Source: Streptomyces bauhiniae
GTDB taxonomy: Bacteria; Actinomycetota; Actinomycetes; Streptomycetales; Streptomycetaceae
DNA length: 64,000 nt
Assembly: GCF_004784475.1 (NCBI RefSeq)
Contig: NZ_SRRT01000002.1
Coordinates: 620,001-684,000, forward strand
Direction of reading: 5' to 3'
In this document: in pieces, positions 1-64,000 of the stretch
Layout: every line of letters begins with the position of its first letter
How positions within the stretch are numbered: the stretch's first letter is position 1
The notes under the pieces: generated by a model
What the model was told of the DNA's origin: nothing
What the model saw: only the letters and a program-made list of their open reading frames with translations
Databases searched by the model: none
Made by a program: the position numbers and the translations under genes

Positions 1-351
1 GAGGTCGGTCACCGCGTCCCGGGTGACGGCCGCCGTGAGCGCGCCCCCTTCGACGGTGACGGTCACCGTGGCCATCGCCCCGCCCAGCGCGACGGAGCTG
101 ACGGTGCCGGGCAGTTGGTTGCGGATGGACAGCCCCCGCACCCGCTCGGTGGCGAGCGCGACCTCGGTGGCCTTCATCAGGGCGCGGACGGCGGAGCCCT
201 CGGCCAGTCCGAGGTCCTTGACGGACTCCAGGGTGATCGCGGCGGTGAGGTCGTGGCCGCCGTCGAGGCGCACCTTCACGGTCGCCATCACCTCGCCGTG
301 CGCGATGTCGGTGACGGTGCCGGCGATCTGGTTGCGGATGCTCAGGCTCAT
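1..351 (-). CDS. Di-Mop/TOBE molybdate-binding protein (partial, 3' end outside window)
   Basis: The visible 117 residues hold two copies of the Mop/TOBE fold. The first copy, starting SIRNQIAGTV, fills residues 3-68. The second, starting SIRNQLPGTV, begins near residue 72 and is cut by the window edge. Di-Mop proteins bind molybdate or tungstate in the cytoplasm, either as stores or as regulatory parts of Mod systems. The ATG at 349-351 begins directly before the first repeat, with no DNA-binding or ATPase domain ahead of it, so this is a stand-alone Mop protein. It lies next to the selenocysteine genes; molybdenum and selenocysteine meet in formate dehydrogenases, so a molybdo-selenoprotein nearby is plausible, but none is visible. 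Family call is confident, physiological role is inferred. Confidence 0.8.
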   Translation of the reverse strand, partial: MSLSIRNQIAGTVTDIAHGEVMATVKVRLDGGHDLTAAITLESVKDLGLAEGSAVRALMKATEVALATERVRGLSIRNQLPGTVSSVALGGAMATVTVTVEGGALTAAVTRDAVTDL

Positions 352-469
352 GGCGCTCCTCGCGGGACGAGACGTCTGTTGGCTGTGCGCGTTCAAGGTA
401 GCCGCAACCTTCGTCCCGACCGCCAGAACCGGCGAATCAGCCGCGATACGGACCCGCCGCCTCCGCAAG

Positions 470-1516
470 TCAGCGCACCACCACCGTGTACTCCCCCGCC
501 GCCACCAACTCCCCCACCACCGGCGCCCCCGGCACCTCCCCGGCCACGAGCAGGCCGCCCGAGGTCTGTGCGTCCGCGAGGAGGAGCCGGGTCAGCTCGT
601 CCGTGTCGCCGAAGTCCGTGTACGGCGCGACCCAGTCGAGGTTCCGTCGTGTCCCGCCGCTGATGTAGCCGTCGCGCGCGGCCTCTTTCGCGCCGTCGAG
701 GTACGGGACGGCGGACGCGTCGATGACCGCGCTCACGCCCGAGGCGCGGGCCAGCTTGTACAGGTGGCCCAGCAGGCCGAAGCCGGTGATGTCGGTGGCG
801 CAGACGGCGCCCGCAGCGAGCGCGGCCCGCGAGGCGTCCCGGTTGAGGGCGACCATGGTCTCCACCGCCTGCGGGAAGACCTCGCCGGTCGTCTTGTGCC
901 GGTTGTTGAGCACGCCGAGGCCGAGCGGCTTGGTCAGCGACAGCGGCACGCCCGGCCGTCCGGCGTCGTTGCGCAGCAGGCGCTCCGGGTCGACGGTGCC
1001 GGTGACGGCCATGCCGTACTTGGGCTCCGGGTCGTCCACGCTGTGCCCGCCCGCCACCGCGCACCCCGCCTGGGCGGCGACGTCCATGCCGCCGCGCAGC
1101 ACCTCGCGGGCGAGGTCGAACCGCAGTACGTCGCGCGGCCAGCACAGCAGGTTGACGGCGACGAGGGGCGTGCCGCCCATGGCGTACACGTCGGAGAGGG
1201 CGTTGGCGGCGGCGATCCGGCCCCAGTCGTACGGGTCGTCGACCACGGGCGTGAAGAAGTCGGCGGTGGCGACGGCGGCGGGCAGGCCGGGGCCGCCGGG
1301 CAGCCGGACGACCGCCGCGTCGTCGCCGTGGTCGAGACCGACGAGCAGCTCACCGGGGGCGTTGGCCAAGGCCCCCGGAGGGACGAGCCCCGCGACCATC
1401 TCCTCCAGCTCGCCGGGTGGGATCTTGCAGGCGCACCCCCCGCCGTGCGCGTACTGGGTGAGGCGCACGGCCTCGGGTCCGTGGGCCGGTCCGGCATCGG
1501 TCCGCATGTCCGTCAT
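470..1516 (-). CDS. selD: Selenide, water dikinase (selenophosphate synthetase)
   Basis: SelD makes selenophosphate from selenide and ATP, the selenium donor for selenocysteyl-tRNA. The N-terminus carries LTQYAHGGGCACK, the family's catalytic Cys/Sec loop; here the catalytic position is Cys rather than Sec and the essential Lys follows three residues later. The AIR-synthase-like ATP-binding segments (GLDHGDDAAV, DITGFGLLGH, SGGLLVAGE) are all present. An ATG at 1516 is preferred to the upstream in-frame start because the extra N-terminus is proline/arginine-rich and not conserved. About 348 residues, normal for SelD. It is transcribed away from tRNA-Sec, which begins about 110 bases upstream on the other strand, and it completes the sel set with selA and selB. 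Confidence 0.95.
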   Translation of the reverse strand: MTDMRTDAGPAHGPEAVRLTQYAHGGGCACKIPPGELEEMVAGLVPPGALANAPGELLVGLDHGDDAAVVRLPGGPGLPAAVATADFFTPVVDDPYDWGRIAAANALSDVYAMGGTPLVAVNLLCWPRDVLRFDLAREVLRGGMDVAAQAGCAVAGGHSVDDPEPKYGMAVTGTVDPERLLRNDAGRPGVPLSLTKPLGLGVLNNRHKTTGEVFPQAVETMVALNRDASRAALAAGAVCATDITGFGLLGHLYKLARASGVSAVIDASAVPYLDGAKEAARDGYISGGTRRNLDWVAPYTDFGDTDELTRLLLADAQTSGGLLVAGEVPGAPVVGELVAAGEYTVVVR

Positions 1517-1628
1517 GGCTGTATCAGTCCTCGTGGGAAGGGGTGGATGCCGTGTGGCGCGTTGACTCGGGTGGGGAGGCGGCGGTTCCATGGCCGTACG
1601 GCCGCCGCGTTTCCAGGACGGCCGGCGG

Positions 1629-1724
1629 GGAGGCGTAAGGGTGCCTGGTGGCCCTCCCGGTCTTCAAAACCGAGGTGTCCGAGCAACTCGGGCAGGTGGG
1701 TTCGATTCCCATCCGTCTCCGCCA
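1629..1724 (+). tRNA. selC: tRNA-Sec (anticodon UCA)
   Basis: A 96-base tRNA with the features of bacterial tRNA-Sec. The anticodon loop reads CTTCAAA inside a stem CGGT/ACCG, giving anticodon TCA (decodes UGA). There is a long variable arm (CGAGGTGTCCGAGCAACTCG) and a T-loop TTCGATTC. The acceptor 5' GGAGGCG pairs, with one G-T, to CGTCTCC near the 3' end, and CCA is encoded. Total length fits the 8+5 acceptor/T-arm class. It lies on the opposite strand from selA, selB and selD, between selB and selD, ending 14 bases before the selB stop codon. Ends were set by eye and could be off by one or two bases. Confidence 0.95.
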
Positions 1725-1738
1725 ACTCCCCTTGTCCG

Positions 1739-3496
1739 TCACCGGGGCTCCCGGACGCGGCGCAGCGACCCGTCCAGCCGCTCGGTGCGGCCGTGCCGGT
1801 CGAGGTACTCCAGCAGCGGGACGGTGACCCGGCGGGTGGTGTCCAGCGCGCGGCGGGCCTGGCTGGTGGTGAAGGGCTGGTTGAGTCCCGCGAGGACGGC
1901 GGCGGCCTCGGCGTCCGCGCCGGGCAGCAGCACGATCTGCCGGTCGATCCGCAGCAGCGCCCCGGCCGCCTCGGCGGCGGCCAACAGCTTGGCGTCCAGG
2001 CCGAGTTCGGTCAGTCGGTCGGCCTCGGGGGCGCGGAACGGCTGTTGGGCGAGGTCCGTGCGTACGGCCTCCACGGCGGCCGCGATCCGGGGCGGCAGCA
2101 TGGGCCGCGCCTGGCTGCCGTAGAGGCGCCCCTCGCTGTACCGCAGCTCGGGCGACTGCGCCAACAGGGCTTCCACCAGGCTGCGTTCGGGCAGACCGAG
2201 CGCCTGGCGGGCCGCTTCCAGGGGCAGGCCGGGGTCCAGCGGATGCCGGGCGGCGTGTTCCTCGACCGCGGTGCCGAGGCGCTCGCGCAGAGACGCCCAG
2301 TGGTCCGGGTCGGCCAGCCACTCCCCGGTGACCGGTTCGGCGGGCGGGGTCACGCCCATGGCGAGCAGTTCCGAGCGGCAGATCAGCCCGCGCCTTCTCA
2401 ACTCCCCGACGGCGTCCGCCTCTCGCAGCTCCTCGTCCCGCGCGGCGGCCGCGCCGCGCCGGGTCAGCCGGGGCGGGCGGACGTCGAGCACGGTGACGCC
2501 CGCCGGGATGCTGTGCCGGCCGGGGTCGCGCAGCAGGGCGCCGTCCCCGACGCGCAGCGGGAGGGAGGTGCCGAGCCGCAGGCGCGCGGTGTCCTGTCCC
2601 AGCGGGCGGACGGTCACCGGTACCGCCGACGACCCCAAGTGCAGGGTGAGTTCGCGGGGCAGGTCGGAGGCCGGGGCGCCACGCAGCCGTACGTCCACGG
2701 TGTCGGTGGTCAGCCAGCGGTCCGGGGTGAGCAGGGCGTCCCCCCGGCCGAGTGTCCCGGCGCCGGGTCCACCGAGGTTGACGGCCACCCGGGCGACCGC
2801 GCCGGCCTCCTGCCGGGGCTCCTTGAGGCACTCCAGACCGCGCACCCGCAACAAAGCTCCGTCGCGGGCGAGTTGGAGCCGGTCGCCGACGCGCAGGGTG
2901 CCCGCGCCGAGCGTGCCGGTGACGACCGTACCGTGGCCGCGCACGGTGAACGCCCGGTCCACCCACAGCCGTACGTCCGCCGCGTGGTCGGGCATCGGCA
3001 GCTCCCCGGCGAGCCGGACCAGCGCGTCGCGCAGCGCGTCGAGCCCCTGCCCGGTCACCGCGCTGACGTCGACGCCCGGCACCTTCCCGAGGGAGGACTC
3101 CGCGATCCGGGCGAGGGCCTGCGCGCGAGCCGCCTCCGGGTCGGCCAGGTCGCTGCGGGTGACGGCGAGGACGCCGTGCCGTACGCCGAGCGCGTCCAGG
3201 ATGGCGAGGTGCTCCTCGGACTGCTGCTGCCAGCCCTGGTCGGCGGCGACCACGAAGAGGACGGCGGGGACGGGCCCGGCCCCGGCGAGCATGTTGCCGA
3301 CCAGGCGTTCGTGTCCGGGGACGTCCACGAAGGCGATGTCTCCGGCTGCGGGCAGCCGGGTCCAGACGAAGCCGAGATCGATCGTCATGCCCCGACGCCG
3401 TTCCTCGGCCCAGCGGTCGGGCTCCATGCCGGTCAGGGCGCGCAGCAGCGCGGACTTGCCGTGGTCGACGTGGCCGGCGGTGGCGATGACGTGCAC
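1739..3496 (-). CDS. selB: Selenocysteine-specific translation elongation factor
   Basis: SelB is the EF-Tu-like GTPase that delivers Sec-tRNA to UGA codons marked by a SECIS hairpin. The translated start VHVIATAGHVDHGKS has the G1 loop GHVDHGKS. G2 lies in RRGMTIDLGF, G3 is DVPGHE, and G4 is the unusual TRSD in place of NKxD. Two beta-barrel domains follow, then about 250 residues rich in short helices, the winged-helix repeats that bind SECIS RNA. The GTG at 3496 is chosen because it sits right before the G domain and two bases after the selA stop, so the genes are translationally coupled. Length 585 aa is typical. Confidence 0.93.
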   Translation of the reverse strand: MHVIATAGHVDHGKSALLRALTGMEPDRWAEERRRGMTIDLGFVWTRLPAAGDIAFVDVPGHERLVGNMLAGAGPVPAVLFVVAADQGWQQQSEEHLAILDALGVRHGVLAVTRSDLADPEAARAQALARIAESSLGKVPGVDVSAVTGQGLDALRDALVRLAGELPMPDHAADVRLWVDRAFTVRGHGTVVTGTLGAGTLRVGDRLQLARDGALLRVRGLECLKEPRQEAGAVARVAVNLGGPGAGTLGRGDALLTPDRWLTTDTVDVRLRGAPASDLPRELTLHLGSSAVPVTVRPLGQDTARLRLGTSLPLRVGDGALLRDPGRHSIPAGVTVLDVRPPRLTRRGAAAARDEELREADAVGELRRRGLICRSELLAMGVTPPAEPVTGEWLADPDHWASLRERLGTAVEEHAARHPLDPGLPLEAARQALGLPERSLVEALLAQSPELRYSEGRLYGSQARPMLPPRIAAAVEAVRTDLAQQPFRAPEADRLTELGLDAKLLAAAEAAGALLRIDRQIVLLPGADAEAAAVLAGLNQPFTTSQARRALDTTRRVTVPLLEYLDRHGRTERLDGSLRRVREPR

Positions 3497-3498
3497 GG

Positions 3499-4824
3499 TC
3501 AGCTCCCCGTCCCCGGCGCCACCCGCCGTACGGCGAGGGCCAGTTCGGCGTCGGCGTCCTCCGGCACGGCCCGCAGGTCCAGCAGGCAGCGGCCGTCCTC
3601 GACGCGGGCCATCACGGCAGGCTCGGTGCCGCGCAGCCGGGCCGCGTACGCGGCGGGCAGCGAGACGGCGGCACTCGGCAGCGTCACCCCCGGCGCCCCG
3701 CCCCCGCCGACCACCGCCTCGGTGTCCACGGCGTGGCAGTCGACCCCGTCGGCACGCAGCGTCCCGGCGAGCCTTTCCGCACGCTCCCGGAGTGTCCGGG
3801 GGTCGGCGCGCAGCGCGGTCACAGTCGGGGGCAGCGGGCCGCGTACCGTCGCCTCCAGGGCGGCCAGGGTCAGTTTGTCGACCCGGAGGGCGCGGGCCAG
3901 CGGGTGCCGGGCAAGACGCTGCATGAGGTCGGCGTTGCCGAGCAGCAGCCCGCACTGCGGACCGCCGAGCAGCTTGTCGCCGCTGGCGGTGACCAGGGAG
4001 GCACCGGCGCGCAGCCAGGTCATGGCGTCGGGCTCGTCGGGCAGCGCGGGTTCCGGGGTGAGCAGCCCCGAGCCGATGTCCGCGACCACCGGCACGCCGA
4101 GCGGGGCGAGTTCGGTGACCGAAGCTTCCCGAGTGAAGCCGGTGACGCGGAAGTTGGAGGGGTGGACCTTCAGGATGAAGCCGGTGTCCGGGCCGACGGC
4201 GGCGGCGTAGTCGGCGGGGGTGGTGCGGTTGGTGGTGCCGACCTCGCGGAGCCGGGCGCCGGTGGAGACGAGCAGGTCGGGCAGGCGGAAGCCGTCCCCG
4301 ATCTCCACCATCTCCCCCCGGCTGACGACGATGTCGCGGCCCTGCGCGAGCGCGGTGGCGGCCAGCACGAGCGCGGCCGCACCGTTGTTGACGACGTGCG
4401 CGGCCTCGGCGGCCGGTACGGCCCGCAGCAGCGCGTCGAGCGCGGACCGCCCGCGCCGGGCGCGCACGCCGGTGCCGAGGTCGAGTTCCACATCCGTGCT
4501 GCCGGAGGCGGCGAGTACGGCGTCACGGGCGGCCGGGGAGAGCGCGGCCCGGCCGAGATTGGTGTGGAGCAGCACGCCGGTCGCGTTGATGACGGGGCGC
4601 AGCGCGGAGGCGGTGGCGGGCAGCGCGGCCACGGCGCGGTCGGCGATCTCGTCGACGGGCACCTCACCGCTCCGCGCCTGCGTCTGCACCCCGGCGACCA
4701 CCTCCTTGACCAGCCGCCGCCCCAGCCGCACCGCCGCCGCGTCGAGCCGGGGGTCGGCGAGCAGCACATCGGTACGCGGCAACCGCCGCATTTCGTCCAT
4801 GGGCGGGGCGTGCTCGCGGTCCAT
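3499..4824 (-). CDS. selA: L-seryl-tRNA(Sec) selenium transferase
   Basis: SelA is the PLP enzyme that converts seryl-tRNA(Sec) to selenocysteyl-tRNA using selenophosphate. The family signatures VINATGVLLHTNLGRA (near residue 79), VVNNGAAALVLA and VADIGSGLL are all visible. The PLP lysine is in SGDKLLGGPQ. Length 441 aa is slightly short of but consistent with the E. coli enzyme. An alternative ATG (MDEMRRLPRTD) eight codons in would also give an intact protein. It heads a two-gene operon with selB (2-base gap). The 140 bases upstream are shared with a gene on the other strand. Confidence 0.95.
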   Translation of the reverse strand: MDREHAPPMDEMRRLPRTDVLLADPRLDAAAVRLGRRLVKEVVAGVQTQARSGEVPVDEIADRAVAALPATASALRPVINATGVLLHTNLGRAALSPAARDAVLAASGSTDVELDLGTGVRARRGRSALDALLRAVPAAEAAHVVNNGAAALVLAATALAQGRDIVVSRGEMVEIGDGFRLPDLLVSTGARLREVGTTNRTTPADYAAAVGPDTGFILKVHPSNFRVTGFTREASVTELAPLGVPVVADIGSGLLTPEPALPDEPDAMTWLRAGASLVTASGDKLLGGPQCGLLLGNADLMQRLARHPLARALRVDKLTLAALEATVRGPLPPTVTALRADPRTLRERAERLAGTLRADGVDCHAVDTEAVVGGGGAPGVTLPSAAVSLPAAYAARLRGTEPAVMARVEDGRCLLDLRAVPEDADAELALAVRRVAPGTGS

Positions 4825-4949
4825 CTCGGGTCCCCTTGTTCCGGCCGTGCCGACGACAAAATCCCCTCTGCCAGGCTACGACCGCGCCCGGGACGCGCCG
4901 CCCGCGCCACACCGGGATGGACGCGGGGGCGACCGGGGGCCGGTAAAAG

Positions 4950-4968
4950 TTAGGTTAGCCTTCCTTCA
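4950..4968 (+). promoter_or_regulatory. Iron box (DmdR/DtxR-type operator) overlapping the start codon region
   Basis: TTAGGTTAGCCTTCCTTCA matches the streptomycete iron box TTAGGTTAGGCTCACCTAA at 14 of 19 positions, with the left half perfect. It ends on the A of the ATG of the siderophore-binding protein gene. DmdR1/DtxR-type repressors bind such boxes with Fe(II), so the downstream gene should be expressed under iron limitation. The site touches the start codon and leaves no room for a Shine-Dalgarno, which suggests a leaderless or very short mRNA. Confidence 0.8.
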
Positions 4969-5981
4969 TGTTCAATCGTTCGATTCCCCAGGCGCACGGC
5001 CGCCGTCTAGTGGCCGGTGTTCTGGCCGTCGCCGCTTCTCTCGTGGTCGCGGGCTGCTCGTCCGGCTCGGGTGACAGTGACAGCGCGCCCGGTACTGTCG
5101 CCAAGGGGAACTTCCCCGCCACGGTCGCCACCAAGTTCGGGGAGATCACCGTCAAGAAGCAGCCGAAGCGCGTGGTGGCGCTCGGCTGGGGTGACGCGGA
5201 GACCGCGCTGGCCCTGGGTGTGCAGCCCGTCGGCGCCAGCGACTGGCTCGCCTTCGGCGGTGATGGCGTGGGCCCGTGGGCCAAGGGCAAGTACCAGAAG
5301 AGCCCGACGAAGATCGGCACGCTGGAACCCGCGTACGAGAAGATCGCGGCCCTCCAGCCCGACCTGATCCTCGACACCAAGTCCAGCGGCGACCAGAAGC
5401 GGTACGACACGCTCAGCAAGATCGCGCCGACGGTCGGCGTGCCCAAGGGCGGCGACCAGTACCTCACCGACTGGCAGGACCAGACGGAGATGGTCGCGGA
5501 CGCGCTCGGCCTGCACGACAAGGGGCAGCAGCTCATCGCCCGTACCAAGGCGAAGTTCGCCGCCGCGGCCAAGGCGCACCCGGAGTTCAAGGGGAGGACG
5601 GTGACCTCCGGCTCCCGGACCTCCGAGGGCTTCGGCGCCTACGTCCAGGGCAGTGGCCGGGTGGACTTCCTTCAGCGGCTCGGCTTCCGGAACAACCCGT
5701 GGGTCGACAAGCAGGGCGGCAGCAGCTTCTTCGTCAGCGTCTCGCACGAGAACGTGAACAAGCTCGACGCCGACCTGGTCGTCATGGAGCCGATCGGCCT
5801 GCCCGCCTCGGACATCACCAACGACCCCCTGTTCAAGAAGGTCCCGGCCGTCCGCGCGGGCCACGACGTGGTCTTCGACACCGACTCCGCGCTCGACAAG
5901 GCGTTCGCCACCGACTCGGTGCTCTCGGTGAACTACGCCCTGGACAAGGTCGTGCCCGCGTTCGCCGAGGCGATGAAGTAG
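4968..5981 (+). CDS. Iron-siderophore ABC transporter substrate-binding lipoprotein
   Basis: Extracellular lipoprotein that captures ferric siderophores for an ABC importer. Residues 1-29 form a lipoprotein signal peptide with Arg-Arg at 12-13 and a lipobox ending VVAGC, with Cys30 as the lipidation site. The remainder is a FepB/FecB-like class III binding fold: KRVVALGWGDAETALALGV, then ALQPDLILDTKS, and a C-lobe with DADLVVMEPIG. Length 337 aa is normal. No permease or ATPase lies beside it, so it works as an orphan receptor feeding a transporter encoded elsewhere. The iron box overlapping its start supports iron control. No Shine-Dalgarno is visible before the ATG; the signal peptide argues against a later start. 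Confidence 0.9.
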   Translation: MFNRSIPQAHGRRLVAGVLAVAASLVVAGCSSGSGDSDSAPGTVAKGNFPATVATKFGEITVKKQPKRVVALGWGDAETALALGVQPVGASDWLAFGGDGVGPWAKGKYQKSPTKIGTLEPAYEKIAALQPDLILDTKSSGDQKRYDTLSKIAPTVGVPKGGDQYLTDWQDQTEMVADALGLHDKGQQLIARTKAKFAAAAKAHPEFKGRTVTSGSRTSEGFGAYVQGSGRVDFLQRLGFRNNPWVDKQGGSSFFVSVSHENVNKLDADLVVMEPIGLPASDITNDPLFKKVPAVRAGHDVVFDTDSALDKAFATDSVLSVNYALDKVVPAFAEAMK

Positions 5982-6085
5982 ATCCAACTCGCGCACGCCG
6001 CTGTGCCATTGACTCGGTACGTCCCTATGCTCGGCTCCCACTGCCGGCGCTTCCCGGAGCGCCTGCCGGAGCGAAGGAGCCGCAC

Positions 6086-6913
6086 GTGCCCACTGCCGAG
6101 GTCAATGGCGCAGCGATCGCGTACACCGACACCGGCGCGCCTCCGGGCAGGCCGGACGCGCCGGCCGTCGTCTTCGGTCACGGGCTGCTGTTCAGCGGCT
6201 GGATGTTCCATCCGCAGATCGAGGTGCTCCGGGAGCGGTACCGCTGTGTGACCGTGGACTGGCGCGGCCAGGGCGACACTCCCGCGACGCCGTCCGGGTA
6301 CGACATGGACACCCTGACCGCCGACGCCGTCGCCCTGATCGGGCGCCTCGGCCTCGGGCCCGTGCACTGGGTCGGCCTCTCCATGGGCGGCTTCGTCGGC
6401 CAGCGCATCGCGGCCCGCCATGGTGAACTCCTGCGCTCGCTCACGCTGTTGGACACGAGCGCGGACGGCGAGCCGGCGGACAAGGCGGCCGAGTACCGGC
6501 TGCTGGCGCGCGTCTACCGGTTCACCGGGGTGGGGCCGGTGCTGGTGAAGGTGAAGGCCGCGATGTTCGGCCCCGGCTTCCTGGCCGACCCGGCGAGCGT
6601 GCCGGTCATCGACGAGTGGGTACGCCGTCTGCGGCGCTGCGAGCGGGCCGGGATACGCAAGGCCGTGCTCGGGGTCATCGAACGCGAGCCCTTCCACACC
6701 GAGTTGGGCCGCATCACCGTACCCACCCTGGTCGCCGTCGGCGCCGACGACCTGGCCACTCCCCCGGCCGACGCGGAGCGGATCGCGGCCGCCGTCGAGG
6801 GGGCCCGGCTGGAGGTGGTTCCGGGGTCGGGGCACAGCAGCACGCTCGAACAGCCCGCCGCGCTCACGGCGTTGATCGGCGACTTCCTGGCCTCGGTGGA
6901 TGTCCGCCGCTGA
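6086..6913 (+). CDS. Alpha/beta hydrolase
   Basis: A 275-aa single-domain alpha/beta hydrolase. The nucleophile elbow is GLSMGG (Ser near residue 94), the oxyanion-side motif is FGHGLLFSGWMF, and the C-terminal catalytic acid and His lie in VAVGADDLATP and GSGHSSTLEQP, so the triad looks intact. The GTG at 6086 has a good ribosome site (GAAGGAG) eight bases upstream; longer in-frame extension would run into the preceding gene. The substrate cannot be read from sequence; closest general families are haloperoxidase-like esterases and 3-oxoadipate enol-lactonases. Its end overlaps the following GNAT gene by 14 bases, so the two are cotranscribed. Confidence 0.85.
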   Translation: MPTAEVNGAAIAYTDTGAPPGRPDAPAVVFGHGLLFSGWMFHPQIEVLRERYRCVTVDWRGQGDTPATPSGYDMDTLTADAVALIGRLGLGPVHWVGLSMGGFVGQRIAARHGELLRSLTLLDTSADGEPADKAAEYRLLARVYRFTGVGPVLVKVKAAMFGPGFLADPASVPVIDEWVRRLRRCERAGIRKAVLGVIEREPFHTELGRITVPTLVAVGADDLATPPADAERIAAAVEGARLEVVPGSGHSSTLEQPAALTALIGDFLASVDVRR

Positions 6914-7442
6914 GCGGGGCGGGGCGGCGCCCTCGCTGAAGCCGCTGAGCGCCGAACTCGCCCCGGCCGTGCTGGCGTTCGAGCTGGCGAACCGGGACTA
7001 CTTCGCGGCCGCCGTCTCCGACCGCGGCGACGCGTACTTCGCCCGCTTCACCGACCGTTACGACGCCCTCCTCGCCGAACAGGCCACCGGCGCCTGCGCC
7101 TTCTACCTGCTCGTCACCGCAACCGGCACCGTCCTGGGCCGCTTCAACCTCTACGACCTCGCCGAAGGCACCGCCGAAGTCGGCTACCGGGTCGCGGAAC
7201 ACGCCAGCGGGCGCGGCGTGGCGACGGCAGCCGTACGGGAGTTGAGCGCGCTGGCATCGGCCCGGCACGCCCTGCACACCCTCCGCGCGGCCACCGCCCA
7301 CGAGAACACCGCCTCTCAACGCGTCCTGCTCAAGGCGGGGTTCGTCCGCACCGGCCCCGCCGGTCCGGCCGACCTCGGGGGCAAGTCCGGGAGCTGGTAC
7401 CAACTCGACCTCCTCACCATCCCGTCAGCAGCAGGTGGTTGA
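6900..7442 (+). CDS. GNAT family N-acetyltransferase
   Basis: A 180-aa acetyl-CoA-dependent acyltransferase of the RimJ/RimL-like GNAT branch. The beta-4/alpha-3 acetyl-CoA loop reads VAEHASGRGVATAAV, preceded by EVGYRV. The C-terminal ENTASQRVLLKAGFVRTG is the usual motif B region. The substrate, perhaps a protein N-terminus or small amine, is unknown. The ATG overlaps the hydrolase gene by 14 bases. The 3' end overlaps the convergent membrane-protein gene by 29 bases. Confidence 0.85.
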   Translation: MSAAERGGAAPSLKPLSAELAPAVLAFELANRDYFAAAVSDRGDAYFARFTDRYDALLAEQATGACAFYLLVTATGTVLGRFNLYDLAEGTAEVGYRVAEHASGRGVATAAVRELSALASARHALHTLRAATAHENTASQRVLLKAGFVRTGPAGPADLGGKSGSWYQLDLLTIPSAAGG

Positions 7443-8751
7443 GCAGCAGGGCCAGGGTCACCTGGGCGGCCAGCCAGGCTCGGGGGCGGGGTAGCAGGGC
7501 GCAGGCGGGCAGCAGCCACACCGCGAAGGGCAGCCAGATGCGTTCCGTCTCCGCCTTGCTCATGCCGGACAGGTCCGCGATCAGCAAGGCGGCCAGGGCC
7601 GCGCAGACGATCAGCGCGAGGCGGGTGGCGGAGCGGTCGACGCGGTGGACGAGGGAGCCCACGGTGCGCGGAAGGGCCGCTGCCGTCGCCGGGCCGGTGA
7701 TGATCGCGGCGCAGGCGAGGTTGGCCCAGATCCAGTAGCCGTACGGGCGCGTGCCGCCGACGCCCTGGTAGTAGCGGGTCACCAACAGGTGATAGGCGGT
7801 CCACCAGTTGAATCCGTACAGGGCGAACACGACGGGTACCACGGCCAGTCCGGCCAGGAAGGGCAGCACGAGCAGGGGGCGGGCCCGGAGGTCCGCGCGG
7901 GCGAGGACGAGTACCGCGAGCCCGATCAGCGCGATCAGGGTGAGGCCGTAGGAGAGATAGCCGGTCAGGCCCGCCAGCAGGCCGGAGGCGGCCGCCCACA
8001 GCAGGGAGCGCCGGGTGAGGGCGAGTGCGAGGCAGGCCAGTGCCCAGGCGGCCACGGCGGCGAAGTAGGCGTCGGCCGAGGCGCCCATCCAGACCGCGGC
8101 CGGGGCGAGGACCAGGAAGGGCGCCGCGCGCCGGGCGAGGCGTTCGTCCGCCAGCGCCCGTACGGCGACCAGGACCGCGGCGGAGGCGGACGCGCCCAGC
8201 ACCACGCACCACATCCCGGCCCAGCCGCCCCCGCCGAGACCGATCCGGTCCAGCAGGACGAAGGTGAGCGTGGCGGCGGGGGGATGGCCGGCGACATGGG
8301 CGGGCCAGTTGCCGGGGACACCGGCGAGGATATGGCCGTCGAAGCCGCGCAGGGTGGCCGGGATGTCGTGGAAGCGGTCGATGACCTGGAGGTACTCGTT
8401 CGCGGTGGTGAGCCGGCCGGCGATGCCGTCGTGCCAGCCGTCGACCAGGGCGAGGGAGACGATCCAGGCGGCGGACGCGGCCCAGGCCACCCAGGGCAGG
8501 CCACGCCACGGGAGCCGGGCGGCGAGCGTGGGACCGTACGCCACTCCGGCGGCCGCGAGGATCAGCGCGGCCGGGGTGCCGGGGCCGAGGTGCGGGTCCC
8601 AGTCGGCGAAGAGCGGGGGCCAGTGCACGAACAGGGTGTGGTGGGCGTCCTGGATGTGACGGCCGACCAGGACGGCGGCGGTCACCAGCAGGACGGCTGC
8701 CGCTGCGGCGTACAGGTCACGGTGTGAGGGGTGGGGCCGGTGGTGGATCAC
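7414..8751 (-). CDS. Polytopic integral membrane protein, possible GT-C glycosyltransferase
   Basis: A 445-aa protein with about ten hydrophobic segments. The first membrane helix (AAAAAVLLVTAAVLVG) is followed by a long extracytoplasmic loop containing HTLFVHWPPLFADWDPH, the Asp-rich first loop that GT-C polyprenyl-phosphate-sugar transferases carry. Other aromatic loops are WWTAYHLLVTRYYQG and a C-terminal TERIWLPFAVWLL. Similar proteins are widespread in Streptomyces as uncharacterised membrane proteins. If it is GT-C-like it would transfer a lipid-linked sugar on the outer face of the membrane. This is fold-level inference only. Its stop lies inside the end of the convergent GNAT gene. 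Confidence 0.7.
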   Translation of the reverse strand: MIHHRPHPSHRDLYAAAAAVLLVTAAVLVGRHIQDAHHTLFVHWPPLFADWDPHLGPGTPAALILAAAGVAYGPTLAARLPWRGLPWVAWAASAAWIVSLALVDGWHDGIAGRLTTANEYLQVIDRFHDIPATLRGFDGHILAGVPGNWPAHVAGHPPAATLTFVLLDRIGLGGGGWAGMWCVVLGASASAAVLVAVRALADERLARRAAPFLVLAPAAVWMGASADAYFAAVAAWALACLALALTRRSLLWAAASGLLAGLTGYLSYGLTLIALIGLAVLVLARADLRARPLLVLPFLAGLAVVPVVFALYGFNWWTAYHLLVTRYYQGVGGTRPYGYWIWANLACAAIITGPATAAALPRTVGSLVHRVDRSATRLALIVCAALAALLIADLSGMSKAETERIWLPFAVWLLPACALLPRPRAWLAAQVTLALLLNHLLLTGW

Positions 8752-8864
8752 ATCGGCACGCTAGGCCGTAGGGACGGCTCCGGTCCGCCTTCCGGGCCGG
8801 ACGTCAGCGTTTCGTCATGGGTCGCGCGCCCGTTCCGGGGTGTCGCCGGGCCTACGGTCGGGGC

Positions 8865-10097
8865 ATGCGCGACGATCCCCGGCTTCCCACCTCTCCCCGC
8901 TTCTGGCGCAGCCCCGTGCGTGGCACCTGGTTCACGGCGGTGCTCGGGCTGGTGCTGCTCGGCGGCATCAGCGCGCTGTTCGTGACCGGTCTGGTGTCCT
9001 ACGCCGCCTACAACCCGGATCTCTCCCCGGTGAACGACACGACTCCGGACAAGGGGGTGCTCGGCTTCTACCTCTTCGACTGGCCGGCCGGGCCGTCCTG
9101 GCTGTACCGGCTGAGCCAGGGTGTCCACGTCACGCTGGGCGTGGTGCTGGTCCCGGTGCTGCTGGCCAAGCTGTGGTCAGTGGTGCCGAAGCTGTTCACG
9201 CTGCCGCCGGCCCGTTCGGTGGCGCACGCGCTGGAGCGGGTGTCGCTGCTGCTCCTGGTCGGGGGCGTGCTGTTCCAGTTCGTCACCGGACTGCTCAACA
9301 TCCAGTTGGAGTACGTCTTTCCCGGCTCCTTCTACCCCCTCCACTTCTACGGTGCCTGGGTGTTCATCGCCGCGTTCGTCGTCCACGCGGTGCTGCGGGC
9401 CCCGATGGCCGTGCGTGCCGTTCGTGAACGACGAGGGGACGAAGCGGAGTTGGCCGCGCCCCGTCCGGCCCCGCCCACCGTGTCCCGGCGGGGCGCGCTG
9501 TGGCTGGTCGGCGGGGGTTCGCTGCTGCTGTTCGTGACGACGGTGGGGCAGAGCCTCGGCGGCCCGCTGCGCCGTACCGCGCTGCTCGCGCCGCACGGCG
9601 GGGCCGCTCCCGGTGGCGGGCCGAACGGTTTCCAGATCAACAAGACGGCTCGCTACGCCGGGATCACCGACGCCGACACCCATCCGGACGCCTGGCGCCT
9701 GGTCGTCACCGGCCCGGCCGGCACGGTCCGGCTCAGCCAGGCCGAGCTGCTCCGGCTGCCGCAGCACAGCTCGTCCCTGCCGATCGCCTGCGTCGAGGGC
9801 TGGTCCACGGCGGACCAGTGGTGGCGCGGGGTGCGGCTGCGCGACCTCGCCGCGCTCGCCGGGTACGCGGGTGATCCGCCCGACGTGCTCGTGGAGTCCC
9901 TCCAGCGGCACGGCGCCTTCCGGCGGGCGGCGCTGCGGGCCAACCAGGTGTCCGACCCGCGTTCCCTGCTCGCCCTGTACGTCAACGGCGAGGAGCTGTC
10001 CCCCGACCACGGCTATCCGGCGCGGATCATCGTGCCCGCCGCTCCCGGCGTCCACAACACCAAGTGGGTGGGCCGGCTGACCTTCGGAGACCTGTGA
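8865..10097 (+). CDS. Membrane-anchored Moco oxidoreductase with cytochrome b-like domain and internal Tat motif (SCO3746-like)
   Basis: A 410-aa fusion. The N-terminal 190 residues form four membrane helices with His residues (VHVTLGVVLV, LHFYGAWVF, FVVHAVLR), a cytochrome b561-like heme module. Then comes a twin-arginine sequence, SRRGALWLVGGG, starting a fifth hydrophobic helix. The C-terminal 170 residues are a sulfite-oxidase/YedY-type molybdopterin domain with the Mo-ligating Cys in LPIACVEGWS. The arrangement matches the actinobacterial molybdoprotein SCO3746, known from work on membrane proteins that need both Sec (helices 1-4) and Tat (helix 5). It probably passes electrons between the membrane quinone pool and an outside substrate that cannot be named. 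ATG at 8865 is the most sensible start. It overlaps the next gene by one base. Confidence 0.85.
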   Translation: MRDDPRLPTSPRFWRSPVRGTWFTAVLGLVLLGGISALFVTGLVSYAAYNPDLSPVNDTTPDKGVLGFYLFDWPAGPSWLYRLSQGVHVTLGVVLVPVLLAKLWSVVPKLFTLPPARSVAHALERVSLLLLVGGVLFQFVTGLLNIQLEYVFPGSFYPLHFYGAWVFIAAFVVHAVLRAPMAVRAVRERRGDEAELAAPRPAPPTVSRRGALWLVGGGSLLLFVTTVGQSLGGPLRRTALLAPHGGAAPGGGPNGFQINKTARYAGITDADTHPDAWRLVVTGPAGTVRLSQAELLRLPQHSSSLPIACVEGWSTADQWWRGVRLRDLAALAGYAGDPPDVLVESLQRHGAFRRAALRANQVSDPRSLLALYVNGEELSPDHGYPARIIVPAAPGVHNTKWVGRLTFGDL

Positions 10098-10552
10098 TGC
10101 GCCTGCCGAAATTCCGCGCCTTGGTCGGCAGCCCTCTGCAACTTCTGCTGCTGGTCTGCTCGTTCGCGCTCGTCGCCTATGCCGGGGTACGCCTCTTGAA
10201 GGACGACTGGCTCGGGGTGGTCCTCTGGTTCGTGGGGGCGGCGCTGCTGCACGACCTGGTGCTGCTGCCGCTCTACTCCGTGCTCGACCGCGCGCTGCGG
10301 GCCGGGACCGCCGCGTGGTGGACGCCGTACGTACGCGTGCCCGCCGTGCTGTCCGGGCTGACGCTGCTGGTGTGGTGCCCGCTGATCCTGGGTCTGTCGG
10401 CCGGCCGCTACCGGTCGGCCACCGGGCTGGACCCGGACGGGTTCCTGCTCCGCTGGCTGCTCATCACGGCCGCGCTCTTCGGCGGTTCCGCCCTGCTGCT
10501 CGTCCTGCGGCTGCGCAGCGCCACGAAGCACCGCTCGCCGTCCGTCCACTGA
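10097..10552 (+). CDS. Small integral membrane protein
   Basis: A 151-aa protein with four predicted membrane helices (LQLLLLVCSFALVAYAG, WLGVVLWFVGAALLHDLVLL, VLSGLTLLVWCPLIL, LLRWLLITAALFGGSALLL). Its ATG shares one base with the stop (TGATG) of the Moco oxidoreductase gene, so the two are translationally coupled and the product may assist that oxidoreductase. I recognise no functional motif. Its last 145 bases run antisense to the 3' end of the methyltransferase gene. Confidence 0.75.
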   Translation: MRLPKFRALVGSPLQLLLLVCSFALVAYAGVRLLKDDWLGVVLWFVGAALLHDLVLLPLYSVLDRALRAGTAAWWTPYVRVPAVLSGLTLLVWCPLILGLSAGRYRSATGLDPDGFLLRWLLITAALFGGSALLLVLRLRSATKHRSPSVH

Positions 10553-11166
10553 ACGGTCTCCGGCCAGCCCCCGCGCCGCGCGAGGTCCAGCAGCGCGGGG
10601 GTGCCGACGCGGGCCCAGGGGAACGGCTCGCCCACCGCTCCCCCGCCGTGCGCCACGTCCACCACGCACACGCGGGCCCGCTCGTCCACGTTTCCGGGCA
10701 CCGTCTCCACGATCAACAGGCCGCCGGTACAGAGGAGTTCGCGCATCCGGTGCAGCAGGGTGGCCACGTCGCCGCCGATGCCCACATTGCCGTCCATGAG
10801 CAGCACCGTGCCCCAGCCGCCCTCGCCGGGCAGCGGGTCGAACACCGAGCGGTGCAGCGCCCGCCCGCCGAGCGTGTGGGTACGGGCCACCGCGGCCTCG
10901 CTCACGTCGACGCCCAGGGCGCTGCGGCCGCGCGCGGCGAGTTCCGCCACCAGCCGGCCGGGGCCGCAGCCCACGTCGAGCACGGCCCCCTCGCAGCGGT
11001 CCAGCACCGCCCGGTCCACGGCGTCGGCGGCCGCGCACCAGCGCTCCACGTCCAGCGGCAGCAGCCAGCCGTCACCGCGCCGCAGGAACAGCGGGCCCCG
11101 GCCGGTGCGCAGCGCGGTGGCGTACGGGTCGGAGGCCGCCCAGGCGGGCGCGGTCACGGTGCTCAT
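10408..11166 (-). CDS. SAM-dependent class I methyltransferase
   Basis: A 252-aa protein with the SAM-binding motif VLDVGCGPGRLVAELAARG near residue 62 and the motif II/III pattern TVLLMDGNVG followed by LCTGGLLIVET. The substrate is not evident. It is the last gene of a minus-strand operon; its ATG overlaps the stop of the upstream DUF2064 gene (ATGA). The methyltransferase fold ends at about residue 220 (CFVALRS). The last 35 residues are a basic Ser/Arg-rich tail that exists only because the frame continues through the 3' end of the convergent membrane-protein gene, so the tail is probably not structured. Confidence 0.85.
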   Translation of the reverse strand: MSTVTAPAWAASDPYATALRTGRGPLFLRRGDGWLLPLDVERWCAAADAVDRAVLDRCEGAVLDVGCGPGRLVAELAARGRSALGVDVSEAAVARTHTLGGRALHRSVFDPLPGEGGWGTVLLMDGNVGIGGDVATLLHRMRELLCTGGLLIVETVPGNVDERARVCVVDVAHGGGAVGEPFPWARVGTPALLDLARRGGWPETVQWTDGERCFVALRSRRTSSRAEPPKSAAVMSSQRSRNPSGSSPVADR

Positions 11167-11780
11167 GCTGCTCCGGGGTGGGTGAGGGCCGCCAGACGCG
11201 CGGCGAAGGCGGTGTCCGGAGCGAGGGCGGCGACGGCGTGGGCGTCGGCGGCGGTGTCGACGTCCCGCAGCCGGGGCAGCTCGCGCACCCGCAGCCCGGC
11301 GGCGGCCAGCCGCTCGCGCTGCACGCTCCCCGTCTCGGGCACGGACATCGGGACGCCCCGCAGCAGCTCGGGCTCGGGGCGGGCCAGGCCGAGGGCCCAG
11401 AAGCCGCCGTCCTCGGCCGGGCCGAAACGGGCGTCGCAGTCGGTGAAGTCCAGGGTCAGCAGGTCGGGGGTGATCTGCGGGGTGTCCATGCCGACCAGCA
11501 GGGCGGGTCCGGCGCAGCGGGAGAAGGCGTCCGCGAGCCGATCGTCCAGGCCGCCCGCGCACTGCGGTACGACCTCGAACCCGTCCGGCAGCCAGGGCCC
11601 CGGCCGCCCGTCCAGGACCAGCACCCGGCGCCGCGCGGGGGCGGCGGCCACCGCGCGCAGCGTGTCCGTGAGCGCGGCCTCGGCGAGCGCGGCGGCCTGC
11701 GCGGGGGTGAACGGCGGGGTGAGGCGGGTCTTGACCCTGCCGGGCCGGGGTTCCTTGGCGATGACGAGGAGAGTGGTCAT
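11163..11780 (-). CDS. DUF2064 / TIGR04282-type glycosyltransferase-like protein
   Basis: A 205-aa nucleotidyl/glycosyltransferase-A-fold protein. The start, TTLLVIAKEPRPGRVKTRL, is the signature of the TIGR04282 (DUF2064) family. The mid-protein GMDTPQIT and AEDGGFWALGL motifs bind the nucleotide-sugar/metal in related proteins. Members often sit beside a GT2 glycosyltransferase and a methyltransferase, as here. It overlaps the methyltransferase start by 4 bases and is preceded, after a 43-base gap, by the GT2 gene. Probably part of a surface-polysaccharide or glycolipid step. Confidence 0.82.
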   Translation of the reverse strand: MTTLLVIAKEPRPGRVKTRLTPPFTPAQAAALAEAALTDTLRAVAAAPARRRVLVLDGRPGPWLPDGFEVVPQCAGGLDDRLADAFSRCAGPALLVGMDTPQITPDLLTLDFTDCDARFGPAEDGGFWALGLARPEPELLRGVPMSVPETGSVQRERLAAAGLRVRELPRLRDVDTAADAHAVAALAPDTAFAARLAALTHPGAA

Positions 11781-11823
11781 GGGCGTACTCCAGGTACCGC
11801 GGCGCCGGCGGAAGGCCCTGCCG

Positions 11824-12513
11824 TCACCGGGTACCCCCCGATGGCGTGTCGCGCAGGACCCGGCTCATGTCGCGTACCGCCTGCCACGTGCCGCGCCAGG
11901 TGCCGGTGACCTTGGAGGCACCGGAGCGCGGCAGGTACGGCACGTCGTGTTCGGTGACCCGCCAGCCCGCGTCGGCCGCGCGGACCACCATCTCCAGGGG
12001 GTAGCCGCTGCGCCGGTCGGTGAGGCCGAGGGCGAGCAGGGGTGCGCGGCGGGCGGCGCGCAGCGGGCCGAGGTCGCGCAGGGTGAGTCCGGTGCGGCGG
12101 CGCAGCAGCAGGGAGAGCGCGAGGTTGCCGGCGCGGGCGTGCGCGGGCCAGCTTCCCCGCCCCTGCGGACGGCGCCGCCCGAGCACCAGATCGGCCCCGC
12201 CCGCGCGCACCTCCTCGGCGAAGGGCACCAGCAGGCCCGGATCGAGGGAGGCGTCGCAGTCGCAGAAGCCGATGATGTCGGCGGTGGCGGCGAGCAGCCC
12301 GGCGTGGCAGGCGGCGCCGAAGCCGCGCCGTTCCTCGCGTACGACGGTGGCGCCCAGGGCGCGGGCGACCTCGGCGGAGCCGTCGGTGGAGCCGTTGTCC
12401 ACGACGATCGCGCGCCAGCCGGCCGGGATGCGGGCCAGCACCCAGGGCAGCGCCTCCGCCTCATCCAGGCAGGGCAGCACGACGTCCACGGTGTGGGGGA
12501 GTGAGGTGGTCAC
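11824..12513 (-). CDS. Family 2 glycosyltransferase
   Basis: A GT2 enzyme of about 229 aa, polyprenyl-phosphate-sugar-synthase type. It opens with VDVVLPCLDEAEALPWVL, has the nucleotide-binding IVVDNGSTDGSAEVARALGA and the metal-binding CDCDASLDPG (DxD-like), and ends with RRSGYPLEMVV and the acceptor-side GASKVTGTWRGT. No membrane helices, so it is cytoplasmic or peripheral. The GTG at 12513 is chosen because AGGG stands eight bases ahead; a GTG at 12522 would add three residues. It is first in the minus-strand operon with the DUF2064 and methyltransferase genes and is divergent from the response regulator. Confidence 0.87.
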   Translation of the reverse strand: MTTSLPHTVDVVLPCLDEAEALPWVLARIPAGWRAIVVDNGSTDGSAEVARALGATVVREERRGFGAACHAGLLAATADIIGFCDCDASLDPGLLVPFAEEVRAGGADLVLGRRRPQGRGSWPAHARAGNLALSLLLRRRTGLTLRDLGPLRAARRAPLLALGLTDRRSGYPLEMVVRAADAGWRVTEHDVPYLPRSGASKVTGTWRGTWQAVRDMSRVLRDTPSGGTR

Positions 12514-12626
12514 GGCTTTCACCCTACGAAGCCGAACCAGGACGAACCGGACTTCCGCTCCTTACGAAACGCGGACGTCCGGCCGCCGTGGCGGCTGGGG
12601 CCCGGCGGCGGTGCCAGGCTGAGGGC

Positions 12627-13367
12627 ATGCAGCAGCCGTACACCACACCGTCCGCGGGCCGCGTCCTGGTCGTGGACGACGACCCGACCGTGGCGGAGGT
12701 CGTCGCCGGGTACCTGGTCCGCGCCGGACACGCGGTGGACCGCGCCGCCGACGGCCCCTCCGCCCTCGCGTCCGCCGCCGGGCAGTGGCCCGACCTGGTG
12801 GTGCTCGACCTCATGCTGCCCGGCATGGACGGCCTTGAGGTGTGCGCGCGGCTGCGCGAGCGCGGTCCGGTGCCGGTCATCATGCTCACCGCGCGGGGCG
12901 ACGAGGACGACCGTGTGCTCGGTCTGGAGGTCGGCGCGGACGACTATGTGACGAAGCCGTTCAGCCCGCGCGAGCTGGTGCTGCGCGTGGAATCGGTACT
13001 GCGCCGCACCCGCCCCGCCGCCGCTGCCGTCCCCGGCACCCTTGCGGCGGCGGGCCTGACCGTCGACGCGGCTGCCCGTCGGGCCACCAAGGACGGTACC
13101 GAACTCGCCCTGACCCTGCGGGAGTTCGATCTGCTGGCGTTCCTCCTGCGGCATCCGGGACGCGCCTTCGCCCGCGAGGAGCTGATGCGGGAGGTGTGGG
13201 GCTGGGACTTCGGTGACCTGTCCACGGTGACCGTCCATGTGCGCCGGCTGCGCGGCAAGGTCGAGGACGACCCGGCGCGGCCCCGGCTGATCCGCACCGT
13301 CTGGGGCGTCGGCTACCGCTTCGAACCGGACGCGGCCGCCGGGCCGGAGGAGGACCGGCATGCGTGA
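12627..13367 (+). CDS. OmpR/PhoB-family response regulator
   Basis: A 246-aa two-component transcription factor. The receiver domain (residues 11-125) has the acidic pocket VVDDD, the phospho-acceptor Asp in VVLDLMLPGMDG, a conserved Thr in MLTARG and Lys in YVTKPF. The winged-helix output domain (about 145-235) ends with the typical TVTVHVRRLRGKVEDDP and TVWGVGYRF. ATG at 12627 lies just before the receiver. It overlaps the cognate sensor-kinase gene by 8 bases. Position next to sugar-transfer genes and a Moco oxidoreductase suggests an envelope-related regulon, which is an inference. Confidence 0.95.
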   Translation: MQQPYTTPSAGRVLVVDDDPTVAEVVAGYLVRAGHAVDRAADGPSALASAAGQWPDLVVLDLMLPGMDGLEVCARLRERGPVPVIMLTARGDEDDRVLGLEVGADDYVTKPFSPRELVLRVESVLRRTRPAAAAVPGTLAAAGLTVDAAARRATKDGTELALTLREFDLLAFLLRHPGRAFAREELMREVWGWDFGDLSTVTVHVRRLRGKVEDDPARPRLIRTVWGVGYRFEPDAAAGPEEDRHA

Positions 13368-14472
13368 CAACCTCCTCATCGCCCTCTACGCCTTCCTCGG
13401 CGCCGCCGCCTCCGGTCTGCTCGGCGCCGCCGTGCTGCGGCTGGTCCGGCGCCGCTCACTGACCGCCTCGCTCACCGTGGTCGCGGGCGTCGGCGTGTTC
13501 GCCATGCTGGCGGGCACCATGGCGGTGGCGTGGGCGATGTTCCTGTCCCCGCACGACCTGCGGGTGGTGACCACGGTCGTCGCCATGGCGGCGGTCGTCT
13601 CGCTGGCCAGCGCGCTCCTCCTGGGCCGCCGGGTGGTCGCCCGCAGCCGGGAACTGACGGACGCGGCACGGCAGTTCGGCGACGCGGGCGCCTTCTCCGC
13701 GCCCGCCGTACCGGCCACCGCCGAACTGGACGCCCTGAGCCGGGAGTTGGCCGCGACCAGCGCCCGGCTGGCCGCCTCCCGCGAGCGTGAACGCGCTCTG
13801 GAGGCGTCCCGGCGTGAGCTGGTCGCCTGGATCTCGCACGATCTGCGGACCCCGCTGGCCGGTCTGCGCGCCATGTCGGAGGCACTGGAGGACGGGGTGG
13901 CCGCCGATCCGGCCCGCTACCTGCGGCAGATCCGCACCGAGGTGGAACGCCTGGACGGCATGGTCGGCGACCTCTTCGAACTCTCCCGCATCCACGCCGG
14001 GACGCTCCCGCTGAGCCCGTCCCGGATCTCGCTGTACGACCTGGTGGGCGACGCCCTCGCCGGGGTCGGCCCGCTCGCCCGCGAGCACGGCGTACGGCTG
14101 GTGGGTGACGGGGTGCGGCCGGTGCCGGTGGAGGTGGACGGCAAGGAGATGAGCCGGGTCCTCGCCAACCTGCTGGTCAACGCCATCCGCCGGACCCCGG
14201 CCGACGGCACGGTCGCCGTCGCGGCCCGGCGGGCGCCGGAGGGCGTGGTGCTGTCGGTGACGGACGGCTGCGGCGGCATCCCCGAGGAGGACCTGCCCCG
14301 CGTCTTCGACACCGGCTGGCGCGGCACGGACGCGCGGACGCCCCCGGCGGGCGCGGGGCTCGGGCTGGCGATCGTGCGGGGGATCGTGGAGGCGCACCAG
14401 GGGCGGGCGAGCGTACGGAACATTTCCGGCGGCTGCCGCTTCGAGGTGACCCTGCCCGCCCCGGCCTCCTGA
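13360..14472 (+). CDS. Sensor histidine kinase
   Basis: A 370-aa membrane kinase, partner of the preceding response regulator. Three hydrophobic helices fill residues 5-92 with almost no extracytoplasmic domain, so it probably senses a membrane signal. A short HAMP-like linker leads to the H-box WISHDLRTPLAG, N-box NLLVNAIRR (Asn followed by Ala-Ile), G1 DGCGGIPEED and G2 GAGLGLAIV. All catalytic boxes look intact. Its TGA at 14470-14472 lies one base from the stop of the convergent epimerase gene. Confidence 0.94.
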   Translation: MRDNLLIALYAFLGAAASGLLGAAVLRLVRRRSLTASLTVVAGVGVFAMLAGTMAVAWAMFLSPHDLRVVTTVVAMAAVVSLASALLLGRRVVARSRELTDAARQFGDAGAFSAPAVPATAELDALSRELAATSARLAASRERERALEASRRELVAWISHDLRTPLAGLRAMSEALEDGVAADPARYLRQIRTEVERLDGMVGDLFELSRIHAGTLPLSPSRISLYDLVGDALAGVGPLAREHGVRLVGDGVRPVPVEVDGKEMSRVLANLLVNAIRRTPADGTVAVAARRAPEGVVLSVTDGCGGIPEEDLPRVFDTGWRGTDARTPPAGAGLGLAIVRGIVEAHQGRASVRNISGGCRFEVTLPAPAS

Positions 14473-14473
14473 C

Positions 14474-15463
14474 TCAGCGCGTGCGCGCGAACTCCGCCAT
14501 CCCCTCGGCGAAGGCGACCCCCGGCCGCCAGCCCAGCTCGGTGCGCAGCCGGGCGGAGTCCGCGGTGATGTGCCGTACGTCGCCGAGGCGGTACTCGCCG
14601 GTGACCACCGGCTCCGGGCCGCCGTGCGCGGCGGCCAGCGCCCGGGCCAGCTCGCCGACCGTACGGGGCTCGCCGCTGCCGGTGTTGTACGCGGTGAGCG
14701 TGCCGGGCCGGTCCGGCGCCGTGAGCGCGGCGAGGTTCGCCGCCGCCACGTCCCGTACGTGCACGAAGTCGCGCCGCTGGCCCCCGTCCTCGAACACCCG
14801 TGGCGCCTCGCCCCGTTCCAGCGCCGAGCGGAAGAACGCGGCGACTCCGGCGTACGGGGTGTCGCGGGGCATCCGGGGGCCGTACACGTTGTGGTAGCGC
14901 AGGGAGAGCGCGGTGCCGTCGGTGGCGCGGGCCCAGGCGGCGGCCAGGTGTTCCTGGGCCAGCTTGGTGGCGGCGTAGACGTTGCGCGGGTCGGCGGGGG
15001 CGTCCTCGCCGACCAGGCCGGGGACGAGCGCGGTGCCGCAGGCGGGGCAGGGCGGCTCGAAGCGGCCTTCCTTCAGGTCGGCCTCGGCGCGCGGGCCCGG
15101 TCGTACGACCTCGTGGGCCGGGCACGCGTAGCGGCCCTCGCCGTACACCACCATCGACCCGGCCAGCACCAGCCGCCGCACGCCCGCCTCCGCCATCGCG
15201 GCCAGCAGGACGGCGGTGCCGAGGTCGTTGCGGGAGACGTATTCGGCCGCGTCGGCGACCCCGTTGCCGAGGCCGACCATGGCCGCCTGGTGGCAGACGG
15301 CGTCGACACCGGCGAGGGCGCGGGCGAGGGCGTCCCGGTCGCGCACGTCCGCGGCGGGATCGTCGCGGACGTCGAAGACCACGGCCTCGTGCCCGGACGC
15401 CCGCAGCGCGTCCACGACATGCGACCCGATGAACCCGGCACCGCCGGTGACCAGTACACGCAT
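14474..15463 (-). CDS. NAD-dependent epimerase/dehydratase (extended SDR)
   Basis: A 329-aa sugar-nucleotide epimerase/dehydratase. The Rossmann motif is VTGGAGFIGSHVV at the N-terminus and the catalytic Tyr-Lys lies in NVYAATKLAQEHL. Between strands there is an insertion with cysteines (YACPAHEV, then PPCPACGTAL), a possible zinc knuckle that ordinary GalE or RmlB lack. The HNVYGPRMP and LTAYNTGSGEPRTVGEL segments are typical of the family. With the glycosyltransferases nearby it points to a locally made sugar, though which one cannot be read. Convergent with the sensor kinase. Confidence 0.88.
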   Translation of the reverse strand: MRVLVTGGAGFIGSHVVDALRASGHEAVVFDVRDDPAADVRDRDALARALAGVDAVCHQAAMVGLGNGVADAAEYVSRNDLGTAVLLAAMAEAGVRRLVLAGSMVVYGEGRYACPAHEVVRPGPRAEADLKEGRFEPPCPACGTALVPGLVGEDAPADPRNVYAATKLAQEHLAAAWARATDGTALSLRYHNVYGPRMPRDTPYAGVAAFFRSALERGEAPRVFEDGGQRRDFVHVRDVAAANLAALTAPDRPGTLTAYNTGSGEPRTVGELARALAAAHGGPEPVVTGEYRLGDVRHITADSARLRTELGWRPGVAFAEGMAEFARTR

Positions 15464-15542
15464 GGCCTCAAGCTAGGCCCCCGGGCGCCCGCTTCCCCGG
15501 TTCACCGCCCCGGCGTCACCACTCGGTAAGAACCCTGGGCGG

Positions 15543-16007
15543 TCAGCCCTCGTCCGGGATCACATGCACGGCCGCCTCCTCCGCACCGGCCGCGCCCCCG
15601 TCGATACCGACGTCCTCCGCGACCTCCTCACTCACCGTATCGCCGTGCGCGCCCTCGTCCGGGGCGACCAGGCGGCCCGCGCGGGCGTCGCCCACCTCGG
15701 AGTCGACCGGTTCGCCCTCCCCGCCGGGCAGGTCACCGACCCCGTCCCCGGCCGGCGCGGTCACGTCCGGCACCTCCTGCTCCAGCCGCTCGTCCAGCGT
15801 CTCCCCCTCCTGCTGCTCGGCGGCCGTGGTCCCGTGCTGGTTCACGCCCAGCGGCCACTCGGGCGGGGAGTACCCCTCGTCCAGGATCTCGTCGTAGTCC
15901 CGCTCACCGACCGCGTCCTGCAGATCCAGCGGCGCGGCGTCCTCCTGCTCCTCATTGCCGCCGGTGGGCTGGTAGGCGTCGTCCGCCATCGGGGTCTCGT
16001 CACTCAT
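15543..16007 (-). CDS. DUF5709 family acidic protein
   Basis: A 154-aa, very acidic, hydrophilic protein with no predicted helix or enzyme motif. The segment DYDEILDEGYSPPEWPLGVNQHGTT is the hallmark of DUF5709, a family widespread in Streptomyces, and TLDERLEQEVPD follows. Such composition suggests an intrinsically disordered, possibly stress-associated protein; function unknown. A good ribosome site (GGAGGCGAGC) precedes the ATG at 16007. Confidence 0.85.
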   Translation of the reverse strand: MSDETPMADDAYQPTGGNEEQEDAAPLDLQDAVGERDYDEILDEGYSPPEWPLGVNQHGTTAAEQQEGETLDERLEQEVPDVTAPAGDGVGDLPGGEGEPVDSEVGDARAGRLVAPDEGAHGDTVSEEVAEDVGIDGGAAGAEEAAVHVIPDEG

Positions 16008-16096
16008 GCTCGCCTCCAGGCGCTCGCGGTCATCCGGTCCCGGTCCGCGTTTCCCGGCGGCGCACGATTAATCCCACTCGTCGGCGAAGGCCCTGC

Positions 16097-16822
16097 TCAG
16101 GTCGGCTGCGGGCGCCCCCACACCCGTCGCTTCGGCAGCGGGCGCGCGTAGCTGCCCGTGCGGCTCGTGGTCAGGCCCAGGGTGACGAGGGATTCGGCGA
16201 GTTTCACCGCCGCGCTCACGCCGTCCACGATCGGGAGGCGGAGCTGGGAGGACAGCTTCCGTTGGAGGCCCGTCATGCCGGCGCAGCCGAGGATGAGGAC
16301 TTCGGCGCCGGCCGCCTGGGCCTGGGTGGCGGCCGTCAGGAAGGCGGTCTCCGTGCGGGTGGGATCGGTGGTGAGGTCCAGGACGGCCAGGCCGGTGCCG
16401 AGGACGGTGGCGCAGTTGCGGGCCACTCCGGCGGTTTCGAGGCTGTCCTCGATCTGGCCGCGGGAGCGGTCGAGGGTGGTGATGACGCCGTAGCGGCGGC
16501 CGAGGAGGCAGGCGAGGTGGGCGGCGGCCTCGGTGATGTCCACCACGGGGACGTCGACCAGCTCGCGTACGCCTTCGCGGCCGTGCTCGCCGAAGCCGGC
16601 CAGGACGACGGCGTCGTACGGGGGGCCGTCGTAGGTGCGCAGGGTGTCCAGGACGGCGGCGGCGGAGAGGTGGCTGTCGAGCCAGCCCTCGGCGGACTCG
16701 GGGCCCCAGGCAGGGGTCAGGCCGGTCACGGTGGTGCCGGGGGCGGCGGCGGCACGGGCGCCCTGGACGATCTCCTCGGTCATCTGGGCCGTGGTGTTGC
16801 AGTTGGTGACGACGATCCGCAT
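16097..16822 (-). CDS. Asp/Glu/hydantoin racemase family protein
   Basis: A protein of about 241 aa of the Asp/Glu racemase fold, hydantoin/allantoin racemase branch. It begins MRIVVTNCNTTAQMTEEI (usual form NPNT) and has the second catalytic Cys in LILGCAGM. At the place of the first catalytic Cys, hydantoin racemases have CFxDPG, but this protein reads AGFGEHG, so that Cys is Gly. It may not racemise by the two-base route. It follows the NCS1 permease gene directly: GTG at 16831 would overlap the permease stop, but the ATG at 16822 has GGAGG ten bases upstream and is preferred. The pair suggests uptake and use of hydantoin, allantoin or a related cyclic ureide. Confidence 0.8.
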   Translation of the reverse strand: MRIVVTNCNTTAQMTEEIVQGARAAAAPGTTVTGLTPAWGPESAEGWLDSHLSAAAVLDTLRTYDGPPYDAVVLAGFGEHGREGVRELVDVPVVDITEAAAHLACLLGRRYGVITTLDRSRGQIEDSLETAGVARNCATVLGTGLAVLDLTTDPTRTETAFLTAATQAQAAGAEVLILGCAGMTGLQRKLSSQLRLPIVDGVSAAVKLAESLVTLGLTTSRTGSYARPLPKRRVWGRPQPT

Positions 16823-16827
16823 GCCTC

Positions 16828-18276
16828 TCACGCCTCCGCCCCGGCCCGGCCCCGGTTCAGCAGCCAGTACAGGCCCGCTCCGAGCGCCGTACCGATGAAC
16901 CAGGAGTAGGGCGCGACATCACCGAAGTCCTTGACCAGGGCCAGCACGGCGGCGACCGCGGCCGAGGGGAGGAAGGCGCCGAGGGCCCTGGGGTTGACGC
17001 CGTGGCGGTAGTGGTAGCGGGAACCGGGGGTGGCGTCGAAGAGTGCGTCGACGTTCACCCGGCCGCGCTTGACGGCGTAGTAGTCGACCATGATCACGCC
17101 GAACAGGGGGCCCAGGAAGGCACCGAGGCCGCCGAGGAAGTAGTTGACGACCGTCGGGTTGGAGAAGAGGTTCCACGGGGTGACGACCAGGGCGGCGACC
17201 GTGCTGATCATGCCGCCGACCTTGAAGGTGATCTTCTGCGGCCAGACGTTGGCGAGGTCGTACGCCGGGGAGACGAAGTTGGCGACGATGTTGACGCCCA
17301 TGGTGGCGACGGCGAAGGTCAGCGCGGCGACGGCCAGGACCCAGGTGTTGCCGACCCGCGCGACCAGTTCCGCCGGGTCGGTGACGGCCTTGCCGAACAC
17401 CTCCAGCGACCCTGCCGTAACGATGACCGACAGCACCACGAACGCGGTCGAATTGACCGGCAGACCCCAGAAGTTGCCGCGCCGCACGGTCCGGTAGTCG
17501 GGTGCGAAGCGGGAGAAGTCGCAGAAGTTGAGCATCAGCGTGCCGTAGGTCGCCAGGATCAGCCCGATCGCCCCGAACCACTGCCGCCACTGCTCCCCCG
17601 TGGAGACCGGGTGCGGGGTCGCGGTGAGCGAGATGGTCCAGTGGGCCTTGGCCAGCACCCAGAGGGCGAGCGCGATCATCACCAGCCAGATCGCGGGCCC
17701 GCAGAAGTCCTGGAACCGGCGTACGGACTCCATCCCCCGGCTGATGATCAGCGCCTGGACCAGCCACAGGGTAAGGAAGGAGATCCAGCCGAGGGCGTCC
17801 AGACCGAGGAAGGAGTGCTCGGTCAGCGACTCCAGGTCGGGCCAGGCGGCCAGCAGCATCACGTTGACGGCGACGGAGGCGAGGTAGGTCTGGATGCCGT
17901 ACCACATGATGGCGATCAACGCCCGTATCAGCGCGGGGATGTTGGCACCCCAGACGCCGAAGGCGATGCGGCTGACCACGGGGAAGGGCACGCCGTGGCG
18001 CTGGCCGATGCGGCCCATCCAGTTCATCCCGATGAAGATCAGCACGAAGCCGGTGAGCAGGGAGGTGAACACCTGCCAGACGTTCATGCCGAGTACCAAC
18101 AGCCCTGCGGCGAAGGTGTAGTTGCCGAGGTTGTGGACGTCCGACATCCACAGCGCGAACAGGTCGAAGACCTTCCAGTTGCGCCGGGCGGCCGGGGCGA
18201 GGTCCTCGTTGGTCAGGCGCGGGTCGGGGGTGAAGGCGGGCGCGCCCGCTGCTTCGGCGTGGTCGGCGAGGGACAC
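16828..18276 (-). CDS. NCS1 family nucleobase/hydantoin/allantoin permease
   Basis: A 482-aa, 12-helix NCS1 transporter (Mhp1/PucI/FurE type). The N-terminus has LTNEDLAPAARRNWKVFDLF then the helix-1 motif WMSDVHNLGNYTFAAG. Helix 3 has GMNWMGRIGQRHGVPFPV. ISRGMESVRRFQDFCGPAIWL and the WQQF-like QWFGAIG are typical. It imports a nucleobase or cyclic ureide with sodium or protons; the racemase-like neighbour favours hydantoin or allantoin. GTG at 18276 is preceded by a strong AGGAGG. A perfect 14-bp palindrome lies 40 bases upstream and the GntR regulator is divergent. Confidence 0.9.
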   Translation of the reverse strand: MSLADHAEAAGAPAFTPDPRLTNEDLAPAARRNWKVFDLFALWMSDVHNLGNYTFAAGLLVLGMNVWQVFTSLLTGFVLIFIGMNWMGRIGQRHGVPFPVVSRIAFGVWGANIPALIRALIAIMWYGIQTYLASVAVNVMLLAAWPDLESLTEHSFLGLDALGWISFLTLWLVQALIISRGMESVRRFQDFCGPAIWLVMIALALWVLAKAHWTISLTATPHPVSTGEQWRQWFGAIGLILATYGTLMLNFCDFSRFAPDYRTVRRGNFWGLPVNSTAFVVLSVIVTAGSLEVFGKAVTDPAELVARVGNTWVLAVAALTFAVATMGVNIVANFVSPAYDLANVWPQKITFKVGGMISTVAALVVTPWNLFSNPTVVNYFLGGLGAFLGPLFGVIMVDYYAVKRGRVNVDALFDATPGSRYHYRHGVNPRALGAFLPSAAVAAVLALVKDFGDVAPYSWFIGTALGAGLYWLLNRGRAGAEA

Positions 18277-18315
18277 GGGACCTCCTGGGGCGACGGGGGC
18301 GGAGGGCGGCGGTCA

Positions 18316-18329
18316 TTTGGTATACCAAA
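18316..18329. promoter_or_regulatory. Palindromic operator TTTGGTATACCAAA
   Basis: A perfect 14-bp inverted repeat, TTTGGTATACCAAA, between the NCS1 permease and the GntR regulator genes. FadR-subfamily GntR proteins typically bind TGGT-N-ACCA palindromes with a TATAC-like centre, so this is the likely site for the adjacent regulator. It is 40 bases from the permease start and 92 from the regulator start, a position suited to repressing the permease promoter. Confidence 0.75.
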
Positions 18330-18420
18330 CTGCCGTCATGGTTCCGCCGTCAACCGTTCCGACCGATGTCGTCGCCGTTACGGCTCCGTAAAAGCACCGC
18401 CCGGCAGCGAGGATGACCCC

Positions 18421-19095
18421 ATGAGCCCCCTTACCGCGAAGCCCGAACCGCTCGGCTCGGTGCGCGAGCGCGTCCTCGCGGCGCTGCGGCAGGACATCAT
18501 CGCCGGGCGCCTCGGCCCCGGAGACCGGCTGGTGGAACGGGAGTTGGCCGACCGGTACGGCGTATCCCGCGTCCCGGTGCGCGAGGCGATCCGCGCGCTG
18601 GTCGGCGAGGGCTTCGTCCTGTTCGAGTCCGCCCGCCGCGCGGTGGTACGCCGGCTGACCCCGGACGACGTACGCGAACTCTTCGAGCTTCGCGAGGCGT
18701 TGGAGGTGTACGCGGCCGGGCTGGCCGCGTCCCGCGCGACCCCGGAGGCGCTGGAGGAACTGCGCGCACTGCTCACGGAGGCCGCGACGGCCACGGAGGC
18801 GGGCGAGGCGGAGGTGATCACGGACGTCAACACCCGTTTCCACGACCGCATCCTGGCCATGGCGGGCAACGGCCTGCTGATCTCGGTGATGGAACCGGTC
18901 GACGGCCGCCTGCGCTGGCTCACCCGGCGCAACGCCGAGTGGCCCCAGCTCCTCACCGAGCACCACGATCTGTACGACGCCATCGCCTCCGGCGACCCGA
19001 ACCGGGCCCGCGCCCACGCCCTGGCCCACGTCCGCGCCAACTACCGCTCGACGGTGCGCCATCTGTTCGGCGAGGAGAGCGCGGAGGCCGAGTGA
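18421..19095 (+). CDS. GntR family (FadR subfamily) transcriptional regulator
   Basis: A 224-aa repressor-type regulator. The N-terminal winged helix (residues about 12-75) has IIAGRLGPGDRLVERELADRYGVSRVPVREAIRAL, the GntR signature. The C-terminal FCD all-helical effector domain has FELREALEVYAAGLAA, the metal-binding NTRFHDRILAMAGN and EHHDLYDAIASGDPNRARAHALAHV. The usual His/Asp metal ligands are visible. It is divergent from the permease/racemase operon and presumably binds the palindrome between them, releasing on binding the pathway substrate or product. Confidence 0.93.
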   Translation: MSPLTAKPEPLGSVRERVLAALRQDIIAGRLGPGDRLVERELADRYGVSRVPVREAIRALVGEGFVLFESARRAVVRRLTPDDVRELFELREALEVYAAGLAASRATPEALEELRALLTEAATATEAGEAEVITDVNTRFHDRILAMAGNGLLISVMEPVDGRLRWLTRRNAEWPQLLTEHHDLYDAIASGDPNRARAHALAHVRANYRSTVRHLFGEESAEAE

Positions 19096-19192
19096 CCCGG
19101 CACTGCGCCAGCCGTCCGCACCGGTTCACCCGTCCGGATCAATCCGCCCGTCCGCACCGTTACCGCCCCCCGCGCCGGGGCACAGCGGGACC

Positions 19193-19606
19193 ATGGGTAA
19201 CTACGACAACTCGATCACCGTGGCCGTCCCGGCGGACCGCCTCTTCGACTACCTCGCGGACGTGGAGAACCTCCCGTCCTACCTCCCCCGGCTGACCTCG
19301 GTCGAGCCGGAGGGCGGCGACCGCGTCACGGTCACCGCGCACATCGACCCGCCCGGCGAGCCGGAGCAGGACGTCACCAGCGAGGCGTGGGTGCATGTGC
19401 TGGAGGACGGCAAGAGCCTGGAGTGGGGCGCGCCCGGCCCCGACGACTACCACGGCCGGCTGCACGTGGCCGCGGGCGACGAGGCGGGCAGCTCGCGGCT
19501 GACCGTCGAGCTGCACACCGACAACGTCGAGGGCGAGCACGTCAGCCGCGGCCTGGAGGAGGCCCTGCACGGCATCAAGCGCGCCGCCGAGCGGTCCGCG
19601 CGCTAG
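19193..19606 (+). CDS. SRPBCC family protein (polyketide cyclase/START-like fold)
   Basis: A 137-aa single-domain protein. Its start, [30 protein letters not shown], is the SRPBCC/polyketide-cyclase-2 signature for a hydrophobic ligand pocket. No ligand can be named. Similar small SRPBCC proteins are common stand-alone genes in Streptomyces. Its TAG stop and the TAG of the convergent NRPS gene share the same CTAG at 19603-19606. I see no reason to include it in the NRPS pathway. Confidence 0.85.
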
Positions 19607-22600
19607 CGGGCGGCCCCTCCCTTCCCCGGCTCCGGCAGGAAGCCGGTGCTCTGGAACCAGGTGAGGTAGCGGGCGAGCACCTCATCGGTCAGCTCGGGCT
19701 GGTGGACGCCCAGGACGCCCACCGCCTTGGCCGTCTGGTCGGAGTCGAAGCGCCGCCGGTCCATCGCCTCGTGCCGGGTCTGCGGCTCGTCCCCGAGGAA
19801 GAGCTGGGCCGCGTTGTCCGGGTCGGCGGCGACGCGGGCCTGCCACTCCTCGACGGGGACGGTGCTCAGCTCGTGGCCGAGCCGCGCGGCCGCCGCGAAG
19901 ACGCGGCCCAGGTCCGGGGCGTCCGGGTTGGTGAAGTGGTACACCTCGCCGCCCGGCTGGCCCGACCCGGCGAGCGCCACGACCGCCCGGCTGACGTGGT
20001 CCACCGGCACCCAGTCGGTGGAGCCGTACGGCAGATCGGGCACGGCCCCGGCCTGGAGGCAGCCCTTGATGAGCTGCCAGAGCAGGTCCCGGTCCTGGCA
20101 GGCACCGGTGGCGGTGTCGCCACTGATCCGGCCGGGCCGGTGCACGGTGACCGGCAGCCCGCGTTCGGCGGCGAGCCCGACCAGGCCCTCCGCGACCCAC
20201 TTGCTGCGGGCGTACCCGTCGGGCAGATCGGCCGGCGGGCCGGTCGGGGTGGACTCGGTGACGACGACCGGGTCGGGTCCGGTGGCCGGGGCGAACACGC
20301 TGGTGGTCGAGATGTAGTGCAGGCCCGGGGACGCCGAGTCGGCGAGCAGCCGCAGCAGCTCCTCGGTGCCCGCGACGTTGGGGGCGCGCAGATCCCCGTA
20401 CCCCGCCGCGAAGTTGACGCGGGCGCCGTTGTGCAGGACCGGGCCGAGGCGGCGCACCAGCGCGGTGCGGTCCTGAGGGGTGAGGCCGAGGCCGGGGGCG
20501 GCGAGGTCGCCCGGCACCGCGTTGATCAGGGTCTCGTAGCGGGGCTGCCAGAGGCCGTAGTGCTCCAGGTTGGCCCGGAGCCGCTCGGCGGCCCGCAGCG
20601 GGTCCTCGGCGCGGACCAGGCAGTCGACCGGGCCATCGGTGCTCTCGATGAGGTCCCGCAGGAGGAAGGCGCCCAGGAACCCGGAGGCGCCGGTGAGCAG
20701 CGGGCGCGTGCCCGGGCGGGCGCTCCTGCGTGCGGTGGCCGTGATGTCCGGGGCGAGACGCACCTCGGCGGCGAGGTCCAGCCCGCTGCCGTACCCCTGC
20801 TCCCCCGGCGTCCGCTCCAGCAGCCGGGCCACGCCCTCCACCGTCGGCGCGGCGAAGAGGTCCCGCAGGGACAGGCGCCGGCCGCAGCGTTCCTCGATCC
20901 GCTGGGCGAGGGTGACGGCGAGCAGGGAGTGGCCGCCGAGGGCGAAGAAGTCGTCCTGTACGCCGACTTGGGGCACACCGAGGGTCTCGGCGAACGCCGT
21001 GCACAGCTCGCGTTCCAGGTCGGTGCGCGGGGCGGTGCCCTCGCCGGGCGCGGTGCGCTCGGGTGCGGGGAGGGCCTGCCGGTCGGTCTTGCCGTTGGGG
21101 GTCAGCGGCAGGGTGTCCAGCGTGACGTAGGCGGCCGGGACCATATGGTCGGGCAGGGTCTCGGCGAGGCGGGCGCGCAGTTCGGCGGCGTCGGGGACCC
21201 GCTGCCCCTCCTCGGCGACCGTGTAGGCGACCAGGCGCCGGTCGCCGGGGCGGTCCTCGCGGACCATCGCGCAGGCGGAGCCGATGCCGGGCAGCGCGGT
21301 GAGGGCGGCCTCGATCTCGCCCAGCTCGATGCGGAAGCCGCGCAGTTTGACCTGGTCGTCGACGCGGGAGACGTAGACGAGTTCGCCGTCGGCGGTCCAG
21401 CGGGCCAGGTCACCGGTGCGGTACATCCGGCCGCCCGCGCGGTCGAAGGGGTCGGCCACGAACCGGGTCGCGGTCAGGGCGGCCCGCTCGTGGTAGCCAC
21501 GGGCCAGGCTGGCGCCGGAGACGTACAACTCGCCGACCACGCCCGGCGGTACGGGGGCCAGCCGGTCGTCCAGGACGTGGACGCGGGTGCCGTCGACGGG
21601 GACGCCGATGGGCACGGTGCGGTCGGGGGCGAGGGGACCGTCGGCGTGCTGGAAGGCGCTCATGGTGGCGCAGACGGTGGTCTCGGTGGGCCCGTACGCG
21701 TTGACCAGGTGCCGGTCGCGCGCCCACGTGTGCACCAGGTGCGGCGGGCACGCCTCACCGGCGAGGGCGATGGTGGTGCCCTCGGGCAGCGAGCCGGGCG
21801 GCATCACGGCGAGCGCGGCGGGCGGCAGGGTGAGGTGGGTGACCCCGCGCTCCCGGACGGTGCCGGCGAGAGCCGGTCCGGGCAGCAGGGCGTCGCGCTC
21901 GTCGATCTCCAGGCAGGCCCCGGTGAACAGGCCCATGCACATCTCCCAGAACGCCGCGTCGAAGCTGACGGACGCCACGTGCAGCACCCGGTGGCCGGGG
22001 CCGACCCGCAGCCGCTCGGCGTGCGTCCGGGCCAGCGCGCCGACCCCCTGGTGGGTGACGACGACACCCTTGGGCAGGCCGGTGGAGCCGGAGGTGTAGA
22101 TGACGTACGCCGGGTGCGCCGGGTCGGGATCACCCGAAGCGGAGGCGGCCGCCGTGCCCCGCATGAGGTCCCCGACGTGGACGTGCGGCACCGGCAGTTC
22201 GGGCAGCCGTTCGCGCACCTCGGGGGTGGTCAGCAGCAGGCGCGGCCGGGAGTCCTGGACCATGTGGGTGAGGCGCCGGGCCGGATAGTCGGGGTCGAGC
22301 GGTACGTACGCGGCCCCGGCCTTGAGGACGCCGAGCAGGGTGACCAGCAGCTCGCGGTTGCGGGGCAGGGCGACGGCGACCCGGTCCTCGGGGCCGATGC
22401 CGCGCGCGGCGAGGTCGGCGGCGACGGAGTCGGCGAGGGCGTCGAGTTCGCGGTAGGTGAGCGTGGTGGTGGCGTCGCGGACCGCCGGGGCGTCCGGGGA
22501 GTCGCGTACCCAGCGCCGGAACAGGGCGGGGACGCTCTCGGGCTGGTCGGCCCCGGGGCCGGTGCCCCAGGCGGTGACGCGGGCGCGGTCGGCGTCGGTG

Positions 22601-25600
22601 AGGACGTCGTAGGCGCGCAGCGGGCGGTCGGGGTCGGCGGTGACGGCGGAGAGCAGCCCGGCGAGGCGCTCGCCGAGGGCCTCCACGGTGGCCGCGTCGA
22701 AGAGTTCCGTCGCGTAGTCCACGGCGGCCCGCATGGCGCCCGGTGCGCCCTGGTCGTCGTGGGTCTCGGTGAAGGTGAAGGACAGGTCGAACTTGCTGAC
22801 GTCCAGCTCGACCGGGACCGGGCTCACGGTGAGACCCGGCAGCTCGACCGGGGCGGCCGGGCTGTGGTTCTGGAGGACGAGCATGGTCTGGAACAGCGGG
22901 TGGTGGCTCTGCGAGCGGGCGGGGTTGAGGAGTTCGACCAGCCGCTCGAAGGGGAGGTCCTGGTGGGTGTAGGCGGAGAGGTCGAACTCCTTCACCCGGT
23001 CCAGGAGTTCGCGGAAGGTGGGGTCGCCCGAGAGGTCGGTGCGCAGGACGAGGGTGTTGACGAAGAAGCCGACCAGATCGGTGGCCGCCTCGTCGGTGCG
23101 TCCGGCCACGGCGGTGCCGAGCGGGATGTCCTCGCCCGCGCCGTGCCGGGACAACAGCAGGGAGAGGGCGGCCTGGAGGACCATGAAGACACTGCATCCG
23201 CTGGTGCGGGCGAGGTCCGTGATCCGGCGGGCGGTGCCGGCGTCCAGGGTGAAGTCGTGGGTGGCGCCGATGTGGTGGGGCACGGCGGGGCGCGGCCGGT
23301 CCCACGGCAGGTCGATCAGCTCGGGCAGGCCGCCCAACGCCCGCTTCCAGTGGTCGAGTTGGCCGGACAGTACGCTGTCGGGGTCGTCCTCGTCGCCGAG
23401 AAGGGCCCGTTGCCAGAGCGCGTGGTCCACATGGTCGACCGGCGGCGCGGTCCACGCCGGGGCCCGACCGCCGACGCGGGCGCGGTAGGCGGTGCCCAGG
23501 TCGCGGGTAAGGGGCGCGAGGGAGGAGCCGTCGGCGGCGATGTGGTGGACGACGAGGACCAGCGCGTGGGAGTCGTCGGCGAGGCGCAACAGCGTGGCCC
23601 GGAGCGGGAGTTCGCTCTCGATGTCGATGGCCTCGGCGGCGATCCCCGCCACGGCCGCGCCGAGCCGCTCCTCGTCGGCTTCCCGGACGGTGAACGGCAC
23701 GCTCGCCGCGCCGGGTTCGGTGATGTGCTGGTGCGGGCCCTCCCCGTCGGCCGGGAAGAGGGTGCGCAGCGCGGAGTGCCGGGCCACCACGTCATCCAGC
23801 GCGGCGCGCAGGGCCTCCTGGTCCAGCGGGCCGTCGAGGCGTACGGCGAAGGGGATGTTGTAGGTGGCGGAGGGGCCTTCGAGCCGGTGCAGGAACCACA
23901 GGCGCCGCTGGGCGTAGGACAGCGGCAGCACCTCGGGGCGCGGCTGCGGGACCAGGGCGGGGCGGGCCGGGCGGTCGCCGTCGGCGAGGACGGCGGCGAA
24001 GGAGGCGACCGTCGGGTTCTCGAAGAGGGTGCGGATCTCGGTCTCGGTGCCCAGCGCGGTACGGACGCGGCCCACCAGCTTGGTGGCGAGCAGGGAGTGG
24101 CCGCCCAGGGCGAAGAAGTCGTCGTCCACGCCGACTTGGGGCACACCGAGGACGTCCGCGAACAGTCCGGCGACGATCTCCTCGTGCGCCCCGCGCGGCG
24201 CCCGTCCCGCGGCGCCCGGTCCGGTGCCGGTGGGCGCGGGCAGTGCGGCCCGGTCCACCTTGCCGTTGACGGTCAGCGGAAGGGCGTCGAGCGGCTGGAT
24301 GGCTGACGGCACCATGTAGGACGGCAGGTGGCGGCCGATGTGGGCGGCCAGCTTGGCGGGGTCCGCGGTGTGGCCGGGGGCCGGGACGACGTACGCGGCG
24401 AGGGTGCGGTCGCCCGGAAGATCCTCGCGGACCAGGACGCAGGCGGCGCGCACGGACGGGTCGGTGCGCAGGACCGCCTCGATCTCGGCGGGCTCGATGC
24501 GGTGGCCGCGCAGCTTGATCTGCTGGTCGGCGCGGCTGACGTAGTGGATCAGGCCCTCGGTGTCCCGGCGCACCACGTCACCCGTGCGGTACATCCGGGT
24601 GCCGTCGCCCTCGAAGGGGTCGGCGACGAAGCGGGTGGCGGTGAGGTCGGGGCGCCCGAGGTAGCCGCGCGCGACACCGGGGCCCGCGATGTACAGCTCG
24701 CCCTCGGCGCCGGGCGGGACCGGGCGCAGGGCCGCGTCCAGGACGTAGGCCCGCATGCCGTCCAGCGGGCGGCCGATCGGGGGCATGCCGGGCGGGGCGT
24801 CGGCCGGGACGCGGTGGAGGGTGGCGAAGGTCGTGGTCTCGGTGGGGCCGTAGGCGTTGAGGACCGCGGTGCCGGGGTGGGCGGCGGCCAGTTGCTGGAG
24901 CACGCCGGGGGTGGCGGCCTCGCCGCCGGCGGCGGCCAGCCGGAGCAGGCCGAGGGCGCCGGGGTCGGCCTCGGCGATGACGTTGAACAGGGCGGTGGTC
25001 AGGAAGGCTGCCGTCACCCCGTGCCGGGTGACGAGGTCGCGGAGCGTCTCGGGCTGGAGCGTTCCCGGCGGGGCCACGACGACCCGGCCGCCGCTGAGCA
25101 GGGGCGCCCAGATCTCGAAGGTGGCCGCGTCGAAGACGTACGCGGAGTGCATCAGCACGGCGTCCGCGACGCCGTCGGCCCAGGTGCGGTCGGCGGCGAG
25201 GGCGGTGATGTCGGCGTGGGTGACACCGACGGCCTTGGGCAGGCCGGTGGAGCCGGAGGTGAACATGACGTAGGCGAGCCGGTCGCCGCCGGACACGGCG
25301 GGCAGCGCGCCGGGGGCGAAGGGACCGCCGCTGACGACGCGTCCGGCGGAGTCCACGGTGAGGACGGGGATGTCGAGCCCCCGCACCCAGGGTTCGTCCC
25401 GTGTCGTCCCGTCCACGATGAGGGCGCGCAGCGGGGCGGACTCGGTGACGCGGTCGAGGCGGTCGGCAGGCCAGCGCGGGTCCAGCGGGACGTACGCGGC
25501 GCCCGCGCGCAGGACGGCCAGGGCGGAGGTGACCTGGGCCGAGGAGCGGCCGAGCAGGATGCCGACCCCGTCCTCGGCGCCGACCCCGGAGCCGGTGAGG

Positions 25601-27110
25601 GCCTTGGCCAGCCCGGTGGACAGCTCCTGGAGCTGCCCGTAGGTCAGCTCCTCCCCCGCGCCGGTGACGGCGATGGTGCCGGGGTGGTGCACGGCCTGCC
25701 GGGCCACCACGTCCGGCACGCTCATGTTCCGCACGTTCAGCCGGAGTTCGGCGCCGCGCCCCGCCTCCAGCAGCCGTTCCCGCTCCCCGTCCAGGAGCAG
25801 GGGCAGGCTGTCGGCCCGTACGTCGAGGCCCTCCGCCATGCGGGTGAGCAGACGGCGCATGCGGGCCACGGTCTGCTCGATCTCCGTGCGGTCGAGCAGA
25901 GCGGCGCGATAGCCGAAGGTGACGCGGAGGCTGTCCTCGCCGGGGGCGATGGTGAGGGTGAGCGGGTAGTGGGCGGCGTCGGTGCCCTCGATCCCGGCGA
26001 CGGTGAGGCCGGCCATGCCCTGCTGGGCGGTGCGCAGGGCCTCGGCGTCCAGCGGGTAGTTCTCGAAGACGGCGAGGGTGTCGAAGAGCCGGTCGAGCCC
26101 GGCCGTCTCGCATATCTCGGTCAGCCCGACGTACTGGTGGCCCAGCAGTCGGGCCTGCTCCTCCTGGAGCCGGGTGAGCAGCGCGGCCAGGGATTCGCCG
26201 GGCGCGGGGCGCAGCCGTACCGGGACGGTGTTGATGAACAGGCCGATCATCGTCTCGATGCCGGGGATCTCCGGCGGCCGCCCGGAGACGGTGGTGCCGA
26301 ACACCACGTCGGAGCGCCCGGTGAGGTGGCCCAGCACCAGGCCCCAGGCGCCCTGGACCAGGGTGTTGAGGGTGAGCCGGGAGGCGCGGGCCGTCTCGCG
26401 CAGCCGGTGTGTGGTGTCCCGGTCCAGCTCCAGCACGAGGGTCTCGGGCAGCTCGGCGGAGTCCGGGCCCTCCGGCGCGTCCCGCCCGGCGAGCAGGGTC
26501 GGCGTCTCCAGCCCCGCCAGCGCCTCCCGCCAGGTCTTCAGCGTGGCCGCCCGGTCTTGCGCGGCGAGCCAGGCGAGGTAGGTGCGGTACGGGGTGACGC
26601 GGGGCAGGGTGAGGTCGTCGCCCTGGCGGGCGTACAGCTCGAACAGCTCGCGGACCAGCAGCGGGACGGACCAGCCGTCGAAGAGGAGGTGGTGGCTGGT
26701 CATCACCAGCTTGTGCCGGCCGGGCCCGGTGTGGACGAGGGTGAACCGCATCAGGGGCGGGGTGGTGAGGTCGAACCGCCGGGTGCGGTCCTCGGCGAGG
26801 AACGCCTCCAGCGCCTCCGGTCCGTCCGCCGAGGTGAGGTCCAACTCCTCCAGCGGTACGGGTACTTGCGCCGCGACCGCCTGGACGGGCTGGTCCAGGT
26901 CCTCGTGGAGGAAGCCGACCCGGAGGTTGGCGTGGCGGCGCAGCAGGGTGCCGAGGGCGGAGCGGAGGGCGAAGACGCTGACGGTGCCTTCCAGGTCGAA
27001 GACGAACTGGGTGGTGTAGACGTCCACGGCCTGGGAGTCGTAGAGCGAGTGGAAGAGCATGCCCGCCTGCAACGGCGTCAAGGGCAGTACGTCCTCCAGT
27101 TGGAACCCGG

Positions 27111-27114
<4 letters not shown>
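19603..27114 (-). CDS. Non-ribosomal peptide synthetase, C-A-T-C-A-T-R (modules 5-6, terminal thioester reductase)
   Basis: A 2503-aa two-module NRPS. C5 (residues 1-430) begins [19 protein letters not shown], the D-C-L type that follows an epimerase, with active site HHLLFDGWS near 140. A5 (about 450-950; A3 motif near 615) has pocket DAFFAGATF. T5 has [10 protein letters not shown] near 1000. C6 has HHIAADGSS near 1190. A6 (A3 motif near 1670) has pocket DAWTAAAVC, close to phenylalanine codes. T6 has GGHSLLAV near 2060. The end (about 2135-2500) is an NAD(P)H reductase with [14 protein letters not shown] and catalytic YARSK, replacing a thioesterase, so the peptide leaves as an aldehyde or alcohol. 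The GTG at 27114 overlaps the upstream stop (GTGA); a GTG at 27129 would add five residues. Confidence 0.93.
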
Positions 27115-41411
<14,297 letters not shown>

Positions 41412-41811
41412 GCGGGATCAACCTTTGGGGAGAGGTTCCGGGGACGGTAAGGAAAGCCCGGGTAAAACGAACGCGCGCGCAGCGGCTCGCCCCAAGGCGT
41501 TTCCGTGACGGTGAAAGGAAGAAAGTGCGTCTGCGAGATGTCGAAACGGCCGCGCCCATCCGCACTTCCGCTTACCGGCGCACGAGTGCCCGTCGTATCC
41601 ACGCGCGTCGACCCTGCGGCCGGGCGGGCCGCCGGGACCTCGGCGAGCGGGAACGGGAACCGGCGCGAGCGTCTCGCCGGCGGTGACGGTCGTCCGGCCC
41701 CGCCGACCCGGCGGCCCCCGGGGCGAGAGCGGCGCCCAGGGGATCACTTGGCGGCAAAATGCCGTACGACCAGGCATGACACCCCGGACGGGCCGGGGCT
41801 GCGGGGACGGC
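41412..41811 (-). other. 400-base gap between mbtH and NRPS-1; no credible gene
   Basis: No open frame here looks like a real gene: the candidates are short, Arg/Pro-rich and lack ribosome sites. It contains the hairpin at 41782-41798 just after the mbtH stop and a second inverted repeat, CGGCA-AAA-TGCCG, at 41752-41764. The stretch close to the NRPS ATG is rich in AAGG/GGAA and could hold a separate promoter and ribosome site for the NRPS genes, but no clear -35/-10 pair can be fixed. Confidence 0.6.
41782..41798 (-). terminator. Short hairpin after mbtH (possible attenuator/terminator)
   Basis: CCCCGG-ACGGG-CCGGGG, a 6-bp GC stem with a 5-base loop, starting 14 bases beyond the mbtH stop on the minus strand. 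No U-tract follows, as is usual in Streptomyces. It could end or thin out transcription from mbtH into the NRPS genes. Confidence 0.45.
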
Positions 41812-42027
41812 CTAGCCGTCGGCCGCCATCGCCCGCACCAGACTGGCGGGCCGCATGTCGGTCCACTGGGCCTCGATCGCGTCCAGGCACTCCTGGCGCG
41901 ACCCCTCCGGACCCTCGGCCCGCCAGCCCCCCGGCACGGCGAGCGTCGCCGGCCAGAGCGAGTACTGGCCCTCTTCGTTCACGAGCACCAGGAACTTGCC
42001 CGATTCATCGTCGAAAGGATTGACCAC
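41812..42027 (-). CDS. MbtH-family NRPS accessory protein
   Basis: A 71-aa MbtH-like protein, a chaperone-like partner that binds NRPS adenylation domains and is often needed for their solubility and activity. The family signature is complete: NPFDDESGKFLVLVNEEGQYSLWP, then PGGW and CLDAIEAQWTDMRP, with the conserved Trp residues in place. The GTG at 42027 puts the protein start two residues before NPFD and has GGGG a few bases upstream; the longer open frame upstream adds residues no MbtH has. It lies 400 bases ahead of the NRPS genes in the same orientation and surely serves them. Confidence 0.95.
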   Translation of the reverse strand: MVNPFDDESGKFLVLVNEEGQYSLWPATLAVPGGWRAEGPEGSRQECLDAIEAQWTDMRPASLVRAMAADG

Positions 42028-42693
42028 GACGCCCCCCTTGGCAGCACGTACATCAGCTTGTTTTTCCGAGCCGCCGCGCATTCCGTTTCCGCGGCTCCCG
42101 GACTGCTTGCCCGATCCGCACAGTGCGTCAGATCGAACGAAGGAGCGAAGCGCTCCATCCCCGAGATGACAGTTCCCGTGCGGCCGGTCGGAACCAGACT
42201 GCCCGGACCCTGTTCATTCACACTCATCACACTAAGGGAAAGTCCACGACCGGAGGTACTCGTTCGATCGATTACCGATGGGTAATAGAGCGCGCAATAA
42301 TCGCCCGCGCTGCCTTTGGCATATGCCTAACGGCATTCAGCATCCACCATTCGGCCAACAGGCGCCCGGAGTACGGCAGTTCACCCGGATATGACCCACG
42401 CTGATCCGGCCGATCCGGCGCATGTGCCACCACGCTCTCACTTGAGCGCACATGACTCCGTACCACGCGCCTGTGCGCCGACCGTGCGCCCCGTTTTCAC
42501 CCGTGACCCCCCGCCGCACCGACCAGATCAGGACACGCGGGTCGAAGAACAGACCGCGCACCCCGCTTTCCGGACGACCGGTATCCGGCCAAGGCGCGCA
42601 CTGTGCCCCACTCGAAGCCTTAGGGGGCTGTCATGGCTGACGAATGATCAATAACCTTACGGAACACGCCATTCCCGGTCTCGACGGAGCATC
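42028..42693. other. 666-base divergent intergenic region between mbtH and P450; operator-like repeats
   Basis: No credible gene. This is noticeably less GC-rich than its surroundings around 42240-42420 and 42640-42670 and should hold the promoters for mbtH (leftward) and the P450 (rightward). Three repeats stand out: ATTACC-GATG-GGTAAT at 42271-42286; half-sites TGCC-TTT-GGCA and TGCC-TAAC-GGCA around the palindrome GGCATATGCC at 42311-42335; and a nested hairpin CATGTG...CGCTC-TCACTT-GAGCG-CACATG at 42421-42454. No iron box was found. Confidence 0.6.
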
Positions 42694-43917
42694 ATGACCA
42701 CTGCGGCACCGATACCCGACATCCTCTCGCCCGAGTTCGCGGCGGACCCGTACCCGGCCTACCGGCTGATGCGGGAGTCCGCGCCCCTCATCTGGCACGA
42801 GGCCACGCAGAGTTACATCGTCTCGCGCTACGAAGACGTCGAACGCGTCTTCAAGGACAAGGACGGCGAGTTCACCACCGACAACTACGACTGGCAGATC
42901 GAGCCGGTCCACGGCAAGACGATCCTCCAGCTCAGCGGCCGTGAGCACGCGGTGCGCCGGGCCCTGGTCGCCCCCGCCTTCCGCGGCCGGGACCTCCAGG
43001 AGAAGTTCCTGCCCGTCATCGAGCGCAACTCTCGCGAACTGATCGACGCCTTCCGGCACTCCGGCTCCGCCGACCTCGTCACCGACTACGCGACCCGGTT
43101 CCCGGTCAACGTGATCGCGGACATGCTGGGCCTGGACAAGGCCGACCACAGCCGCTTCCACCGCTGGTACACCGCCGTCATCGCCTTCCTCGGCAACCTG
43201 TCCGGCGACCAGGAGGTGGCCGCGGCCGGCGAGCGCACCCGCGTGGAGTTCGCGGAGTACATGCTCCCGATCATCCGCGAGCGCCGCGACAACCTCGGCG
43301 ACGACCTGCTGTCGGTGCTGTGCGCCGCCGAGGTCGACGGGGTGCGGATGAGCGACGAGGACATCAAGGCGTTCTGCAGCCTGCTGCTCGCCGCCGGCGG
43401 TGAGACCACGGACAAGGCGATCGCCAGCATCTTCGCCAACCTGCTGAGCCACCCCGACCAGCTCGCCGCGGTCCGGGCCGACCACAGCCTGATCCCGCGG
43501 GCGTTCGCGGAGACCCTGCGCTTCACCCCGCCGGTGCACATGATCATGCGGCAGTCCGCGACCGAGGTGAAGCTCAGCGGCGGCACCATCCCGGCCGGGG
43601 TCACCGTCACCTGCCTGATCGGCTCGGCCAACCGGGACGAGAACCGCTACCGCGAGCCCGACCGCTTCGACATCTTCCGCGAGGACCTCACCGCCACCAA
43701 CGCCTTCTCCGCGGCCGCCGACCACCTGGCGTTCGCGCTGGGCCGGCACTTCTGCGTGGGCGCGCTGCTCGCCAAGGCGGAGGTCGAGATCGGCGTCGCC
43801 CAACTGCTGGACGCCATGCCGGACCTGCGTTTCGCCGAGGGCTTCGACCCGGTCGAGCAGGGCGTGTTCACCCGCGGCCCCCAGGCCCTGCCCGTGCGCT
43901 TCACCCCCACCGCCTGA
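42694..43917 (+). CDS. Cytochrome P450 (canonical motifs)
   Basis: A 407-aa soluble bacterial P450. The I-helix motif is AAGGETTD, the K-helix ExxR is ETLR, and the heme loop is FALGRHFCVGALLAKAE with Cys354 as thiolate ligand, so it should be an active monooxygenase given a ferredoxin partner, none of which is encoded nearby. It is divergent from mbtH and the NRPS genes and convergent with the conservon. It could hydroxylate the NRPS peptide, or be the active partner of the conservon P450 (in Streptomyces, pairs of a normal and an ExxR-less P450 occur at conservons). Sequence alone does not decide. Confidence 0.9.
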   Translation: MTTAAPIPDILSPEFAADPYPAYRLMRESAPLIWHEATQSYIVSRYEDVERVFKDKDGEFTTDNYDWQIEPVHGKTILQLSGREHAVRRALVAPAFRGRDLQEKFLPVIERNSRELIDAFRHSGSADLVTDYATRFPVNVIADMLGLDKADHSRFHRWYTAVIAFLGNLSGDQEVAAAGERTRVEFAEYMLPIIRERRDNLGDDLLSVLCAAEVDGVRMSDEDIKAFCSLLLAAGGETTDKAIASIFANLLSHPDQLAAVRADHSLIPRAFAETLRFTPPVHMIMRQSATEVKLSGGTIPAGVTVTCLIGSANRDENRYREPDRFDIFREDLTATNAFSAAADHLAFALGRHFCVGALLAKAEVEIGVAQLLDAMPDLRFAEGFDPVEQGVFTRGPQALPVRFTPTA

Positions 43918-43923
43918 CCCGCG

Positions 43924-43955
43924 CCGCTGGGCCCCCTCCCCCGGGGGCCCAGCGG
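43924..43955. terminator. Bidirectional terminator hairpin
   Basis: A perfect 13-bp stem (CCGCTGGGCCCCC with GGGGGCCCAGCGG) and a 6-base loop TCCCCC, set between the stops of the convergent P450 gene (43917) and cvnE (43964). Very GC-rich without U-tract, as typical in Streptomyces. It should stop transcription from both sides and separates the NRPS region from the conservon. Confidence 0.85.
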
Positions 43956-43963
43956 GCCGGCGG

Positions 43964-45229
43964 CTATCCGTCGACCGGGGTGAACCGCACCGGGAGGGTG
44001 GTCAGCCCGCGCATCCAGATGGACGAGCGCCAGGTCAGCGTGTGCGGGTCCACCGCGAGCACCAGGTCGGGCAGCCGCTCCAGCAGCGTTTCCACTGCGG
44101 TGCGCGCCATGACGTCCGCGAGCAGCGGCGCCGGGTACGGGCACCGGTGCTCGCCGTTGCTGAACGACAGGTGCGCGGCGTTCTCCGCGCCCACATGGCC
44201 CTCGGGCCACAGACTCGGGTCGGTGTTGGCGGCGGCCAGCCCGAGGACCAGGCAGTCGCCGGCCCGGATCTGACGGCCGCCGAGCTGGGTGTCCCGTACC
44301 GCCCAGCGGCCGATGAAGTTCTGGGTGGGGGTGTCGAGCCAGAGCACCTCGTTCAGCGCCTCGCCCACGCTCACCCGGCCGCCGGACACGCTGAGTTCGA
44401 ACCGCTCGTCGGTGAGCAGCAGACGCAGCGCGTTGCAGATCCAGTTGGCGGTGGGCTGCTGCGCGGCGGCGATGACCGAGATCAGGTCCTGGACGATCTC
44501 CTCGTCGCTGAGCCCCGCCGGGTGCAGCACCATCCGCGAGGTGACGTCCTTGCCGGGGTCGGCCCGCTTGTCCTGGACCAGCCGCACCAGCCGCTCGCCC
44601 ACCCGCCCGTAGGCCGCCACCGGGTCGTCGCCCTCGGCCGCGTCCAGGGAGATCCGCAGGTCGTCGACGAGCTGCTGGGTGTCGGCGCCGGACATCGGCA
44701 TACCGCACATCTGCACCACGGCCCGCATCGGCAGGGCGTGCGCGTACGACGTCATCAGCTCGGCCTGGCCGCTGCCGGCGAACCGGGCGATCAGCTCGTC
44801 GGCGATCAGCTCGCAGTCGCGGGCCAGCTCGAACTGGTCCACCCCGGACAGCGCCTCGGTGATCACCCCGGCCCGACGCCGGTGCTCCTCCCCCTCAGTG
44901 AACAGCACCGAGGGCTGGTAGCCGACGAAGGGCATCAGCGGCCAGTCGGGCGGGATGTTGTCCCACTGGTTCCAGCGCCGCGAGTCCCGCGCGAACAGCT
45001 CGTCGTGGCTGGTCACCTGGGCGACCTCGTGGTAGCCGAGCACCAGCCAGGCCGGGATGTCGCCGTCCAGCAGAACCGGCGCGACCGCGCCGTGCTCGCG
45101 GCGCAGCGCCCGGTACATCTGCGACGGCGTCTGCTGGTACTCCAGGCCCGCCAGGCGCACCGCGTCGGTGTGGGCGGGGCAGCCGGGCGGCGGTGCCTGG
45201 TGCGCGGAGATGGGGCCGGGGTCGGTCAC
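43964..45229 (-). CDS. cvnE: Conservon cytochrome P450, CYP157-like, lacking ExxR
   Basis: A 421-aa P450, last gene of the conservon. The heme ligand is Cys363 in SFSNGEHRCPYPA. The K-helix position that carries ExxR in nearly all P450s reads NEVLWLDTP, i.e. Trp in place of Arg. The I-helix reads AAAQQPTANW, without the usual acid-Thr pair. The absence of ExxR is the defining oddity of the streptomycete CYP157 family, which occurs in conservons. Catalytic ability is uncertain; it may act as a redox or ligand sensor. GTG at 45229 overlaps the cvnD stop (GTGA). Confidence 0.9.
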   Translation of the reverse strand: MTDPGPISAHQAPPPGCPAHTDAVRLAGLEYQQTPSQMYRALRREHGAVAPVLLDGDIPAWLVLGYHEVAQVTSHDELFARDSRRWNQWDNIPPDWPLMPFVGYQPSVLFTEGEEHRRRAGVITEALSGVDQFELARDCELIADELIARFAGSGQAELMTSYAHALPMRAVVQMCGMPMSGADTQQLVDDLRISLDAAEGDDPVAAYGRVGERLVRLVQDKRADPGKDVTSRMVLHPAGLSDEEIVQDLISVIAAAQQPTANWICNALRLLLTDERFELSVSGGRVSVGEALNEVLWLDTPTQNFIGRWAVRDTQLGGRQIRAGDCLVLGLAAANTDPSLWPEGHVGAENAAHLSFSNGEHRCPYPAPLLADVMARTAVETLLERLPDLVLAVDPHTLTWRSSIWMRGLTTLPVRFTPVDG

Positions 45230-45843
45230 GGGGTCGCCTCCTGGGCCGTGGCCAGCGTGTACACATGGTCCACGAGAGTGATCAGCACGTCCTTGCCCGA
45301 CTGCCGGACCCGGGCGTCGCAGTCGATCATCGGCACGTGGTCCGGGAGCGCGAGGGCCTGCCGGATCTCGTCCAGGGAGTGGTGGGCCGCGTCGTCGTCG
45401 AACCGGTTGACGGCCACCACGAAGGGCGTGCCGTGGTGTTCCAGCCGGTCTATCGCGTACCAGGAGTCGTCCATCCGGCGGGTGTCCACGAGGACGACGG
45501 CGCCGAGGGTGCCGGAGAAGAGCCGGTCCCACAGGAACCAGAAGCGCTTCTGGCCCGGCGCGCCGAACAGGTACAGCACCATGGTGTCGTTGAGGCTGAT
45601 CCGGCCGAAGTCGAAGGCGACGGTGGTGGTGGACTTCGCGGCGACGCCGCTGGTCTCGTCGATGCCGACGCCGGCCTCCGTCATCACCTCCTCGGTGTTC
45701 AGCGGCCGGATCTCGCTCACGGAGCGGACCAGCGTGGTCTTGCCGACGCCGAAGCCGCCCACGACGACGATCTTCAGCCCGGTTTCCGCCGCGTCGGCCA
45801 GTGGCGTGCGGTGGGCGGGCAGCTCAGAGATTGCGGAGCCCAT
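45226..45843 (-). CDS. cvnD: Conservon small GTP-binding protein
   Basis: A 205-aa Ras-like GTPase of the conservon. P-loop GGFGVGKTT near residue 29, switch II/G3 FGAPGQKRF, and G4 NRFDDD (NKxD variant). In the S. coelicolor cvn9 system, CvnD-type proteins form a membrane-associated complex with CvnA, CvnB and CvnC and hydrolyse GTP. Overlaps cvnC by 20 bases and cvnE by 4, so the operon is tightly coupled. Confidence 0.93.
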   Translation of the reverse strand: MGSAISELPAHRTPLADAAETGLKIVVVGGFGVGKTTLVRSVSEIRPLNTEEVMTEAGVGIDETSGVAAKSTTTVAFDFGRISLNDTMVLYLFGAPGQKRFWFLWDRLFSGTLGAVVLVDTRRMDDSWYAIDRLEHHGTPFVVAVNRFDDDAAHHSLDEIRQALALPDHVPMIDCDARVRQSGKDVLITLVDHVYTLATAQEATP

Positions 45844-46171
45844 GGAGCACTTCCTTGAGAAGGGCGGGATCGGGGAGCGAGGGATTCACGGGTGGGTGGC
45901 GCGCGGTGATCCGGCCGGTGTCGAGCAGGTCGGCCAGCAGGATGCGGCAGACCGTGATCGGCAGTTCCAGCTCGGCGGAGATCTCCACCACCGAGGTGGG
46001 GTGCCGGCACAGGTTCAGGATGCGGGTGTGCTCCGACTGCATGCCCGTGGTCGGCTGGCACTCCGCGACGATGAGGGTGACCAGGTCCAGGGTGTCGTCG
46101 ACGCTGCTGCGCCCGCCGGTGACCGTGTAGAGCCGGTCGGGGGCACCGGTGTCCACCGGCTTGCGGGTCAC
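45824..46171 (-). CDS. cvnC: Conservon DUF742 protein
   Basis: A 115-aa DUF742 protein, the third conservon component. It shows the core RLYTVTGGRS, then the winged-helix-like stretch HTRILNLCRHPTSVVEISAELELPITVCRILLADLLDTGRI, and ends LLKEVLHGLRNL. The fold is a winged helix thought to mediate complex formation rather than DNA binding. ATG overlaps the cvnB stop (ATGA). Confidence 0.93.
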   Translation of the reverse strand: MTRKPVDTGAPDRLYTVTGGRSSVDDTLDLVTLIVAECQPTTGMQSEHTRILNLCRHPTSVVEISAELELPITVCRILLADLLDTGRITARHPPVNPSLPDPALLKEVLHGLRNL

Positions 46172-46623
46172 GGGGTACTCCCCTGGAACGGCTGCCGGGG
46201 CGCGGCCCGCAGATGCTCGCCGATCTTGTCGACCAGCCCGGTCATCTCCTCGCCGAGGCGGCCGGGATCGGCGTCCTCGGCGGCGACGACCGCGAGGTGG
46301 GCGCCCTCACCGGCGCCGACGATGCACAGCAGGCCGCCGTGGAAGGCGGTCATGGCGTGGAGCACGCCGCCGGAGCCGTCCCCGAACTCCACGGACGCGC
46401 CGTGGGAGAGGGCCTGGAGGCCGGAGCAGATCGCGGCGAGCTGGTCGGCCTGGTCCGCGGCGAGGTCGGGGGTCCAGCAGAGCTTGAGGCCGTCGCGTGA
46501 GAGGACCAGGGCGTGCCGGGCACCGGGCGTCTGCTCCAGCAGGTTCTGCAGCAGCCAGACGAGGCTGTTGTCGGTGGTCTGCATGATGGGTGATGGGACG
46601 GTGGTGTCCGGCTGTTCGGTCAC
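46168..46623 (-). CDS. cvnB: Conservon roadblock/LC7 protein
   Basis: A 151-aa roadblock/LC7-domain protein, related to MglB-type partners of Ras-like GTPases. It shows WLLQNLLEQTPGARHALVLSRDGLKL at the start of the domain, then ADQLAAICSGLQALSHGA and HGGLLCIVGAGEGAHLAVVA. It likely regulates or scaffolds CvnD. It is separated from cvnA by 75 bases and overlaps cvnC by 4. Confidence 0.93.
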   Translation of the reverse strand: MTEQPDTTVPSPIMQTTDNSLVWLLQNLLEQTPGARHALVLSRDGLKLCWTPDLAADQADQLAAICSGLQALSHGASVEFGDGSGGVLHAMTAFHGGLLCIVGAGEGAHLAVVAAEDADPGRLGEEMTGLVDKIGEHLRAAPRQPFQGSTP

Positions 46624-46698
46624 CGGCCCGTTCCTCCAATCTCATGGGCACGAGGGGGGCGTGGCTGCCGGGCGCGGGCCCGGCGGGGCTTGGGGGTG

Positions 46699-48465
46699 CT
46701 AACCGGCGGTCGGCGGCTCGGGGTCGGGGCGGCCGCCCAGGGTGTCGCCCGAGGACTTGCGCGAGCGGTGGAAGGCGCCGAAACGGGAGCCGACGTCGTG
46801 CACGGGCCGCTTGCGGGGCGGGGTGGGCTCGCTCGGGGGACGCTGGGCGCGCTCGGCGTCGCTCATGGTGCGGCCGGGTTTGCGGACGGGGAGGCCGTTC
46901 GGGGTGGCGTCGGCGGGCATGGCCGCGGGCGGCTCGTGCCGGGTCTGCTCGGGGACTTCCCGCAGTTTCACTGGGGGATCGGGGCGTACGTGCGCCTCCA
47001 GGACGTGCGCCTCGACGACGGGGGCCTCGACGACGGGAGCGGGCGTCGCTGCTTCGGGCGCCGGGACCGCGCGGGCGGTGGCCGTCCGGGCCGCCTCCTG
47101 CTGTGCGGGCCACGGGTCGCGCTGCTGCGCGATGAGGTGCCGGGGCAGCAGGACGACCACGCCGGTGCCGCCGCGCGAGGAGGGGCGGTAGCTGACGTTG
47201 ATGCGGTACTTGAGCGCGAGCAGTCCGACCACGGCGAGGCCCAGCCGGGTGCCCTGGAGGGAGGCGAGGTCGGCCATGCTGCCGGCCACCGCGCCCTCGG
47301 CGTGCCGCATCGCCGCCTCGGACATGGTCAGTCCGCTGTCCTCGACGGTGACGACGATCCCGGCCCGGTGCTCCTCGACGTAGACGTGGACCTCGTCGGT
47401 GGGCGGGGAGAAGTTGGCCGCGTTGTCGATCAGTTCGGCGAGGAGGTGCATCACGCCTTCGGCGGCGAAGCCGGAGATGGCGGCCTGGGAGGTGAAGTGC
47501 AGCCGGACCCGCTGATAGGCGGCGATACGGCCGATGGCGCCCCGGAGGATGCTCTCCATCCGGATCGGCTTGTTCCAGGTACGGCTGGTCTTGCCGCCCA
47601 TGAGCAGTGCCAGCCGGTCGGCGATGAGCACGAGCTGGGAGGTCTTGTGGTCCAGCCGCATCAGGTCGCCGAGCATCTTGCCGTCGTGCTCGTCCTGCAT
47701 CGCCCTGAGGTCGGCGAGCATGCTGACGGCCTTGGCCTGGACCCGGCTGAGCGCCTTGGTGGAGGCGATCCGGGCACCGCCTGCGCGCCGCTCGCTGCGG
47801 GCCAGTTCGCGGACGACCAGCTCGCTCAGGTCGTGCATCAACGGCATCCGGGGCAGCGTGAGTTCACCGAGGACGGTGTCGGCCGAGCGGCCCTCGGCGA
47901 GCCGGGCGACGGCGGCGGGCAGCGTCTCCCGGCCGAGCCGGTCCACCTCGGCCAGCACCTCGTTGAGGGCCTCCTGGGTCTGCCGGGACTCCTCGTCGGC
48001 GGCGGCCGCGCGGCCCACGGCCTCCTCCAGGGCGCCGGCGGAGAGCTGGGCGAGGCGGCGCAGGTTCTGGTCGTTGGGCATCGAGACGCCCGCGAGCGCG
48101 TCGGCGGCGCCGCTGCCGGTCAGCACCAGGTTGTGCAGGGAGGGCAGCGTGACGTTGGCCAGGTGGCCGGTCTGCGCGGCCGTCTGCTGCGCCTGCGCGC
48201 GGAGCCGGTCGTTCTCGGCGGCCTGGGTGGCGGCGGCGAGCCTGGCCCGGCGGACGAGGAGGTGTCCGACGAGCACCGCGACGGCGACGCACGCCCAACC
48301 CGCGCCCGCCACGATCAGGGTCCATCTGCGGGTGCCGGACGGCGCCGCCCCGACCGCGACGGCGGCCGCGACGGCGGTCACCGCGACCACGGCCGCGGGC
48401 ACCGCCCACGAACTGCGCTGAACGGCCGTCGAGCGGTGTTGAACGGACGGTGCAGGAACTGACAT
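46699..48465 (-). CDS. cvnA: Conservon sensor kinase-like membrane protein
   Basis: A protein of about 588 aa, the sensor of the conservon. Two membrane helices at the N-terminus (WAVPAAVVAVTAVAAAVAVG and LIVAGAGWACVAVAVLVGHLL) precede a long helical cytoplasmic stretch. The nearby DHKTSQLVLIADRLALL is the dimerisation region and an HATPase domain follows with the N-box ELIDNAANFSPP and VEDSGLTMSE. The C-terminal 150 residues are Pro/Arg-rich and disordered. There is no classical H-box, as usual for CvnA. ATG at 48465 is favoured; a start at 48576 adds 37 basic residues with no membrane or enzyme feature. Confidence 0.9.
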   Translation of the reverse strand: MSVPAPSVQHRSTAVQRSSWAVPAAVVAVTAVAAAVAVGAAPSGTRRWTLIVAGAGWACVAVAVLVGHLLVRRARLAAATQAAENDRLRAQAQQTAAQTGHLANVTLPSLHNLVLTGSGAADALAGVSMPNDQNLRRLAQLSAGALEEAVGRAAAADEESRQTQEALNEVLAEVDRLGRETLPAAVARLAEGRSADTVLGELTLPRMPLMHDLSELVVRELARSERRAGGARIASTKALSRVQAKAVSMLADLRAMQDEHDGKMLGDLMRLDHKTSQLVLIADRLALLMGGKTSRTWNKPIRMESILRGAIGRIAAYQRVRLHFTSQAAISGFAAEGVMHLLAELIDNAANFSPPTDEVHVYVEEHRAGIVVTVEDSGLTMSEAAMRHAEGAVAGSMADLASLQGTRLGLAVVGLLALKYRINVSYRPSSRGGTGVVVLLPRHLIAQQRDPWPAQQEAARTATARAVPAPEAATPAPVVEAPVVEAHVLEAHVRPDPPVKLREVPEQTRHEPPAAMPADATPNGLPVRKPGRTMSDAERAQRPPSEPTPPRKRPVHDVGSRFGAFHRSRKSSGDTLGGRPDPEPPTAG

Positions 48466-48967
48466 TCCGCGGTCCCTCGGTCTGCGAGCAGAAGAATCGG
48501 CGACCGAACGCCTCGATCGCGGGTCCGGAAGCGGCCGCCTCGGAGGAAGGCGATCTTCCAGTCCGGTTATGCCCACATGCTAGTCACACCGGAGTGACCC
48601 AAGTTCCGAATGGCCCCTCCTGAGCCCCCGGACCTGAAGTCGTCGTGAAGCAACCATTGCTACAGCGGGGCGTGATAGAGGGCTGCGCAGGCTCACCCAC
48701 AGGTACGGGGCCCGGAAAGACCCGTTCCGCCCCCGATGCCCCGCCCCACGGGTAGCTGCCGCAAACCCCTCCTGGGCCGTCAACCCCCTCCCGAGGGACC
48801 CCTTTCCAGCCAACCGAACCCGGTCACCGCGAAGTGGGGGGAGTCGAACGGGTTTCCACCCTGACGGGGGAACGTCGTCGTCGGGGAGGTGCCGGTACCG
48901 GGAGGTAGTGTCCGCAGCATTGCCCAATTCCGGGACATTCAAGAGAATTTCCGATAAGGGGCGAAGA
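48466..48967. other. 502-base divergent region between cvnA and namZ-like gene
   Basis: No credible gene. It should carry the promoters of the conservon and of the muramidase/transporter operon. TTGCCC (48920-48925) and GAGAAT (48943-48948), 17 bases apart, are a possible -35/-10 pair for the rightward operon, followed by a GGGGCGAAG ribosome site before the ATG at 48968. A weak inverted repeat GTCAC-N6-GTGAC lies near 48584-48599. Nothing else stands out. Confidence 0.5.
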
Positions 48968-50140
48968 ATGAGTAGTGCTACTGGGGACGACCGATTCATG
49001 GTGACGACCGGGATCGCCCGGCTGTGCGCGCTGCCCGGGCTCGCCGGGCCGGGCCGGCTCGGGCTGGTGACCAACCACACCTGTGTGCTGCCCGACTTGA
49101 GCCCGACGGCACCCGCGTTGATGGAGGCGGGCGTGCACCTGGCCGCGCTGTTCGGCCCCGAGCACGGGCTGTACGGCACCGCCCAGGCGGGCGGCAGCGA
49201 GACGGACGAGGTCGACCCGGCCACCGGCCTGCCGGTCTACGACACGTACCGCCGCGAGGGCGACCGGCTCGACAAGGTGCTGATCAACAGCGGCGTGGAC
49301 GCGCTGGTGTACGACCTCCAGGACGTGGGAGCGCGCTTCTACACCTATGTCTGGACGATGTTCGACCTGATGGTCTCCGCCGCGCGCACCGGCGTGCGGT
49401 TCGTGGTGGCCGACCGGCCCAACCCCCTCGGCGGGCTCGTCAGCGAGGGCCCGGTGCTCGACCCGGCGTTCGCGAGCTTCGTCGGCCGGGCGCCGGTGCC
49501 GATCCGGCACGGGCTGACCTGCGGGGAACTCGCCTGGTGCCTCAACAGGTCGGCCGTGGCCGAAGTAGCCGGACGCCAGGCCGACTTGACGGTGATCAAG
49601 GCGGCCGGCTGGCAGCGGAGGATGGACGCGGAGGCCACCGGTCTCCCCTGGATCGCGCCCTCCCCCAACATGCCGACGTACGCCACGGCCGTCGTCTACC
49701 CCGGCACCTGCCTGTTCGAGGGCACCAACGTCTCCGAGGGCCGGGGCACCACCCAGCCCTTCGAGACCGTGGGTGCCCCGTACATCGACGCCCGCTTCGC
49801 CCCCGCACTCGCCGAACTCGGCCTGCCTGGCGTGCACTTCAGGGAGGTGCGCTACGTACCCACCTTCGACAAGCACGCCGGAGTACCCCTGCGCGGGGTC
49901 CACCTCCACATCACGGACCGCGAGGCGTTCGCCCCCGTACGCACCGCCGTCGCCATGATCGGCACGCTGCGGCGGCTGTACCCGGACGACTTCGCCTGGT
50001 CCGGCGACTTCATCGACCGCCTCTGGGGCTCCGACGCACTGCGGCGGACGGTCGACGCGGGCGAGGACCCGCTGACGCTGTGCGAGCCGCCCGCACCGCC
50101 CGGCCGGTGGGCCGGTGAGGACGTACTGCTCTACCCCTGA
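48968..50140 (+). CDS. DUF1343 exo-beta-N-acetylmuramidase (NamZ family), no signal peptide
   Basis: A 390-aa DUF1343 protein. The family is founded by B. subtilis NamZ (YbbC), which removes terminal MurNAc from peptidoglycan fragments. The blocks are complete: GLVTNHTCVLPD, LFGPEHGLYGTAQAG, LVYDLQDVGARFYTYVWTM, RPNPLGG and FEGTNVSEGRGTTQPFE. B. subtilis NamZ is exported, but this N-terminus (MSSATGDDRFMVTTGIARL) is polar with no hydrophobic core, so the enzyme appears cytoplasmic. The ATG at 48968 has a GGGGCGAAGA ribosome site. It leads an operon with an acetyltransferase and a sugar importer, suggesting intracellular use of imported cell-wall sugars. Confidence 0.88.
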   Translation: MSSATGDDRFMVTTGIARLCALPGLAGPGRLGLVTNHTCVLPDLSPTAPALMEAGVHLAALFGPEHGLYGTAQAGGSETDEVDPATGLPVYDTYRREGDRLDKVLINSGVDALVYDLQDVGARFYTYVWTMFDLMVSAARTGVRFVVADRPNPLGGLVSEGPVLDPAFASFVGRAPVPIRHGLTCGELAWCLNRSAVAEVAGRQADLTVIKAAGWQRRMDAEATGLPWIAPSPNMPTYATAVVYPGTCLFEGTNVSEGRGTTQPFETVGAPYIDARFAPALAELGLPGVHFREVRYVPTFDKHAGVPLRGVHLHITDREAFAPVRTAVAMIGTLRRLYPDDFAWSGDFIDRLWGSDALRRTVDAGEDPLTLCEPPAPPGRWAGEDVLLYP

Positions 50141-50155
50141 GACGGAAGGACGCCG

Positions 50156-51136
50156 ATGACCGATCCCACGACGAGAGCCCGGACCCGGATCCGCGGGTTC
50201 CGGCCGGGTGACGGTCCGCCGCTGGTGGCGGCGTGGTGCCGGAGCGCGCCCGCCGACCCCGTCACCGCGGACCGCTTCCGCTCCCTGGTGCTGCTCGACG
50301 CCAACTTCGACCCGGCCGGCCTCCGGATCGCCGAGGAGGACGGGTGCCTCGTCGGCGCGGCCTACGCGGTACGCCGGCTGACCCCGATGACCGGCACCGA
50401 CCTGGAGCCGGAACAGGGCTGGCTCCCCTTCTTCTTCGTCGACCCGGCCGCCCAAGGGCGCGGCGTGGGCCGCGAGTTGCTGGCCGACGCCCTGGACTGG
50501 CTGCTCGCCCACGGCCGCACCCGCGTCGACTTCGCCCCGTACACCCCGAACTACTTCCTCCCCGGCCTGGACGCCGAGACCTACCCGGAGGCGGCCGCCC
50601 TGCTGGAGTCCCTGGGCTTCCGCACTGTGGACGAGGCGGTGGCGATGGACCGCTCACTGACCGGTTACGCTTTCCCTCCCGAGGTCGGGCGCCGGGCCGC
50701 CGAACTGACCGCGCGGGGCTACGCGTTCGGCACCCCCACCGACGACGACCTGCCCGCACTCCTCGCCCTCGCCGCCGTCCACTTCGTCCCGGACTGGGCA
50801 CGCGCGATCCGCGAATGCCTGCTGACCGGCGCCCCGTTGGACCGGATCGTGGTCGCACGGGACCCCTCGGGCCGGCTGGTGGGCTGGGCGATGCACGGCG
50901 CGTACGAGTCGGCGATCGAGCGGTTCGGCCCGTTCGGTGTGCTGGACGAGATGCGCGGGACCGGGCTCGGCAATGTGCTGCTGCACCTGGTCCTGGAGCG
51001 GATGCGGGCGCTCGGCGCGGGGTCGGCGTGGTTCCTGTGGACCGACCGGGACTCGTCGGCGGCCCGGCTGTACCGCCGGGCCGGGTTCGGCACGACGCGG
51101 GTCTTCCGGGTGCTGCGCCGGGAGGCGGCCCGGTGA
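50156..51136 (+). CDS. Tandem GNAT N-acetyltransferase
   Basis: A 326-aa protein with two GNAT domains. The first (residues 10-165) has the acetyl-CoA loop AQGRGVGRELL. The second (about 185-326) has MRGTGLGNVLL followed by DSSAARLYRRAGFGTTR. Both loops look able to bind acetyl-CoA. Between a muramidase and a sugar importer it may acetylate an amino sugar, which is inference. It begins 15 bases after the muramidase stop and overlaps the next gene by 4 bases (GTGA). Confidence 0.85.
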   Translation: MTDPTTRARTRIRGFRPGDGPPLVAAWCRSAPADPVTADRFRSLVLLDANFDPAGLRIAEEDGCLVGAAYAVRRLTPMTGTDLEPEQGWLPFFFVDPAAQGRGVGRELLADALDWLLAHGRTRVDFAPYTPNYFLPGLDAETYPEAAALLESLGFRTVDEAVAMDRSLTGYAFPPEVGRRAAELTARGYAFGTPTDDDLPALLALAAVHFVPDWARAIRECLLTGAPLDRIVVARDPSGRLVGWAMHGAYESAIERFGPFGVLDEMRGTGLGNVLLHLVLERMRALGAGSAWFLWTDRDSSAARLYRRAGFGTTRVFRVLRREAAR

Positions 51137-52452
51137 CCGGCGCACCGCACGGGCTGAGCCGCCGCCGCTTCGCGCTCACCGCGACCCTGCTCGCGGCGGG
51201 CTGCGCCGCGCCGCACCAGGGCACCGGGCGCCCCGGCGACCCGATCGTCCTCACCCTGCTCTCCCACTACGCGAGCGGCGAGCTGAAGGCGGCCCTGCAG
51301 GGCCCGGTGGACGAGTGGAACGCCACGCACGACCGGGTCAAGGTGCGCACCAAGGCGGTGGAGTTCAACGATCTGCTGACCACGTTCATGGTCCGGCAGG
51401 CGGCCGGCCAGGGCGCCGACATCCTCCAGCCGTACTGCCTCTGGAACGGCCAGCTCGTCCGCGCCGGAGTCCTGCGCCCCGCCCCGCCCGAGGACGCGGC
51501 GGAGATCACCCGCGGCTACGGCGCGGCGGCGGTCGGCTCGGCATCCGTCGGCGGCAAGGTCTACGGCTATCCCACCGAGGCCCAGACGTACGCCCTCTAC
51601 TACAACAAGCGCCTGCTCCAGGAATCCGGCATCACCCGCCCCCCGCGCACCTGGCGGGAGTTGGAGGACACCGCGTACCGCACCACCCGGCGCGACCGGT
51701 ACGGCAACACCCTGGTCCAGGGCTTCGGCCTCTCGACGTACGACGACTCCACCACCGTCGGCCAGACCCTCGCCCTGCTCAACGCGGCCGGGGGCAGCTT
51801 CGTGTCCGGGGACGGCAGGCGCACCGCCATCGACTCACCGGCCGGGCGGGCCGTGCTGGACCTGGAGCACCGCCTCGTCAATCGAGGGGCGAGCGAGCCC
51901 GGCGTCAACGTCTACAAGGCGTTCCAGTCCGGACAGGTGGCGATGGTGATCAGCGCCGGATGGTGGACCGGCAGCCTCAAGTCCCAGATGGGCGCCGCCT
52001 ATCGGGATGTGGCCGTGGCCCCGGTGCCCGTCCCGGAGCTGGGCGACAAGCCCGCCACCCTCGCCACCGGGTTCATGCTGGGCGTCAACGCCTCCAGCCA
52101 ACACCCGCGTGAGGCATGGGAGTTCCTGCGCTGGCTCAACACCGAACGGGTGGGCGTCGGCAAGGGCGCGACGGTGACCCGGATGAGCGCCCTCCAGGTG
52201 TCGGTGGGCTCACTGACCGGCCGCGCCGACGACATGCGGACGCTGCTCGGCAAGGGCGGCGATCCCAACCTGCTCCCGTTTCTCGACGCGTTGGGGTACG
52301 CGGTGCCGGAGCCGAACGTGCCGGGCGCGCAGCAGGCCAAGTCGCTGCTGCGGAAGAACGTCGAGGCGCTGTGGACCGGTCAGCAGTCGGTGGACGAGTC
52401 GCTGCGCACCATCCGCCGCCAGGTCGACCAGGAGGTGTCGCGCTCATGGTGA
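51133..52452 (+). CDS. Sugar ABC transporter substrate-binding lipoprotein
   Basis: A 439-aa extracytoplasmic binding protein of the carbohydrate class (COG1653). The signal peptide is LSRRRFALTATLLAAGCAA: twin arginines and a lipobox AAGC, so a Tat-exported lipoprotein. The body has NATHDRVKVR, YGYPTEAQTYALYYNKRLL and AMVISAGWWTG, standard for CUT1 receptors. The GTG at 51133 overlaps the upstream stop. With the muramidase ahead, the likely ligand is a MurNAc/GlcNAc-containing sugar. Confidence 0.88.
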   Translation: MTGAPHGLSRRRFALTATLLAAGCAAPHQGTGRPGDPIVLTLLSHYASGELKAALQGPVDEWNATHDRVKVRTKAVEFNDLLTTFMVRQAAGQGADILQPYCLWNGQLVRAGVLRPAPPEDAAEITRGYGAAAVGSASVGGKVYGYPTEAQTYALYYNKRLLQESGITRPPRTWRELEDTAYRTTRRDRYGNTLVQGFGLSTYDDSTTVGQTLALLNAAGGSFVSGDGRRTAIDSPAGRAVLDLEHRLVNRGASEPGVNVYKAFQSGQVAMVISAGWWTGSLKSQMGAAYRDVAVAPVPVPELGDKPATLATGFMLGVNASSQHPREAWEFLRWLNTERVGVGKGATVTRMSALQVSVGSLTGRADDMRTLLGKGGDPNLLPFLDALGYAVPEPNVPGAQQAKSLLRKNVEALWTGQQSVDESLRTIRRQVDQEVSRSW

Positions 52453-53414
52453 ACGCCCTGACCCCGGAGACGACCGCGCGTCCCCCGCGCCCCCGCTCCG
52501 CCGACCCGGCCCGCACGGCCGTGGACCCCCGCGCCCGTGCCCGGCGCCATCAGGCGGTCGTCGCCTATCTGTTCCTCGCGCCGGTGCTGCTGTTCTTCGC
52601 CGTCTTCCTGATCCTGCCGCTCGGCTTCGCGCTGCTGCTGTCGCTGTCCCGCTGGGCGGGGTTCGACCTCGCCGACATCCGGCCGGTCGGCCTGGACAAC
52701 TTCACGAGCCTCTTCGCGGACGGCTCGACGTTCCTGACCCCGATCCTCACCAACACCCTGCTGTTCGCGCTCGGCACGGTGGCCCTGGCGCTGGCGGGCT
52801 CGGTGCTGGTCGCCACCTGCATCGACAACCTCCGCTTCCAAGGGCTGTGGCGCACCCTGTACCTGCTGCCGATCGTGACGACCGTGGTCGCCGTCGGCAA
52901 TGTGTGGAAGTACATGTACGAGCCGGGCGGACTGGTCAACGGCGCCCTGAACGCCGTCGGGCTGGACTCGGTGGCGTTCCTCCAGGACCCGGACACCGCG
53001 CTGCCCGCGGTGGTGGTCGTCCAGGCGTGGGCGTCGGTCGGGTCGGCGATCCTCATCCTGACGGCCGGGCTGAAGTCCATCCCGGTGTCGTACTACGAGG
53101 CGGCCGCGCTGGACGGCGCCGGTCCGGTGACCGTCTTCCTCCGGATCACGCTGCCGCTGCTCCGGCCGGCGCTGCTGTTCGTGTGCGTCACGCAGTTCAT
53201 CACCGGGCTCCAGTCCTTCGCGCTGATCATCGTGATGACCAAGGGCGGTCCCGGTGACGCGACCAATGTGGCCGCGCTGGAGATGTACCGGCAGGCGTTC
53301 TCCTACGGCGACTGGGGCACCGCGAGTGCCGCCGCCTTCGTGCTGTTCGTGGTGATCCTCGTGGTCACCCTGGCCCAGTTGTGGATCTTCCGGAGCAAGG
53401 GGGAGGACGCGTGA
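52446..53414 (+). CDS. Sugar ABC transporter permease (MalF type)
   Basis: A 322-aa six-helix CUT1 permease. A polar N-terminal tail of about 35 residues precedes AYLFLAPVLLFFAVFLILPL. The EAA loop that meets the ATPase reads YYEAAALDGAGPVTVFLRITLPLLRP. It overlaps the receptor gene by 7 bases and the next permease by 4. No ATPase gene is present; in Streptomyces a shared ATPase such as MsiK commonly energises CUT1 importers. Confidence 0.92.
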   Translation: MVNALTPETTARPPRPRSADPARTAVDPRARARRHQAVVAYLFLAPVLLFFAVFLILPLGFALLLSLSRWAGFDLADIRPVGLDNFTSLFADGSTFLTPILTNTLLFALGTVALALAGSVLVATCIDNLRFQGLWRTLYLLPIVTTVVAVGNVWKYMYEPGGLVNGALNAVGLDSVAFLQDPDTALPAVVVVQAWASVGSAILILTAGLKSIPVSYYEAAALDGAGPVTVFLRITLPLLRPALLFVCVTQFITGLQSFALIIVMTKGGPGDATNVAALEMYRQAFSYGDWGTASAAAFVLFVVILVVTLAQLWIFRSKGEDA

Positions 53415-54280
53415 TCCGCCGCCGTTTCCCGTGGCTGTCGTATCTGCTGGTCGTGACGGGCGCCGTGCTCACGGTGGTGCCGTTCCTCGACATGGTGATG
53501 ACCTCGTTCAAGGGGCCGGGCGAGTCGGGCACACTGCCGTACCGGTTCCTGCCCCAGGCGTTCGACCTGTCCAACTACAAGGCTGCGGTCGACCAGCTCG
53601 ATCTGCCGGTGCTGTTCCGCAACAGCGTGATCGCCACGACCCTGATCAACGCCTCGGTGCTGCTGACGTCGTCCCTCGCGGGCTACGCGCTCGCCAAACT
53701 CCGGTTTCCCGGACGGGACTTCATCTTCCGGCTGGTGCTGTCGACGATGATGTTCCCGCCGTTCCTCTTCTTCATCCCGCACTTCCTGATCCTGGTGCAC
53801 TGGCCGCTGGCGGGCGGCAACGACGTGCTGGGGCGGGGCGGTGCGGGGCTGACCGTGAGCATCGTGGCGCTGGCGATGCCGTTCCTGGTCAACGGCTTCG
53901 GGATCTTTCTGATGCGCCAGTTCATGGTGTCGATCCCGGACGAGGTGCTGGAGGCCGCACGGATCGACGGCGCCGGGGAGTTCGCGGTGTGGTGGCGGAT
54001 CGTGGTGCCGCAGACCAAGCCGGTCATGGTGACGCTGGGGCTGCTGACGTTCGTGGACGCGTGGAACGAGTACATCTGGGCGCTGCTGGTGTCGACCGCC
54101 AACCCGGACGTGATGACGCTGCCGGTCGGCATCCAGTTGCTCCAGGACTATGTCGACCCGACGCGCACGATGCCGATCGTGATGGCGGGGCTGGTGCTGA
54201 GCATCCTGCCGGTGCTGGTGCTCTTCCTGCTGCTCCAGCGGCACTACGTACGCGGGATCATGCTCAGCGGCCTGAAGTGA
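53411..54280 (+). CDS. Sugar ABC transporter permease (MalG type)
   Basis: A 289-aa second CUT1 permease, partner of the MalF-type protein. Six helices; EAA loop VLEAARIDGAGEFAVWWRIVVPQTKP; the helix-6 WNEYIWALL motif is typical of MalG. GTG at 53411 overlaps the previous stop (GTGA). It is the last gene of the operon and nearly touches the convergent small membrane gene at 54290. Confidence 0.92.
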   Translation: MIRRRFPWLSYLLVVTGAVLTVVPFLDMVMTSFKGPGESGTLPYRFLPQAFDLSNYKAAVDQLDLPVLFRNSVIATTLINASVLLTSSLAGYALAKLRFPGRDFIFRLVLSTMMFPPFLFFIPHFLILVHWPLAGGNDVLGRGGAGLTVSIVALAMPFLVNGFGIFLMRQFMVSIPDEVLEAARIDGAGEFAVWWRIVVPQTKPVMVTLGLLTFVDAWNEYIWALLVSTANPDVMTLPVGIQLLQDYVDPTRTMPIVMAGLVLSILPVLVLFLLLQRHYVRGIMLSGLK

Positions 54281-54289
54281 GCGGGCCTC

Positions 54290-54487
54290 TCACAGGTCGA
54301 TCATCCTGACCAGGAAGTACGCGGCGACGAGTGCGCAGCCGAGGACGATGAGGCCCAGCCAGAGCCGGGGGTGCTCGAAGGGTCCGCCGTCCGGCCGCTC
54401 GGGGTGGGCCTCGGCGGTCGATCCCTCGACGGGCGGGGTCTCGCCGGGCGGCGGCAGCGACTCGGGCGGGGGCAGTGCGTCGGGCAT
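54290..54487 (-). CDS. Small single-helix membrane protein (DUF6480-like)
   Basis: A 65-aa protein: 45 residues rich in Pro and Glu (SLPPPGETPPVEGSTAEAHP) followed by one membrane helix (LWLGLIVLGCALVAAYFLV). Such short C-tail-anchored proteins are frequent in Streptomyces and resemble DUF6480. Function unknown. AGGAGGTGAACC stands just before the ATG, so translation is credible. Confidence 0.75.
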   Translation of the reverse strand: MPDALPPPESLPPPGETPPVEGSTAEAHPERPDGGPFEHPRLWLGLIVLGCALVAAYFLVRMIDL

Positions 54488-54579
54488 GGTTCACCTCCTG
54501 GCAGCGGGCGGCTCATGCGGTACTTCGGCCTCGGGACACCGCTCGGATGCGGCTCCCCCGGTCTCAGAACGCCCCGGTC

Positions 54580-55440
54580 TCAGGATGCCCCGGTCCCCAG
54601 CCCGCCGCCGCTCAGCAGCAGTGCCACGTCCAGCACCGCCACGGCGACCGCCGCCGCGAACGCGGCCCGCTCGCGGCGGCGGCCCAGCACCGTCCCGGCC
54701 ACCGCGATCAGCCCGGCCCCGGCCAGCGCGGCCAACTGCCGGGTACCGGGCTGTCCGGCCGGGCCGAGCGCCAGCAGGGCGGACGCGGTGACCAGGGGCA
54801 CCGGCAGCAGCAGCCGTACGCGGTCGGGGCCCAGCCGCTGCGGCCAGCCGCGTACCCCGGTCGCCAGGTCGCCCCGGATGTCCGGGAGCACATTGCCGAG
54901 GTGGGCGCCGACGCCCAGCAGTGCCCCGGCGGCGAGCACCCACCAGGCGGGCCACGGCCGCCCCGGCAGACCCAGCGTGACGAAGGCCGGGAGCGCGGCG
55001 AAGGACACCGCGTACGGCGCCCAGGACCAGCGGGTGGCCTTGAGCCGCAGGTCGTACGCCCAAGCGGCCGCGACGGCGGTCAGATGCGCGGCCCCCGCCG
55101 CCCACCCGTTGGCGAAGGAGAGTGGTACGCACAGGGCCAGCGCGGCCCAGGCGGCCGTCCACACCTCTCGCACCTCGATCGCGCCGTCCGCGACGGGCTT
55201 GCCCCGGCGGCCCGTGGCGATGTCCCGGCGCGCGTCGAAGGCGTCGTTGCACCAGCCGATGGAGAGTTGCCCGGTCAGCACGGCGCCGGTGGTGAGCAGG
55301 CAGCGGCCGGGTTCCTGACCGGCCGTCACGGCCAGCGCCGCCGTCAGTGCGGTGACCACCACCAGCGGGCCCGGGTGACAGGACCCGGCCAGGGCGGAGA
55401 CCTTGCGGGCCGGGATCGTCGACTGCTCGGGGGTCACCAC
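54580..55440 (-). CDS. UbiA family prenyltransferase
   Basis: A 286-aa membrane prenyltransferase with eight or nine helices. The first Asp-rich motif is GWCNDAFDARRDIATGRRGKP (NDxxDxxxD, binds Mg-prenyl diphosphate). The second is NVLPDIRGDLATG. Both are intact. UbiA enzymes attach prenyl chains to aromatic acceptors such as quinone or phenol rings. It is divergent from a type III PKS operon whose product would be a phenolic lipid, a plausible acceptor. Start is GTG at 55440 or the adjacent GTG at 55437; neither has a strong ribosome site. Confidence 0.88.
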   Translation of the reverse strand: MVTPEQSTIPARKVSALAGSCHPGPLVVVTALTAALAVTAGQEPGRCLLTTGAVLTGQLSIGWCNDAFDARRDIATGRRGKPVADGAIEVREVWTAAWAALALCVPLSFANGWAAGAAHLTAVAAAWAYDLRLKATRWSWAPYAVSFAALPAFVTLGLPGRPWPAWWVLAAGALLGVGAHLGNVLPDIRGDLATGVRGWPQRLGPDRVRLLLPVPLVTASALLALGPAGQPGTRQLAALAGAGLIAVAGTVLGRRRERAAFAAAVAVAVLDVALLLSGGGLGTGAS

Positions 55441-55570
55441 CCGGCGATCGTAGGGGCCCGCCCGGCGCGTCACGATCCGGAACGGCCGGACGGGCGATCT
55501 CTGGTGCCGGGTCGGCGGTGCAGGGAAGGGCTGCTGAGTCCACCCGGATCGGCCGACGTACGGGAGCCTC

Positions 55571-56629
55571 ATGACGCGGATCGCCGCCGTGCACGGTGCC
55601 CTCGCGCCGTACCGCTTCGCCCAGGCCGAGATCACCGACATGGTGGCCCGCGCCTGTCTGCCCGAGGGCACCGACCGCCAGGTCCTGGACCGGCTGCACC
55701 GCAACGCCGGGGTCCGCGCCCGCCACATGACGCTGCCGCTGGAGCGGTACGAGACGCTGGACGGCTTCGGCGCCGCCAACGACCTCTTCATCACCACCGC
55801 CACCGATCTCGGCGCCCGCGTGGTCCGGGAGGCGCTGCGCACCGCCGGGCTGTCGGCGGCCGACGTGGACCTGCTGGTCCTCACCTCGGTCACCGGGGTC
55901 GCCGTCCCGTCCGTCGACGCGCGGGTGGCGGGCCGGCTCGGGCTGCGCCCGGACCTGCGGCGGGTGCCGTTGTTCGGGCTGGGCTGTGCCGGGGGCGCGG
56001 CCGGCCTGGCCCGCGTGCACGACTTCCTGCTGGGGCGGCCGGACCAGGTGGCGGTGCTGCTGTCGGTCGAGCTGTGCTCGCTCACCTTCCAGCGCGGCGA
56101 CGCCTCGACGGCCAACCTGGTCGCCACCGGCCTCTTCGGCGACGGCGCGACCGCCGTGGTGGCCTGCGGGGCGGACCGCGCGGGCGCGTTCACCGGCCCG
56201 GTGATCGTGGATTCGCGCAGCCGTCTGTACCCGGACGCGGGCGGCGTACTGGGCTGGGACATCGGGGAGTCGGGCTTCAAGGTCGTCCTCGATCCGGACA
56301 TCCCGCGGGTGCTCCGGCACCATCTGGCCGACGACGTAAGGGAGTTCCTCGCCGACCACGGCTTGAAGCCGCAGGACGTGACGGCCTGGGTGTGTCACCC
56401 CGGCGGCCCCCGCATCCTGGACGCCGTCACCGAGGCGCTCGATCTTCCCGCCGAGGAACTCGCGTTGAGCTGGCGCCACTTGGCCGAGGTCGGCAACCTC
56501 TCCTCGTCCTCCGTACTCCACATCCTGCGCGACACCCTCACCGAACGCCGCCCAACTCCCGGCACTCCGGGCCTGCTCCTGGCCATCGGGCCGGGCCTGG
56601 CCTGCGAGTTGGTGCTGCTGAGCTGGTGA
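55571..56629 (+). CDS. Type III polyketide synthase (SrsA-like)
   Basis: A 352-aa chalcone/stilbene-synthase-fold enzyme. The catalytic Cys lies in LFGLGCAGGAAGLAR, the His in CHPGGPRILDAV and the Asn in GNLSSSSV, the complete type III PKS triad. Such enzymes condense acyl-CoA with malonyl units to make alkylresorcinols or pyrones. The two following genes match the SrsB and SrsC types, so the operon resembles srsABC of S. griseus, which makes methylated phenolic lipids and quinones for the envelope. The UbiA gene is divergent, 130 bases upstream. Confidence 0.92.
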   Translation: MTRIAAVHGALAPYRFAQAEITDMVARACLPEGTDRQVLDRLHRNAGVRARHMTLPLERYETLDGFGAANDLFITTATDLGARVVREALRTAGLSAADVDLLVLTSVTGVAVPSVDARVAGRLGLRPDLRRVPLFGLGCAGGAAGLARVHDFLLGRPDQVAVLLSVELCSLTFQRGDASTANLVATGLFGDGATAVVACGADRAGAFTGPVIVDSRSRLYPDAGGVLGWDIGESGFKVVLDPDIPRVLRHHLADDVREFLADHGLKPQDVTAWVCHPGGPRILDAVTEALDLPAEELALSWRHLAEVGNLSSSSVLHILRDTLTERRPTPGTPGLLLAIGPGLACELVLLSW

Positions 56630-56646
56630 GCCCGACAGGAGGAAAC

Positions 56647-57162
56647 ATGATCTGGTACGCGCTGCTGGTGGCCGTCGTCGCGGGTGAGCGGGTCGGCGAA
56701 CTCGTCGTGGCCCGGCGCAACGAGCGCTGGAGCAGGGCCCGTCGGGCGATCGTGGCGGGTGACGGGCACTATCCGGCGATGGTCGCCCTGCACGTGGGTC
56801 TGCTGGTGGGCTGTCCGCTCGAAGTGTGTCTCGGCGGGCGGCCGTTCGTGCCCGCGCTGGGCTGGCCGATGCTGGCCGTGCTGGTGGGCGCGCAGGCGTT
56901 GCGGTGGTGGTGCATCGGGACGCTCGGGCCGCGCTGGAACACCCGCGTGATCGTCGTACCGGGTCTGCCGCTGGTGGCGCGGGGGCCGTACCGGCTGCTG
57001 CGGCATCCGAACTACGTGGCCGTGGTGGCCGAGGGGGTGGCGCTGCCGCTGGTGCACACCGCCTGGGTGACCGCCGTGGCGTTCACGGTGCTGAACGCCG
57101 CCGTGCTGACCGTGCGCATCCGGTGCGAGAACCAGGCGCTGGCCGCCGCGGTCGCGGCGTGA
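56647..57162 (+). CDS. Isoprenylcysteine carboxyl methyltransferase-like protein (SrsB-like)
   Basis: A 171-aa membrane methyltransferase of the ICMT/phospholipid methyltransferase type, with four or five helices. The conserved C-terminal motif is RGPYRLLRHPNYVAVVAEGVALPL, then the acidic RIRCENQAL. In S. griseus a similar protein, SrsB, methylates the alkylresorcinol made by the type III PKS. ATG at 56647 follows AGGAGGA. It overlaps the FAD oxidoreductase gene by 4 bases. Confidence 0.88.
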   Translation: MIWYALLVAVVAGERVGELVVARRNERWSRARRAIVAGDGHYPAMVALHVGLLVGCPLEVCLGGRPFVPALGWPMLAVLVGAQALRWWCIGTLGPRWNTRVIVVPGLPLVARGPYRLLRHPNYVAVVAEGVALPLVHTAWVTAVAFTVLNAAVLTVRIRCENQALAAAVAA

Positions 57163-58172
57163 TCGACGTCCTGGTGGCGGGGGGCGGCCCGGCCGGACTC
57201 GCGGCGGCCGTGCACGCCAGGCTGGCCGGGCTGACCGTCGTGGTGGTCGAGCCCCGTTCCGCGCCCGTGGACAAGGCGTGTGGCGAGGGCGTCATGCCCG
57301 GTGGGGTCGCCTCGCTCAGGGCGCTCGGTGTGGAGCCTGCGGGCCGGGAGCTGCGCGGCATCCGTTACGTGGACGGCGTCCGCCGCGCCGAAGCCCCCTT
57401 CCGCGACCGGCCGGGGCTGGGTGTCCGCCGTACGACCCTGCACCACGCGCTGCACGAGCGCGCCCTCGGCCTCGGTGTGCGGATCGTGCCCGGCAAGGTC
57501 GGCGAGGTGCGTCAGACGCGGGACAGCGTCACCGCCGCCGGGATCACGGCCCGCTGGCTGATCGCCGCCGACGGCCTGCACTCCCCCGTCCGCCGCCGCC
57601 TCGGCCTGGAGCTGCCCGGCGGCACGCAGGGGCGGTACGGACTGCGCCGGCACTACCGGATCGCCCCGTGGACGGACTTCGTGGAGGTCCACTGGTCCGG
57701 CCAGGGCGAGGCGTACGTGACCCCGGTCGCCGACGGCCTGGTCGGGGTCGCGGTGCTGAGCCGGGTCCGGCGCGGCTACGACGAGCACCTGGCCGGTTTC
57801 CCGGCGCTCACCGCCGCGCTGCGCGGGGCCGGCGCGACCGAGGTGCGCGGTGCCGGGCCGCTGCTGCAGCGGGTGCGGCGCCGGGTCGCGGGCCGGGTGC
57901 TGCTCGTCGGGGACGCGGCGGGCTACGTGGACGCGCTCACCGGCGAGGGCATCGCGCTCGCCCTGGCGACGGCCGAGGCCGCCGTACGGTGCCTCGCGGC
58001 CGGGCGGCCGGAGCGGTACGAGCGGGAGTGGACGCTGGTCACCCGCCGCCACCGGCTGCTGACCAGGGCGTTGCTGGCCGCGAGCAGCCGTCCGGGCACC
58101 GCCCGGCTCATCGTGCCGGTGGCGTCCCGGATGCCGCCGGTGTTCGCGGCTGCGGTGCACGCGCTCCGGTAG
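57159..58172 (+). CDS. FAD-dependent oxidoreductase/hydroxylase (SrsC-like)
   Basis: A 337-aa flavoprotein of the geranylgeranyl-reductase/aromatic-hydroxylase group. The FAD dinucleotide motif VLVAGGGPAGLAAAVHARLAG begins at residue 4, DGLHSPVRRRLGL is the DG motif, and VLLVGDAAGYVDALTGEGIALAL is the GD motif. In the srs pathway the flavoprotein SrsC oxidises the methylated alkylresorcinol toward a quinone. GTG at 57159 overlaps the methyltransferase stop. Its TAG lies in a small hairpin with the stop of the convergent gene. Confidence 0.88.
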   Translation: MIDVLVAGGGPAGLAAAVHARLAGLTVVVVEPRSAPVDKACGEGVMPGGVASLRALGVEPAGRELRGIRYVDGVRRAEAPFRDRPGLGVRRTTLHHALHERALGLGVRIVPGKVGEVRQTRDSVTAAGITARWLIAADGLHSPVRRRLGLELPGGTQGRYGLRRHYRIAPWTDFVEVHWSGQGEAYVTPVADGLVGVAVLSRVRRGYDEHLAGFPALTAALRGAGATEVRGAGPLLQRVRRRVAGRVLLVGDAAGYVDALTGEGIALALATAEAAVRCLAAGRPERYEREWTLVTRRHRLLTRALLAASSRPGTARLIVPVASRMPPVFAAAVHALR

Positions 58173-58178
58173 CGGGGG

Positions 58179-58331
58179 CTACTCGTCGTCCTCCGGCAGC
58201 CGTTCGCCCTCGGCCTGCGAGGGGGTGGTGCGCGCCACGTCGGGGTGGACGGCACGGGTACGGCCCTCGGTCTCCGGGTCCGGTTCCCGCTCGCCCTCTG
58301 CCTGGGACGGGGTCGGGGTCTGCTCGCTCAT
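58179..58331 (-). CDS. Small acidic protein with TPSQAEGER repeat
   Basis: A 50-aa hydrophilic, acidic protein. The nine-residue unit TPSQAEGER occurs twice (residues 7-15 and 35-43). No membrane helix or cysteine. Start ATG overlaps the stop of the DUF2071 gene (ATGA) and follows a good AAGGAGG ribosome site, so it is probably real and cotranscribed. Function unknown. Confidence 0.65.
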   Translation of the reverse strand: MSEQTPTPSQAEGEREPDPETEGRTRAVHPDVARTTPSQAEGERLPEDDE

Positions 58332-59035
58332 GTCCGGCCTCCTTGTCGGGGGTTCGGTGGGGTCGGGGATCGCACGGGCCGGGTCGCGCCCACCCATGCG
58401 TGGTCGACGCTCCGGGAGAACAGCGCCCTGGGTTCGCCGCGCGGCGCGGGCAGCCCGGCCGCCTGCGTGACCGTCTGCTCCAGCGCCGCCACCGAGACCC
58501 CGGCCGGCGCCCAGGGCTCGTGCCCCACGGGCGTCTCCCAGAGCAGGCCCAGCCGCCTGCTGTACGCCCGCCACCGCGAGGTCAGCCACCCGTCCAGCTC
58601 CGTCGGCTCCACGGGCGCGCCCGGCCGGACGACCAGGCGGTACCCGGCGTCGCCGGTGCGGCGCGTACCGGTGTACGTGACGGTGTCCCCGGTGACGGAG
58701 ACGCGCAGGTCGGCCAGGTGGTACGGCACGCCCAGCGCGCGGCCCGCCAGCAGCGGCGGGCAGGTCACGTCGAGGGAGAGGAACCACACGGCGTCCCCTC
58801 CGCGCACATAAGTCCGCAGGTTGGTCTCCGCGAAGGCGGGCAGCGCGGGCATCCCGAGAACCCGGACGTCGGCCATGAGGAGCGGCGTGAGCGTGACCCA
58901 CGCGGCGTCCTCGAACTCGTCGGCGACCAGCCCCTCGGGCAGCAGCGCCTGGACCGTCGCCGGCGGGTAGGGCCAGCTCAGGAAGGTCTGCGTCAGCCAG
59001 CGGGCCCGCAGGACCGGCACGCGGTTGGCCACCAT
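58328..59035 (-). CDS. DUF2071 (YqjF-like) family protein
   Basis: A 235-aa protein of the DUF2071 family (B. subtilis YqjF type). The family opening LTQTFLSWPYPPATVQALLPEGL is followed by AWVTLTPLLMADVRV, ETNLRTYVR and GVWF-like AVWFLSLDV, then PYHLADLRV. The fold resembles acetoacetate decarboxylase, but no catalytic lysine is certain. Function is unknown. It sits between the small repeat protein and the divergent SDR gene. Confidence 0.85.
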   Translation of the reverse strand: MVANRVPVLRARWLTQTFLSWPYPPATVQALLPEGLVADEFEDAAWVTLTPLLMADVRVLGMPALPAFAETNLRTYVRGGDAVWFLSLDVTCPPLLAGRALGVPYHLADLRVSVTGDTVTYTGTRRTGDAGYRLVVRPGAPVEPTELDGWLTSRWRAYSRRLGLLWETPVGHEPWAPAGVSVAALEQTVTQAAGLPAPRGEPRALFSRSVDHAWVGATRPVRSPTPPNPRQGGRT

Positions 59036-59174
59036 GGACAGCGAGTCCCCTCCGACGGGAGCACGGAAACGCCCTCGATCGGGGCCACCGTGTCCCCGGA
59101 CCGTTCAGGACCGGCCGATATGGGAACTGCGGGAGGTACGCGAGGCGCGCCCCGCCCGCGCCGGCCCTTTACAG

Positions 59175-59199
59175 CAGAACTCGTACAGAACTCGTACAG
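59175..59199 (+). repeat. Tandem direct repeat (CAGAACTCGTA x2) upstream of SDR gene
   Basis: CAGAACTCGTA is repeated head to tail at 59175-59185 and 59186-59196, followed by CAG. It lies 15-40 bases ahead of the SDR start codon. The 11-base period is close to one helical turn, as for a transcription-factor pair of half-sites. Confidence 0.7.
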
Positions 59200-59213
59200 G
59201 AAGAGACCCGGCC

Positions 59214-60014
59214 ATGAACGATCTCAAGCCTCTCGCCCTGGTCACGGGCGCGTCCAGCGGTATCGGCTTCGAGCTGGCCAAGCAGCTTGCCGAGCGCGGC
59301 TACGACCTGATCGTCAACGCCGAGAACGACACCCGGCTGCGGCAGGCGGCCCAGGACATCCGGGCGGAGACCGGGGCGTCGGTGGAGCCGGTCCGGGCCG
59401 ACCTGCGCCATTACGACCAGGCGGAGGAGCTGTGGACGGCGGTCAGCGCGACGGGCCGTCCCCTCGATGTGGCGGTGCTCAACGCGGGGGTGGGCCAGGG
59501 CGGCCCGTTCGCGGAGACCGATCTGGAGGACGAGCTGGAGATCGTCGACCTCAATGTGCGCTCGACCGTGCACCTGGGCAAGCGGGTGGTGCGCGAGATG
59601 GTGTCCCGGGGCCGGGGCCGCATCCTCGTCACCTCGTCCATCGCCTCCACGATGCCCGGCACCTTCCAGGCGGTGTACAACGCGTCGAAGTCGTTCGTGC
59701 AGTCCTTCACCCAGGCGTTGCAGAGCGAGCTGAAGGACACCGGTGTCACCCTGACCGCGCTGATGCCCGGCCCCACCGAGACCGAGTTCTTCCACCGCGC
59801 CGACATGGACGACACGCAGGTCGGCCGCCAGGAGAAGGACGATCCGGCCGAGGTCGCGCGTGAGGGACTGGACGCCCTTTTCGAGGGCAAGGACAAAGTA
59901 ATCGCGGGGTCCGCCAGGACGAAGGCGCAGGGTATGGCCGCCAAGGTGGTCCCCGACAAGCTCAAGGCCGAGGCCCATCGCAGGATGGCCGAACCCGGCT
60001 CGGGCGACGACTGA
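59214..60014 (+). CDS. Short-chain dehydrogenase/reductase
   Basis: A 266-aa classical SDR. The cofactor motif is VTGASSGIGFELAK near residue 10, NAGVG is the NAG motif, and catalytic Ser-Tyr-Lys appear as TSSIAS and YNASKSFV. AENDTRL after the second strand (Glu/Asn rather than Arg) leaves NAD versus NADP open. Substrate unknown. ATG at 59214 begins just before the cofactor motif and has AGGAAGAG upstream. The YbdK-like gene follows after 58 bases. Confidence 0.9.
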   Translation: MNDLKPLALVTGASSGIGFELAKQLAERGYDLIVNAENDTRLRQAAQDIRAETGASVEPVRADLRHYDQAEELWTAVSATGRPLDVAVLNAGVGQGGPFAETDLEDELEIVDLNVRSTVHLGKRVVREMVSRGRGRILVTSSIASTMPGTFQAVYNASKSFVQSFTQALQSELKDTGVTLTALMPGPTETEFFHRADMDDTQVGRQEKDDPAEVAREGLDALFEGKDKVIAGSARTKAQGMAAKVVPDKLKAEAHRRMAEPGSGDD

Positions 60015-60072
60015 CCGATTGGACGCGAGGAAAGAAGGCCGGTCCCCGGACCGGGCAGGGAGGACGGGCCGG

Positions 60073-61170
60073 GTGCGCAGCGTGGGAGTGGAGGAGGAAC
60101 TCCTCCTGGTGGACGCGGAGAGCGGCGAGCCGAGGGCGGTCGCTGCGGCGGTGCTGGCGCAGGCCGGCCACGCCGTCCGGAAGGACGGGGAGCAGGTCTT
60201 CGAGCCGGAGCTGCAACGCCAGCAGCTCGAGTTCGCCACCGCCCCGCAGACCCGCGCCGAGGAACTGGCCGCCGAGATCCGCCGGTGCCGGGCCGAGGCG
60301 GGGCGGCTGGCCGGGCGCACGGGTGCGGCGGTCGCCGCGCTCGGTACTTCTCCCCTGCCGGTCAACCCGACCCTCACTCCGGACCGGCGGTACCACTGGA
60401 TGGCCGACCGCTTCGGGCTGACCCTGTCGGACCAGCTCACCTGCGGGTGTCATGTGCACGTCTCGGTGGACTCGGACGAGGAGGGCGTGGCTGTACTGGA
60501 CCGCATCCGCCCCTGGCTGCCGGTCCTGCTCGCGCTGAGCGCCAACTCCCCCTTCTGGCAGGGCCAGGACAGCTCCTACAACAGCTACCGCAGCCAGATG
60601 TGGGGCCGCTGGCCCTCGGCCGGGCCGACGGACGTCTTCGGCTCCGCCGACCGGTACCACGAGCAGGTACGGGACTTGGTCGGCACCGGCGTGCTGCGGG
60701 ACACCGGGATGATCTACTTCGACGCCCGGCTCTCCGCCCAGTACCCCACGGTCGAGATCCGGGTCGCCGACGTCTGTCTGGACCCGGACACCACGGTCCT
60801 GCTGGCCCTGCTGTGCCGCGCGCTCGTGGAGACGGCCGCCCGCGAGTGGCAGGCGGGTGAACCCCCGGCCCGGCTCAGCACCTCCCTGGTCCGGCTCGCC
60901 GCCTGGCAGGCCGCCCGCTTCGGCCTGGAGGAGCACCTGCTGCACCCCCTGACCATGCGTCCGGCCCCGGCGGAGACGGTGGTGCGCGCGCTCTTCGACC
61001 ACGTACGCGACGCCCTGGACGACCACGGCGACGCCAAGGGCGTCCAGGACACCCTCGCGGGCCTGCTGAAGCACGGCAACGGCGCGATGATCCAGCGCGC
61101 GATCCTGGCCCGCACGGACAGTCTCCGCGCGGTCGTCACCGAGTGCGTACGCCGCACCGGCGAGGAATGA
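60073..61170 (+). CDS. Carboxylate-amine ligase (YbdK/GCS2 family)
   Basis: A 365-aa glutamate-cysteine-ligase-like enzyme of the GCS2 family. The start RSVGVEEELLLVDAESGEP is the catalytic-loop signature; CGCHVHVSVDS, YNSYRSQMWGRWPSAGPTDVF, and PTVEIRVADVC follow. E. coli YbdK has weak gamma-glutamylcysteine ligase activity, but actinobacteria use mycothiol, so the physiological amide is unknown. GTG at 60073 has GGGAGG at 60058-60063; an upstream TTG start would add 18 basic residues. Stops three bases from the convergent MFS gene. Confidence 0.9.
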   Translation: MRSVGVEEELLLVDAESGEPRAVAAAVLAQAGHAVRKDGEQVFEPELQRQQLEFATAPQTRAEELAAEIRRCRAEAGRLAGRTGAAVAALGTSPLPVNPTLTPDRRYHWMADRFGLTLSDQLTCGCHVHVSVDSDEEGVAVLDRIRPWLPVLLALSANSPFWQGQDSSYNSYRSQMWGRWPSAGPTDVFGSADRYHEQVRDLVGTGVLRDTGMIYFDARLSAQYPTVEIRVADVCLDPDTTVLLALLCRALVETAAREWQAGEPPARLSTSLVRLAAWQAARFGLEEHLLHPLTMRPAPAETVVRALFDHVRDALDDHGDAKGVQDTLAGLLKHGNGAMIQRAILARTDSLRAVVTECVRRTGEE

Positions 61171-61173
61171 CCC

Positions 61174-62478
61174 TCAGGCGGCGGTGACGAGGACGGCGGC
61201 CGGGTCCTTGGCCGCCGGCACCGGCGCGGAGGTCCACCGGCCGCGCAGCAGGTGGCCCGCGCCGACCGTGGCGGCGATGAGCAGCCCGCCCGCGACCAGG
61301 GCGCCCCGCGCCCCGGCGTGCTGCATCAGCAGGCCCAGCACCGGCGGACCCGCGAGTCCCCAGAGGGTGGAGACGGTGCTCCAGACGCCGAGCACCCGGC
61401 CCCGCAGACGGGGCGGCGGGTCGGTCTGGAGGACGGTCGTCCCGGCGGTGTCCGAGACCGATTCCACGACGGCCATGGGCAGCACGAGCACCAGCAGCAC
61501 CGCGAGCGACGGCGCGAGTCCGGCCACCACCTGGAGCAGACCCCCGGCCGCGGCGAGCAGACCGACCAGCCGGACCGACGGCTTGCGCAGCCGAGCGGCC
61601 AGCACCGCGCCGACGATGCCCCCGGCGGCGAGCACCGTGGAGACCGTGCCGAACGACCCGGCCCCGCCGGCGAGCGGCCCGGTGACCAGGACCGCCAGGG
61701 TGAGCGCGTAGTTGCGGCCGAACACCGCGCTGATCCCGGTGATGCCCGCGAGAGCCACCAGGCGCGGGCGGCGCACGAAGAAGAGCAGCCCTTCCCTGGC
61801 GCTCATGTCCGGCTTCGAGGCGCGGTCCGGGGTGGCGGGCTCGGTGTGTCGCAGGGGCCGCAGGAAGGGGATCACGGCCGCGACGAACAGGAAGGACAGC
61901 GCGTTCGCCGCGTAGGCGGAGGCCGTCCCGAGCAGGCCGACGGTGACTCCGGCCAGCGCCGCGCCCGCGAGCCGCCCGGCGCTGTGCACCAGGGAGCCCA
62001 CGCCGATGGCGGAGGGCACGTCCTCGGCGCGTACGAGGTCGTTGCCGAGCAGCGAGCAGGCCGGTCCGTCGACGGTGGCGACGAGACCGGTCACGGCGGC
62101 CAGCGCCATGAGCGCGGGCAGGTCGAGCCGGTGCGTGACGACGAGGAACGCCGTGACGAGGGCGACGACGCCGAGGAGCGCCTGGCTGACGGCTGCGGTC
62201 AGCTTGCGCGGCCACCGGTCGACGAAGGTGCCGCCCGCCAGGCCCATCAGCAGTCCGGGGGCCGCCTGTACGGACATGGACAGGCCGGTCGCCGCGGCCG
62301 AGCCGGTGATCTGGAGCACCAGCAGGTTCTGGACCGTGAGCTGCATCCAGGTGCCGGTGTTGGAGACGAGGTGGGCGACGGACCACCACCGCATGCTGGG
62401 GTACTTCAGGGAACGCCAGGGCGAGGAGGCGTCGGTGAGCGCACGCGGGCGCGGGGCACCGGCGGAGGAGAAGGACAT
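61174..62478 (-). CDS. MFS transporter (EntS-like MFS_3 family)
   Basis: A 434-aa, 12-helix major facilitator. SMRWWSVAHLVSNTGTWMQLTVQNLLV is the MFS_3 opening shared with EntS/Bcr-type exporters, and motif A is present as GGTFVDRWPRKL after helix 2. MSAREGLLFFVRRPRL is the central cytoplasmic loop. MFS_3 proteins usually export siderophores, antibiotics or other small molecules. It is far from the NRPS genes, and no gene beside it points to a substrate. Confidence 0.88.
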   Translation of the reverse strand: MSFSSAGAPRPRALTDASSPWRSLKYPSMRWWSVAHLVSNTGTWMQLTVQNLLVLQITGSAAATGLSMSVQAAPGLLMGLAGGTFVDRWPRKLTAAVSQALLGVVALVTAFLVVTHRLDLPALMALAAVTGLVATVDGPACSLLGNDLVRAEDVPSAIGVGSLVHSAGRLAGAALAGVTVGLLGTASAYAANALSFLFVAAVIPFLRPLRHTEPATPDRASKPDMSAREGLLFFVRRPRLVALAGITGISAVFGRNYALTLAVLVTGPLAGGAGSFGTVSTVLAAGGIVGAVLAARLRKPSVRLVGLLAAAGGLLQVVAGLAPSLAVLLVLVLPMAVVESVSDTAGTTVLQTDPPPRLRGRVLGVWSTVSTLWGLAGPPVLGLLMQHAGARGALVAGGLLIAATVGAGHLLRGRWTSAPVPAAKDPAAVLVTAA

Positions 62479-62847
62479 GATGGCGTACCCGGTGGAACAG
62501 GCCCGGTCGCGGTGACGCGCGCGGGTCTCGGCGGAGGCGGCGGAGCCGCGGGCCCTCGTCGGCCTGCGCGGTGGTTCCGCCGGAACTGTCGGCTGCCGCG
62601 GCGGGTGTCACCAAGGGGACCTGCCCGGCCTGCGGCCCGACCATCGTGGCAGACCCGTACTCCTCCCCCGGTCCGCCGCCTGTGACGTTCGCGTACGGTC
62701 AGCCACCGCACCCGCGTCTGCCTGCGCCTTCGCCCGTAGGGTGCGGTTCGTCACAGAAGGCACCCCGGACACACGAGCACCTCCCGCGCGTCGGGGGACG
62801 CGGGGGAGGTCGCCGTGGGTGGTGCTGTTCTCGCGGAGCGAGTGTGC
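62479..62847. other. 369-base gap upstream of the MFS gene, with gas-vesicle operon terminator
   Basis: No credible gene; frames here are Arg/Pro-rich and lack ribosome sites. The right part holds the strong hairpin at 62779-62810 that ends the leftward gas-vesicle operon. The left part must contain the promoter of the MFS gene, but no clear -35/-10 pair stands out. Confidence 0.55.
62779..62810 (-). terminator. Terminator hairpin downstream of gas-vesicle operon
   Basis: ACCTCCCGCGCGTC and GACGCGGGGGAGGT form a 14-bp stem with one mismatch and a GGGG loop, 38 bases past the stop of the last leftward gene. Strong GC hairpin without U-tract, typical for Streptomyces. Confidence 0.8.
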
Positions 62848-63258
62848 TCAGATCCGGCCCTTGGCCAGTCGGGTCAGCGGGCCCATCGGGGGCTTGGCCG
62901 TCGTGCGGCCTATCGCGAAGGCCGCTCCGGCGACGCCCGCCACACCGGCCGCGGCCGCGGCGGCGACCGCCTTGCGGTGCTTGATGACCGTCCACGCGGT
63001 GCCCGCGGCCTGGACAGCCTTGGCGGTGTTGGCCGCGACGACCTGCTGGCCGGTCTGCAGACCGGCGACGGCCGCGCGGCTCACGCGCTGGGTGGTGTCA
63101 CCGACCGACTGGGCGGTGGAGACCGTCGACTTCTTGGCCTCCTGCGCCTGCTCCTTGGCGTTGCCGGCCGTCGCCCGCGCCGTGGCGGTGCGGGAGGAGG
63201 CGGCCTTCTTGGCACTCGCCGCGGTGGTGCTCCTGCTGCTCTTTTTGTCGTCAGTCAT
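62848..63258 (-). CDS. Ala/Lys-rich protein at the end of the gas-vesicle operon
   Basis: A 136-aa protein. Residues 1-50 are Lys, Ser, Thr and Ala rich (TTAASAKKAASSRTATARA), histone H1- or phasin-like and likely helical or disordered. The middle is amphipathic (TGQQVVAANTAKAVQAAGTAW), and residues 98-117 (AVAAAAAAGVAGVAGAAFAIG) form one hydrophobic stretch. I recognise no enzyme domain. It starts 48 bases after the gvpK stop in the same direction and ends at the operon terminator, so it is likely cotranscribed with gvp genes; a surface role on vesicles or membranes is a guess. Confidence 0.7.
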   Translation of the reverse strand: MTDDKKSSRSTTAASAKKAASSRTATARATAGNAKEQAQEAKKSTVSTAQSVGDTTQRVSRAAVAGLQTGQQVVAANTAKAVQAAGTAWTVIKHRKAVAAAAAAGVAGVAGAAFAIGRTTAKPPMGPLTRLAKGRI

Positions 63259-63305
63259 AGTGCCCTACTGTCCTTTCCCCCGGCGGCAAAACAGGTTTTC
63301 GGAAT

Positions 63306-63611
63306 TCACAGGTCTCGGGGAAGCAACGATCCCAACGGCCCGAGATCCAGATTCAGTTCGTCCATTGTCAGGTTGTATCGCTCACACAGTTCTTCCATGC
63401 GTTCCTGGAGAATCATCAGCGTCATACCGATGCGTTCTTCCTGGTCCTCTTCGAGATCTCCCTGGTCCACCCGGTGAATGGCGGTGCGCTCCATGAGCTG
63501 GCGCAGCAATTCAACAATGGTGAGGACCAGCTTCATCAGATCCCGTTCCACGGTGTCGGGGTCCGTCCGCATATGGGCGGCCAGCGCGTTCGCGGGTGTT
63601 TCCGGCGTCAT
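63306..63611 (-). CDS. gvpK: Gas vesicle protein K
   Basis: A 101-aa GvpK. The family core is visible as DLMKLVLTIVELLRQLMERTAIHRVD, then ERIGMTLMILQERMEELCERYNLTMDELNLDLGPLGSLL. GvpK is an accessory protein needed for gas-vesicle assembly in many bacteria. ATG overlaps the gvpS stop (ATGA). Streptomycetes carry gvp operons whose role is unclear because floating vesicles are rarely seen. Confidence 0.93.
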   Translation of the reverse strand: MTPETPANALAAHMRTDPDTVERDLMKLVLTIVELLRQLMERTAIHRVDQGDLEEDQEERIGMTLMILQERMEELCERYNLTMDELNLDLGPLGSLLPRDL

Positions 63612-63844
63612 CGCTCCTCCTCGGGGCGGGCACGCGGCGGCATGATGGCGGGGCCCGGCGCGTCCCCCGTGATCGAGCGGATGACCGCGCGCAGGTTGAT
63701 GTGCACCAGGTCGACGTCGGCGATGCTCAGCACGATGTCGCCGGTGAGCACCGCCCCGCCGTTCAGCAGCCGGTCCAGCAGGTCGATCAGGGCGACGGGC
63801 GGCTGTCCGACCGGCTCGGCGTCCTGTCCGTTCGCGGGCCGCAT
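63608..63844 (-). CDS. gvpS: Gas vesicle protein GvpS/GvpJ (GvpA-like)
   Basis: A 78-aa protein with the GvpA-type shell fold: VALIDLLDRLLNGGAVLTGDIVLSIADVDLVHINLRAVI. The C-terminal tail is Pro/Arg/Glu-rich, not the GvpA tail, so it is a minor GvpJ/GvpS homologue; its place between gvpL and gvpK matches gvpS in streptomycete operons. ATG at 63844 is 2 bases beyond the gvpL stop; a TTG at 63850 would overlap it. Confidence 0.88.
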   Translation of the reverse strand: MRPANGQDAEPVGQPPVALIDLLDRLLNGGAVLTGDIVLSIADVDLVHINLRAVIRSITGDAPGPAIMPPRARPEEER

Positions 63845-63846
63845 GC

Positions 63847-64000
63847 TCAACTCGTGACCCCGCCCGCGAAGGAGTACGGCGCCCAGGGCCCGGTCACCTC
63901 GATGGTGACACCGGGGAGGTCCGAGGCGAGCGCGGCCAGCTCGGTACGGAACCGCTCCACGTCCTGCCGGGGCACGAGGTACGCCTCGTTGGCCACGTTC
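63847..64000 (-). CDS. gvpL: Gas vesicle protein GvpL/GvpF (partial, 5' end outside window)
   Basis: Only the last 51 residues are visible: NVANEAYLVPRQDVERF, then GVTIEVTGPWAPYSFAGG. ExTGPWxPYSF is the C-terminal signature of GvpL/GvpF proteins, which bind or chaperone the shell protein during vesicle assembly. Order gvpL-gvpS-gvpK supports GvpL. The start lies beyond the window. Confidence 0.88.
   Translation of the reverse strand, partial: NVANEAYLVPRQDVERFRTELAALASDLPGVTIEVTGPWAPYSFAGGVTS

Follow-up and report, generated by a model that had tools for sequence, protein, structure and literature searches.

A six-module nonribosomal peptide synthetase locus of Streptomyces bauhiniae with a predicted flavopeptin-type product

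Introduction

Flavopeptins are peptide aldehydes made by Streptomyces nonribosomal peptide synthetases (NRPSs). They are described as being released by a terminal NAD(P)H reductase (PMC8009326, PMC4071589, PMC8949500) and as inhibiting cysteine proteases and the proteasome (PMC8009326, PMC4071589). According to a review, aldehydes formed by reductase (R) domains are usually reduced on to alcohols, the flavopeptins being an exception (PMC8949500).

The window analysed here is a stretch of 64,000 nucleotides from the 6.75 Mb genome of Streptomyces bauhiniae. Like the flavopeptin synthetase of Streptomyces sp. NRRL F-6652, whose cluster is known here from literature descriptions alone, it encodes a Streptomyces NRPS with a terminal NAD(P)H reductase. 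An MbtH-family gene and two NRPS genes, NRPS1 and NRPS2, very probably constitute a six-module assembly line, the predicted product of which is an N-acyl hexapeptide that would leave the line with a C-terminal aldehyde, as a member of the flavopeptin family.

Gene organization and domain architecture

NRPS1 (4766 codons) and NRPS2 (2508 codons) are two very long open reading frames in an operon-like run on the minus strand, with the MbtH gene 400 bases upstream of NRPS1 (Table 1). If the first GTG is the start of NRPS2, the two frames overlap by 19 bases; because relatives of NRPS2 align from residue 6, an overlap of only 4 bases is also possible. The first-pass annotation had delimited the locus as 19603..42027, a span that holds the NRPS pair and ends at the start of the MbtH gene, which its text did not mention. 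The best named match of NRPS2 in a protein search comes from S. bauhiniae (97% identity over 2503 residues), and S. griseoluteus reaches 95%. A polyketide cyclase-like gene at 19193-19606 is found in two of 61 genomes, the window's own included.

Table 1. Features of the NRPS locus and its surroundings, in coordinates of the window.
Feature	Position	Strand	Evidence
MbtH-family protein, 71 aa, adenylation-domain helper	41812..42027	-	Pfam PF03621, 5e-26
NRPS1, 4766 aa: starter C-A1-T, C-A2-T, C-A3-T, C-A4-T-E	27111..41411	-	Pfam and motifs
Module 1: starter-type C, A1 pocket DAFFAGATF (Ile/Val-like), T	38202..41411, approximate	-	HHIAVDG near residue 149; without LPxDxxRP
Module 2: LCL-type C, A2 pocket DAWQLGLID (Gln-like), T	34992..38201, approximate	-	Alignment and motifs
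Module 3: LCL-type C, A3 pocket DAFFCGVTF (Ile/Val-like), T	31812..34991, approximate	-	Alignment and motifs
Module 4: LCL-type C, A4 pocket DAWQLGLID (Gln-like), T	28632..31811, approximate	-	Alignment and motifs
E domain of module 4, predicted to make D-Gln4	27111..28631, approximate	-	Motif near residue 4406; DCL-type C next, in NRPS2
NRPS2, 2508 aa: C-A5-T-C-A6-T-R	19603..27129	-	Pfam and NCBIfam
Module 5: DCL-type C, A5 pocket DAFFAGATF (Ile/Val-like), T	23950..27129, approximate	-	N-terminal motif, without LPxDxxRP; code from alignment
Module 6: LCL-type C, A6 pocket DAWTAAAVC (Phe-like), T	20791..23949, approximate	-	Alignment and motifs
Terminal thioester reductase: TGASGFLG cofactor loop, YISTTSV, GYARSKW (Tyr-x3-Lys)	19603..20790	-	TIGR01746; solved R-domain relatives; motifs
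Conserved non-coding stretch, predicted operator and promoter	42227..42330	-	Cluster alignment, element counts
GGCATATGCC, upstream element	42318-42327	-	Part of predicted operator/promoter stretch
CCTTAGTGTGA, element nearer MbtH	42227-42237	-	Part of predicted operator/promoter stretch
P450 gene, divergent from MbtH	42694-43917		
P450-like gene, divergent from MbtH	from 43964		

Pfam assigns five Condensation, four AMP-binding and four PP-binding domains to NRPS1, and two of each together with one C-terminal NAD_binding_4 domain to NRPS2. The six C-A-T modules of the first-pass annotation are thereby borne out, four in NRPS1 and two in NRPS2, as is its epimerization (E) domain after module 4, the only one of the line, which carries a His motif near residue 4406. 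Its two remaining architectural claims hold as well: Pfam and the motifs agree on a starter C domain that no carrier precedes, and a terminal reductase takes the place of a thioesterase, with NAD_binding_4, TIGR01746 above its cut-off, the cofactor loop and Tyr-x3-Lys in evidence. The catalytic motifs are intact wherever they were checked, namely in the six carrier serines, the six A10 lysines and the cofactor loop and Tyr-x3-Lys of the R domain, and the His motif is present in all six C domains and in the E domain.

The first C domain lies at the very N-terminus of NRPS1, an arrangement by which lipopeptide NRPSs are recognized. The motif LPxDxxRP is described as present in LCL C domains and absent from DCL domains (PMC1894796). 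A search of the six C domains found it in C2, C3, C4 and C6 only; its absence from C1 and C5 fits a starter domain in the first case and a DCL domain downstream of E in the second. Both names follow N-terminal motifs. A dedicated fatty acyl-AMP ligase or acyl carrier is present in some lipopeptide pathways, not in all; a Pfam search of likely window genes, picked by hand, found neither outside the NRPS genes.

Probable relationship to the flavopeptin family

K. papulosa carries a cluster that is colinear with the window pair and 76% identical to it in both proteins, and its NRPS2 is 98% identical to a sequence named S. pratensis that represents 188 member sequences (P0073). TIGR01746 matches above its cut-off once each in K. 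papulosa and in the window's genome, and in none of 14 control genomes. Through the colinear pair and P0073, the S. pratensis clade is seen to hold an orthologous NRPS2, and this clade is presumably that of the flavopeptin producer: NRRL F-6652 is said, on the word of Chen et al. in 2013, to be close to ATCC 33331. Another study equates S. flavogriseus ATCC 33331 with S. pratensis and describes all natural-product clusters as common to five strains of that species (PMC4239341).

The colinearity with K. papulosa, the NRPS2 match in S. pratensis and the reported position of F-6652 together place the locus most likely in the flavopeptin family, although the label is one that we strongly infer from sequence and do not demonstrate. 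The residue sequence of flavopeptin was not found in the available text of papers that mention the compound, the cluster is not named in the accessible parts of PMC6676996 and PMC4239341, and phenylalaninal in combination with Streptomyces and NRPS gave no literature match. The K. papulosa pair is about 76% identical to that of the window, and its pockets differ from those of the window in modules 1, 5 and 6.

Adenylation pockets and predicted residues

Nine-residue codes were taken from a MAFFT alignment of the A domains, with positions anchored on core motifs and numbered after GrsA. The fourth code letter fell into an alignment gap and was read by eye in modules 1 and 3 and through a second alignment in module 5. 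The alignment returned the codes that the first-pass annotation had read by eye, DAWQLGLID for modules 2 and 4 (Gln-like) and DAWTAAAVC for module 6 (Phe-like). Modules 1, 3 and 5 had been called aliphatic-looking and left unassigned; the former description stands, and the pattern DAFF.G.TF now gives them an Ile/Val-like class. DAWQLGLID is assumed here to be a Gln code, and was not found in print in the literature searched for the six pocket codes. For the other two types, a published study reports that DAWTVAAVCK is predicted to select Phe and DAFFLGVTYK to select Ile (PMC9866976).

Domain order and pockets both support, as a prediction, the pattern X-Gln-X'-D-Gln-X-Phe put forward at first pass. 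The likely product would be acyl-(Ile/Val)-Gln-(Ile/Val)-D-Gln-(Ile/Val)-Phe, where the acyl chain, the residues and the choice of an aldehyde over an alcohol are all predicted.

The window departs from most of its relatives at a few pocket positions. At the fifth code position of module 6 it has Ala, as does S. griseoluteus; Val stands there in 24 of the 26 other clusters, and the position in S. fulvorobeus was unreadable. Residue 6 could accordingly differ. The module 6 position was also tabulated for 120 listed reductase relatives: Val occurs in 100, Ala in 16 and Thr in one, while two were unreadable and one was omitted as too short. Modules 1 and 5 have Ala at position 322, for which Val is commonest elsewhere in a code table that leaves out two A domains of strain SM10 and one of S. 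fulvorobeus.

These substitutions raise the tentative possibility of a distinct congener, in which Ala 299 of module 6 and Ala 322 of modules 1 and 5 would widen the pockets and residues 1, 5 and 6 would differ from those of the flavopeptins, for example by a larger aromatic residue at the C-terminus. Such a congener would be compatible with the preferred flavopeptin-family reading. It draws some support from the concentration of DAWTAAAVC in the window's own sub-branch, where 13 of the 16 relatives listed at 86% R-domain identity or more have it, as opposed to three of the other 104 listed, a number that includes the two unreadable sequences and the omitted one. Yet P0002 and P0005, which belong to the same sub-branch, retain Val and P0009 has Thr, nine-residue codes are rough substrate predictors only, and the pocket changes are conservative, so that the residues may or may not change with them.

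Release and proposed assembly

The NCBIfam thioester reductase model TIGR01746, which has a cut-off of 213 bits, matches NRPS2 with a score of 303. Among solved structures, the nearest R domains are 8v1x and 4u7w, the latter from MxaA, and NF038078 (MxcG) spans the last module and the R domain of NRPS2 below its cut-off. Matches of the NRPSs to the NCBIfam MxcG and AusA synthetase models are large, yet below cut-off, and arise from shared domains only. Terminal reductases of the MxaA and myxochelin MxcG type share the R-domain family of NRPS2 and release alcohols or amines from other products, that of MxaA being an alcohol.

It is conceivable, if improbable, that the R domain reduces twice, in which case an N-acyl hexapeptide with a phenylalaninol end, a lipopeptide alcohol, would be released in place of the aldehyde. 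The proximity of 8v1x and of the alcohol-making MxaA is in line with this, as is the second reduction that the review presents as the general case (PMC8949500); the occurrence of orthologues in the S. pratensis clade speaks for the aldehyde, which is the form of the flavopeptins. The compared flanks share no separate aldehyde-reducing gene, which fits a single or a double reduction by the R domain alone.

In the aldehyde-releasing line preferred here, the starter C domain, assumed to be loaded from acyl-CoA, would join the acyl group to residue 1, and the six A domains would load the six residues. The E domain would convert residue 4 to D-Gln, which the DCL-type domain at the head of NRPS2 would accept, and the R domain would cleave the final thioester with NAD(P)H to give the aldehyde. 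By analogy with flavopeptin activity, this aldehyde may trap proteases and the proteasome by their active-site Cys or Thr.

Distribution of the three-gene unit

A reductase scan of species genomes returned 40 loci, which lie in Streptomyces, Kitasatospora and Actinacidiphila; for 37 of these 40 genomes there is a starter-C match too, at E <= 1e-100. When the genus is sampled evenly, a close reductase relative at the 1e-100 threshold is present in 24 of 392 Streptomyces genomes, the window's own included. Of the 37 genomes, 25 were compared, picked for a starter C domain within a full-length open frame, together with a plasmid cluster of S. microflavus; the 12 omitted have the starter C in a short open frame (11 genomes, 533 to 3688 codons) or on a contig apart from the reductase (one genome).

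NRPS1 is a single open frame in all 27 clusters, window included, partly because the clusters were picked for it. NRPS2 is a single open frame in 26 of the 27 and is broken in S. fulvorobeus. Counts of the A7 motif are likewise four plus two in 26 of the 27, with four plus one in the scored piece of S. fulvorobeus. The pattern search gave fewer carrier motifs than expected in S. microflavus, the uncultured 3-371-J, A. paucisporea, Kitasatospora SolWspMP and S. noursei, and missed the reductase cofactor string in A. paucisporea; the patterns overlook some motifs.

The MbtH-NRPS1-NRPS2 order is kept in all 26 other clusters, themselves picked for an intact NRPS1, and tblastn places an MbtH homologue immediately upstream of NRPS1 in each; with such a repetition the layout is not due to chance. 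Colinear clusters of this kind are common in Streptomyces. The cluster of S. microflavus NA06532 (NZ_CP054927.1, HUT09_RS35830-35820) has the gene order of the window and 76% protein identity to it but, unlike the window, is carried by a linear plasmid of 608 kb, which is typed as mobilizable.

The flanks are not conserved to the same extent. They were compared over about 5 kb upstream of MbtH and at least 10 kb downstream, with shorter stretches in S. microflavus (241 bases upstream) and strain col6 (4.8 kb downstream). Of 20 other window genes searched with tblastn, ten are common to S. griseoluteus and none occurs in any other cluster at more than 35% identity; weak flank matches concern P450 and ABC genes. 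These results suggest that the whole pathway consists of only three genes.

Next to MbtH, the P450s are grouped with histidine kinase, roadblock, DUF742 and ATP-binding genes identified by Pfam, a layout that we take to be that of a Streptomyces conservon. Their position beside MbtH, in divergent orientation, might suggest that they tailor the peptide to a hydroxylated product, but this is highly improbable: of the 25 other clusters for which about 5 kb upstream is covered, S. griseoluteus is the only one to possess the P450, two further clusters showing 30-32% matches elsewhere in the stretch; the S. microflavus record, the annotation of which is incomplete, lists no P450 or acyl ligase within 15 kb upstream of MbtH; the first P450 occurs in 12 of 61 genomes, the window's own included, and of the 11 others nine have no R-domain match and two have the reductase 2.2 Mb away or on another contig; and the gene layout resembles a conservon. 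A P450 as pathway gene was rejected on its sharing with S. griseoluteus only and its occurrence apart from the reductase, and from these comparisons the P450s and their companions are taken as lying outside the pathway.

Predicted control region upstream of MbtH

Two short elements recur in the non-coding stretch upstream of MbtH. TGGCATAT or GCATATG is found 257 to 330 bases upstream of MbtH in 21 of 25 clusters, the window among them (shuffle mean 0.57). A CCTCTAnTGTGA-like string occurs between 168 and 242 bases upstream of it, again in 21 of 25 including the window (shuffle mean 0.035); S. microflavus and S. noursei are left out of both counts, and the contrast is inflated because the shuffles preserve base content only and the patterns were picked after alignment. 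Rfam has no family between 41400 and 42700. The elements suggest that the three-gene unit has a promoter region of its own.

Implications

Colinear clusters in many Streptomyces make the locus probably a variant of a known system and not a new one. The first-pass annotation had offered a flavopeptin-type or a new peptide aldehyde; the former is supported by the sequence comparisons, and novelty is not, given how common colinear clusters with near-identical pockets are in Streptomyces. The cluster most probably belongs to a widespread family of flavopeptin-type clusters, within a sub-branch whose pockets have changed slightly, and its novelty is low.

A broader proposal, speculative and rather unlikely, is that a self-contained cassette of three genes, carrying a conserved control region of its own, has spread to unrelated chromosomal and plasmid sites of Streptomyces, where it would provide the producer with an internal aldehyde inhibitor, timed with development, of its own proteases or proteasome, and that three pockets were re-tuned in the window's branch to give a new congener.

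For the flavopeptin-type assembly line itself, a pathway of the suggested three genes would be easy to test, and the predicted peptide provides a precise target for mass spectrometry. The analysis ties a common Streptomyces cluster, found by its reductase in 24 of 392 genomes, to an established class of compounds that inhibit the proteasome and cysteine proteases, to which its product would likely belong.

Genes and elements around the NRPS genes

Two short conserved elements lie 5' of the MbtH gene, each being present in 21 of 25 clusters with the order MbtH-NRPS1-NRPS2 (the window's own included), and they may represent a regulator binding site and a promoter shared across the cluster family. 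The conservon-like set adjoins the NRPS genes, yet it occurs independently of them. By tblastn, neither the racemase nor the permease gene has a counterpart in the part of the S. griseoluteus genome that was compared, although the flanking genes on both sides of the pair do match it.

Features of the window and their positions
Feature	Position (nt)	Content
Selenocysteine machinery	470-4824	AIR synthase-like (SelD-type), SelB-like and SelA genes
tRNA-Sec	1629-1724	With the selenocysteine genes
Racemase/permease pair	16097-18276	Asp/Glu/hydantoin racemase adjoining cytosine/purine/allantoin permease
Elements upstream of MbtH	42227-42330	Two conserved elements
Conservon-like set	42694-48576	Two P450s, ATP-binding, DUF742, roadblock and histidine kinase genes
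Type III polyketide synthase	55571-58172	Chalcone/stilbene synthase-like, close to FAD-binding gene

The cluster in other strains

In S. fulvorobeus (loci L081 and L023), two open frames stand in place of one NRPS2; the gene has decayed there, or the sequence contains an error. In S. microflavus, the same three-gene cluster is carried by a linear plasmid of 608 kb (NZ_CP054927.1, loci L009 and L117), which is typed as mobilizable, and there transposase genes flank the cluster on both sides. This setting suggests transfer of the three-gene cluster between strains.
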